Below are positions 1 to 64,000 of a DNA stretch of 64,000 nt, in pieces. A program made the translations under genes and the position numbers. Where the stretch lies: NCBI GenBank assembly GCA_023374045.1, contig CM041777.1, forward strand, positions 103,370,046-103,434,045, given 5' to 3'. The notes below the pieces were generated by a model. The model saw only the letters and a program-made list of their open reading frames with translations. It had not been told where the DNA came from and made no database searches. Source of the DNA: Limonium bicolor. Its lineage: Eukaryota; Streptophyta; Magnoliopsida; Caryophyllales; Plumbaginaceae. Every line of letters starts with the position of its first letter. Position 1 is the stretch's first letter.

Positions 1-1760
1 GTGATTTATGATGGGCTTGAGAGTGTGTGTGTGGTGGTAAGGGCTTATGTGTGTCTGTGGTGGGATGGTGGTGCTCAAGCTTTGGGTTTCAATTGGTGTT
101 GACATGGCGATTGTTGGAACCAACAATTGCCCCCAGTATTTTTCCTTAGGACAATCCGAGCTAGAGTTCATGGCAATCGATCGGAACGATCGATTGCCCC
201 CAGTATTTTCTTTGATTAAACGTGCGAACAAGTCTCATCCTCACAGGGTTGAGGCTTATTCTTTGATGTGGTGCTTCCTAACCTACACTCGATGTGGTCG
301 GTGTTTGCACTCATTTCTCGCTCATGGTCATAACTTCTAAACCATTGAATTCGATATTTGATGGATTTACGCATTTGATCTGTTACTTTCATGTGATTGG
401 ACACACAACTATCAAGTCGGAAGTCTTTAAAGCTTATAACGTGGCCATAGGGTGTGATGAAAGACGACGGGATCATGGAGGGATATTTGAGGTATGTGGA
501 GCTTAAATGGGTGACCAAAGCTGCAACTTGCGTCTTCTCTCGGATTCATCTTTATTGTCTTGAAGTTGTCTGGCTGCTTCATGTTGACGTTGTTTTCGAT
601 CTTCTGGACCTGGACTTTTGGAGTTGTCCTTTACACCATTTCTCTTTTTTGTCATTTGGACTTCTTCGAGGCGCTTCGGGTTTGCCTTTTTTTTTCTTTA
701 TCCTTTCTTGACTTTGCCTTCGGGGTTCTTGTGTTTCCCGGTTTTGGGCTTCGAGAGCTGTTTTGATGTGAGCTCTTTGGATCCTGTGTCACTCTGGGAC
801 CATTTGCGGATCACTTTGTCATGCTGACAGCGGTGTTGCTTCTTTGGACTGACGAGAACGTTATCTGAGAGCCGGACTCCTCGCGTCCTTTGGTCACCGG
901 GTCGGACATTCATCGTTGGCTGGGTTATTTTGTGGAGTTCATAATATCGAAAAGGATATATGAAAGGCTCAGCGGGGGTGCCTAGGGTTTAATGTCAGGG
1001 TTCACAAGCTTTTGGCTACGTGGTGTTGTACCTAGGTGCTTCGTCATTCTTGATAGTTGTGTATCCGTCTTTGTTACTTTTCGTAGGTCTAAGAGTAAAT
1101 TTACAAATTATCTCCTTCGGTCGGAGTTATGCCGTTTATTTTACCTTTGAATGTGGTCTCACCGGAGTCGTGTAAAAATGACACGCTCGTTCACTCGTGG
1201 TTTTTCCGCTCAAGACACTCTCGTGAATTTCACTCAGAGACTAGTTCACACGCTTAAACGAAAGATTAAAGATGATGATCCTGAACTCAGATTGCCCCCA
1301 GCATTGACCTGGGGTTTATGACAACACTTAAACGGATGTGGATTTGGAACCGCTTCGTGGGTTATTTGGATATTATGTGGTGAGTTGTGGTGTTTGGTTA
1401 GCCATGTTCGAATTTTTAGAAACAAGAGACAAGTCGTTCCATTGCATAGTCAGAAAATGATTACTTCGTGATCCTTGAAAGACGTGAGTGCTCTTTTTTT
1501 AAAAAAAAAGTTTTTTCGAAAAATGAATGATGCCTTGTACCAAAATTATGAAACATGAACTATGTTTTATTTAACAAAAAGAATAATGTTGGAAATTACA
1601 AACTCAGGAAAACTACCGAAAACGATTCAAGGGGACTAACTACTACAAAAGTTGAAAGACAACTAATCAAGAAAAGAAATGCATTTAATGAGAAAAACAC
1701 TAAAAAACAACATTTCTGATGATGCCTGGGCACGTGTGCCCTACGCTCCCCACCATGTTC
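1..1760 (-). other. Non-coding internal region of the Tat-like element
   Basis: No protease, reverse transcriptase or integrase motif is visible on either strand. The motif TTGCCCCCAGTATTT recurs near 127 and 194, and a relative (TTGCCCCCAGCATTG) occurs near 1292. With the short gag upstream, this suggests a non-autonomous derivative, although pol could still lie further left outside the window. Confidence 0.55.
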
Positions 1761-2408
1761 TTAGAATTGGAGCCCTTGGTCAATCAGATCCTGGATTCTG
1801 TGTTGTAGGGCTCTGCAGTGGTCAGTGTCGTGACCGGGCAGCTGATGAAAGTGACAAAATTGATTAAGATCCTTCCCCAAATGAGTAGTTCCTGGCCTCA
1901 GGGCGAGCGGTTGCATCGGATATCTTCCTCGAAGCTCCTCAAGTGCTTGTCTTGGTGTTCGGCCGATGTCTGTAAACTCTCTCTGTCGAGAACTCCGTCG
2001 GGAGGGTTCTACTGTCCCAACGCTCCAACCAGGTCCTCTTGACTGTCGATCACTGCCCTCCTCATGTTGCCTGGTTCTCTTACGGGTGCAGCTTTGGATG
2101 CAAGTTGCTGCTCCTGGTTGTCTGATCACTTTCCTAAGTTCTGTAGCAATTTCTTTGACATTCTCCTCCGATCCTCGGACCCTAATGGAGCCCACTTCAA
2201 TGCAATCATAAAGGGTGTTGAGAAGCCTGTCCACTAACTCATCCCGAGCTTGACGCTCGGACTCGAGGGAAAGAGCCTTTGCTTTCAACTCTTCGATAAC
2301 AGCAACGTAGTTAGATTCCACGGCGTCCATGGCAGCACTATGCCTCTGCTCCATGGCTTCAATGGTGGCCATGTGCTTTTGTTCCAAAATTGCGAGCTGG
2401 GCTTCCAT
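1761..2408 (-). CDS. gag: Short gag-like protein with coiled coil and zinc knuckle
   Basis: This is an open frame of 215 codons. Residues 1 to about 90 are rich in Glu, Gln, Ala and Leu in heptad-like spacing, fitting a coiled coil. Near the C-terminus is a Cys/His cluster, CHFHQLPGHDTDHC, followed by a helical tail. This is the zinc-knuckle form typical of gag proteins in the Tat/Athila/Ogre group. The usual central capsid-like gag region between these two parts is not recognisable, so the protein looks internally shortened. It would be expected to bind element RNA. No pol gene follows it within the window. The start is the first ATG after the leader. A full-length gag from a related element would show whether the middle was lost. 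Confidence 0.65.
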   Translation of the reverse strand: MEAQLAILEQKHMATIEAMEQRHSAAMDAVESNYVAVIEELKAKALSLESERQARDELVDRLLNTLYDCIEVGSIRVRGSEENVKEIATELRKVIRQPGAATCIQSCTRKRTRQHEEGSDRQSRGPGWSVGTVEPSRRSSRQREFTDIGRTPRQALEELRGRYPMQPLALRPGTTHLGKDLNQFCHFHQLPGHDTDHCRALQHRIQDLIDQGLQF

Positions 2409-3637
2409 GTCGATTGGACCGCACTTAGGACTTGAGTCTACCTGTGTTCAAGGTGTCCATTATTAGCTAACAAAAGGAAGTGGGCTGAAAGTACTAAGGT
2501 GAGAATGAGCTTCACGAGATAGATCAAAACAGACTTAGGCTGAAAGCGAGTGGGCCAAGATACCTAGAGAATGAGGTGTTTGGGCTGGAGTATCTCTCAG
2601 ACTATGAACTGGAATTTGGACTGAAATGTAAACAGATGGCTTTGATTGGGCCTGAGAGATAACACCTAGATCTAGGGTTTTGGACCAGGGCCCGAAATAG
2701 AAGTCTACCTAGACTAGAATGAGCCCTTGGGCCGGAATGTGTTTGGGCCTGGAGTAAAGCACATGGGCTGGAATGGTCCCTAAATCACAAATGGGTCTAA
2801 CTTTCTTTGGGCCAGAGAAGATGGTTACTAAGCAGAAAAAGATTTTATTTTCATAACTTGTGGGTTATTTTAAGTTCAGGTGGATTTCTTTCTTTTTTTT
2901 TTGGCCTAGAACTAATTGGATAATTCAAATTGGGCCAAAAGAGAAATCACCTAAGTCTAAGCTTTTGGGCCGAAGCCCGAATGACTCACATATTAAACCA
3001 AACAGGACCTTTAGGCCGCAAACAAGCAGAGCCGCCAATTCGGGTTGGGCTAGGTTGATGTAGGAGAAGTTCCTATCAATCTCTAGGCTGGGTAGTGGGC
3101 CGATCATACAAGCAAACAAGGCCCACACAATTCAACATGTCCTCACTTGGCGTTTAAATCAAACTGGGTATGGATCGATCCGGAGAGGTGCTTGGGGCAT
3201 GGGCCCAGGTCACCTCAAAGGAATAGGGCTTGCACGCTATTCTCTTTGGGCTTCCCCATTTTTTTTCACATCACCTGAAGGTGTGCGTCTACGGCCGAGT
3301 CTTTGACTGACCAAACAATGGGCTAGGTAAGGACACTGCCAGGAAAACGCTTGGGGCTAAGGCCCAGGTATTAAGGGGATGTGGTTAGACGACATCCTCC
3401 TCTTTTCCCCCGCTTATTCACATCACCTAAAAGGTGTGAGTCCCTGACAGGGGACCCTCAAACGGGTCCCGGGATGAAATCAGTTTAGGTGGACCCTCGC
3501 TCTCATATGATGCAGGGGTGCAAAAATTTAAAGTGCGCACGAAAGTAAACAACAAAGTAACAAAGCCATAAATAAACAACTTTTTTTCAAGTTAAGCCCT
3601 CTTTCTTAAAATTAAACAAGTTAAAATTAAGAATTTA
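2409..3637 (-). other. Leader between PBS and gag, rich in TGGGCY boxes
   Basis: This 1.2 kb stretch has no gene. Read on the plus strand it carries a dozen or more TGGGCC/TGGGCT boxes between about 2480 and 3330, many in the setting TGGGCCNGAA. It separates the PBS from the gag frame and is transcribed leader in the element model. Confidence 0.6.
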
Positions 3638-3655
3638 TCCCCAGCAGAGTCGCCA
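3638..3655 (-). promoter_or_regulatory. Primer binding site, tRNA-Arg type
   Basis: The reverse complement reads TGGCGACTCTGCTGGGGA, three bases inside the LTR edge at 3659. It matches the PBS class used by Tat/Ogre/Athila elements and fixes the element's direction as minus. Confidence 0.85.
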
Positions 3656-3658
3656 GTC

Positions 3659-5698
3659 TGTGAGCCTCGCTATCCTATGTTGATTAAAGTTGATTAGGAT
3701 CTAACCGGGTTTTAGGTCCACTTATAGTCTAAGATTAATAACTATGTCATATAACAATAATTATTAAAACCTAAGCTAGCTCACTGGAACCTATTATGAG
3801 TCGCCACCTAATTTTGACCTAGATTAAATTAGGAAAGGAGAGCTCGGGTTCGGGGGCTTGATATTCGACTTAATTAGGGTTCAATTACTTTCATTACCCT
3901 TCCTAGGTCGTTTTTCCTCTACTTGGTTTATTTACGGCTTATTACGAGTCGTTTTAACCTAAGTGCGCGAGCTTATGTTTTTTTTGTGTTTTTTAGCATT
4001 TTTTGACAGAAAATTAAAGTGAAATTGAAAGTTACCTAAACTAGGGTTTCGAAGGCAGAATTGGGTCAAATTTTTATTCCGTCCGTGGCCACGGACCTAA
4101 TGTCCGAACCCACGGACCCCAGTTAACCTAATTACACAAAAAGGTCAAATTTAAACAGAAACGAGATTTTGAAAAGTCCGGGGCCACGGACAGGACGTCC
4201 GTGGGCCCGGACATGTTTTATAAAACCCTAACTTTCGAAAATAAAAATATCCCGCCACCGTCCGGGGGCGTCCGGCTTTCGGACAGAGCGTCCGGGACCC
4301 CAGACATAGCGTCCGTGGGTGCGGACCGACCTCGGACGGCGGCGTTAAGGCTGTTCCCGGCGGTGTTTTTGGCTCAAAATTTATGGGTACGTAGCCTGAA
4401 AGATTCTAAACATGTTAGTGATCAAAAGTTTTCAATTTGACTACGAATTAAGGACGAAACTTATTGAACAAGTTAGTGGACAGAAACGCAAACAAACTTT
4501 AATTCAGAAGCAAAGAAAAGTCAGTTCGAATAAGAATTTCAACCAGAAGCGTATTGTGATCAATGGAGTTAAAGAATTTGAATTCTAACCTGTTTTGGCT
4601 TCGGGATTTGGTTGTTCCTTCACGTCGGGAAACTTCGAACGCGTCGTTGGTAGCCGATCCGGTTCAGCTTCGACCCGAGTTTCTGATTTCTTCTTCCTTG
4701 TATGATTAAGGACGGTTTGCTTCTGTTTTTGTGATGTTTTGGTGCTTGGAAGTTCAATAGGAGAAGAAAGGATGAGTTTTTGGTGATTTTGGGGTGATTT
4801 CTGCAGTGTTTCGGTATTAATTTGAGGCTTGGAAGTGTAAAAACGTGGGAAGAAGGTTTGTGGCTCTGTTCTCGGACTTTGGAGGTGTTCTCCTCTGCCC
4901 TAGTTCGTTTTTTGGGGGTCCTTTTATAGAAAGAGCATGGTCAAATTGATAGAGCAAGATCTTTATCTAAAACGCTGATTTCGTGCTCTAAGGGAATCTG
5001 ATTTTGTAAAATATGTTTCAGGTCGAGATAAATTATGAAATTTTAACTGAAGATAAAGGATGATTTTTAGGAATTTTGAGAGTTGGAATCGGGTTATTTT
5101 GATAAATAACCGATTAGATAAAAATCTTGCAATCTGGAATCTCCCATAATTCATAACTTATTATTGGAAAGTCGAAATAACGAAATTCCAACGGCATTAG
5201 TCTCTAATAAACATCCTCTATCTTGTGTTAAAATTTCATGACGTTTTGTTTTAATTTCGGTATTTTCCATAGAGAGAGAAAATTGCAAAAATGATTGAAT
5301 TTCTCTTTTAAATTTTGGGCTAAGGTACCAAATAAAATAATTTCAGGTTTATGACTGTATGTAGTCATGCTAACCATGTGACAATTTTATTTTAATTTTG
5401 GAAACCTTTTATTATTTCTATTTTGAGGTTATTTCATGTGTTAATTAAAGAAATTAGCTTATAATATGAATTAAAAGCTAAATTTCCAGAATAAATATTA
5501 TCAGAGAATCATGAAATACCTTTCATAATGACTATGATATTTGGAAGTGTTTGGAGATAATGAACAAGTCATATAAAAATAGAAAATCCCGATAATGTCC
5601 TTGGAAAATCCCGCCTTGGTGCTTTTTGACCCGTTTTGCCCTTTGTAACACGTATGCCTTAGAGACTACTCCGGGGGATTGAAATTTTGGGTATAACA
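3659..5698 (-). repeat. 5' LTR (2.04 kb) of the Tat-like element
   Basis: In element orientation it starts TGTTATACCC and ends GGCTCACA next to the PBS. It contains no gene. A GC-rich block at about 4077-4340 holds many short inverted repeats around GTCCG/CGGAC. Confidence 0.8.
4077..4340. repeat. Cluster of GTCCG/CGGAC inverted repeats in the LTR
   Basis: Palindromic words such as GTCCGTGGCCACGGAC recur with variants through this block, in otherwise AT-rich LTR sequence. The RNA could fold into several short hairpins. Confidence 0.7.
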
Positions 5699-5700
5699 GC

Positions 5701-6108
5701 GATTGAGTCTTCCTCAGAGTTTCACCAATGAAAGGAGTTTTCAGATTTAGGCAGAAGGGCAAGCTTAGCCCGAAGTATGTAGGACCGTACCTTATCACGG
5801 AGCGAGTGGGCCCATTAGCCTACAGACTAGACTTACCTGTTGAGCTTGGGAGAGTGCACAATGTATTCCAGATATCTCAGCTAAAGCAGTATGTGCCTCA
5901 CCCATCACATATCTTAGAGCCCAAGACACTCGAGCTAGATCCTACTTTTAAGTAAGAGGAGACCCCAGTTCACATTTTAGACTCCAAGACTAGGGAGACC
6001 AGGAACAAGACCATTAGGATGGTCAAGGTTCTGTGGTCAAACCACGATATTGAGGAGGCAACATGGGAGTAAGAGGACTCCATGCGAGACAAGTATCCAT
6101 AACTCTTC
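5701..6108 (+). pseudogene. pol: Chromovirus pol 3' end: integrase C-terminus and chromodomain-like tail
   Basis: The frame reads through an integrase C-terminal motif (GKLSPKYVGPY, near 5759) and the segment HNVFQISQLKQY that precedes the tail. It then has a stop near 5953 and goes on with a chromodomain-like end (WSNHDIEEATWE, near 6035). Stop codons also occur near 5704, 6070 and 6100, so it is not functional. It belongs to the Tekay/Del-like Ty3 group. The 5' part of this gene was cut off by insertion of the Tat-like element at 5698. Downstream, the same host element is cut again at 6224 by the giant-LTR element and resumes at 33174. Confidence 0.85.
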
Positions 6109-6150
6109 TTTTAGTGTGTGTATACTTGTGGGGGTACATGGGCGTAACCC

Positions 6151-6167
6151 TTTTTAAGGGGGGTAGA
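6151..6167 (+). other. Internal polypurine tract of the host chromovirus
   Basis: TTTTTAAGGGGGGTAGA lies about 45 bases after the pol end but is not followed by an LTR start. The true LTR-adjacent tract of the same element appears to be at 34003-34020. Confidence 0.6.
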
Positions 6168-6607
6168 GCACCACATGCGACTTGCATATTTGCAATCTAG
6201 ATAATGTACGTGTATGCAGAGCATTGTAACACCCCCGAATAAAACATCCAGTAATACAAACGTCGCGCCTAAACAACATCACAGTTAACTACGCAGCGGT
6301 ATCAACTCCATCCGGGTGTCACAGACACCAACCACCCACGTGGTTGACACGACCACTCTTCCAACACCAAGTTACGGTCTGTATGACTGGAAACAACCCT
6401 CTAACAAAACTCATATACAACTCAAAATACAATTTACAAATACCGAGTGTCTACAATAAGAATACCAAATTATAATCTGAGACTTACATCTCGGGTTTAG
6501 TAACAACCCATACACTAAACATACTACACAATTCAAAAGTTATGCCCTGATGGACTACCCCTATGGTAGCCATCCCTCCTACGCTCCGTTATCGTCCGAC
6601 ACAATAC

Positions 6608-7699
6608 CTGAAAAAAAAATTGGGTGTAAAGGACACAACAAACGCTGAGTATGAACATGTGTAGCCCATATGTTGCCGGGCCACACGACTACTTGGTCGA
6701 ATATTATTAAGTCAATTTACATGCTATAATAAAGCAGTAAAGCAGGCCACAATACATCATAGTTTCATACACCCTCAAAGGTAGCAAGGCATTAACAACA
6801 AACAACCAAGCATAACATGCTGTCGTCATAGCGACATCAAACCCGCAACCAAGCACAACAAGCTGCTAGTATAGTAACAGCAATAATGTAAATGGTAAAA
6901 TGTGTACGTAGGTATGTTATACCCATGATCCTCACTATGGGATCATTCGAGCGTTGTGTGTGTTTCATTTCTTTTCTCTTGTTCCCATAATATGTATTTT
7001 CTTTCTCTTTCCATGCACCCGGTCTGGGGATATAGTTAGATCCCGTGACCGTATCATGTAGGTGCCAATATTTCCTTGTTTCTTTAAGGATTATTTATGA
7101 ATTCTTTTATTACCACACGTTGGAGGACGTCTCCTCCATAGCTAGTCCCCTATTCCCGACATCATGCGCCGAGAAAGCGGAGTCGCCTCTAGACTCCAGG
7201 ATAAGCTCCACCAATTTGTCACTCCCCCATTCCCGACGTCATGCGCCGAGAAAGCGGAGTCGCCTTTAGACTCCAGGATGTGCTCCACATAGAAGGGCGA
7301 AGGATCTAATGCAGATACCAACTCCCGAGTATTCCATACCGTGCGGCCCGAGATGTCGTCTTCCCGGGTTATCCTCATGTTCCACCAATTGAGATTTGCT
7401 CTTCATTATTATTTATGAATAGACACCATAGTGGGTGTCATGGTACGTCCTCCATGGTTAGAGAGGAGTTCCCCTTATAGGATTTTCATTGTTTTCATAT
7501 TTTCCAGTGTCTCATCTCAAATTCCATAAACGCGAAACTACTGTGTGCGCGCAAATAATATACCACAATGATATAGAACCATATAACACGCTAAGCAAGC
7601 AATCCAATTTCATGCTTTAATATTATGGTCTTTTTCACACAGAGCACACAACAAACAAGCCATGTAACACGGCAACATACGAACCACACATGTCCATAC
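6608..7699 (-). other. Candidate LTR intron (giant-LTR element, 3' LTR)
   Basis: On the minus strand a GAG|GTATGG donor lies at 7699 and a long T-run ending CAG|GTATTG lies at 6608. The same pair, in the same order and spacing, is found in five other LTR families in this window. Inferred; no transcript seen. Confidence 0.4.
7147..7287. repeat. Two tandem copies of a ~65-bp unit in the LTR
   Basis: Two copies of a unit containing CATGCGCCGAGAAAGCGGAG start near 7147 and 7226. Both are also present in the other LTR near 27928 and 28003, so the duplication predates insertion. Confidence 0.75.
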
Positions 7700-8075
7700 C
7701 TCAAGACTGTAGAAGTTATCTCCCCCGTGCTAGAATTCTCCCGCACGACCGTTCGCTACGTCCCTAAATTTGTAACACGAGTGTATTAGCTTTATGTGGT
7801 CGAGCATTAACGTTCATAAAATTCCTTAATTTCTTTTTGTTTACTTAATCTTGGATATTCACCACTTTAACTCATTAAAGTTGGCTTCTTTCCTTCCTAA
7901 GGTTTATTTCATCATAGTCTAGTAACTTATCATTATCTAGGTTCTCATTATGCTATCTATCTCACTAAGTGTGCTCCCCACCAATTTTACATTACACTAA
8001 TGTATATACACTCACATCCTTGTAATTTTCTAAGTTCCGTATGAACTTCAAACTTCCTCTTCGTCCTAATCTTAA

Positions 8076-8099
8076 CTATATATATATATATATATATAT
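8076..8099. repeat. TA microsatellite
   Basis: A pure TA run that is visibly shorter in the matching position of the other LTR (near 28867), showing slippage since insertion. Confidence 0.85.
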
Positions 8100-11000
8100 G
8101 CATATTTATGCGCGTCTATATATATATCTCATAAATTCTAATTTTTCATTACATTTTTACCCAATTATTATTAAAAGTTTACAATTTAGTTCTTGTACCT
8201 TTACAATTAATACCGATTTCTGGAACCGATATCTTAATCATTTTAATCCATCACATAAACATTTTACTAAAAAAATTATAATCCTATTACAGCTTACCAA
8301 TTTACGACCTAAATCATTTAATCCACTCCTATCAAATCAACACCATTTTTTTTCCTCAATGTTTCATAATTGTCAAAATCCACTAAATCAACGTATTTAT
8401 CCAACTTTAGAATTACGCCTCCATTAAACAACCACTATGCACATTGATACAATTCCTTACATCTGCCCACAATACACCGGGAGAGTACTCTTATTCTTAG
8501 CATGACTGACAACCATCCCCAACTTCTCTTAAGTATACACTCAGAGGCTAACCACTAAGCCAGCTGTCACAACCTATTAACCAACTTATTCCAACAGCAT
8601 AACAACTCTGTGATAGCAACATTAATCATATTCTACTAACGTCTAACATAAACCAATCTATGTCTCTTATCACACAAGCACATGCTATGTGCATGCACAT
8701 TCTCATCCACACTTGCACAAAAACAATTACCAGACCCTGTTAGAGACGCATTACAGAAGAACTGTCCATGATGAATAAGTAGATCCAAGATTTAGGCCGT
8801 GTTTGTTTTTTTTGTCTTCAGTTGCGCGTTTATTCAGTTAATCATATGGTTTATTTTCGCTGTACCAGTTTACTGTCAATCACCCCAACTATTTCGAACA
8901 GACTAAAAAAAATGAAGGGAGTACAGAAGGAGCAAGGGATTAGTACAAAACACCAACCTAGCAACAGCTAGAAAGGATAGAAAATCATCACTGCTTAAGA
9001 AAGAAATAAAAATAAAAATAAATCTGTGCAGAACTTATAATACTCCAGCCAGGTTTTGAATTGGAAAACGGCAGGAAATATACTGCTTCTTATAGTGATA
9101 TCCTTGCTTCACTGGTGCGACAGAGCAACAAGCTTCTGTTGTTTTTTTTTGAATTCAGAGATAACAAGGTTGTTGGAAGAAAAGGAGGTAGGTTGAGTAT
9201 GTTAAAGAATCTGAAATGAACTGTTTTTTCCCTTTTTTTCTCAAACAAGTTGCAGTAACCAATGGTTTGTTTCAGCAGAAGTGAATGAGAGAGGACAGAG
9301 CATATGTGATTGTTGTTGCAATTTAAGCCCAAGAAGAGGATGAATCAAGTGCAGAGAATGAGATGCAGTTTTGTCCTAGAGGTTTATCACTACTGAGGAG
9401 CTGAAACAAGAAGAGAATGAAACGCAGAGGATGTGTGTTCTTGTTCACCAGTGTGGGTTGCAAAATTTACCACAAGTGAACAAAACGGAGATGTAAATTA
9501 TAAATGACAGCAACGGTTATGTTACCACTATATGTTTACTGAGACATAATTGTGCTGCTGCTCATTTGCTTATCTTTACTTGACTGTTAGTTTCTATACA
9601 CATTAAGGTTCACCAAATTATACATATGCCTTGTACGTGTTCTCGGTTTTCTATAGATTGGTAATCAACATTTTTAAACCTCTCTCTTCCATATTATAGG
9701 CTCATAATTTGACTTAAACAAGTCATAACAACCTAGGCTTATTTACCCAGAACTTACTCATTGATTTCCTGCACTTAATTAAGATCTAAACTACCCATAT
9801 GCATGTATAATACCCCCACTGTTTGTACAGATTTGCCACTTGGTCCTTTCGGTGGTTTCTTCTGTTTTTCACATGTGCTTAGCTTAAGTGAGTCATGAGT
9901 ATTTAGGTTTGTTAACCCAGCAGGTATTCATTGTTTGCTACGCATTAGTGTTGTTGTTCCACACACAAACATTTTATACTTTCATTTTTTTTTGCTACAT
10001 ATGAGATGATGAATTTAGCACATAAAGTAAGGTAGGTAATGGGTTTACCTCGTCTAATTGCCAGAGGATTTTTCCACCACCTTCCAGCCACTCTACCTTG
10101 CAATTCTCACAGCTCTATATAGTTATACATGCCCAGGTTAGTGTTTTTTGTTTCTGGAATTTTCTTTCTTACGTAACTTGAGTAGTTTATTAGGAGTTAG
10201 AGATATGGATACCTCTTAAACTTGCTTTACCCTTGGAGATTAGTCCTTAAGCCCTTGGAACTTCAGGTAGAGGAATGAGCCTCTCTGCTGTCACATGTAT
10301 ACAGAAGAGAAGGCTTTAAAAGAAAAACTGGTTTGACGCTAATTAAAGGAGTTGATAAGTGCAGTTTTCTTTGCACTTTACAACATGTTGATACCATGGC
10401 ATCTTGGAGGTTGTCAAGCAGCCTTACATGCGTAGGAAAAGAGCAGGAAGAGTGTGACTTCAGTTTTGGTGTGGAAAACAATAGAGCTAAAACTCTAAAC
10501 AGCCATGATAAGGGTGTCGGTTTTTACCTTGTCCTTAGCTCCTTCAATGGCGGTTTGGCGTGGTTTTCATGCACTACTTGGGGTCATCTATAGCAGGGTA
10601 GCCGTTTCAGTTTGATGCAGAAAGAAAGAAAAATAACAAGGAGATTCAAGGCTAGACTGCAATGCCCATGGTTAGTAATATAATTACCTTACAAGCTCGG
10701 TTCCTCCTTGGAGATTAACTCTCAGTTTTCCAGCGCTTTAGGTGGGAAAAACATGTGGCATTTGGAGGGATTATTAACAGCTTGTTCCTGGTTAACAGTA
10801 CAAGCAGTGCAACTTCAGGTTTGTACAGAAACATGGGGAGAAACAGGGCTATAACAGCCACAGGCAATATAGTTTCCTACCTCTTTTTTGAGCTGATTTT
10901 TCTCTCTGTTTACAGCTCCTTGATGGGGGATTTTCTGGGTTCAATGCAGGACTGAATTCAGTTCCAAGCGCATGGAAGAAAACAGGGTGGAAGGAGGTGT

Positions 11001-11863
11001 GTTATAGCATAGTTTTTTATCGTTGCAGACCAAGAACTCTGCTCCAGCCGGTGCAGTTTTCTGTTGGTTTCTGGAGCTTGCAGCAGTGGATTGTAAACCT
11101 TGGTTTCTTGCTGTTCTTGTTGCTGTTACGGTTCAGAATAGAGAGCAGTTTCTGGAGGAGAATAATGACATCGTAGTTACTGCTGTTATGTCGCATGTAT
11201 GGTGGGAAAATGACTTGGAGTTGCTTGCTCCTCTGTTGAATGAAATGGAACAGAAACATAGTAGTGCAGGTATCACGTGAATGCTTCAGTAGTGCATGGG
11301 AAATTGACTTGAGGAAATTTGTGCCCATGCGTGGAAAGGAGGGAAAAACAGTGGGTTTCTCAGTTTATTAATTTGCAATTTGCACAGAGAGGGAGCATCT
11401 GTAGCATTCCGTGAGTATGTAGATGGACTCTAGCTGGTGCAGTTGCTTTGCTTTCCTTGGGACCCGGTATGGAGGAGAAGGTGATATGGTGGGGTATTGA
11501 CTTGTTGCACCGATTAAAAGGAGAGAAAAAGAAGGAGGACTTGTTTTGCTGTTCGAGAACTTGGGTAGAAATGTCGTTATGTGGCTATTCCGAGAATGGC
11601 AAGGAATTGGGTAAGAAATACCACTCTCAGATGCTAGCCACCGGCATGGGAATACAGAGGAGATATTATTGTCGGGCACAACATATTCCCCAGAGCGTGC
11701 GCCGGTAATTGAAACAAGAAGAGACTGTTTGCTATTGTTTTATTTTTGAGTTCAGTACAGAGGAGTTTGCCCACTGTAATGAAACGAGTGCCTGGCCTCT
11801 TTTTTTGTGTATAGTCACTTTAGTAGATTCATATCTCCAGAGGTGTAGTTTGGTACTAAATAT

Positions 11864-11955
11864 GAGCACCAGCTCAATTGGTTAAGACGTTCACTAGGCA
11901 TACAAGAGGTATGGGGTTCGAACCTTAGCGGGAGCGCCTTTGCTCTTTTTTCTTC
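11864..11955 (+). repeat. tRNA-derived (SINE-like) module inside the giant LTR
   Basis: A box A-like motif (AGCTCAATTGG) and a box B (GGTTCGAACC) lie about 40 bases apart, followed by T-rich sequence that would stop RNA polymerase III. It cannot fold as a normal tRNA. The other LTR has the same module at 32662-32755, so it is part of the LTR. Confidence 0.5.
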
Positions 11956-12380
11956 TTCTTTTTTATAAGTTATACATGCCTATTTATATATGTAAGACCA
12001 TATAATATATCGTGTTATTAGCGAGGTACGCGACCACTTAATTTTCGTTATGTTATATATACGACCTTTTTATTTAGTAGTGTTTTAGTTATACATAACT
12101 ATGCGACGTTACTAATTATTACAACGTTATAGTACCGTCACGTTATGTATATGTGTTTTCGTACTCGTACGTGCTTATATATATATATGCGTGACTATAT
12201 TGACATTTTCGGTTCAGAGGTGCGCATATATATTTGAGCTTATATCAGCGTGTTATGTACCGATACGCACATACGATGTTATTATTATCTACATATTTTT
12301 TTTGAGTATGATCATAATTGTTACTCATAGTTTAATTCAACCTTCACGAATTTAAACTGATAATTATTCGGGGTATTTCA

Positions 12381-12400
12381 GCCTACCCCCTTAAAGGAAC
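12381..12400 (-). other. Polypurine tract next to the 3' LTR of the giant-LTR element
   Basis: On the minus strand the sequence TTCCTTTAAGGGGGTAGGC abuts the LTR start TGAAATACCC. Confidence 0.8.
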
Positions 12401-12828
12401 TTCATCCCGAAGTTGTTACTTCCTTAACCGATGTTTTATTTCTCGTTAATTCTTGGGATCAAGTCCCGCATTCATTCACGACAAAGCGTACATACACGTA
12501 CATACCATTCACATACACACAATCCAAAACACACAAACCTACTAACCATCAACGTGTGGTTGTAGGAATACACATAGTGAAATCGTTCTCTATAACTAGT
12601 TCTATTTCACCATTTGTGCTTATAAGCACAGCACCACGCCACCTCTGTGGCTTGCCCAAATTCTCAATAATATTCTAATGTACCAGTAATACTCATATAC
12701 TGTACTCATCAACAATCAATTGAATAAGTTACTCATTCATAACCACAATGCATTCAACCCAATCCACACATATAACATTCAAAACAACACCACATGCGAG
12801 AAACAACACAGTAAAAACGCAAACGTGC

Positions 12829-12845
12829 CTACCCCCCTTAAAATT
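12829..12845 (-). other. Second, internal polypurine tract of the giant-LTR element
   Basis: On the minus strand AATTTTAAGGGGGGTAG lies about 430 bases upstream of the LTR-adjacent tract, preceded by GGGCGTAATCC. This resembles the context of the internal tracts at 6151 and 50724. Confidence 0.55.
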
Positions 12846-15005
12846 GGATTACGCCCACGTAATCCCTATTATACCATCCTTGACCTTGGTTCTAGATGTC
12901 TAATTCTCATGGAGTATTCTAATTTCTATGTGATGTAGTTCATAATATAATCTCATCGAAGGTCTTAACCATGTTAATGGTTTAGTTTATGTCTTAATGA
13001 TTCTTATCGGTTCCCATACCAATCTATAACGGATTCGGGTTTAACCTCTCTGGGTCTAAGGTATTGGCCGAGAAGTCACTTGTTATTCAACAGGAAAATG
13101 GGTGTTACGGTCCACCAGCTTCTGCTGTGCGACTCTGATTACCTTCGAGTTTAGTTTTCCCTTTCTATGCTTTCTAAGGTGGTGCATGGCTTAGTGAAAG
13201 GCCTCTAGACTGTCGTGCGGTATTTTACTTTGTACATGGTCTCGGTGACTTGGAATTGTCTATCCATTTTCGTTGGAGGTCGGATATTCATTCTTTTCGT
13301 GCGCTTTTAAGCGTTTGAGTTATTCTGCCCTTTAGGTTTATATTCATATATGCTTTGTAGTAATGCCCCGATGTCTTCCAATGTTACCAGCGTGTCGTTG
13401 TTACGACCACATGTTTGGTTGATATTACTGATCATCATTATATGTAGTTAGCTAGTTTACTTTCCTAGCATTGTTACCTATTTTCTCCCTTGATGTGTAC
13501 AGCCAAATTAGGCTTTTATTTTCTTTCCCAATTATGGTCTTGATACTGCTGGTTGACCTCCTTTAGTTTAAGTCTAAAGGTTGCCAGATCGTTTATGTTT
13601 TAAGTCTCTATGATTGTAAATTGTTTAACATGGGATATTTAGTTTCCTTATCATTATCATTGTTCTTATGATTGTATCGCGCTGCTTGTCGATTAGCTCT
13701 GCTTAGTCGCAAGGTCCAGTGTCTTGCATTTGGGTTCTGTAGTACATGTTTCCATGTATTATCTATTTGGTTATTAGTAACATCACACCATTCCTTCTAC
13801 AATTTCAAGTCTTAACATCTTTGTACATGTTTGCTTTCTAGGTTTCGAACCATGTATCCATGTATTTTATGTGATTTTATTATCTGATAGCAACAACGTT
13901 TTCTTCGCACTTTACCAACCAAATTCATACAATTTTCCACCTATTTGTAGTTCGTGTGTCCACTTGTAGGAGGTTTCGGGAATCATCGAACATCGACGTG
14001 ATCAGCGTAAGTGTTGGACTACCCCTTCACCCCGATTTATGCGCAGTGTCACTTGACCTGGCCAGGGCCGAGTTCCACTTTGCACGTCCGATTTACACGA
14101 TCAAACAATTATTCACATTTGAATTCTTATCCCATTCGTTTCTAGTCCTCTGGCAATCAATTCATTGACTAGTGTCACCATCTGAGCCTTTAGATTAGTC
14201 GTTCAAATCCTCTAACTGTACAGACCTCTAGGTGTGTACATATATATATTTGTTCATCCGTGTATATATATACCCATGTGTTATAATCTTCTTGATTTAT
14301 GTTTATCCACATATGATTGTTCCCATAGGTTTATGATACCCTATTATATATATTTATATCCTCCTGATCTTCCAAGTTCTTCTTATAACCTGTATATATA
14401 AAATTCTCGTACCGTATGTACATATACATGTTCCTTCACGTATACTTGTAGTCTCATAAATTTTGTGTTCGCCAATGGGATATACGATTGTATACTTCCA
14501 TGTTCTCATATTATTACTATTTCCTCGACGCTTATAAATTATCTTAGCCCATCAATTGATTGTGTTGACAATTTCCAACTTCCAATATCCAATTATTCAT
14601 AAATATTCGATTGAGTTGGGACTATTTCTCGTTGGAGTGCCTAGTTAATTCGGCTGGTTTTATCTTGTTTGACCGTTTAGGTCCTCTTCGATCCGACTTC
14701 ATATTACAAATTTTAATTCTTTAGAAGGACCCTCTGTAAAGTCCAATTCTATATGTATATATATATTTTGTTGTTATTATAACTTTGTTAAATTTAATTC
14801 ATTTACTTGAATTCCTCTCTTAATCCTTTATGGGTATTGTAACCCTTCTGTTACCTCTTCATTATTATTTCTTGTGTGTATCCACTGGTGGAACGGAAGC
14901 CTTTAATGACGGTGGTTTAATCACGGCTTTAACAGAAACCGTAATTAATATGAAGGCCGGAGTTAATTAACGACGTTTATTGAATTAACCATAAGCAATA
15001 ATCGA

Positions 15006-15175
15006 TCGGAGGTAGGCGCGCCTTTTTTAGGACGGACTTTAGATGACGGTTATCAGTGAAACCGTAATCTAAAGTCCCATGTTGACGCGCGCTTTACGGT
15101 CAACGGACTTTAGATTACGGTTTACTAATAACCGTCAGCTAAAGTCCGTCCTAAAAAAGGCGCGCCTACCTCCGA
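15006..15175. repeat. Nested 5' subterminal hairpin of the CACTA element
   Basis: Outer arms (15006-15052 and 15130-15175) are near-perfect inverted copies including GGTAGGCGCGCC. Smaller hairpins built from TTTAGATKACGG units sit inside. Such subterminal repeats are where CACTA proteins bind. Confidence 0.85.
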
Positions 15176-15346
15176 CTGATGGTCAACGACGTCGTTTTCA
15201 CCTGACGCCAAATATTTCCCGTGTTATTTGATTTTTTCGACGCCGCGCGTAATCTAATTATAGTTAACGACGTCGTTTATCAGTGTATTTTAGATTAAAA
15301 ATAACTTTATATTAATGTGTTACATATGTTTGATCGAATAAGACTC

Positions 15347-15415
15347 ATGGCTTAATGGCCGTGGGTACATGAGTCAACACCATCGATCTTGAGTTCGAAA
15401 CCCAGCATAGGCCAA
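15347..15415 (+). repeat. tRNA-like A/B box module in the CACTA 5' region
   Basis: A box A-like motif (TGGCTTAATGGCC) and a box B-like motif (GAGTTCGAAACCC) are spaced as in a tRNA-derived promoter and followed by a T-rich run. Cloverleaf pairing is poor, so it is a relic or SINE head rather than a working tRNA gene. Confidence 0.45.
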
Positions 15416-15446
15416 ATAATTTTCGCGCTATTTTTTTTATTTCGTT

Positions 15447-15535
15447 ACACTTTAGATTACGGTTCTTTAGGAACCGTCATTTAAAGTGTGACTTTACATT
15501 ACGGTTTTCATGTAAACCGTAATCTAAAGTCCTTT
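15447..15535. repeat. Second 5' subterminal hairpin of the CACTA element
   Basis: ACTTTAGATTACGG units in alternating orientation form two adjacent hairpins, using the same unit as the 3' end at 24310-24570. Confidence 0.8.
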
Positions 15536-16676
15536 TAACTACAACATTTGCCCGTTTACTCTGCACACTGTACTTACAGTAACTCTTCTTTCGCGCTATC
15601 TTCCTCACTGAAATCGCCTCCTCTCTCCCGTCACCTTGCTAACGGCCATCGCCGCCGTCGCTCCCACCACCTTTGTCACTCCCATCGCCGCCGGTCACCA
15701 CCCATCTACCACTGGTCTCACCGTCGACCTCTCTATCGCGTATTGGGTATGCGATCGATTGATTGTCGTTTTTTTCTAACTTTGTTCATATACATGCATT
15801 TCGATTGCAAGTTCTAACCTCGTTTCTATCGAATCCTGAGAGTGTAATGGCAAATGTTCTAACCTTGTTCATATATTTGTGCCCAGATTCACAGTTAATT
15901 GCAACCTAGTTCGTGGGCTGATTTCTACACTACTTGCCCACTTCGGTGCTTAGTAACGGTAATTTTGCAAAGCAAACTGTAAACTGCTGTATTTATTTAT
16001 TCTTAGCATTTAGTATTACAATTAATAAATAATAGTGTAGTTTTAAAAATGCTACTACTTAAAACTGCCACAGGAAAGAAAGTAAGTTCAAGTATATTAC
16101 CGATTCCTGAAAATAGCTCATTTTCAACTGCTCAATCTGCTATGCCAGATGCTCTCTGTTTGATTCACAATCTGTGACAGGAATCAACAATGCTATTGTT
16201 ATAACCACCAGAAAGAATAAGATGAGTTTCGGTATTTTAATGGTTCTAGAATGACTAGTTTCAGTCCTTCAATCTGAAGTACTGCAGAGAAGGTCATAAA
16301 TAAACTTCATATATAGTAGAATAAGATAAGTTTATGTATGTTACTAGTTCTAGATGGTGCGTGCAAATTTGACTTTGATAAAACTGATTTGGAGACGTTA
16401 GAAATATAGGGGAGATGCTGTCGATTTTTTTCCGCGGTTTAGCTAGCATTTAACCTTGATTTTTTGATGAATTCTAATGTTGTCGTTTTTCATTTATGCA
16501 TCAGGACTACGACTTTATTTTGGCTTCCGACCTCAACCGTCTTAGCATCGGCTAATCGTCTACCAGAGGTAAGATTTACATATATACATATAATATTTGA
16601 CAAACTACCAAACATAGTTATCCGCCCAAGATATACCTAATAGAGGTATATCTTCGGCAGTCCCTGTCGGGACTGT
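15536..16676 (+). other. CACTA 5' untranslated region, no gene seen
   Basis: A short frame at 15548-15817 is low-complexity Ser/His/Arg and has no recognisable motif. The rest is AT-rich and non-coding, and probably holds promoter and leader sequence for the transposase. Confidence 0.5.
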
Positions 16677-16891
16677 CCATGATTGTTAAATCACACCTAG
16701 GGTGTGAATGTGTTTTTAATTGTACTTTATTGATTATTTCAGCAGTATCTCTTTATTGTTCTTCGAATGCATATATTATTGATTAATATCATAATATCGT
16801 GCATTTGAAGAACTGTAGGGAGATGCTGCCGAAATTTTCAATAAATTACATATTAAAAACACGTTCACCGGTGGGATTTAATACTCATGGA
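16677..16891 (+). ncRNA. ~215-nt fold-back, small-RNA-precursor-like
   Basis: The left arm (16677 to about 16780) and right arm (about 16790 to 16891) are imperfect inverted copies along nearly their whole length, closing on a loop of a few bases near 16785. The best paired stretch is around CTTCGAATGCA (16761) against TGCATTTGAAG (16799). It lies about 90 bases before the transposase start codon. Whether it is processed is unknown; it could also be a palindromic MITE relic. Confidence 0.5.
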
Positions 16892-16982
16892 TGGATTTAG
16901 GTTGATAAGATACAAAAGTGTAAAGACTCTGCCACGGGTGACGGTATGAAATGGCTGCCTTCATATAAATAGCTAGAAGGAG

Positions 16983-19900
16983 ATGGAACGTTCGTGGATT
17001 TACAGCGGAAATTTGGACGACAAGTTTTTAGAAGGAGTTGATAAGTTATGCACGGTGTTGGCGAACAATCTGAAACCTACAGACAAGGGATACATATTTT
17101 GTCCGTGTATCGACTGCCAAAACAATCTGAGATATCGCGGCGTTGAAACAATTAAGGAACATCTGATCCGCCGCGGTTTTACAAAAGATTTCCAAGACAT
17201 AATCCGATGGCATGGTCAGAGTGCGTTCGATGTTATTAAGCCTGACGAAGGGGATAATGGTCAGGCAAACACAGAAACAGAACTTGGAGATGATACAGTT
17301 GCTGGTGATCCAGAAGACGTTACAGCGAACGTTGTGCCAGATTTCTGGGATGATGACATTGAGACTATGCTTGAAGATGTGGAACGACATTACTCTAACA
17401 CGCCAGACAAGCATGAAAATTTGTTGGATTCATCCAAAACACCGTTGTACCCCGGGTGTGACCCTACAAAGTTAAGCAAGTTGAGTGTCGTCCTCAAGCT
17501 ATTCAACTTGAAAGCGAAACATGGCTGGAGCGACGTAAGTTTCACTGACCTCCTGGAACTATTGAAATACGTTCTTCCGGTGGACAACGTTTTACCAACG
17601 ACTACGTACTCAGCCAAAAAAATGATGTGCCCAATGGGTATGGGGTACCAGAAAATTCATGCTTGTCCAAATGGTTGCATGCTGTTTTGGAAATCGGATG
17701 AATTTGCTGAAAGCTGTTCAGCATGTGGAGCGTCACGGTATAAGAAACAACAAACTCACATCAGCGGTAGTAAGAAAGGTTCACCAGCTAAGGTATTGTG
17801 GTACCTGCCCATCATTCCAAGGTTCAGACGTTTGTTCTCCATTGAGAAAGACGCAGAGAATCTTCGGTGGCATTCAGTTCACAGGAAAATGGATGGCAGA
17901 TTGAGACATCCCGCTGATGCACCACAGTGAAGAAACATAGACGTAAAATTTCCTGAGTTTGGTAACGAACCGAGAAACCTAAGGCTAGGCTTGTGCACGG
18001 ATGGGATGAACCCTTACGGTACTTTGAGTAGCATACACAGTACCTGGCCTGTGCTTTTGGTTATTTACAATCTACCGCCGTGGTTATGCATGAAACCAAG
18101 ACACATCTTGTTGTCTTTGTTAATATCTGGTCCATAGCAACCGGGCAACAAAATTGACGTATTCCTACAACCTTTGATAGAGGATCTACAACTCTTGTGG
18201 AATGAAGGGGCTACGGTTTACGACTCATTCAGTAAAGAGGACTTCAATTTGCGTGCTATGTTGTACTGCACAATCAATGATTTCCCCGCCTATGGTAATC
18301 TTTCAGGCTATTCAATCAAGGGGGCGTTGGCGTGTCCGATTTGTGGTGAAAACACTTGTAGCATTCGCTTGAAACATAGTGGGAAAACCGTGTATATGGG
18401 CCACCGAAAAATGCTTCCAAAAGGACATAAGTATCGAAAGATGGCGAAAGAGTTCGATGGGAAAACTGATCACAGCATGGCGCGCCAGCCTTTGACAGGT
18501 ACAGAGATTTACAAAAAGTTGGATAATATTGTGAACAACTTCGGGCCGCCAACCAAAAGTGGTGAAAAAAGTGTCTGGAAAAAGAAATCAATATTTTGGG
18601 AACTACAGTACTGGCAGCATCTGGAGGTTAGACATTGTATCGATGGGATGCATGTCGAGAAGAACGTGGGTGAAAGTTTCACTAGCACCCTTTTGAACAT
18701 AAAAGGAAAGACAAAGGATCATTTGAAAGGAAGAAAAGATTTAATTGAGTTGGGCATACGCACAGAGCTTGGCCCGCAAGAACGTGGAAAACGCACATTC
18801 TTGCCTCCTGCCTGTCACACTCTGTCTAAAGAAGAGAAACATAGTCTATGCAGTACCCTTTACAACATCAAGGTGCCATCAGGTTACTCCTCAAACATAA
18901 GAAACCTAGTGTCCATGACAGATTTCAAATTAGTAGGAATGAAATCTCACGATTATCATGTCCTACTTCAAGAATTTTTGCCAATTGCACTACGTGGGAT
19001 CTTGGGATGATGTGTCAGACACACAATCACAAACGTCAGTGTCTTCCTCAAATCCATTTCGTCTAAGGTTCTTGATGTGGACACTCTGTCTAAATTACAA
19101 AAGGATCTTATTGTGACAATGTGCCAGCTGGAGATGTATTTTCCTCCATCGTTCTTCGACATAATGATACATCTCCTCGTGCATCTTGTAAGAGAGATTC
19201 TGATGTGTGGTCCTTTGTACCTTCGCTACATGTATCCGTTCGAAAGGTACATGGGTGTCCTGAAGAAGAAAATGAAGAACCGTCGTCACCCAGAGGGTAG
19301 TATTATAGAGGGCACTATCACAGAGGAAGTTGTAGACTTCTGCACCAATTACCTAGAAGGTGTCGATACCATTGGACTTCCACGTTCTAGACACGAGGGC
19401 AGATTGAAGGGTGTTGGCACGGTTGGAAGGAAACTGAAAAGAATTGACATAGACACTCTTAACAAAGCTCATTTAGTTGTGCTAAGTCATCTTGAAGATG
19501 TTGAACCATACTTTGATGAACACTTGTGTGTTTTAAGAGCACAATATCCAAACATGAGTGACGTCAGACTACAAAATGAGCAGAATAGGACATTTGTCCG
19601 ATGGTTCAAAGAGAGAGTGTTGTCCGATCAGTCCACGAATGTGCCTGAACTGATTAAAGTAGTTGCATTTGGACCAAATCTGGATGTAATTTCTTATGAG
19701 GGGTACGATGTCAACGGATTCACCTTTTTCACAGAACGTCAGGATCAGAAGTCAACGAATCAAAACAGTGGTGTAGAGCTTGAAGCTTATCAAAACTTAT
19801 ATGACGTCGGTGTCGTGGGTCATAGTCCTGTCTCAGTACAACAATCATATTTCGGTGTTATACAAGACATCTGGGTATTGGACTACAACAGCTACGAAAT

Positions 19901-20249
19901 GTGTGTTTTCCGCTGTAACTGGGTTAACAACATTCATGGCTACCGTGAGGAGGAGCATGGTATGAAACTGGTTGATCTGTCTAGAGCTACTCCCACGGTT
20001 GAGCCATTCGTTGTTGGGACGAAGGTTAAGCAGATATTTTATGTAACTGATCCCTGTAATCCTAGATGGTCTGTTGTGCTTAAAGGGAGAAGAGGAATAG
20101 TTGGTGTGGATGGTGTGGTTGATGAGGATGAGTATGATGCAGAAGATGAACCTCCAACTGTTCCTATTTCATTGGAAGAGGCTGAGGTCACAGGTCATCG
20201 TGAGTATATACGATCAGACCATAACGAGGGAATGTGGGTTGAGAGATAA
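16983..20249 (+). pseudogene. CACTA TNP2-type transposase, three in-frame stops
   Basis: One continuous frame of about 1,088 codons would encode the En/Spm TNP2 transposase that cuts the element ends. The N-terminus (MERSWIYSGNLDDKFLEGVD) is the transposase-associated domain. The central part has the transposase_21 hallmark NDFPAYGNLSGY and, further on, HCIDGMHVEKN. The C-terminal third has the DUF4218-like signature PFERYMGVLKKKMKNR and the DUF4216-like signature WVLDYNSYEMCVF. Stops interrupt it at 17928 (TGA, where the family has Trp after Pro-Gln), 18135 (TAG) and 19008 (TGA), with the frame kept throughout. Decay is therefore by point mutation and is recent. No intron is needed. The start ATG immediately precedes the domain. 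Confidence 0.9.
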
Positions 20250-20447
20250 TGGTGTATGTAAGTTATTACTATAAAAATTTATATGAAATTACCACTCTTT
20301 TATTTATTGCTTGTTTATGACCATTATGAAATGCTTAATTTAATTCAAATTGTATTTCAATCCTTGCAGGCATGGCTGATCAGGACATGGCTGATGCAGA
20401 GTTCGATTTATTTTGTCGTGAGGAGGAAAATGAGCACGAATGGTACC

Positions 20448-20512
20448 GGTCCCATCTACATCTGCCGCTGCTGCTGTTGCCCCATCCACATCTGCCGCTG
20501 CTGCTGTTGGCC
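20448..20512 (+). repeat. Two copies of a ~33-bp repeat encoding PSTSAAAAV
   Basis: A tandem unit with CATCTGCCGCTGCTGCTGTTG occurs twice, giving an Ala/Ser/Pro-rich linker at the N-terminus of the second CACTA protein. Confidence 0.8.
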
Positions 20513-22257
20513 CTTCCATGAGTGCACCTTCTACGAGTGCTACTCAGAGACCCAGAGGTAGAGGTCCGACCCGTGGGTTGAAACTGCAGAAAGAGGATCA
20601 GATTAGTCTTCTGTGGGACCAGTATGGGAGGTATGGTGGGGGCAGCAGGTCAGAGTTCGGTAGTATGCTAGGGACTCTGGCCAGATCACATTGCTGCATC
20701 AACCACACATGGAAACAAGTCCCGCAAGAAGTAAAGGAGACCATCTGGAAGAAGGTGCAAGAACGGTACAAGATCCCAGAAGAAGTGAAGAAGACCGTTC
20801 TTTCTTTGGTGGCCGGCAAAGCTAAATCATTCCGCCACTACTTGGTTGAGCATTGGATCAACAGGGTGCCCCCACGTGAGCCTCCGCCGTATGTTGTGTA
20901 CAACGGCATGATCACTGAAGAGGAGTGGAAGGAGTTCGTTGAGCGGCACGCCACCCCCGAGTTCAGGGTATGTTTGTGTGTACTCTTTTCTTAATTAATG
21001 CTCATAATGCTTTATCCCTGATTTTCTAATTAATTTCCTGTTGTACTTTCTTAACAGCAAGTACAAGAACAAGCACGGCAAAACCGTGAAGCTAATCTCT
21101 ACCCCCACACCATGGGACGAAGGGGATATGTGGGCAGCCTCGAGGGATGGGATGGAAAGAAGCTGGTTTGCTGACACGGAGGAACGAGGATGGAAGTGAA
21201 TGCCCGATCGAGGATGTCTCTGAGGCGAGGAGGGTGCAGATGTACATACTGGGACGCCAGAAAACGACCAGCGAAGGTCAGAGGATATTTCCTAATGCTG
21301 CGATGGAACAACTGGCTAACCAAATTGTAAGTATTTGAAAGTAGCTGTTAAATAATTTACTTATATACTCAAGTGTTTGTTGATCTTAAATTTAGTGTTA
21401 ACTTCTTTGAAAATTGGACAGTACGAAGCGGCACAGAGAGGAGAAGTAGACTTACACGCTCCTCCTTCTCAAGACGACGCGCTCAATCAAATGCTTGGGA
21501 AGAAGGATCACCCGGGGCGTGTTAGAGGATTTGGGGGAGAAGTACGTCAGAAGAACGTATTCCCGCCATCTGCTAGGAAGGGTCAGATGAGTGCTGCTGA
21601 AGTCGAGGCGATGGTAGAGCGTAAGTTCGCTGCTGAGCGCCAAGCTAATGACGAGAAACAGGCTGCTGAGCGCCGGGCTATCGAGGAGAGGCTGCAGGAA
21701 GCGTTGAATGCGATTGCACATGCGACTACTCAGCAGCAGCAGCTAGATCCTCCTCGACTGTCTTCCTCGTCTAGTTGTGCTCCGGCCGCTGACCCGTACC
21801 CGTTTGCCAACATCCAGGTTAACTTTGTTTAACTATTTTTCTCCTAAAATAAAGTTATTTAAATAGTATTAGATTGGACTCACTTATTTATTTCACGTAT
21901 TATCTCTGTTTATTAAAGGAGCAAAAAAAATGTCGTCTCCAAATACCATTAGACGGGCACCCTGTAGATGCGGCCTACGGGACGGTGTTGCCATCAGGTC
22001 CACTCACGCTCATCAGTTTCGTACGTCTACCCCCATTCTACGCGCGTGTGACCTTGGACCTGATAGTTGATGGATTTGAGCATGCATACCTTCCGATGGC
22101 GTTTGACAACAAATGCACGCTGATCGAAGCGAAGGGAGACATATTGCCCTGGCCAGCATGTTATATTGTTGTCACCGATGAGGTAAGACTGTTTGACAAC
22201 CATTTAGTATCTAATAAAATGCATTATTTAGCATTAAGTGTCTAATCTAATCTATTA

Positions 22258-22399
22258 TAGATCCCTGAGCTTCCTCGCCGCGTAACCCGGCCCAGACTAG
22301 AAGAGACCAGCGCGCCGGCGAATCCTGAGATCCCTGAGCTTCCTCGCCGCGTATCCCGGCCCAGAGAAGAAGAGATCTGCGCGCCGGCGAATCCTGTCA
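22258..22399 (+). repeat. Two tandem ~70-bp copies in exon 5 of the CACTA second gene
   Basis: Both copies contain CTGAGCTTCCTCGCCGCGTA and GCGCCGGCGAATCCTG and differ at a few bases. They encode a repeated Pro/Arg-rich linker between the DUF8039-like and protease parts. Confidence 0.8.
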
Positions 22400-24020
22400 G
22401 AAGTACAAGGGTATGTTCTAGATAATTGTTTAATGTTACTATAATAATCAATTAGTAATTATCTTTACATTGATGCTTTACTGTTTGTGTGTGAAGGGTA
22501 AGAATCCAGTGAGTCGGGGTGCGAAAGGTAAGAATCCAGCGCCCGTCCGGGGTCGCACCAGGACTTCTGAGGCGCCTAAAAATAAGCTCGCACTGCCACA
22601 AAAACTTGTTAATGTTTTGGGGCCAAGCAGATGAATCTCTACGACAAGATCATGTTGAAGTCATCTCAAACTAACAACTTCATGATGACGCTTCCAAAGT
22701 CGATGTTTCACTACGAAGAAGATATGATGACAGCAATCAACTTTGAGGACATCAGAGAGATGATGTGTGGAGATTATCTGAACATTAACATTATTCAAGC
22801 TTATCTAAAGTAAGTGTTCTTTCCTCATACTATAAAAACATATAGAATAAGTATCTATGAAGTTGCATTGGCTAACTTTTTATAGTACATGTGATATAAT
22901 AGATGTCTGCTTGAGAGATGTGCTGAGAAGGACATGACCTCCATTACTGCGGTGTGCCCGGAGCGTTTATCGTACGACTCAGTCACTAGGGACCCGGGGA
23001 GGTTTTGTGAATACATGATTCATTGCTTCAATGTTGTTGATCAACAGAATAAATTATTCATTCTAATGCCGTATCACCAAACGTGAGTTCTAATATAAAA
23101 TTACATACTAATTAGCTAACTTTTTTACCTTCATTTCTCATTTCATTTTGTATTTGACATTGTAGCCACCACTGGGCTTTGTTTATATTCTGCGCTGCCA
23201 CCGCTACTCTGCTCGTTCTAGATCCACTAGGGCAGTGGACAGAATTCAACACTGAAGACTTAATCAAAGAGTAAGTTTTTATTACTATTTAATTGTTTGT
23301 AAGTTTTTTGAACCAAAATTAATGTACTTGTTCATTTTGCTAAACGCTTTTGTTAATATATGTAACAGTTGTTACAAAAAAACCCCTCAGGGAGAGTTTG
23401 GTGATTTGACCGTCAATTACATCAAGGTTTGGTAATTCATGTATTTCATTCGTGCTGCTATTATCTTTGTACAATTGTTTTACATTTGTGAATTTTGGTG
23501 ATTTAGTGCCCTACCCAAAAGGATTCTAAGAGTTGCGGGTACTACGTGATGCGGTATATGTACGAGTTCTGCGGGTACTTCCCAAGTTTTAAGAATGATA
23601 TTGACAAGGTAATACGAACGCTGTCTTGTATTTAATTCTTTCGGCAGATTTTTTGTGTCTTTATCTTAATCTCATTATGTGTTCCATTCCTTTTCTTGTT
23701 GCAGATTAAAGAGCATTATGCCAGATTCAAGACTTATGCTCCTGCCGACTTGTTGCATGTCAGAGAGAGCATGGCAGCCATGTTTATGAGAATGGAGTGG
23801 TAGACTAGCTAGCTGTTGCTGTAACATATATTTTTTGTTAGTTGCTGCTCTGATTCTGTTAGTTGCTGCTGCAACAGATTATATTGTGTAACAAATTATA
23901 TTTTTTGTTAGTTGCTCTGATTCTGTTTGTAATGAATTATGCTAGCTGCTGCTGTAACAGATTCTAGCTGTTGTATTGAATGTTTCTGTTGCAATTGTGC
24001 GCAAAAATGAATTTACAATT

Positions 24021-24180
24021 GTTATCTCTGTTGCAATTGTGTAACAGATTGAATATGTTACAGATTTTCGATCTGGTGCTTTATTAGATGTTATCTCTGT
24101 TGCAATTGTGTAACAGATTGAATATGTTACAGATTTTCGATCTGGTGCTTTATTAGATGTTATCTCTGTTGCAATTGTGC
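24021..24180. repeat. Tandem repeat of a 69-bp unit after the protease gene
   Basis: Units start at 24021, 24090 and 24159 (the last one partial) with GTTATCTCTGTTGCAATTGTG. The sequence is non-coding and probably 3' untranslated. Confidence 0.85.
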
Positions 24181-24308
24181 GCAGAGAATGAATTTGTGTT
24201 GTTGGTATTTGATTCAGGTGGTTCAATTGTGCAGTTTCTGCCCTCTGTTGCTTATCTGTTACAATTCTGTCTCTGTTGCAATTGTGTAGATTTGTAAAAA
24301 AAAAAATT

Positions 24309-24674
24309 ACACTTTAGATTACGGTTCTAACAATAACCGTAATCTAAAGTCCTTTGGGCGCGCGCGCCAAAAGACTTTAGATGACGGTTATTGCCAAAAC
24401 CGTCATCTAAAGTGTCGACTTTACATTACGGTTATTTGTAAAACCGTGATCTAAAGTCCTTTGGTTCGCGCGCGCCAAAGGACTTTAGATCACGGTTTTA
24501 CAAATAACCGTAATGTAAAGTCAATGACACGCGGGCCGGAAAAGGGACTTTAATTACGGTTTTAAACCGTAATTAAAGAAACGCCATCTTTATTGATGCC
24601 CGCATAGATTACGGTCCAGAACCGTAATTATACACGGTTTTGGACCGTAATTAATGGGTCGCGTTCCACCAGTG
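24309..24674. repeat. 3' subterminal hairpins and terminal inverted repeat of the CACTA element
   Basis: ACTTTAGATTACGG-type units alternate in orientation, with CGCGCGCGCC spacers, forming three or four stacked hairpins up to the 13-bp terminal repeat ending at 24674. Confidence 0.9.
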
Positions 24675-26970
24675 ATCCACCAAACTAGTGGTAAGTATAC
24701 AGGGATTACCACCACTAAGATCCCAATATTTATTTTCGGTCGTTAAGTTATAACATTAACTCAGGTCGGGTGTGTTTGACTTACTAGTCGTGACCTCCTT
24801 TAATTGAATTTCATTTACTCCTTGGGTTTTACTGGTATCAAGTCTTCCCTGATGTGTGTGTATGTCCTTATATGCTCAGTTTGCTAAATCACGTTTAGAG
24901 TTCCCCGTGTTTATTTACTTACGTTTTTTTTTTCTCGGTGAAGTTTGCCTTTGATTAAAAGTCCATTTGCCTTACTTATCCAAGGTTGCCTTGGTTTAAA
25001 CATCGACCATCTTCGTCTAGGTTATATTTACTAAGTTACCAATCTTATTTGATGCTCTTTCTTGGCCTATTTGCCATTATTATTGCTATCATACCCTCTT
25101 CAGAATTTATGGGGTCGTTCTCCACAATTTATTTTAAAATATTTGTCATTCCAATGTGATGTGTTTTGGAAAGATTATACCATAATGGCAGCTTCATAGA
25201 TTGTTGTTCAGACATTTACATAGGAGTCAAATTTATAAGGTGATGTTGGAGTGTACAATGATATAGCGCGTTGTAGTAGCTGGTACACTGTCTAAAATGT
25301 ATGAAGTAAATATCTTATAGTTGGATAATCGCCTTGAGAAGTTTACAGCCGGTTGAGGTTTTGAGGTATCTCTGCTAGAATTTGGCATGGATTTTAAGAA
25401 TTTTATGCATCTGATAATTGCTACTTAAGCCAGGTGTTTCCAAAATTTAACTTCCTTTTTGTCACGGTCTTATGCATGTCTGGGACGCTCAGTTAAAGCT
25501 CAGACAATATGGATCCAAGCGTTCTTTGGTAGGCATGTCTTGTGAGTATACCGATTATTGGAACTAGAGTTTTCAATTTTCGTGTGTTCACTGTATTAAT
25601 TAGTGACGCTTCATATCGGTTCTCTCGTAGTCATAGTGAAATACAACAGACGATGTAAAAGGTTTATCTATTATAACCGAATTTTTCAGCTACCAGCGAC
25701 ATAGCTTGCTGGTATTCTAACAATTCCTCTTTTGGAATGTGTTCATCCATGATTGACACTTAAATTTCTATTGTACAATTCTTCCCTTATTTGATCTTCA
25801 TGATCATGATACTCATTAGATATTTGAGGGATCTGTTTATGATCCTTATATCAGTGTTTTTTTTTTATTTCAGGAAATTGCGAATATTGTTTGAGGATAA
25901 CTGTTTAGATATTGTACATACTTCCAGTCTTTGATTTGCACATTTATATTGTGAAACTTGTTGCTCGTTTAAATTGTGTGATAGTATATCATTGTACAGT
26001 AGAAGAATGACAAGCAACATTTGGTCCTTAGTGGAACAATTGCTGAGCTCCAAAGGGGTAAAACAACTCGAACGAGAAGAGAATGAAGGAGGCATTGGTA
26101 TGTATGCTCCTCGTTTGCCGGTGGTAGAAGCAGAAGGGAATGACCAGTTATGGTCATCAGTTTTAATTGTCTGAGATTGAGAGACTTGAAAAGAAGAAGA
26201 AAGGAGGTGGTGGCGATGTGTACCAATCGCCAGTTGAGGCGTTGTGTCTCTCAGATAATGCAGAGAATGAAGAGAAACGTGAGATGGAGCAGGGAATTTA
26301 TTGAATCCCAAAATATAATGTTGTAGTGTATAAAATGGTGTCATGCTTCATTAAGCATTAAAGATTGTACCAATTTTATGGTGTATTTTTCATCTCAAAC
26401 TATATTCTCTTATTTTTATTGTTTTACCAGAGGTTTTCTAAAATTAACCTCTCAAGTGTATGAACGGAATAATTTATCTCAATCCCATCCTTGGCTTGAT
26501 TAATTGTTTAATTATGCTTTATTTATTTCGTAAATTTTAGGGATATCTTGGTCCTTTTTGCTTGTCAGGTAGGGTCCTATCGACTGCTAAGCACGTCGAC
26601 CCAAGTTGCCGCTAAAATTGGTTCCTCTATGGGTATTGTTCCTTTGGCAACGTCTTTGAACTTCACGCCCCAGTCAGATCTTCGAGTCTTAGGTCTATTG
26701 TATACTTTAGTTTTCCTTGCCGGATTGATTATGTGCCATTGTGTAAATGCCAGATCGGGTTTTCCCGAGTGTGAGGAGGCTTTCTACCTCTCTGGCATTT
26801 TTCCTATGAATTGAAATGGACCCTAGGGACGTGGAGGTTGGGTTTAGGTGTCTGTTAGGTATCCAGTAGTTACTGGGGAAGAACCCTAACTAACGAGCCT
26901 CACATACTAACCCTTAACCTCGTTTCCCAAATTTAGGTTTTCCTATACTCGGTATTCCTCTGTTCCAGTC

Positions 26971-26994
26971 ATCAGAGCGTAACTACGCTCTGAT
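26971..26994 (-). other. Perfect 11-bp-stem hairpin overlapping the PBS (giant-LTR element)
   Basis: ATCAGAGCG and its complement flank a two-base loop. The stem begins within the PBS. The equivalent at 39236-39259 keeps the pairing with one base-pair swap. Confidence 0.75.
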
Positions 26995-26998
26995 ACCA
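26987..26998 (-). promoter_or_regulatory. Primer binding site, tRNA-iMet type (giant-LTR element)
   Basis: The reverse complement reads TGGTATCAGAGC, five bases from the LTR edge at 27004. It marks this LTR as the 5' LTR on the minus strand. Confidence 0.9.
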
Positions 26999-27003
26999 CT
27001 TTC

Positions 27004-30000
27004 TGTAACACCCCCGAATAAAACATCCAGTAATACAAACGTCACGCCTAAACAACATCACGGTTAACTACGCAGCGGTATCACACTCCATCCGGGTGTG
27101 AACACATACGCCACCAACACACCCACATGGTTGACACAACCACTCTTCCAAACCAAGTTCGGCTGTATGACTGGAAACAGCCCTCTAACAAAACTCATAA
27201 CTCAAAATACAATTTCCAATCCCGAGTGTCTACAATAAAGAATACCAAATCATAATTTGAGGACTTTACATCTCGGGTTTAGTAACAACCCACACTAACA
27301 TACTACACAATTCAAAGTTATGCCCGGATGGACTACCCCCCATGGTAGCCATCCATCCTACACGTCTCCGTTATCGTCCGGCACAATACCTGAAAAAAAA
27401 ATTGGGTGTAAAGGACTCAGCAAACGCTGAGTATGAACTTTGTAGCCCGTATGTTGCCGGGCCACAGGACTACTTGGTCGAATATTATTAAGTCAATTTA
27501 CATGCTATAATAAAGCAGTAAAGTAGACCACAATACATCATAGTTTCATACACCCTCAAAGGTAGCAAGGCAATAACAACAAGCAACCAAGCATAACATG
27601 CTGTCATCATAGCGACATCAAACCCGCAACCAAGCACACCAAGCTGCTAGTATAGTAACAGCAATAATGTAAATGGTAAAATGTGTACGTAGGTATGTTA
27701 TACCCATGATCCTCACTATAGGATCATTCGAGCGTTGTGTGTGTTTCATTTCTTTTCTCTTGTTCCCATAATATGTATTTTCTTTCTCTTTCCATGCACC
27801 CGGTCTAAGGATATAGTTAGATCCCGTGACCGTATCATGTAGGTGCCAATCTTTCCTTGTTTCTTTAAGGATTATTTGTGAATTCTTTTATTACCGCACG
27901 TTGGAGGACCTTCCTCCCTAGCTAGTCCCCCATTCTCGACGTCATGCGCCGAAAAGCGGAGTCACCTCTAGACTCCAGGATAAGCTCCACCAATTTGTCA
28001 CTCCCCCATTCCCGACGTCATGCGCCGAGAAAGCGGAGTCGCCTTTAGACTCCAGGATGTGCTCCACATAGAAGGGCGAAGGATCTGATGCAGATACCAA
28101 CTCCCGAGTATTCCATACCGCGCGGCCCGAGATGTCATCTTCCCGGGTTATCCTCATGTTCCACCAATTGAGATCTGCTCTTCATTATTATTCATGAATA
28201 GACACCATAGTGGGTGTCATGGTACGTCCTCCATGGTTAGAGAGGAGTTCCCCTTATAGGATTTTCTTTGTTTTCATATTTTCCAGTGTCTCATCTCAAA
28301 TTCCATAAACGCGAAGGGACTAAACTACTGTGTGCACACAAATAATATACCACAATGATATAGAACCATATAACACGCTAAGCAAGCAATCCAATTTCAT
28401 GCTTTAATCTTATGGTCTTTTTCACACAGAGCACACAGCAAACAAGCCGTGTAACACGGCAACATACGGACCACACATGTCCATACCTCAAGACTGTAGA
28501 AGTTATCTCCCCCGTGCTAGAATTCTCCCGCACGACCGTTCGCTACGTCCCTAAATTTGTAACACGAGTGTATTAGCTTTATGTGGTCGAGCATTAACGT
28601 TCATAAAATTCCTTAATTTCTTTTTGTTTACTTAATCTTGGATATTCACCACTTTAACTCATTAAAGTTGGCTTCTTTCCTTCCTAAGGTTTATTTCATC
28701 ATAGTCTAGTAACTTATCATTATCTTAGGTTCATCATTATGCTATCTTATCTCATCTAGGTGTGCTCCCCACCAATTTTACATTACACTAATGTATATAC
28801 ACTCACATCCTTGTAATTTTCTAAGTTCCGTATGAACTTCAAACTTCCTCTTCGTCCTAATCTTAACTATATATATATATATGCATATTTATGCACGTCT
28901 ATATATATAGTCTCATAAATTCTAATGTTTGTTCATTACTGTTTTACCCAATTATTATTCAAAGTTTACAATTTAGTTCTTTATACCTTTACAATTAATA
29001 CCGATTTCTGGAACCGATATCTTAATCATTTTAATCCATCACATAAACATTTACTAAAAAAATTATTAATCCTATTTACAGCTTACCAATTTACTACCTA
29101 AATCATTTAATCTCCACTCCTATCAAATAAACACCATTTTTTTCCTCAATGTTTCATAATTGTCAAAAATCCACTAAATCAACATATTTATCCAACTTAG
29201 AATTACGCCTAACCATTAAACAAACCACTATGCACATTGATACAATTCCTTACGTCTGCCCACAATAACACTCGGGAGAGTACTCTTATTTCTTAGCATG
29301 ACTGACAACCATCCCCAACTCCTCTTAAGTATACACTCAGAGGCTAACCACTAAGCCAGCTGTCACAACCTATTAACCAACTTATTCCAACAGCATAGCA
29401 ACTTTGCGATAGCAACATTAATCATATTCTACTAACGTCTAACATAAACCAATCTATGTCTCTTATCACACAAGCACATGCTATGCGCATGCGCATTCTC
29501 ATCCACACTTGCACAAAAACAATTACCAGACCCTGTTAGAGGCGCATTACAGAAGAACTGTCCATGATGAATAAGTAGATCCAAGATTTAGGTTGTGTTT
29601 GTTTTTTTTGTCTTCAGTTGTGCGTTATTTCAGTCAGTCATATGGTTTATTTTCGCTGTACCAGTTTACTGTCAATCACCCCAGCTATTTCGAACAGACG
29701 AAAAAAAATGAAGAGAGTACAGAAGGAGCAAGGGATTAGTACAAAACACCAACCTAGCAACAGCTAGAAAGGATAGAAAATCATCACTGCTTAAGAAAGA
29801 AATAAAAATAAAAATAAATCTGTGCAGAACTTATAATACTCCAGCCAGGTTTTGAATTGGAAAATGGTAGGAAATATACTGCTTCTTATAGTGATATCCT
29901 TGCTTCACTGGTGCGACAGAGCAACAAGCTTCTGTTGTTTTTTTTTTGAATTCAGAGACAACAAGGTTGTTGGAAGAAAAGGAGGTAGGTTGAGTATGTT

Positions 30001-33000
30001 AAAGAATCTGAAATGAACTGTTTTCTTCCCTGTTTTTTTTTCTCAAAACAAGTTGTAGTACCAATGGTTTGTTTCAGCAGAAGTGAATGAAGAGAGGACA
30101 GAGCATATGTGATTGTTGTATGCAATTTAAGCCCAAGAAGAGGATGAATCAAGTGCAGAGAATGAGATGCAGTTTGTCCCTAGAGGTTTATCACTACAGA
30201 GGCGCTGGAACAAGAAGAGAATGAAACGCAGAGGATGTGTGTTCTTGTTCACCAGTGTGGGTTGCAAAATTTACCACAAGTGAACAAAACGGAGATGTAA
30301 ATTATAAATGACAACAACGGTTATGTTACCACTATATGTTTACTGAGACAGAATTGTGCTGCTGCTTATTTGCTTATCTTTACTTGACTGTTAGTTTCTA
30401 TACACATTTAAGGTTCACAAATTATACATATGCCTTGTACGTGTTCTCGGTTTTCTATAGATTGGTAATCAACAATTTTAAACCTCTCTCTCCCATATTA
30501 TAGGCTCATAATTTGACTTAAACAAGTCATAACAACCTAGGCTTATTTACCCAGAACTTACCCATTGATTTCCTGCACTTAATCAAGATCTAAACTACCC
30601 ATATGCATGTATATACCCCACTGTTCTGTACAGATTTGCCACTTGGTCCTTTCGGTGGTTTTCTTCTGTTTTTCACATGTGCTTTAGCTTAAGTGAGTCA
30701 TGAGTATTTAGGTTTGTTAACCCAGCAGGTATTCATTGTTTGCTATGCATTAGTGTTGTTTCCACCACACAAACATTACTCTAGACTTTCATTTTTTTCT
30801 GCTACATATGAGATGATGAATTTAGCACATAAAGTAAGGTAAGTAATGGGTTAACCTCTTCTAATTGCCAGAGGCTTTTTCCACCACCTTCCAGCCACTC
30901 TACCTTGCAATTCTCACGGCTCTATATAGTTATACATGCCCAGGTTAGAGTTTTCTGTTTCTGGAATTTTCTTTCTTACGTAACTTGAGTAGTTTATTAG
31001 GAGTTAGAGATATGGATACCTCTTAAACTTGCTTTACCCTTGGAGATTGGTCCTTAAGCCCTTGGAACTTCAGGTAGAGGAATGAGCCTCTCTGCTGTCA
31101 CATGTATACAGAAGAGAAGGCTTTAAAAGAAAAACTGGTTTGACGCTAATTAAAGGAGTTGATAAGTGCAGTTTTCTTTGCACTTTACAACATGTTATTA
31201 CCGTGGCATCTTGGAGGTTGTCAAGCAGCCTTACATGCGCAGGAAAAGAGCAGGAAGAGTGTGACTTCAGTTTTGGTGTGGAAAACAATAGAGCTAAAGC
31301 TCTAAACAACCATGATAAGGGTGTCGGTTTTTACCTTGTCCTTAGCTCCTTCAATGGCGGTTTGGCATGGTTTTCATGCACTACTTGGGGTCATCTATAG
31401 TAGGGTAGCCGTTTCAGTTTGATGGAGAAAGAAAGAAAAATAACAAGGAGATTCAAGGCTAGACAGTAGTGCCCATGGTTAGTAATATAATTACCTTACA
31501 AGCTCGGTTCCTCCTTGGAGATTAACTCTCAGTTTTCCAGCGCTTTAGGTGGGAAAAACATGTGGCATTTGGAGGGATTATTAACAGCTTGTTCCCGGTT
31601 AACTGTACAAGCAGTGCAACTTCAGGTTTGTACAGAAACATGGGGAGAAACAGGGCTATAACAGCCACAAGCAATATAGTTTCCTACCTTGTTTTTGAGC
31701 TGATTTTTCTCTCTGTTTACAGCTCCTTGATGGGGGATTTTCTGGGTTCAATGCAGGACTGAATTCAGTTCCAAGCGCATGGAAGAAAACAGGGTGGAAG
31801 GAGGTGTGTTATAGCATAGTTTCTTACCGTTGCAGACCAAGAACTCTGCTCCAGCCGGTGCAGTTTTCTGGAGCTTGTAGAAGTGGATTGTAAACCTTGG
31901 TTTCTTGTTGTTCTTGTTGCTGTTATGGTTCAGAATAGAGAGCAGTTTCTGGAGGAGAATAATGACATCGTAGTTACTGCTGTTATGTCGCATGTATGGT
32001 GGGAAAATGACTTGGAGTTGCTTGCTCCTCTGTTGAATGAAATGGAACAGAAACATAGTAGTGCAGGTATCACGTGAATGCTTCAGTAGTGCATGGGAAA
32101 TTGACTTGAGGAATTTTGTGCCCATGCGTGGAAAGGAGGGAAAAACAGTGGGTTGCTCAGTTTATTAATTTGCAATTTGCACAGAGAGGGAGCATCTGTA
32201 GCATTACCGTGAGTATGTAGATGGACTCTAGCTGGTACGGTTGCTTTGCTTTGCTTGGGACCCGGTACGGAGGATAAGGTGATATGGTGGGGTATTGACT
32301 TGTTGCACCGATTAAAAGGAGAGAAAAAGAAGGAGGACTTGTTTTGCTGTTCGAGAACTTGGGTAGAAATGTCGTTCTGTGGCTATTTTGAGAATGGCAA
32401 GGAATTGGGTAAGAAATAACACTCTCAGATGCTAGCCACCGGCATGGGAATAAGGAGGAGATATTAGTGTCGGGCACAACATATTCCCCAGAGCGTGCGC
32501 CGGTAATTGAAACAAGAAGAGACTGTTTGCTATTGTTTTATTTTTGAGTTCAGTACAGAGGAGTTTGCCCACTGTAATGAAACGAGTGCCTGGCCTCTTT
32601 TTTTGTTTATAGTCACTTTAGTAGATTCATATCTCCAGAGGTGTAGTTTGGTACTGAATACGAGCACCAGCTCAATCGGTTAAGACGTTCACTAGGCATA
32701 CGAGAGGTATGGGGTTCGAACCTTAGCGAGAGTGCCTTTGCTCTTTTTTCTTCTTCTTTTTTATAAGTTATACATGCCTATTTATATATGTAAGACCATA
32801 TAATATATCGTGTTATTAGCGAGGTACGCGACCACTTAATTTTCGTTATGTTATATATACGACCTTTTTATTTTGTAGCGTTTTAGTTATACATTACTAT
32901 GCGACGTTATTAATTATTACAACGTTATAGTACCATCACGTTATGTATATGTGTTTTTGTACTCATACGTGCTTATATATATGCGTGACTATATTGACGT

Positions 33001-33173
33001 TTTCGGTTCAGAGGTGCGCATATATATTTGAGCTTATATCAGCGTGTTACGTACCGATACGCACATACCATGTTATTATTATCTATATATTTTTTTTAGT
33101 ATGATCATAATTGTTACTCATAGTTTAATTCAACCTTCACGAATTTAAACTGATAATTATTCGGGGTATTTCA
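27004..33173 (-). repeat. 5' LTR (6.17 kb) of the giant-LTR element
   Basis: Collinear with 6225-12380 throughout, with scattered substitutions and small indels. It includes the duplicated unit near 27928-28074, a shorter TA run near 28867, the tRNA-like module at 32662-32755, and the candidate intron donor at 28486 and acceptor at 27390. Confidence 0.9.
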
Positions 33174-33404
33174 GCATACTGGCTTTGGTTTTGTGTTTGC
33201 TTGTTGCACATATGTGCACTTGCTTTAATGGTTATTGATGTGTTCTATGTGACACTTGAATGGTTATTGTTGTGTTCTATGTAACACTTGGATGATTATG
33301 GAAGTACACTTGTTTACAGCATCTATGAGAATATTTGTGTTATGATACATTGATTGTCATGAGCAAAGGTTATGTATATGTATGAGTTGCATACGCTCGT
33401 ATGA

Positions 33405-33914
33405 CTGGTGGAATGTAGAGGTATCTGAGATCGTATCGAACTCGCACTCAGACTCAGATTGCAAAGAGAGCTCCAAGTATTGTATTGATAAAAAGCGTAC
33501 CTTATTACATAACTTATGGTTCCTATTTATAGGCTCTTCTACAGTGTATAACCGTTTCTGTGGGCCTACATCATTCTAGAATATTCTCAGTTATACAAGG
33601 CTTTTTATGTAACTTCACCCTTCTTTTTGAATAATTACTCCCAACCCTTCGGAGGGGGTTTTGCTTTGCTTCGGAGGCGAATGACTCTTAGTTCTTCGGA
33701 GAGGATCTTTGCTTTGCGTTGGAGGCGATTACTCCTCCGCAGTCTGTCTGTGGTATAGCTTCCTTGTCGTAAGAGTCCGTTCGTTGGAGTCGGAAGGGGG
33801 TTTGGTCGGAGAGAGTTCCATCTGTTGTCTCCGTAGGCAGCATATACTCTTCGCTCAGCCATTTGATTACTCCGTGTGGTGGAACTCCACTTCAGTATCA
33901 ATATAGTATTGACA
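33405..33914 (-). repeat. Probable solo copia-type LTR
   Basis: On the minus strand there is a TATA box (CCTATAAATAGGAACC, near 33525) followed by a termination-like zone with GCTTTTTATCAATACAATA. Both are common in copia LTRs. A ~55-bp motif with TTCGGAG and TTTGCTTTGC is repeated at 33640-33730. Ends and a target duplication could not be fixed. Confidence 0.4.
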
Positions 33915-34002
33915 CCCAGGAATGATAAGTAAACAGGAATAGACAGGAGGAACTTGATTCCATAGAATGAGTAAGTAGAAGTTATGACTTCGGGACGAAG
34001 TC

Positions 34003-34020
34003 CTTTTAAGGGGGGTAGAC
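34003..34020 (+). other. Polypurine tract of the host chromovirus
   Basis: CTTTTAAGGGGGGTAGAC abuts the LTR start TGAAATACCCC at 34021. Confidence 0.85.
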
Positions 34021-36829
34021 TGAAATACCCCTAACCTTTAAATAATTAAATAATGAGAAATAAATATCATTTGGGGGATTATGAGATCCTAAGAAAATAT
34101 ATAAACACTTAGGCGTTAAAACGCACCGAAACTCCTTAAGGTCAACAACGAGCGTTAAGCCGGACCTTAAGCTAACCAAGGTATATGAACTATAAAACAC
34201 ATACCAAGTAAACTAAGGATCATTATATGACCTTTAAAACACAGGTCCTCGGCTAGAACAGGGTAGAAATGTAAAATGCCCGGGAGAGTCACATACCTCC
34301 CTTAAGGCCCGAAAGTCCCGGAAATACTTTATAAGATGAAAGAAAGCATTAAAATTCATTCCAAATGCACCATAACACTTTATTAAACATATAAGAGGAA
34401 TTCCTCACGCTAAATTCTCAATTAAACGCAAAGTGCTCGGAGATACCCGTTGGGGCCCCTATAAACCCTTGGGAATGCCCCGGAGAGGTACCGAAGTGGC
34501 ACGAACTCCTATATAATTCATTCTTAGAGTTCCTATCATCATTATTCATCATTATAAAGATAATTATTGAGCTACTTTTTCAAAAATACACAAAGTGCTC
34601 GGGAGAATTTCTTAACGCTCCTATTTTGCCCGAGAGTGTCCCGATAGCCCGGAAATTGTGTCATGAGTTGATATAACCCCATATAACTCAATGTAAAACC
34701 TTAATATATTATTATTGACCTTAAAAAATGTTTATAAACACTTGGAACTCATAGCGACTACTTATTTTCCAGAATATCCTTAAAGCACAAAAACGCACCT
34801 TCGGGTGCCAAAAAAACGCGTTCTACGCTATTACCTTGAAGTTTTTGAGGAGCCACGAGTTGGAAATCTTAAATGGGGATTCATTGAATATCTAAATCAA
34901 TCAAATCCAGTGCTAAACTCATAGCACAAGTAGGGCCAAAAATCAGATCAAAAAGTAGTATAAAATCAGCATTTTACCTTAGAAACTTTCATCTTTTACC
35001 TTGGTATAAATGTACCAATTAAATGTTGTGACTTATAACATGTTACAATATGATCTTAACACAATATAGTGTGACAGGAACCAAATTAAAAATTAGTTCC
35101 ACATGGCCACATAAGGGGCCGTTTTTTTGGGTATATTTGGCTTGATTTTAAATAAATTGTCTTATGGATGATGACTCATCTTACCATATACCATGTGACA
35201 TTATGTCAAAATAATCTCAGTCTAAGGAGACCTAAATTACCGTAAACCTGCAGGAAACAACAAGGAAGATTTAGTTAAGGAAAAGTAATGGAATTAAAAT
35301 ACATAAAGTAGATCTTGGTTTATATAATGTAAAGTTACAAATAAACAAACAAATCATCCCATTCTCTAGCCTATGGTTGCCGAAATCAAGCAAGAAAAAG
35401 GAGGTTTGATTTTTGTGTTAAAATCAAACTAAAACATCTACCTAACTAGGCATGTTCTCATGTCCTCAAATGACAAAAATCAAATGCTACCTACAGCTCT
35501 AATACCGAAAATCTGAAGGGAACAAGGAAAAGTTAGCATGGTATTCATCTTTGAAAATTCAAAAGAAACAACTACCTACCTTTGCCCTTGTCATCTTGTG
35601 TAAATTGACAATCAAAGTCTTCATTCCTCCTTGTCAAGTGCCGAAAGTCTAGCTGGTTGTGAGGCTTTATGGAACCAAGAGTCAAGCAAATAAACTAAAA
35701 AAAGCTAGACAACTTTGACATTATTGTGTCAAAAATTCCTTCCTTGCCTAACTCCTTAAGCCTTACGTGAGTAACCATTCTTCCTTGCCCTCATTCTGCC
35801 GATTTTGGTAAGGCTTTCCTTCCCTCTCTTTTCTTCTTCCTTTCATTTACTCCATTATTGTTTCAAAAGTCCATTAATGGTATCGTAAGTTCTAACACCA
35901 TTTTTGTGTAATTTTCCTAGTTAATTCTACTAAGTCTTGAAGCAAGAATCATCCTAGCAACCATACAAGTTTTCACCAAGCATTAGTACTCCAAGGAGTT
36001 GCATTGATTCAACAACAACTCAAGGAACAAACAAGATCAAGTTAAGGTATATTTCTTGTTTGAAAATCTTAGCAAATACCTAAGTTAATGTCCAAAAATT
36101 TCAAGCTTCTAAATCAATGTACTCATCATCATTTCATGAAGGAAACTTGGATCTCCAATCATCCCAAGGTGTACCGAAAATTCCTTGAAAAATACCTAAG
36201 GTAAACTCTTGTAAACTATTCCAAATCTTACTTATAAATCCTTACTAGAAGTCTAACACTTGGATCTCCTAAACCTATGTAAGGAGACCGAAAATTATAC
36301 ACCAAGAAACCATTTGGAGGAGCTTGGAATTCAAAGGGAAATCAAGTACAAGAATTATCTTGATTTAAGGAGTAAGTTTCTATAATTAAATCTACTAAGT
36401 TTAAGTTTGATTTAAGCTTCAAACTTTAGTACAAATTTATGTACAAACCTTTCATTAAATAGAAGCCAAAAACTATAGGTTATATCACCAAGAAAATAAT
36501 TTATAACATACAAGGTAAGATTATTACCTTAAGGTATAAATTTGTGTCACAAAAATTAATTATGATACATAAATAATTAGGCCGAAATATCTAGGAGTTA
36601 AATGGTCTATTTTGAGCTTATAATCATTCTAAGTCATTATCATAATTTTTAGAAGTGTTATATGGCTTATATACATTTATATATACTTATTATAAGATAT
36701 AATCAAGTTTTGAAACCATATGGTAAAATATTGTTACAGCCGAGAACAAAGTATTTCATTTGGTGATTTTTGAAGTATATAAGTGTATTAGCTTATATTA
36801 TAAATTTTGGGAATATTAAAAATAGCTAC

Positions 36830-37560
36830 AAGTATTTAAATGGCTAGTTTATTAAGCTATGTGGCTAAAATGTAAATTTTGAAAAGTTCAGAGTGCTAAA
36901 TATAATTGCCGAGAATTAAAGGACTTATTTGGCAAAGTTATGATATAATATAAGGTAGGAATTAATATTATGAATTTTGGTGAATTTAAACAAGTGTTTA
37001 AGTGTTAAAATAACACTTTATAAAGTTTTGGGGCTATTTTGTAATTTATGGAAAGTTGAGAGTAAAAACCGAATACATATGATTTTCTGGGTATATTAAA
37101 GTATTAATTATGAAATTAGGATTTGGTCAAAGTGTTGACAAAAAACTTTGGGTTAAAATGGTTTATGACATAAAATATTAAGTTTATAAAAGTTTTGGGG
37201 TGAACATGTAATTTATGAAAGAATATATATAAAACCTAATTGGATAAGGGGTGAAATCATAATTTATAAAAATATGTGGGTTTTTTTCGGTATTTATGAA
37301 AATTAAATATTAAAACTATAGTTTATAAGTTAATATGTAACTTGTATACAGTTTTGGGGTTAAAATGTAAATATAGAAAGTATATGTGGAAAACTGAGAG
37401 TTTAAGGGATTATTTAGTAATTTATAAAAGTTGGAATATTCAATTGTAATTTCCGAAAGTTATATGGTCATTTAGTAATTTACAAAAGTTTATGTGTTCA
37501 ATATATAATTACCGAATTTATAAGGTTAGTTTTGTAATTTAATAAAGAAAGGAATTAAAC
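36830..37560 (+). repeat. Degenerate AT-rich repeats in the 5.2 kb LTR
   Basis: A motif of about 40-60 bases, TTTTGGGGTNAAAATGTAATTTATGAAAG and relatives, recurs about seven to ten times with heavy divergence. No function can be read. Confidence 0.5.
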
Positions 37561-37882
37561 TAAGGAATACAATGTTTTTTTGGAGTATAATGTAAAGTTT
37601 ATAAAATAATGGTGGTTATAATAAAAATAATCAAAATGTATAATATATAGAATAAGTGAAAACAATTATGAGTATATAATTAATGAGATGAAGATATACC
37701 ATAAAATGGAAATTCATTATCACATGCTGTTACTACATAAAATAATGGACTGTTAAACTACCTCGAACCACTATTAAATAACAGGGAGAAATTAAAGAAC
37801 ATACGAGGTTAGTATACTGCAAGTAGTAGTTGTGTATCAACAGTACTGTAATAGTTAGTGTTAGTTGTTTTAACGTTACCCG

Positions 37883-38876
37883 GTATTGCATGTACATATA
37901 ACAGCGTTACGGGGAGGAACTATTAAGCGTGTACTGTCAAGCTAGCAATTTTCACGGTGAACGGATTGTTAATTGTGTGGTCTGAATGTCCTAAGGATTT
38001 TCCTGAGGTCCAGACGTTGTGTGTTTTATTGTTAAGAGCGATATCTGTGATTTATGTATATTATCTGGTATACTGTATTGCTCGACACCATTGTGTTTCA
38101 TTTTACGCGAACGTCTTATGACTGGAAGTTTATACATCTAAACTCAAACAAGACTAGGTGACCTTTAGGTATTACGAGAACCTAACTGATGGTCAACTGT
38201 TATAGTCTTAACTCAAGGATTGGATATTGTATCACTCACTAAAGGGCTAACTTACAAAGAGAGGAATCCAGCTAGTTTCGACTATCTGGTTGCGCATCGT
38301 GATCACTACGAGGGACTACTATCAAGAGTCACTCAAGGGAATCCATTATCCACATTCGATGATGGCAGAGGGCACTATTGTTGGTGCGCAGGTTTTGACC
38401 GAATTGGTCACCTTTAAAGCAAATAAATTATCCAGGGCCATAAGGTCAGCTGGCAACGGTTGCATTGGAACCCAGGGGACTACTGTCCATTAATAAGTTA
38501 TTAAGGGTTGTCTTAACATGACGCCTGAGGTTGAAATTAATTGGAAGGTTTAAGTGATTGGTTAAAAGGATAAGGACCATGTGGCCAACTAACAAGTATA
38601 GTTGATTAATACGCGTATCTTGTTTGGTTACTGTTGTTGATTATTGGTTACTGATTATTTGGTTGTTGCTTACTATTATGTGGTGGCACTGTTAGGTGAA
38701 CTATTTTGTGTTTATTTAAACATTTACAGCTGTTATTATTATTGTAAACCGGCATAGCATGTAATGAATCTAATATCAAGATGGCTAAACGACTTAAGGA
38801 ATCCAAATGATTTAAGACTACATTTAGCATACCAGCATATCGTTTGCTGAGCCCTTCAATGGGCAAAACATTTCAG
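37883..38876 (+). other. Candidate LTR intron (5.2 kb LTR)
   Basis: Donor CCG|GTATTG and acceptor AACATTTCAG|GTTAC match the pattern seen in the other LTRs. A GAGCCCTTCAATGGGC hairpin lies just before the acceptor. Confidence 0.35.
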
Positions 38877-39231
38877 GTTACTGAGAAGAGACAAACCGGA
38901 GAGCGGGATGCTGGGTAGTTGATGTATTTTAATGAAGTACTCTTTTAGTTTTATTGTGTACTGTAATAAGGAGTTCTGTTGTATTGGGTTTAGTTGCTCA
39001 GTTGTTTAGTTTGGTTTTGGATTGTAAGTTTAAGATTGGTCAGTATCTCGTCATCACAGCGGTGGAGAGTTGAAGTGGATTGATGGAGTAAGGTTGCCTT
39101 GTTACTCACATGGGTGGGTAACGGCATGTAACACCAACGTTAGTTAGTTTTATTTTCTGCTGTGAATTATATTTATTATGCTACGACTTGTAATTATATT
39201 ACACGATCAGGATTAGGGGTGTTACAAAAAG

Positions 39232-39243
39232 TGGTATCAGAGC
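39232..39243 (+). promoter_or_regulatory. Primer binding site, tRNA-iMet type
   Basis: TGGTATCAGAGC lies six bases after the LTR end. It is overlapped by a perfect 11-bp-stem hairpin at 39236-39259. Confidence 0.9.
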
Positions 39244-39450
39244 GGAACTCCGCTCTGATGACAGAATACTGAGTCAAGAACAGTGAGCATAAGAATATTG
39301 GGATACGGGAAAACGTCTGTGAGGATTCGTGACTTAGAAGGAAACTTTTAGGATATCTTATTGCTAGGATTTAGACTTTCTTGCACATATTGATTGTGAA
39401 TGTAGAAATGGTGCTACACCGAGTAGAAATAATAGTATACTATCTTATAG

Positions 39451-39879
39451 ATGTCGACAAGAGGTAGACCACGTGGAGGCAGCAGTGGACGCGGTGGAGA
39501 GACACCAGCAGACGTCCCAGAGATACCAGGCCTAGAAGAGGCCATGGCAGCCTTCGCCGCTCAGCTAGGGACTCAGTTTGCGGGAGCCATACCCCACCCG
39601 CCACAGCCCAGGGAGACTAACTGGCTGAAGAGCGTGGCAAGCGCTAGAGTACCGACATATTCAGGGGAACCAGACCCCGCCTTGCTGGAGAATTTTATTG
39701 TGGAGCACCAGAAGGCATTCAAGGCAGTTAGAGTACCTGAAGATCAGAAGGTTGATATTGCAGCGTACAACCTGAAGGATGCAGCAGACATATGGTGGCG
39801 ATCGGTCGAGGACCACCACCGAGCTCCACCAAACTTTGAATGGACAACATTCGTGGAGGTGCTACAGGATAAGTACTAC
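39451..39879 (+). pseudogene. gag: Truncated gag of a chromovirus
   Basis: The frame starts MSTRGRPRGGSSGRGGE and continues into the retrotransposon gag core, with NWLKSVASARVPTYSGEPDP, LLENFIVEHQKAF and AAYNLKDAADIWWRSVE. These are the usual capsid-region landmarks. It is open but stops being gag at about 39879, where a lone minus-strand LTR begins. About 143 of the usual 400 or more residues remain; zinc knuckle and pol are missing. The start ATG lies about 200 bases after the PBS, as expected. The rest of the element does not reappear after the LTR. Confidence 0.85.
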
Positions 39880-42502
39880 TGCAACACCCCTACTTAAAAT
39901 AAATACAACGGAATAAATACTCTAATGACGATTACAGATCATCGGGTTCCAAACACCCGGTACAAAACCTCACCAATTACTACTTACTAATGTTACAGTC
40001 TGAACTCGAGAAAAGAATGTAAACGTAACTTAAAATAAACAAGCAACTCTCCACAATTCCTAGTTCCCATCCCAATCACTCATACTCTTCGTGGCCACCT
40101 ATATGAACAATTTCGTACCTGCAAGATGAAACCAAGCAGCCCACCCCGGGAGGGGTGAGTCAGTTCCCTGGAATGGAACTGGTACAATTCTCTAAAAAAA
40201 TAAATTAAAATAAACTTCTTCAAATAACACAGTAACATGAAAACAAACTCCCAGAAGTAACCAGAAGGAAAAGCACTTCAAAACAATCAAGTTATAGAGA
40301 AAAGAGAACAAGGCAAAGATAGAGACAAAGAACTTAAAAACCAAGTCAATCACTTAAGAAGTCACACCACATAGTTAGTAAGCATCCATTGTTGATGTTA
40401 GAACCAATTCTGGTTAAGAAAAGAAAGACTTAAGTAGTCACAAAGGACTAGGAATGACATGAATATCTATAACCCGTGGTAGACAGTTTATGTCTCCACC
40501 ATTTCAGAAGATTGATTCCCATAGGCAAACATACTCAAGGGTGGAATAAAACCAATTGGGAGAGATGGCCCCCACCGCCAGTCAGTTGTCACAAGGACGA
40601 GGTAAACAGACCTCCGCTGTCAGTTGTCCATATGGACGAGGTATAGCAAACCTCTGCTGCCACCGACCCGTTCTCAGTCATCGGTGAAAAGTGTGTGCAC
40701 CACTTAATAGAAATAATCCATACTCAGTACCAAGATTGACAATGTCCCATATTCCCACTAGATTATTAATTGCACAAGGGCAATACCAAAACACTCAGTC
40801 CTACAGAGTGCAGAGGTGTAAACCCTCAGCAATTAATATATAATAGAAAGAATCCATTCCCAATAAGGCTGATCAAACTCGACTCATGGATGAAACAATA
40901 CCCATAGTCCAAAGGAATAATTTACCAATACCAGATATTTTCCTATATTCCCAGTTACCCCACTAGATCATTAACTGCATAAAAGCAATACCAAAACACT
41001 CAGTCCTACAGAGTGTAGAAGCGTAAACCCTTGGCAGCTAATATCTAATGAAACAACCAAATAGGAGGAACCAATAACCAAGGAAGTTTCACATTCAAGG
41101 CTCAGTTAGTCACACCAAGCTGAGTTAGTCGCACAACAGTTCCCTTTGAAACCCATTCAAGATCAGTTGGCATTTTCCAAAACATTCCATAAAGTCCGTT
41201 AGCAAAGTACCTGAGTACGAGAAATCGTACCTGGATAACGCTGAAGCAGTTCTAGACAACTTGCGCAAACAATCAACAGTACTCTGAAGAATATTAAAGG
41301 TAGTCTATCATCAATCACTTGTAGCCTACGTCAAGCTTAAATAAACTCCCCACTCTTATTTCTAAGTCACAATTAAATGTTACGTATAACCTTCGACTTA
41401 TCTTAGAATGTCAATAATAACTCTTAAGCTCAATACCCTTACTCTTAATTTAGAATAACGTCGTATCATGACCCATGATAGGTTTGTCTTAGAATACTAT
41501 ATTATTATCTCACAATGTAACGATTATTAACTCTTATCAACATCTACTAGCTAACCTATTATGATTAACTCTTCCCCTTAACTTAATTAAGATCTACATC
41601 CTGTATATTGGAATCATAGTGTTGTAGATGCATTTCATTATAACTTAATTGATCTTAGAATTCAGAGACAACTACTAGACTCAATTATTTTATCTTTACT
41701 TTAGAACGACTTAATATTAACTCAAACCCTTCCAACTCTTATACTTAGTATCCGCAAAGTATATTATTTGTTTTATTTTCACCTATATAATTGGTGTTTT
41801 AAGATAACCTTTTAGGTATCCTCACTTACATTTAATTTCCTAAATGTTTTATTTTTACACACCTTCCCTCCATAGACTATGTATAATCTTTTTGCTAACT
41901 TCGATAAACTTAAGTCATAAGTACATTTTAAATTGCTCACAAAACTTAAGGTTTCAAAGGGGTAATTTAATAAATTAATTTCCTTTATTATGTTTTAGGA
42001 TAAGCATTATATATTAACATAAGGTAAAATTTATCTAAGAATTAAATCCTCATTCATAAGTGAAATTGACAATTATTTAATAAGATAATCTATTCTGAAA
42101 AGTTCTCGTATTTTATATTCAAACAACATATTAATATTTCTAGTGTCGTAAAGTAGATCAATATAATATCTTATGTAACTTAGTTCCATCCGACTAAGGT
42201 TCAAAAGTTTTAAATATCTAATTTTCATTTGCAACTCTTTTACAAGTTCTACTACTAAATACATCACTTAATTATAATCTCCCCTTTTGAATATTGGTAA
42301 TAAATGTATTTTATATGGCTTATCTAATTTTTAAGAAACTTAAGGATTATTATTTAGATTAATTTCCTAATCATAGTTTATATCTTAACCCTTTTAATGA
42401 TTTCATCTTAAAACATTAGGTTATTGTCCAAAACTATAAATGTTATGAAATGATTAAATCCAGGCTTATTAATCCACTTCTCAATTAGATGTAAGTATTT
42501 CA
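39880..42502 (-). repeat. Lone minus-strand LTR interrupting gag
   Basis: In element orientation it would start TGAAATAC near 42502 and end AGTAGGGGTGTTGCA at 39880. It carries the LTR landmarks seen elsewhere: a donor-like CAG|GTACGATTTC at 41230 and an acceptor TTTCATCTTGCAG|GTACG at 40119. No PBS or PPT adjoins it and no target duplication was found. It is either a solo LTR or a rearrangement product. The right edge is uncertain by tens of bases. Confidence 0.6.
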
Positions 42503-42529
42503 TCTATTTTATTATTGATTATATAATAA

Positions 42530-44665
42530 GATCTGTTTGTGTAATATTTTGTGTAAAACTTGAGTAGTTGAGTTAGTAGGTGGTTTAGGAAGGTTTAGAG
42601 AGTAAAATTGGTGTAAAACATGCTTAGAATTCCTTTGAAAAGATTAGGGAAGAAATGAGTAGAAGAAAGGAGTTGAAACAAAGTAAAAATGAGTAGTACT
42701 AGCTTCAACCGACCTTAGTACTGACCTTGGGAAGGTCGGTCGAGCCAGAATTTGCAAACCCGGAAGTCTATTGACTTCAACCAACCTTAGGACCGACCTT
42801 GGTAAGGTCGTTCGAGTCGTAATTTTCAAACTCAAAAGTCTAATGACTTCGACCGACCTTAGGGCCGTCCCTGGCAAGGTCGGTCGGGTCAAAAATTTGA
42901 AAATGGAAGTCTTCTGACTTCAACCGACCTTACGACCGACCATGGGAAGGTCGGTCGAAGTTGAAATTTTCGAAACCCTAACCTACTGACTTTGACCGAC
43001 CTTGGGACCGACCCTGGGTAAGGTCGGTCAGATCAAATAAAAAAATGTGGGGCTTAAGTAGTAAACCATTAGGGGAGTAATGGTGGTAAGAAGAAAATAA
43101 TATGTACATAAGAAACCTAAGAGAACAAACTTAAGAAAGGAGGACAAGTAAAAGAATTGTGTGATTGAGTATGAGTTGTAAGGAGTTAGTAATTGTAAAT
43201 CGGGAACATTAATGAAGGAACGGGTTAGGTTAATAATAGACAATTAACCGTACAATTCTGTGTATGTTATAGGACTCGAATAGTTGAACCTCGAAGGAAA
43301 ATCGGAGTCCGAGTACGACGGTGAACGGTATGATTTTCTCATGCCCTGTATGCTACCGAAGTTACTCTGATTTGTGTGAACAAGATAAAATGCACGAATT
43401 GGATTTATTTCACTTCCTTATGCTTGTGCTGTTTTATACCTTATTCAATTATGCTTGAACTTTGAAGTTTGTATAATTCATGAAAGATATGATTGATGAT
43501 GAAGTGTTTGATTGTGGTTGTGCAAATGTGCTAACCTTGACTTAGTGAATGTGAAATGGCTCTCACTAACTCACTAACTATGTAACCCTTCTAACTTTGA
43601 GTAAATTGGTAAATTGGAGTATGTAAGAAGTGCGATATAGTTTCAGCCACACGTGAGGATGAGGAGACACGAGAGGTTGGATCCGATTCCTGGACTAATC
43701 TTTCTCATGGTCCAAACCCCTTAAATGGGTAGCAACCTGGGGAAGCAAGCCAACCTAAAGCCCGGTGGTGAGACGGTATAGTCTCTGCCCGGAGGTCACA
43801 CCGACTTGACTTGAGTATAATATAATAAAGGAAGTAAATGTATGAGTAAGACTAAGACTAGTGTAAGTCGTATGGTCCCGAGTAAAAGAGTAAAGAACAT
43901 CTGATTAACCCGGATGGGTAACTGACTAACAAAGGAGGAAGTAAGAACTTGAGATGTGTATTATTATGTTTGGTTGACTTGTGGATTGTCTTCCATTGTA
44001 CGTACGGTACTCTTATATGTATGTGCCTGTATGATTATAATGTTGTATGTAATAGCATGTATGCATGTATAAAATGAACCTCATGTATTCAACAAAGTAG
44101 TCGGCGTACCCCCGTTAGCACGCGGGGTATGCAAATTTCATGCCAGCTATTTGCTGATCCCCTTGGGGCACTGTTTTTATTTCTTCCAGGTACTCGTGAA
44201 GGATGATGGTCGTGTTGAGACCAAGATGAACACTTTTTGTGTAGTTATTAGATTGAGAATGGTGTACTGAGTTGTACACGGCTTATTGCCTTTTTGAGTA
44301 ACCGGTGTACCATGTGGTACATCCTTTTGGATATTTTGGAATTGTGAACTTGGTAGGAGTGAGTAGGTTGATAAACTCATAGCTTTGTTAGGACTGCAAG
44401 GAAGGGATGTAATTGATTATGATTTTGTATACTCGGTAATCAAATGTTGTAAGTAATGATGTAGACGTAATGGGAAGTATTTATGAAAGCTCAGTATATT
44501 TCTATTTATCAGACTGTTACTGTATGTAGAGTAGGCCTTGTTAGTCATATGGGCGGATAACGACATTGTATCACCCGCCGTTCATACCTGTATTTCCACT
44601 GCGAGTAGTAAGGTGACCGAGACGATTAGACAGTAATTAGAGGATTAGCGGTAGGGGTGTTACCA
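42530..44665 (+). repeat. 5'-truncated 5' LTR of the Tekay-like element
   Basis: Homology with the LTR starting at 57529 begins near 42530, equivalent to about 59310 there. Roughly the first 1.8 kb is therefore missing. It ends GGGGTGTTACCA just before a PBS. A candidate intron is at 43328-44189, and a hairpin with GTTAGTCATATGGGCGGATAAC is at 44540-44561. Confidence 0.75.
42703..43030 (+). repeat. Tandem inverted-repeat module CGACCGACCTT...AAGGTCGGTCG
   Basis: About five units of roughly 65 bases each hold CCGACCTT and AAGGTCGGTCG, so each unit can fold into a hairpin. The matching array in the other LTR is at 59480-59772. Confidence 0.85.
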
Positions 44666-44669
44666 AAAG

Positions 44670-44681
44670 TGGTATCAGAGT
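44670..44681 (+). promoter_or_regulatory. Primer binding site, tRNA-iMet type
   Basis: TGGTATCAGAGT lies about five bases after the LTR end. The following bases form an imperfect version of the PBS hairpin seen in the two other chromoviruses (44674-44697). Confidence 0.85.
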
Positions 44682-44885
44682 GAAGTATCGCACTGATGAT
44701 TAGATTACCGAGCATAGTGATTACCGAGTTAGGATTACAACACGTCTTACATTGGAGGAGTGGGAACCTAACTATGAATGACCGTTGATGACAACGGATA
44801 CCCTTTAACATCTGAAAGGACGATACCATTGCTTAAACTCAGACCACGTGGTCACAATGTCCAATATAAGTCGTTACTTTTTCAG

Positions 44886-46310
44886 ATGCTAGGAAGAGGC
44901 CATGGTCGCGGTCGAGGCCAGGGAGAGTCAGCTGATGAGCCGGGCACGCTGACGATAGCTGAGATTGTCACTGCCACGGTAGCGTAGATGCTACCATAAG
45001 TAATAGCGGTTGTACATCAGACACAGCAGAACCAGCAGATTCAGGCTGGACCAATCCCACCCCACCGCCCAAAGACATGAATTGGGTAAAGGCAGTCGTA
45101 GATCTCCGACCTTCCTGTTTCGAGGAGAGAGCTACCCCGCCAAACTTGAAACCTATATCTCTGAGATGGAGATGGCTTTCGAGACTCTCGAAGCTCCCGC
45201 TGGAGTTCGAGTGAGGATAGCCGCCTACTACCTCAAAGATGCTACTATGGATTAGTGAAAGCTAGTAAAGGGTGAGTATGTTGATGATCTTACATTTGAT
45301 TGGGAATCCTTCACCGCTATTCTCCGATCAAAATACAATCCAGAGCACGTCAAGACAAAGAAGCGTCTAGAGCTCTACGCCTTGAAGATGACGGAGTAGA
45401 TGTCAGTTGATGAATACTACCGTACCTTCACCTCTATTCTACGACTACTACCCAACCTTGGGTACATTGGCCAGGTCTTGGTCGATCGCTTCTATGGCGG
45501 TCTGAGCCATCGCTTCCGGTATGGCATAAGGTGCTCCCAATTTACCTCCCTTCAGGTAAACATTGGTTTGAACCCTTGCTGCCATTGTCAATACTTAAAT
45601 TACTACCTTAATGAGCAATAGCACCACCTAATGCTGAAAACTTCAGGAGTGCTATCACGTTGCATCTCGTGTTGAGATCACAAGTCAACTAAGGGATGAA
45701 GAGCAAGCGCTTAAGCGCAAGGCCAACAACAAGAACACCAGCTTAGAGGAGCAGAATAAGGGTAAGAACTGGAAGAAGAGAAAGGGGAAGTTCTTCTAGC
45801 AGTCGTAAAAGAACACCCCCGGGGAGAGCAGTGCCCATGCTGAGAAAGGCAAAGCAGCTGAGATCTCACCCGCCCAAGGGTAAGATTCTGAATTTAAACT
45901 CGTACATGTGTGCAAATAATGGTTAGTATTACCGCACACAATGTGCTAACTCTCAAAGCCTCAGGTTTCTGGTTCCGGCTATGGTAAGAACCACTCCGAT
46001 GGCCATAGCTATGTCTATAGAAAATGCAACCAAGATCACCCTGGCACAGATTGCAAAGGAAGAGATATCCGATGCTTCGGTTGTTAGAAGACTAGACATC
46101 GAGTATCTGAATGCCCTACCAACCCAAGGCCTAAAGGCAACTACCAGGGCTACAAACAGAGAGAAGGCAAGGAGGTTGCATCTGGCGATGCTCAGGCCCA
46201 GCAGACCTCGCAGGGACAGGGGTCCCGAGGTGCTCAAAAGGGCACACCACAGAGGCAACCAGCCTTGCATATCATCAATCGTGATGGAACCGGTACGAAG
46301 TCCGGCCTAG
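44886..46310 (+). pseudogene. gag: gag of the Tekay-like element, frameshifted
   Basis: The N-terminal part is Gly/Arg-rich (GRGHGRGRGQGE). The core reads RGESYPAKLETYISEMEMAF and RVRIAAYYLKDAT in one frame (45120-45250), then SVDEYYRTFTSILRLLP (45403) and a further stretch with stops. Near 46018-46115 two Cys/His knuckles remain: CNQDHPGTDC, then CFGC followed by an in-frame TAG and HRVSEC. Stops at about 44985, 45253 and 45397 and frame changes make it non-functional. A paired knuckle is usual for chromoviral gag, which packages element RNA. It is followed not by protease but by the AlkB-type domain. Confidence 0.8.
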
Positions 46311-46561
46311 GTACTAACTAATACCCTTAGTCCTTGAAGAGCATGTCTAAAGTATTGAATTACCTGTTTAAGTGAATGCATGAATGAGTAGAATTAAAGT
46401 ATGAAATTGAGTATGAATTGAGCTAGTAAACCTAGAACTCATGCTATATGAAACTTACAACCCTAGGAAAATTTGATATCTGCTATCCAATACCATCAAA
46501 CAACCTGAACCTTGAAGACACCGACATCACCACTTACCACATCGCCGACGAGCAGTGCAGG

Positions 46562-47203
46562 TTATCGAACCAGGTATGATCTTATTAAAAGGATACCTGA
46601 CACCAGAAGCGCAAATTGCCATCATCTGACGTTATAACCAGCTAGGAGCGGGTCCAAGAGGATTTTACACACCCGAATTTCCCGGTGGAGTGAAGATGAA
46701 GCTGAAAATGATGTGCATGGGAATGGACTGGAACCCATAGACCAAGACATACCAGAAGACGCGAGCGGAAGACGGAGCAACACCACCAGAGATACCAACA
46801 GAATTTCAGACAGTTGTTACACAAGCCGTGGGAATTGCAACAAGAAGAGGATCCAGTCCCTTCACTTGAAGCAGATCTTTGCATCGTCAACTTCTATGAG
46901 AAAGAAGGACGACTTGGCTTACACCAAGATAAGGACGAGACAATGGAATCTCTGGAACAAGGAGTGCCCGTAGTGTCTTGGTCCATTGGTGATGACGCGG
47001 TATTTTTGTATAGCGAGAAGAAGCGTGTGGACCTCACAGAGAAGATCGTACTTAAGTCAGGAGATGTTTTGATCATGGGTGGAAAGTCGAGAATGCTGTG
47101 TCACAGTATCAAGAAGATCAAGTTGAATACGACACCATCGACAATAATCAATGCCACGCACATGAAACCCGGATGCCTGAACCTTACCTTTAGAAAGTAT
47201 TGA
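46562..47203 (+). pseudogene. AlkB-like 2-oxoglutarate/Fe(II) dioxygenase domain captured by the retrotransposon
   Basis: The frame from about 46562 reads EPGMILLKGYL, GAGPRGFYTPEFPGG and MMCMGMDWNP, the N-terminal half of plant ALKBH1-like proteins. It has a TGA near 46627 and a TAG near 46738. After one frameshift near 46811-46840 the second half is open to a natural stop at 47201. There are CIVNFYEKEGRLGLHQDKDE with the iron ligands His (46922) and Asp (46928), VPVVSWSIGDDAVF, SGDVLIMGG, a second His in CHS (47102), and LNLTFRKY. The Arg that normally opens the RxNxTxR motif is Cys (TGC at 47174), consistent with a CGC-to-TGC change. The family oxidatively removes methyl groups from nucleic acid or protein. 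The domain has no introns and lies between gag knuckles and protease, so it was probably part of the polyprotein. Similarity may start earlier, near 46478 (KFDIC). Confidence 0.88.
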
Positions 47204-47430
47204 CCTTGTAATGGCATGTAATGCATTAGTAATGTGTACTAGAGACACATATGTATGATGGGTGATTTATCAATAAAAGCAGTGTTGGTTATTAAATTCC
47301 ACTTGTGTTATACCATTGATACTCATAAAGCTTATGCATAATTAGGTTGTGGACTCAGTACCGAAGGTAACCCAAGTATCCTCACCGAACCATAAGCCGA
47401 TAAGAGTGGCACCATCCTAACGGGTACCTT

Positions 47431-47649
47431 CCCGGTAAATAGCATTGATGCCTCTGTACTGCTCGACTCCGGTGCCTCTCATACCTTTGTTTCGCCATCA
47501 TTTGCAAAGAGGTTGGGACTATACGCAGATGAACTACCAAATTTTATGGTTACACTCCCGTCGAAGGAGCGAGTAAGATGTACCAAGTATTCCCGAGCTG
47601 CCACGATTCGAATCAAGGGTGAAGAATTTCCCATCTCCTTCATTGAATG
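47431..47649 (+). pseudogene. pro: Retroviral-type aspartic protease domain
   Basis: The frame contains the active-site motif LLDSGASHTFVS (near 47457), then LPSKERVRCTKYSR, and ends at a TGA at 47647. It would cut the polyprotein. It lies 230 bases after the AlkB-type domain and 130 bases before the next readable pol segment, which is in another frame. Confidence 0.85.
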
Positions 47650-47783
47650 AACTAGTTGGAGCGGCATAAGGGGCGAATCCTCTGCGCTGAGCATAGATTG
47701 CTGCTCAGGAGTCCATCTGGGTTACAGTTTCATACCACCAGAGACCCAGAGAGCCTTCAACTACGATCATTTCCGCTATATCT

Positions 47784-49200
47784 ATGTACCGAGAGCTCAG
47801 AAAGGGGCACAATGTGTATTTGTGCTATGTGCAAGATCTAGAAAGAGACCCAGACTTCAGCACCGACGTGCTAGTTATGTCAGAATTCCCGGATGTGTTT
47901 CCGAAAGAGCTACCTGCTATGCCACCATAGAGGGCAGTTGAGTTTGAAATCGACCTTGTGCCTGGTACTGGTCCCATTGCTAGGGCACCATACCGGACGG
48001 CACCGGCAGAGATGACAGAACTGAAGGAGCAGTTGCGAGACTTGCTAGACAAAGGGTTTATACACCCGAGCGTATCACGCTAGGGAGCACCGGTCCTCTT
48101 TGTGAAGAAGAATGACGGTAGCCTCTGCCTCTGCATCGACTACCGCGAACTGAATGCGGTCACTATAAAGAATAAGTACCCATTGCCTTGCATCGACGAC
48201 TTGTTCGATCAATTGAAAGAAGCTTCAGTCTTTTCCAAGATTGACCTCCGATCAGGGTATCATCAGATTGCCATCAAAGAGCAAGATATTGAGAAAACGG
48301 CATTTCGTACTAGGTATGGCCACTACAAATTCATAGTGATGTCATTCGGTTTGTCAAATGCACCAACGAAATTCATGGATTTGATGAATTGGTTATTCAG
48401 TGATCAGTTGGATACTTCAGTAGTAGTCTTCATCGATGACATACTTGTGTATTCTAAATCCAGAGATGAGCATGAGCGCCATTTGAGGCGAGTACTTGAG
48501 ACACTGCACGAGAACCTGCTGTGTGTGAAGTTCTCCAAATGCGAGTTTTGGCTTGATCAGGTATCATTCCTTGGACATGTCATCTCGAGCGCGGGTATCT
48601 TAGTTGATACGGTGAAAATTAAAGCAGTACATTCATGGCCTAGACCTAAGACTGTTACCGAGATCTGGAGCTTTCTTGGTCTAGCCGTTTATTACTGGAG
48701 ATTTGTGAAAGACTTTTCTAAAGTTGCAAAGCCCATTGCAGCCTTGATGAAGAAGGATGCACCATTTGTGTGGACAGACGATTGTGAGAAATCCTTTCAG
48801 AGCTTGAAGGGCTCGTTGACCTCAGCGCCCGTTCTCACCATTCCAGAGGGCACTAAGGGATTTGAAGTATATTGTGATACGTCTGGTAAAGGTATGGGAT
48901 GCGTACTCATGCAGTATGACAAGATGGTAGCTTACGCCTCCCGCTAGCTGAAGAAACATGAGAAGAATTACCCAACTCATGACTTGGAGCTTGGAGCCAT
49001 TGTCTTCGCATTGAAGATATGGCGACATTATCTATACGGGGTAAGCATCACCATTTATTCTGACCATAAGAGCCTGCAGTACGTCTTCACACAGAAAGAA
49101 CTGAATCTGAGACAAAGAAGGTGGATGGAATTCCTATCTGATTACGACATCGACCTTCAGTATAAAGAAGGGAAGGCAAACGTTGTAGTCGACGCCCTGA
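47784..49200 (+). pseudogene. pol: Reverse transcriptase and RNase H of the Tekay-like element
   Basis: From 47784 the text EFPDVFPKELP leads into RT, with TAG stops near 47929 and 48081. The frame is then open at 48102-48947: [11 protein letters not shown], the catalytic [19 protein letters not shown] and [13 protein letters not shown]. RNase H starts [13 protein letters not shown]. After a TAG at 48945 it continues with [25 protein letters not shown] and DALSRR (near 49200). Motif order and spacing are those of Ty3 pol. Four or more disabling changes are visible in total. Confidence 0.9.
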
Positions 49201-50697
49201 GCCGTCGAGCACACTCACTCCATTCGCTACTCGCTTCTTCTATCTTGGTTGATGAGGTGCGAGAGGCTCAGATGAGTGACCCTTATATGAAAGAAATCAC
49301 ACAGAACATCGAGGATAGTACATTTGAGAGCCGAAAGTATGACTTCAAACTGCATGAAGATGGTCTGATTCGGCTAAATGGCGGACTATGCGTTCCTCGA
49401 AGCAATGCTAAGCTGAGGGACCGCATTCTGCGAGAATCACACTATTCTTCATTGTTCGTCCATCTGGGAGCCTCCAAAATGTACAAAGACATGAAGAGAT
49501 ACTTCTGGTGGTCAGGGATGAAGGCAGATGTTACTGAATATGTTTTAGGTGTCTCACTTGCCAGAAAGTGAAGTTTGAGCATCGATGACCGGGAGGAATG
49601 GTACACACTATGCTAGTTCCGGAGTGGAAATTCCATGATATCCCCAAGGATTTTGTTGTAGGACTCTCACCTGCCAGGGGAGGACTCAACATGATCTGGG
49701 TAGTGGTTGACCGTCTCACCAAGGTTGCCCGTTTCATTCTAACAAGGGACACTTGGAAGGTGGCGATGCTAGCTGAGCTATTCGACCGGGAGATCATTCG
49801 ACACCTCGGAGTTCCGAAGACTATAGTATCTGACCGAGATACCAGGTTTCTATCGAGATAATGGAGAGCTACACGAGAAGCGCTGGGTACTGAGTTGAAG
49901 CTTAGCACTGCGTTTCATCCACAGACTGATGGTCTGACTGAAAGGACCATCCAGACACTAGAGGACATGCTTAAAGGATGTGCCTTGGACTTTCAGGGGA
50001 GATGGATTGATGAGCTTCATCTAATCGAGTTTTCATACAACAACACCTATCACGCTTCAATTTAGATGTTGTCATTCCAAGCTTTGTATGGTAGACCTTG
50101 CCGTACCCCGTTGTTTTGTGATGAGTCAAGCGAAGCGGTCATAATTGGACCAAAGTACCTAGAATAAGTGCAAGCCGAAGTTCAGCAGATTTGAGTGAAT
50201 ATGAAAGCAGCCTAAGATAGACATAAATCATACGCGGATGTAAGACATGCGACCTTGAGTTCGACGTGCGCGATCAAGTGTTCTTGCGTATTTCACTGAT
50301 GAATGGCATATTGTGATTTGGCCAGAAGGGCAAGCTAAGCCCGAAGTTTGTAGGGCCGTATGCAATCACGGAGAGAGTTGGATCTATAGCCTACAGGTTA
50401 GCCTTACCCGAAGAGTAGGGGTGTGTCCATGATGTCTTTCATGTGTCACAACTCAAGAAAGACATTGCCGATCCTTCTCATGTTTTAGAGCCCAAACACC
50501 TATCCCTTGAGCCGATGATGAGATACGTCGAGACTCCATTGAGAATCCTTGATGCTAAGACCAGAGACACACGCCATAAGACAATGCAAATAGTGAAGGT
50601 CTTGTGGTCTATCCATGATGTCGAAGAAGCGACTTGGGAATTAGAAGACGTCATGAAGGCGAAGTACCCACAGTTATTCGTAGACCAGATTGGCTAG
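49201..50697 (+). pseudogene. pol: Integrase and chromodomain-like tail of the Tekay-like element
   Basis: The zinc-binding region ([20 protein letters not shown], near 49440) is followed by a frameshift near 49545. The core domain keeps VVVDRLTKVARF, SDRDTRF and HPQTDGLTERTIQTLEDML. Stops occur near 49587, 49859 and 50062, with more to 50420. The C-terminal region resumes with GKLSPKFVGPY (50330), and the final frame (50443-50697) has the chromodomain-like end WSIHDVEEATWELEDVM. It closely parallels the host pol tail at 5701-6108. Confidence 0.85.
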
Positions 50698-50723
50698 TGT
50701 CTAGTGGGTATGGGGCGTACCCC

Positions 50724-50740
50724 TTTTTAAGGGGGGTAGA
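50724..50740 (+). other. Internal polypurine tract of the Tekay-like element
   Basis: TTTTTAAGGGGGGTAGA lies 27 bases after the pol stop, preceded by GGGGCGTACCCC, and is not followed by an LTR start. The LTR-adjacent tract of the same element is at 57515-57528. Confidence 0.65.
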
Positions 50741-50926
50741 GCCATTTTGTTTTGCATTTCTTTGAGTTAGTTTTTGCATTATTTTGGAAAGTAATGTAGC
50801 AACTGGAGTGTAGTTGTGGAGTACGGATGTATTGCGCATGTAGTGTACTGTATGGTATGGTTGTATTGTGCTTGCATGGTGTATGCTTGTAGTGGATTGT
50901 ATTGTGCTTGCAGTGTATGGAATGTG

Positions 50927-53119
50927 TGTAACGACCCAAAACACCGCCCTAGGAGTTAGGGACGTTACACGCCGCGTATCTATTACCTATTAATGCAAGG
51001 CTCTAACATACGATACCCAAAACAAAACAAAGTACACTTTTATTAACTGAAAATAGATTACAAGGTCTATCTGACATTACATGCAGAAGCCAAACTACAT
51101 TACGTCACATAATCAAATTACAAAGGGCCTTAAGCCACAACTACAAATACAAAGCGAAGGACGATGCAGAAAGCAGAGCGGAGTCTTCAAAGGAAACTTA
51201 AACCTGCAAATCAGAAAATAGGGGTGAGCCAAACTATAGCTCAGCAGGTGATAAACTTCATCAGCTGAGCATGCTCAAAACATATACTGAACATAATCAT
51301 ATACTAATACATAAGCTTAGCAAATCAGACTGGAAGTTGTAACATAAATCAGATAGAGAATGAAGCTTTCTCAAATCAGAGAAGTGACAAGCCAGAACCA
51401 AAATAGAAGTTTGTCAAATCAGAGCAAAGAAGCAGGGACTGAGCAAACCGGACAGAGTCTTAAATCAGAACAAAGCGAACCACAAACTCAGAAGTTCATA
51501 ACAGAAGCTCAATCAAAACAGAGGTGGGACACTAGACACCAGCTGACACATCAGAAGGACTCACATAACGTCCTATGGATCCGAAGATCCCACAACAGAA
51601 GCCGTAGAGACAGCTATGGACCCGTCGGTCACTAAACATCCAAGGGACCCTGAGAGATAGAACAGAAGGGAACCCAAGGGAATAACAGAAGGAATTCCTG
51701 CGCAGCATGCTACGGGACAGCCAGACCCGACTATCCAAGGCTCAGAAGCTAAACATCTAGGTCCCAAAACAGAAGCTTTACAAAACGAAGCAGAAGCCTT
51801 TAACAGAACAGAGCGGAGGGACGAAGCACGTCAAACGGATCATAATCCTTATCAAAACAAAGGTCATATACTGACTAGCAAACACGAAAACTAAACAGAA
51901 GCGTTGAAGCTCAAACACTCTTTCAGAGCAAATCAGAGTTCAAAGGCTTATCTAAGACTTTCAAATTAAAGTACACATATACATGTGCTAAAACATATTA
52001 GATCAGATAGTACTCGAAAAGAGGAATCCAACGCCGCAAACGGCACTCAAAACGGAGCTCAAACAAAGAAGTTATGCTAAAACAAAGGCCGGTCCGAACA
52101 TGCGTCCGACCTTGCATGTTCGGACCTAATTCGAGAGTCTGAAAATCCTCCGGCGTATGATGTCCGAACTTCAATGTTTGGACACATGTTAGGACATACC
52201 GAAAACTGCAAAATCACTTACGGAAATCAGCCAGAACCAAGCCACAAATCCCCCACAAAACATACATAACTTATTGTAGCAAATTAACCAATCGAAAACA
52301 CATTTCCATGGGGTTTTAACGCATCAAACGCACATCAAAATCAACTAAAAACATCACCAAATCAAAGAGTTAAAACAATCATATACGAAGAACAAACAAA
52401 ATCAGAAATCCCCATGGACGAACACACACAACCGAATCCATTCACCACCTACCTCACATCCGACGCAAAGCCATCTCTGCGGACCCGACAACAATCTCTA
52501 CTCGAATTCCATCACGAAATCACATACACTCGCACAAATCGAAAAGGACCAACACCGAAGGGAGAAGCAAGGAACTTGACTGATGAACAGCAACGCACAC
52601 TCCGACTTTACGGATTGGAATCCTCGATGCTGAACTTAGCCACCAGACTAATTAATTTGCAAGATGGAAGAATTGTGAAGAAGAGAGGAATTGAGGAAGA
52701 GGAAGAGGAAAACTTTGCAGAGCGGAAGTTTCTTCTTTGGGTGAGAAGAAACTGACGTGAAATGTCGTCAGGAAAGAAGGAGAGAGGAAATTAAATTAGA
52801 TTTGGAATTTCCTTCCTTTATGAATAATAGCATAAGTAAAAAGAAGGAAAAGGAAGATTAGTAGTCCTTTTACTAACCAAAGAATAAATAACAAAAAGGA
52901 ATAAAGAGTTATTAATAACTATCCTCTCTTACTAATAATTAAGTAACGAAAGGAAGAAAAGAACAATGTAAATCTCCTTTCTCAAAATGAATACTAAAGA
53001 CCGGAATAAATCATAGACGAATCAACTCAAGATTCAAAACATGATTAGTCTCCCTTTGCAAAACCGAAACAAAATAGAAGCAGGATGAAATAAAAGAAAA
53101 AAAAAACTGGGGCATAACA
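50927..53119 (-). repeat. 3' LTR of the young non-autonomous element
   Basis: In element orientation it starts TGTTATGCCCC at 53119 and ends GGGTCGTTACA at 50927. It contains a candidate intron (52199 to 51204), a GTCCGAAC/GTTCGGAC inverted-repeat module at 52085-52200, and an antisense frame of 113 codons (52414-52755) also intact in the other LTR. That frame matches nothing I recognise. Confidence 0.9.
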
Positions 53120-53122
53120 TTA

Positions 53123-53137
53123 TACCCCCCCTTAAAA
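53123..53137 (-). other. Polypurine tract of the young element
   Basis: On the minus strand TTTTTAAGGGGGGGTA lies next to the 3' LTR, preceded by ATTTCGAGGACGAAATTC, the usual remnant of a Ty3 pol end. Confidence 0.85.
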
Positions 53138-53269
53138 AGAATTTCGTCCTCGAAATTCGACGAAACCCGGAATACGAGCAGATGCACTTCAAGTGCAGGA
53201 ATACTACAATCACTAAGGCATGCAAAAAGAAACTCACAGATCGAAAGGTCAACCACACAGGGAGCTGAC

Positions 53270-54540
53270 ACTCAGAACATAACCTATAACTGATAGACTG
53301 ACAGAAGGACAATCAGCAGAATATTACTGACACAAAACCTTAGAGCACGGAAGGAACGCTCTCGTCACATAGAGCTAACACTCAGAACTTGGTAACTGAC
53401 TTGCTGACAGAAGGGACGAAGCAAAGGCAACTAAGAACTAAGCCTGGTAGCACAGGAGCGGTACCCAGACTCACCGCCGACTAACCGTCATGGAACATAG
53501 TAGCAGATCCCTACAAGCTCAAACTAAGGCACAAGAAACCCACTCCACATCGCTATCCTTACCCGGGCTAACACACCAAACCTACTGGCTCAAACGCTAA
53601 CAGAAGAACGAAATAAAAGGTTACTGGAACTTCCTCAACTTACTGCTAACTGAATGACATAAGAGCACACTAGGAGGTCACCAACACTTAGTCTTGAAGC
53701 ACAGGAGAAGCACTCAAGCACCTTAGAAACTCGCATTACAAAGATCCAGCCTTCAGAACATACTAGTAGACTCACTAATAGAAGGAACAAAGCAAAAGAT
53801 TACTTAACCACTTAACCTTATGGCACCGAAGGAACACTCACAATCTCAGAGCTCTATCTTACACGGGCCAGCTCATCGAACCACAGATGGTCTCACTGAC
53901 AGAAGGAAACAAATTAGGGGATCGCTAAAACGCTCAAAACTCTCACACTTCCAGAAGCTCTAACGTTGCACGAGCTATCACACAGACCTCTCAGACTGAC
54001 TCACCAACAAAAGGATCAAGACAGATAATTACAGAAGGTTAGGCTCGAAGCATATGCACAACACTGAAACTCACTACTGACAGGATAACAGAGGAACTCA
54101 ACAGAAGATTAGCCTAAAGGCGCAAGAAGAACACTCACTCATTTCAGAGGCTCTAACCCCAAAGAGCTAGCACTCATAGTTTACTAGCTGGCTCACTGAC
54201 AGATGAAGCAAAGCAGATGATTTCTGACGGCTAAGCACGAAAGTTCAAGAAGCACAGAAAAGATGACCACTCATCTCAAAAGCTCTACCCCGCTCGAGCT
54301 AACACACAACCTTACAGGCAGATTCACTATCAGCATGAGCGAAACACAAGATCACAGAAGGCAAAGCTTAAAGGATTAGGGCAGTAGTCACACCAGCCGC
54401 TGACTGACAAACTGAAGGGACATAACAAAAGATTACTTAAGCTCAGCCTAGAGACACAAAAGAAACACTCAACTCTCTCAGAAGATGTCCCTATCCAAAG
54501 GACTAAACAAACACACCTCTCGAACTCACCCACAAGCCAC
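53270..54540 (-). repeat. Degenerate tandem repeats filling the interior of the young element
   Basis: Units of roughly 110-160 bases recur about nine times with landmarks CTCACTGACAGAAGGA, AGCTCTA and AGCACAGGAG in the same order. There is no gene. The remainder, 54540-55213, is CA-rich, non-coding and less clearly repeated. Confidence 0.7.
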
Positions 54541-55213
54541 TCAGAACCAAAGCACAACACACTCTGGATCACACACACTGATGGACCCCTAGGCTCACAT
54601 CACACAGCTTGAAACTCTCAAACCAACACTCACACCCAAACGCAGAACTCACGACTCAGCTCACACCCGATCTCACACCCCAATGTATCATATCACTCGG
54701 ACTCGTAGCCCACACTCCCAACACTTCCAATACTGAACCAAAGCACATACCTAACCGGGTCTCACGATGAAAAAACTCCCCAAACAGCATCATAACAATC
54801 ACCTAAGCCAAACCCATCTGAACCCACTCACACCTCATAGACTGAACACATCTCTCTAACTCACATCCCAGAACACAACACAACACAACTCACATCACGA
54901 ACACACAACCCTGGCATACCTCTCAAACAAACCAGAACTCACATTTGGTCATCCTTTCCCAAAGGACCTGACTCCCTCGGACTCAGACTCAAAGCACAAA
55001 AGCACACAGATAAACAGACACTACGCTTCCGCTGCGCTACTCTGTTAGTGGACAACCACAGAGCAGACACACTCATTAGACTCCAAGAAACAATCAAATC
55101 ATACAACAAACAGCAGTCGAATCACGCAGTAGGCAGCACACAACACATAAGCAGGCAAGAACACGGAAGCGTAGGCATGCAGACACCCACAAAACCCAAA
55201 GAAAGCCAAACCT

Positions 55214-55226
55214 GGCTCTGATACCA
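55214..55226 (-). promoter_or_regulatory. Primer binding site, tRNA-iMet type (young element)
   Basis: The reverse complement reads TGGTATCAGAGCC, five bases from the LTR edge at 55232. Unlike the chromoviruses, no hairpin overlaps it. Confidence 0.9.
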
Positions 55227-55231
55227 CAAAA

Positions 55232-57417
55232 TGTAATGACCCAAAACACCGCCCTAGGAGTTAGGGACGTTACACGCCGCGTATCTATTACCTAATAACG
55301 CAAGGCTCTAACATACGATACCCAAAACAAAACAAAGTACACTTTTATTAACTGAAAATAGATTACAAGGTCTATCTGACATTACATGCAGAAGCCAAAC
55401 TACATTACGTCACATAATCAAATTACAAAGGGCCTTAAGCCACAACTACAAATACAAAGCGAAGGACGATGCAGAAAGCAGAGCGGAGTCTTCAAAGGAA
55501 ACTTAAACCTGCAAATCAGACGGAAATAGGGGTGAGCCAAACTATAGCTCAGCAGGTGATAAACTTCATAAGCTGAGCATGCTCAAAACATATACTGAAC
55601 ATAATCATATACTAATACATAAGCTTAGCAAATCAGACTGGAAGTTGTAACATAAATCAGATAGAGAATGAAGCTTTCTCAAATCAGAGAAGTGACAAGC
55701 CAGAACCGAAATAAAAGTTTGTCAAATCAGAGCAAAGAAGCAGGGACTGAGCAAACCGGACAGAGTCTTAAATCAGAACAAAGCGAACCACAAACTCAGA
55801 AGTTCATAACAAAAGCTCAATCAAAACAGAGGTGGGACACTAGACACCAGCTGACACATCAGAAGGACTCACATAACGTCCTATGGATCCGAAGATCCCA
55901 CAACAGAAGCCGTAGAGACAGCTATGGACTCGTCGGTCACTAAACATCCAAGGGACCCTGAGAGATAGAACAGAAGGGAACCCAAGGGAATAACAGAAGG
56001 AATTCCTGCGCAGCATGCTACGGGACAGCCAGACCCGACTATCCAAGGCTCAGAAGCTAAACATCTAGGTCCCAAAACAGAAGCCTTTAACAGAACAGAG
56101 CGGAGGGATGAAGCACATCAAACAGATCATAATCCTTATCAAAACAAAGGTCATATACTGACTAGCAAACACGAAAACTAAACAGAAGCGTTGAAGCTCA
56201 AACACTCTTTCAGAGCAAATCAGAGTTCAAAGGCTTATCTAAGACTTTCAAATTAAAGTACACATATACATGTGCTAAAACATATTAGATCAGATAGTAC
56301 TCGAAAAGAGGAATCCAACGCCGCAAACGGCACTCAAAACGGAGCTCAAACGAAGAAGTTATGCTAAAATAAAGGCCGGTCCAAACATGCGTCCGACCTT
56401 GCATGTTCGGACCTAATTCGAGAGTCTGAAAATCCTCCGGCGTATGATGTCCGAACTTCAATGTTCGGACACATGTTAGGACATACCGAAAACTGCAAAA
56501 TCACTTACGGAAATCAGCCAGAACCAAGCCACAAATCCCCCACAAAACATACATAACTTATTGTAGCAAATTAACCAATCGAAAACACATTTCCATGGGG
56601 TTTTAACGCATCAAACGCACATCAAAATCAACTAAAAACATCACCAAATCAAAGAGTTAAAACAATCATATACGAAGAACAAACAAAATCAGAAATCCCC
56701 ATGGACGAACACACACAACCGAATCCATTCACCACCTACCTCACATCCGACGCAAAGCCATCTCTGCGGACCCGACAACAATCTCTACTCGAATTCCATC
56801 ACGAAATCACATACACTCGCACAAATCGAAAAGGACCAACACCGAAGGGAGAAGCAAGGAACTTGACTGATGAACAGCAACGCACACTCCGACTCTACGG
56901 ATTGGAATCCTCGATGCTGAACTTAGCCACCAGACTAATTAATTTGCAGGATGGAAGAATTGTGAAGAAGAGAGGAATTGAGGAAGAGGAAGAGGAAAAC
57001 TTTGCAGAGCGGAAGTTTCTTCTTTGGGTGAGAAGAAACTGACGTGAAATGTCGTCAGGAAAGAAGGAGAGAGGAAATTAAATTAGATTTGGAATTTCCT
57101 TCCTTTATGAATAATAGCATAACGTAAAAAGAAGGAAAAGGAAGATTAGTAGTCCTTTTACTAACCAAAGAATAAATAACAAAAAGGAATAAAGAGTTAT
57201 TAATAACTATCCTCTCTTACTAAAAATTAAGTAACGAAAGGAAGAAAAGAACAATGTAAATCTCCTTTCTCAAAATGAATACTAAAGACCGGAATAAATC
57301 ATAGACGAATCAACTCAAGATTCAAAACATGATTAGTCTCCCTTTGCAAAACCGAAACAAAATAGAAGCAGGATGAAATAAAAGAAAAAAAAAACTGGGG
57401 CATAACATTGAACACCT
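55232..57417 (-). repeat. 5' LTR of the young non-autonomous element
   Basis: Near-identical to 50927-53119. The main difference is a gap of about 20 bases near 56087. The GTCCGAAC module is at about 56372-56487. Confidence 0.9.
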
Positions 57418-57528
57418 TGTAAGGTGGTAGTAATGTATATTTATGGTAATTGAGTTGCCAAATGTGTAGAGATAGTAACCCACCAACCTTGAGCAACTTT
57501 GAGGGCAAAGTTCCTTAAGGGGGTAGAT
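57418..57528 (+). other. Tekay-like element resumed: 3' end with polypurine tract
   Basis: A short non-coding stretch ends in CTTAAGGGGGTAGAT (57514-57528), directly before the LTR start at 57529. Confidence 0.8.
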
Positions 57529-59772
57529 TGAAATACCCCGAAATTAAAAATAGTGATTAATTAGGCTAATGAAGATTTTATAAGCTTTATTATGCCTGAA
57601 TAAGCACATGGGAACAATTTCCGAAGAAAATGGATCCATAAAACGGATTAAAAACATAAACGAACCTTAAAGCGTGTTTTTTGAGGAAACCGGGAAAACG
57701 TGACTTTAAGTGGGTTAAATAGACCCGTAATAATTTTAGTCAATAAAATGTCTATAATTATACATTAGTGAACGTCTAGAACCATTAAAATTAATTAATC
57801 GAGAAAATTCCAGAAAACGGGTTTTAGTGAGTGAATAGTGCAAAAACTAGAACTTATGGGGTGTTAATTGTAATAAGACTGAAATACTCCTCCCCATTTG
57901 TAATTAAAAAAATCTGGAACTTTTGTGTGGGTGTGTGTCACGATTTACCCCTCCCTCTCACACTCTCTTTATTTGCTTTTATACACAAAAGGACAAAACA
58001 ATTAATGAATAAAATAAGAAAAGTAAAAAGCAAAAGTACATTACCTTACTCTATGAGTCTCTCTCCTCCATTTCTCTTGCTCTCTCACGTACTCCCCCTC
58101 CAACCTGAATTCTTCTTCCTCCTTCAGCCCTTTAATGGCGATTCCATGAGGCCCTTACCAACACTCTCTTCTTCTCCATCATTGAAGGCTCAAACCTTGT
58201 CCAAATTCTATAAAAACTGTACCATTGAACTCTCCTCACGTAGGAGATCATTTTCCTCCTTTAGAAAATAAAAAACCTCAACTTTCATCTCCATGTCTAA
58301 AGCTCATTTGAAGGTTTGAGAACACCAATGTGAGCTCCTTCATCTCCTTGTTATTCTAAGGTAAAAAGATGTCCAAAAATCCCTCTTTTCTAGCTCTCTT
58401 TTACAATATAGAAAATTCCAGATTTTGAGCTCTTGTTGTTCCTTGTCCAGCCGGTTTTGGCCTCAAGTTAGGAGCTTGAATCTTGTTATTTTGCTAGCCA
58501 AAAACTCCACTTAGTGATTGAAAGGTAATCCCTCATTTTTGATTATCAAAACTCTCTTGAATTCTAGGGTTAATTCATGAGTGATGGATTTACTTAGCAT
58601 TGTTATGTATACCTTTAAATATGGGTTGTAGCTTGACCAAGTTGTGAGGCAAGAACATAGAAAAGAAAGAGTAAGAAGAGGAAGAAAAGAGCAAGAAGAT
58701 AAAGGAGAAACAAATCAAGAAAATACCAAGGTAATGAACTTACCTTTGGATCAAACTTAGTGTCTTGTAGTATGAGGAAATACATGCTTAAGTATTGTAT
58801 AACTAGAGTAAAGGTAAACAAATGATGGAAAGGTATTCTAGTATGAATTGTGTTGATGTTTAATGGCCTTAGAGCCAAGTATCTAAGTTATTGTACAATG
58901 GGATTATTGTTGAGCTTGTGCAGGAAAATATTGAGTAAGAGATTGAGTTATTTTATTGTTATTGATGTCTTGAATAAACACTGATGTAAAACTGAGTTGT
59001 ATGAGCTAAATAATGTGGTAAGAATGCTTACAAATGTAGGGAACCTCTATCAAATTTTGTCTAGAAACTAAGGGACTTAAGTGTTTTAAGGAGAAGAAAT
59101 AACATAGGATTAACTAGGTATGTTCTAGGTTTAATGTGAGTAGTTAACCACTTTGGAAACTAAATTGGGAGAGTTAGGTAATGGAGTAGCATGTGAGGTG
59201 AAAACAATGCTATGAACACTAGTAATGCATTAGTTGAAGAACCATTGAGTTAGTGAAGAGAAGGAAAACAAAATCTGTAGCAAGCACTTAAGAGGGAAGA
59301 TTAAGAGTGGAAGAATTGTGTAAATTAGACAAAACTTGAGTAGTTTAGTGAGTAGATGGTTTATAAAGTTTTAGAGTATAAAATTGGTGTCAAACAAGCT
59401 TAGAATGCCTTGGAAAATATTAGGGAAGAAATGAGTAGAAGAAAGGAGTTGAAACAAAGTCAAAATGAGTAGTACTGGCTTTGACCGACCTTAGGACCGA
59501 CCCTGGGAAGGTCGGTCGAGCCAGAATTTGCAAACCCGGAAGTCTACTAACTTCGACCGACCTTAGGAATGACCTTGGTAAGGTCGGTCGAGTCATAATT
59601 TTCAAACTCAGAAGTCTACTAACTTCGACCGACCTTAGGACCGACCCTGGCAAGGTTGGTTAGGTCAAAATTTTCAAAACAGAAGTCTTCTGACTTCAAC
59701 TGACCTTAGGACCGACCTTGGAAAGGTCGGTCGAAGTTGAAATTTTTGAAACCCCAACCTACTGACTTCGAC
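57529..59772 (+). repeat. 3' LTR of the Tekay-like element, cut by another LTR
   Basis: It starts TGAAATACCCC after a PPT. From about 59310 it matches the 5' LTR copy from 42530. It breaks off inside the CGACCGACCTT array, where the next LTR begins. A frame at 57831-58271 has no recognisable domain. Confidence 0.8.
59480..59772 (+). repeat. Tandem inverted-repeat module, second copy
   Basis: Four and a half units with CGACCGACCTTAGGACCGAC, matching 42703-42965 in order, truncated at the insertion point. Confidence 0.85.
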
Positions 59773-61929
59773 TGAAATACCCCAAACCTTAATATGTTAA
59801 TTAATTATGTGATTATGATTTTTTATGGCTAATTAAGTCCTTAAGATCATTGGTGAAGAAATAAAAACCAAAAAGAAAAAGAAAATGCATAAAAGTCACA
59901 AAACGTGAAAACACGTATTTAATTATTTTAGGAGGTATATAACCTTCACTAGTGTTATAAATATATTTTTATACCCTAATTACACACTAAGAGCATGTGG
60001 GAAAAATTCCTGAAGAAAACAGATCTAAATAATGCGTTAAAACGCTAACGGAGTCTTAAAACGCGTTTTGGAGAAAACCCGAAAAAGTGAATTTAAACAG
60101 TTAAATGACCCTGTATAAATTATGGTTGATTATATAACTATAATTAAACATTAATGAGAGCCTAAGAACCATTAAAATAAAAGAAACGAGAAAAATCCAA
60201 AAAACGGGCCCGGATTAGTGAACAGTGTAAAAACGGGGATTTATGGGGTGTAAACTGTAATAAAAGTAAAGTACCCTCCTTCCCTTGCAAAATAAAAATC
60301 TGGCTCCTCACATAGCCATTCACGTTTTAAAACCCCCCCTCTCTTATCTTAAAACCTTACTTTACAAAAGGTAAAGTAATAAAGTGGAAATAAAGTACAT
60401 ACTCACCTTTTGACATTCTCTCTCCTCCATTCTCTACTCCTCTCACGTTTTTCTTTTCTTCTTTCTCCAGACCTCCCTCTATGTTCCTTGCTGCTCCCAT
60501 GGCCATTTCAAAACCCCCACCAAACTTCATCTTCCTCCTTCTTGTTCTACCACCAAACCAACTCAAAACAACAAAATAAATACATATTATTACTCCCCTC
60601 ATCTTGGATATCATTTCCCTCTTTTCAAAATCTCAAAACCATGAAGTTGAATTCCATGGGTATTACCCATTTGAAGATAAAATCCCATTGCAAGGAGCTT
60701 GGTTGCCTTCCCTTTCATCCAAGGTAAGAAAAGCTAAAAGAAAAACTCATTTTTCTCTCCATCTTTGTCCTAGCCGATTTTTGACCTCCTAATGTCTTGC
60801 CTTCTTCTTGTTTTGGAGCATTGATTCAAGTCTCCAATGGTGGATTGAAACCCTCCTTTGATTCATGGTTGAAAACCAATTCTAGGGTTTAAAAAGGTAA
60901 TCCCTTAATTAGTGCTTTAAGCACCTTTCCTTGTGCTAGCTTAATTAATGTGTCTAAGTGATTTTACTTAGCCCATTCCTTCTTGAATGTTGGCCTAGAG
61001 TGTGGGCAAAGACAATGCCATGGCCGAAATCAAGAGAAGGCGAGCAAGAGGAGAATTAAAAGAGGAACTTGTGAAATTAAGGTAAGGAATTAACCTTGAA
61101 GCTTGTTTTAATTGTTTTAGTATTTGGGATGGGTTAGACTAAATAATAAACCCAAAACTTGTGCTAGCAATGTGTTTAGTGAATGTGAGAGGAAATTTTT
61201 GTGATGATGTTTAGTGTTTGGTGCAATGTTAAGTTGTGTCTTGATTTAAGGGCGTAAGAGCCAAACATTTGAGTTAATGCACTATGTGGTGATTGATGGA
61301 GCATTGATGGATTTATGTGTGCTGGTAGAACCCATGTGGTTTGGCTAGTTATAGGATGAATTATGTGAAGAAATGAGTTTTGGGTAATGTTAGAGAAGTA
61401 GCCGGGTTATGGCTAATTTTCGGTAGAAAACCGAGTGTTAAGGTGATGTTGGGAGGATGGTGAACCTATGTGTTCTTGGGAGAAAATAGAAGTTTTAATG
61501 AGTGGAATAAACTCACCAAGAACTAGAGAATGGGAGTTAGGAGGACGGATGCAAAAACTGTAACATAAAGTAGGAGGAAAGTCATGAATTTTGCTAGTAA
61601 TGAACTATGGTGTTTAACTTGTGAAACAAGAGTTGGACTTGGGCTTTAGAGAATGCATTGGACTAGGAATGATTTGGGGTGTTCATTAAGTAATGTGGTA
61701 AGGTTGGTGAAAGGATATGAAACATCAAAAGAGGTTTTAAATGCACTGCTATGCATAATGCAATAGAGGGAATGGAGAATTTAGGAATTTGAGCAAGAAT
61801 TTGAGTAGGGATTAAACCAACGATTTGAAGAGGGTTGGAGCATGTTTTAAGGTGTTTAAACATGTAGGAAATGTGTGGAAAGTTTATTGGATGATTAGAT
61901 GTGAATTAGGGGTTGAAAACTGCTCAAAA

Positions 61930-62140
61930 ACTGTCAATTTAAACACCTACAGACATGGTCCGGGTTTGTAAACAAGTACACAAACCCGGACCACATCAAA
62001 AACGTGCCAGAAACTCATTCCAGCATGTGGTCCGGGTTTGTATCCAAGTACACATACCCGGACCAAGCTATTTTGTACACAGAAAATGATTTCCGGGATT
62101 GGTCCGGGTTTGTAACCCCGGACACAAACGCGGACCAGTC
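61930..62140 (+). repeat. Inverted-repeat module GGTCCGGGTTTGTA...TACACAAACCCGGACC
   Basis: Three hairpin-forming units built on GGTCCGGGTTTGTA and its complement, analogous in kind and placement to the modules at 42703 and 52085. Confidence 0.85.
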
Positions 62141-62488
62141 TAAAAAGTGCCCAGAATGTGTTTTTAAGTGTTGTTATGATGGGGTAGTGAATGATAATGG
62201 TTTTAGATGATGATTAGGCCTTGTTTGGTGAGTTTTAAAGGCCATTGGAAGTATAAACAAGTGTGAGAGTGAATGTGTAAGTCGTGAACTTAAGATCACA
62301 TAAATAAGTTAAGGATAACGGGTCAACGGGATTAAGTACGGGAGTGATAGAAATCTACATACCGTAAGACTTTGATGTTAATAAAAACATTTGAAATAAT
62401 TCCAGTTGATTGGAAACTACCCGGGAAGCGTGAGGTGACGCGTTGGAGCGAATCCTCGGGGACACGGTAGAGTAACCCACAGTGTAAG

Positions 62489-63730
62489 GTATGGTTTTCT
62501 TGCAACCTGTGTCCTACCGCGTTACACCGGCTTGTATGCCAACTTGTTTTTCTGTGTATTTGCCACCTTGAAAAATAAAGCATGAAATGAGTTTACAGTA
62601 ATTCATTAATGTGGCGTAAATAATTCCGATACCGTTTAACCTCAATTATGTGTTAAACCGTAGCTAACCGACTCTAGGATCACATAAGAGATCGGTATTC
62701 GGATTAAACGTCCCAACCCATGGGAACGTTCTAACCACGGCTATCAGTGTGTTAATTGTATAATGTGGTTGTGTGTGATGTGTGTTACCCTTGTAGCATG
62801 TTGTTTTCTAACGATGTTGTTGTTCATATATGTCGGATGGTATGATACCTCCTTGTGTGTGATTAACCAAGTTGTAACACCAAATGGTGCCATGTTGTGA
62901 TAAGTTCCATAAAGGAACTTCTAACTAATACGTATATATTATGGGGGTGAGGAATCTGGTTGTTCCGGTCACGCGTGTTGTTTGGGAGTTGATGTCTATA
63001 ATTGAATTAACTCCCACTCTGTTATGTTATGGTTGTTTTTCCTTCTTGGATTACAACCACCCATGATCTTAACCAAGGCTCACCTACCTGACTTTTGTTT
63101 GGGCTAGGGGGAATCATGTGTAAAGGTTGTTTGGGAGTTGATGCCTATATTCGCTTCGACTTCCACTCTGTTATTGGTTGTTTTTCCTTCCTGGATTTCA
63201 ATCACCCACAAGCCTAAGATCAATGGCTTTCCTACTCGATTGTTGTTCGGGCTAGGGGGATTATGTATAAGAAGTGATTGGGTCACTATATCCGACACTT
63301 CTAAATAAGATGTGGTGTATGGGGTGTTCGGTTCTATATAAAGACCGACACCTCTAAATAAAAATAATGGTGAGATGGTGTGATCGGTTCTATACTAAGG
63401 CCGACACATTTAACTATGTAATCTTGTAACGAGCTTAACATGAGACTGAAATTGTTCTCTAGGCTCACTAGGTTGGCTAACTAATGCTTGGTTCATTTCC
63501 CTCAAAGGAATCATTCCTGATGTGTTATGTGTATTGTTGTCGCTATGTTTGTGTGTGTTGTATGAATGTGAATGTGTTATGTGTTTATAGTTCTCCCTTG
63601 CACGCTTAAAATAAAATAACCTGCATGCTCACTCGACAATTAGTTGTGCGTGGCCCGGTAGCATGCGGGCTGCTCGATTACCATACCAGCAAAGGAGCTG
63701 ACCCCCTTTGGGGGGCCCCATACTTTTCAG
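62489..63730 (+). other. Candidate LTR intron (right-hand LTR)
   Basis: Donor AAG|GTATGGTTTTC and acceptor ATACTTTTCAG|GTACAATGG, with a GACCCCCTTTGGGGGG hairpin just before the pyrimidine tract. Confidence 0.4.
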
Positions 63731-63948
63731 GTACAATGGAGCTGGCAGCCATTCGAGAGTAGGACGGGGTAACTATTTATGTATGGGTGGTTATTTAGTT
63801 TAGCGTGACATAGGTAATGGAATGTATTAGACTCGGTACAGTTGTAATGTAAATGTATGTATTTCAGTTCAGAAACGGTTGGTAATGCAAAGTGTAGTGC
63901 TCGGTAATCTTGTCCATCAGCCCGGTTCACTATGTATGTATTAGCCTT

Positions 63949-63970
63949 GTTAGCCACGTGGGTGGCTAAC
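63949..63970 (+). other. Perfect 9-bp-stem LTR hairpin with CACGTGG core
   Basis: GTTAGCCAC-GTGG-GTGGCTAAC, followed by GGCATGTAACACC. Related hairpins lie at 39101-39122 and 44540-44561 and, on the minus strand, near 6326-6349 and 27113-27135. Confidence 0.7.
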
Positions 63971-64000
63971 GGCATGTAACACCCATGGATAAGTTAAGTG

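Follow-up and report, generated by a model that had tools for sequence, protein, structure and literature searches.

The analysed window is a stretch of 64,000 nucleotides from the Limonium bicolor genome (contig CM041777.1). It appears to hold one copy of a high-copy Ty3 family of chromovirus type, old, broken and interrupted by a nested insertion. The features of this element and of the insertion behind it are as follows:

44670..44680, plus strand: primer-binding-site-like sequence TGGTATCAGAG, directly 3' of the 5' LTR end
45100..45555, plus strand: decayed capsid part of gag (tblastn with P0333, E 2e-21)
45556..45646, plus strand: intron-like interruption 1 (GT..AG), present neither in P0333 nor in the related copy L098
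45880..45964, plus strand: intron-like interruption 2 (GT..AG)
45965..46310, plus strand: gag zinc-knuckle exon, up to a splice-like donor
46311..46466, plus strand: intron-like segment from gag to AlkB (GT of the donor at 46311, AG of the acceptor at 46465-46466)
46467..47203, plus strand: AlkB exon (ALKBH1-type 2OG-Fe(II) dioxygenase), closed by a stop of its own; assigned from Pfam, a structure-sequence match and relatives
47272..47277, plus strand: AATAAA in the interval from the AlkB stop to the protease acceptor; 29 of 30 aligned copies have it, as do L094-L097
47346..47720, plus strand: protease (first exon base 47346, acceptor AG at 47344-47345)
47724..50679, plus strand: decayed RT, RNase H, integrase and chromodomain-like tail; identity to P0296 about 68-71%
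50927..57409, minus strand: another LTR element, inserted behind pol; its terminal repeats (50927-53121 and 55232-57409) are 98% identical
59331..59775, plus strand: piece of the 3' LTR of the AlkB element, 89% to 42555-42999

The coding parts followed the Ty3/Gypsy order (gag, protease, RT, RNase H, integrase) and were accompanied by LTRs and a primer site. The 3' LTR was recovered in part, and its match covers only 445 bases that are partly tandem repeats. The primer-site-like sequence is presumably a match to plant initiator tRNA-Met. Compared with P0296, an intact pol relative, the main pieces of the window pol were 68-71% identical and the protease start was 46% identical, and the tail at 50251-50679 aligned to it at 68%. 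We regard the AlkB element as a likely but unproven chromovirus, because the Chromo match on P0296 (17.8 bits, E 0.003) was below the Pfam cut-off of 25.1. The minus orientation of the inserted element was read from a primer-site-like sequence at 55226. In addition, the AlkB element has 72-base tandem repeats in its LTR (42703-43030 and 59473-59775).

In correction of an earlier note on this DNA, the gag part is not a plain one: both GT-AG interruptions and the donor at 46311 recur among copies. The borders of interruption 1 were CAG/GTAAA in 28 and CAG/GAGTG in 27 of the 30 aligned copies (the slash marks the border), and the gag of L098 is continuous across this place.

The AlkB exon of the window copy is free of introns. 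Its open piece (46712-47200) matched PF13532 (2OG-FeII_Oxy_2) with 107.9 bits (E 1e-30, cut-off 31.2), and the relative P0004 reached 153.9 bits. The best solved-structure match of this piece by sequence was rice OsALKBH1 (E 3e-37), followed more weakly by bacterial AlkB (1e-15) and mammalian ALKBH1 (1e-10). An AlkB fold is also predicted for the domain. ALKBH5 was absent among the 50 matches listed, an absence that is not an exclusion. By sequence, predicted fold and tree, the domain is nearest to ALKBH1. The translation placed the iron ligands where the earlier note had put them (His 46922, Asp 46928, His 47102). Furthermore, a piecewise reading against the relatives P0002 and P0004 bore out two in-frame stops and one frameshift in this copy, and the first Arg of the 2OG motif, kept by the relatives, is indeed Cys here. 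Its place is also as had been said: in a broken Ty3 element, with the gag zinc knuckle upstream of it and the protease downstream. However, the exon does not start at 46562, as was thought, but really begins at about 46467; an upstream FDICYP motif, at about 46470 in the window copy, is also present in P0004. Of 29 inspected rows from host plants and algae, 16 had an F-x-I-C motif by hand count.

To estimate the abundance of the domain, the window's own genome (2.92 Gb) was searched with three queries. The AlkB piece of the window matched at least 150 places, the outside relative P0002 at least 150 places at 73-77%, and the Dioscorea host protein P0008 at least 150 places at 52-57%. Each list holds the 150 best-scoring places, and these numbers are lower bounds biased toward well-kept copies. 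Comparison by eye on two contigs (C2 and C8) found no place common to the three lists there. The genome contains at least 150 AlkB copies and probably over 400. No host ALKBH1 gene of this genome was identified among the best 150 matches to P0008, all of them unbroken copies.

We then fetched 95 copies, 90 from the list of the window piece, four from that of P0002 and one from that of P0008. There was gag upstream in 87 of them, protease downstream in 94, and both in 86. The gag match was absent in eight copies, and the one copy without protease, L098, has a fetched stretch that ends too early. The order gag-AlkB-protease recurs within the genome, and the window copy is not a lone case, which would have spoken against the proposal of the earlier note. 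One may suppose that most of the copies are ALKBH1 genes of the host, or retrogenes, and not parts of elements, as the three lists consist of protein matches and the context was read in the 95 fetched copies, mostly from one list. However, gag and protease stand beside AlkB in the great majority of these copies, including all four from the P0002 list, and gag is present beside the single copy from the P0008 list. We consider this supposition scarcely credible. As a separate observation, L098 (G000:C8:10213100-10215100) represents a further subfamily, with an AlkB 72% identical to P0004; its AlkB stop is absent, and it has an open frame of 644 codons.

Selection was measured on residues 97-208. 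Of 94 copies, 83 are ungapped in one frame over this block, and a stop interrupts it in 8 of these. For pairs below 20% DNA divergence, mean dN/dS was 0.13 to 0.20. For pairs above 20%, a range of nearly saturated dS, it was 0.06 and 0.05. Repeating the calculation in the wrong frames gave 0.61-1.65 (+1) and 1.97-3.06 (+2), and the purifying selection across copies that the earlier note had asked about was confirmed. Furthermore, the catalytic residues H, D, H, R and R were kept in 83/83, 83/83, 82/83, 81/83 and 83/83 copies, and L094-L097, four less decayed copies picked from the stop-free AlkB matches, gave a pN/pS of 0.15 (bootstrap 0.10-0.22) against the other 79 copies. A cruder count across both sides of frameshifts gave 0.29-0.59 for AlkB and 0.11-0.35 for RT; the AlkB values were weighted less because frames are mixed in this count.

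These results bear on whether AlkB is a mere passenger, that is, a processed host ALKBH1 transcript that landed in one element and was amplified with it without a function for the element. The intron-free exon with AATAAA after its stop does resemble a captured mRNA end, and the window copy is dead. However, dN/dS values of 0.05-0.20 and nearly invariant catalytic residues across subfamilies with dS near saturation are hard to reconcile with such a passenger, as are the 137 stop-free copies among the best 150 places matched by P0002 (by hand count, in a list biased to intact copies). We judge it very improbable. A processed pseudogene that came to this place by chance is ruled out by the common neighbours, the purifying selection, the single clade described below and the many copies.

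In a tree rooted on algae, the AlkBs of the elements formed a single clade, and the host ALKBH1 genes formed a separate group. This tree suggests one capture, from a seed-plant ALKBH1. With a bacterial outgroup instead, the element clade was placed outside all plant ALKBH1. The proposal that a retrotransposon family captured an ALKBH1-like coding sequence is well supported by copy number, neighbours, purifying selection and the single-clade tree. The closest outside matches were six unnamed proteins, and several outside protein matches carry the source annotation DNA N(6)-methyladenine demethylase. The AlkB relative P0004 and the intact pol P0296 may lie on one 26561-base contig, as judged only from equal size. 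Among viral contigs, a first scan gave no relative, and a second scan gave three loci at 37-41%. A Cinnamomum protein with gag and AlkB in one chain (P0178) was set aside; its AlkB part is host-ALKBH1-like, and it is probably a gene-model chimera. In Smallanthus, P0122, P0124 and similar entries are host proteins with apparent tandem AlkB domains (P0122 was read).

The earlier note had overlooked the splice-like sites through which AlkB would be joined to gag; they are new here. Among the 30 aligned copies, which are decayed, the GT at the gag end was found in all 30, the AG before AlkB in 29 and the AG before the protease in 29, each within 3 bases. In L094-L097, the donor leaves one base and both acceptors supply two, in phase with gag in 4/4. 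If the RNA of these four copies stays unspliced, the gag frame closes six codons on. Their stretch between gag and AlkB is no longer alignable to the window by blastn. In the decayed copies, the joint phases fit Gag-AlkB in 11/28 and Gag-Pol in 12/27, near the chance third, and the modal single phases were phase 1 for the donor (15/28) and phase 2 for the acceptors (19/29 and 20/29). This scatter is due to indels. In addition, the AlkB frame has no start codon ahead of its first Met, back to the upstream stop, and the segment before this Met had a pN/pS of 0.34 (0.20-0.53; 66 copies). Constraint in a segment without a start in frame fits translation from gag. From these sequence features, we infer splicing and a Gag-AlkB fusion. 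No Gag-AlkB protein came up in a search among proteins of about 503-1601 aa; of its 112 rows, none exceeded 55% to P0002.

AlkB could also be a captured and selected accessory ORF that is translated alone, from the Met of MILLKGYL, by internal entry or from its own promoter. The splice-like sites would then serve Gag-Pol or nothing. Both P0002 and P0007 begin at this Met, a start chosen by the gene caller, and the orchid ORF2 stands apart (PMC9289625). The near-chance phases of the decayed copies and the outcome of the protein search also agree with separate translation. However, the codons ahead of the Met are constrained, with an FDICYP common to host ALKBH1, in a frame without a start before its stop, and the acceptor before AlkB is widely kept and in phase in all four less decayed copies. 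We regard separate translation as unlikely.

Our preferred reading, which we think is likely, is that a high-copy Ty3 family captured a seed-plant ALKBH1 once and has kept it by selection, and that splicing leads to either Gag-AlkB or Gag-Pol. The catalytic part would have been captured once and held under strong purifying selection while the subfamilies diverged, and AlkB would be an exon between gag and pol. The donor at 46311 would join the acceptor before AlkB (first base 46467) or that before the protease (47346), and the gag frame would be kept either way. Splicing to 46467 would yield Gag-AlkB, whose frame closes at the AlkB stop, ahead of AATAAA; splicing to 47346 would give Gag-Pol. 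The unspliced RNA would give Gag alone and would be the form that is copied. As part of Gag-AlkB, a demethylase could then enter the virus-like particle. Enzymes of ALKBH1 type in plants have methylated nucleic acids as substrates. The base methyls would most likely be removed from the element's own RNA, the primer tRNA or the cDNA, which is a guess, as is any benefit to the element. ALKBH1 demethylates tRNA, and m1A58 of a primer tRNA has a role in retroviral reverse transcription (both as cited in PMC5372732). Moreover, ALKBH9B is reported to remove m6A from ONSEN RNA and to aid its mobilisation (PMC12786077), and by analogy a Gag-borne enzyme of ALKBH1 type might clean the molecules named above. 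A further idea, which we put forward tentatively and hold to be rather doubtful, is that AlkB is a splice-chosen ending of Gag that sets the ratio of Gag-enzyme to Pol and brings an ALKBH1-type eraser into the particles, for the packaged RNA or for m1A of the initiator-tRNA-Met primer.

AlkB in a plant Ty3 element is already known: Gypsy_Pa_2799 and its relatives are AlkB-carrying Ty3/Gypsy elements of Phalaenopsis orchids, and their AlkB protein was shown to bind RNA and to demethylate m6A in vitro (PMC9289625). That report covers 121 genomes and found no such domain in the other species among them. It was the only earlier AlkB-bearing plant element found in the open-licence literature. Both families are high-copy plant Ty3 elements with a captured 2OG-Fe(II) AlkB whose cofactor residues are kept. 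However, Gypsy_Pa_2799 is a 25.5-kb Ogre/Tat element with dual RNase H and a tRNA-Arg primer site, and its ALKBH5-like domain is encoded apart from the single Gag-Pol ORF, by an ORF2 of 565 aa. In contrast, the window family is probably of chromovirus type, its primer site is tRNA-Met-like, its ALKBH1-type domain lies between gag and protease, and the splice-like sites are a feature of this family. The two families look separate. Compared with plant ALKBH1 (e.g., OsALKBH1, 5xoi/5xeg), the element form is without the long N-terminal part of many host proteins. AlkB domains also occur in replicases of plant RNA viruses, as named in PMC9289625; these too are mobile agents with AlkB, but they carry it in the replicase.

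Regulated splicing is known for Ogre (Ty3) and EVADE (Ty1/Copia), according to PMC6317226 and PMC12786077. In these elements, as predicted for the window family, spliced or unspliced RNA decides which protein is made. The removal of one intron leads to Gag-Pol in Ogre and splicing leads to a short Gag in EVADE, whereas an alternative acceptor is predicted to add an enzyme to Gag in the window family. Our search of the open-licence PMC literature, preprints excluded, listed neither a chromovirus with AlkB nor a plant retrotransposon with ALKBH1, and no description of a splicing switch between Gag-AlkB and Gag-Pol. With the window family, plant Ty3 elements would have captured a nucleic-acid demethylase a second, separate time, from another branch of AlkB, in another lineage and at another position. 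Such recurrence would suggest that RNA or DNA methylation genuinely hinders retrotransposons in plants. The predicted Gag-AlkB fusion offers a testable link from a particle protein to base demethylation, and the abundance of the family within one genome provides material for testing.

Elsewhere in the window, a second fragment of P0296-type pol was found at 5701-6108, 81% identical to the end of P0296. In addition, there is a 6.2-kb direct repeat (6225-12386 and 27004-33179, 95.6% identical), with a minus-strand primer-site-like sequence at 26998. The two copies are probably the LTRs of one giant element, about 27 kb long. Inside this pair, at 16977-20246, lie open frames with Transpos_assoc, Transposase_21, DUF4218 and DUF4216, which we take to be a CACTA-type DNA transposon.
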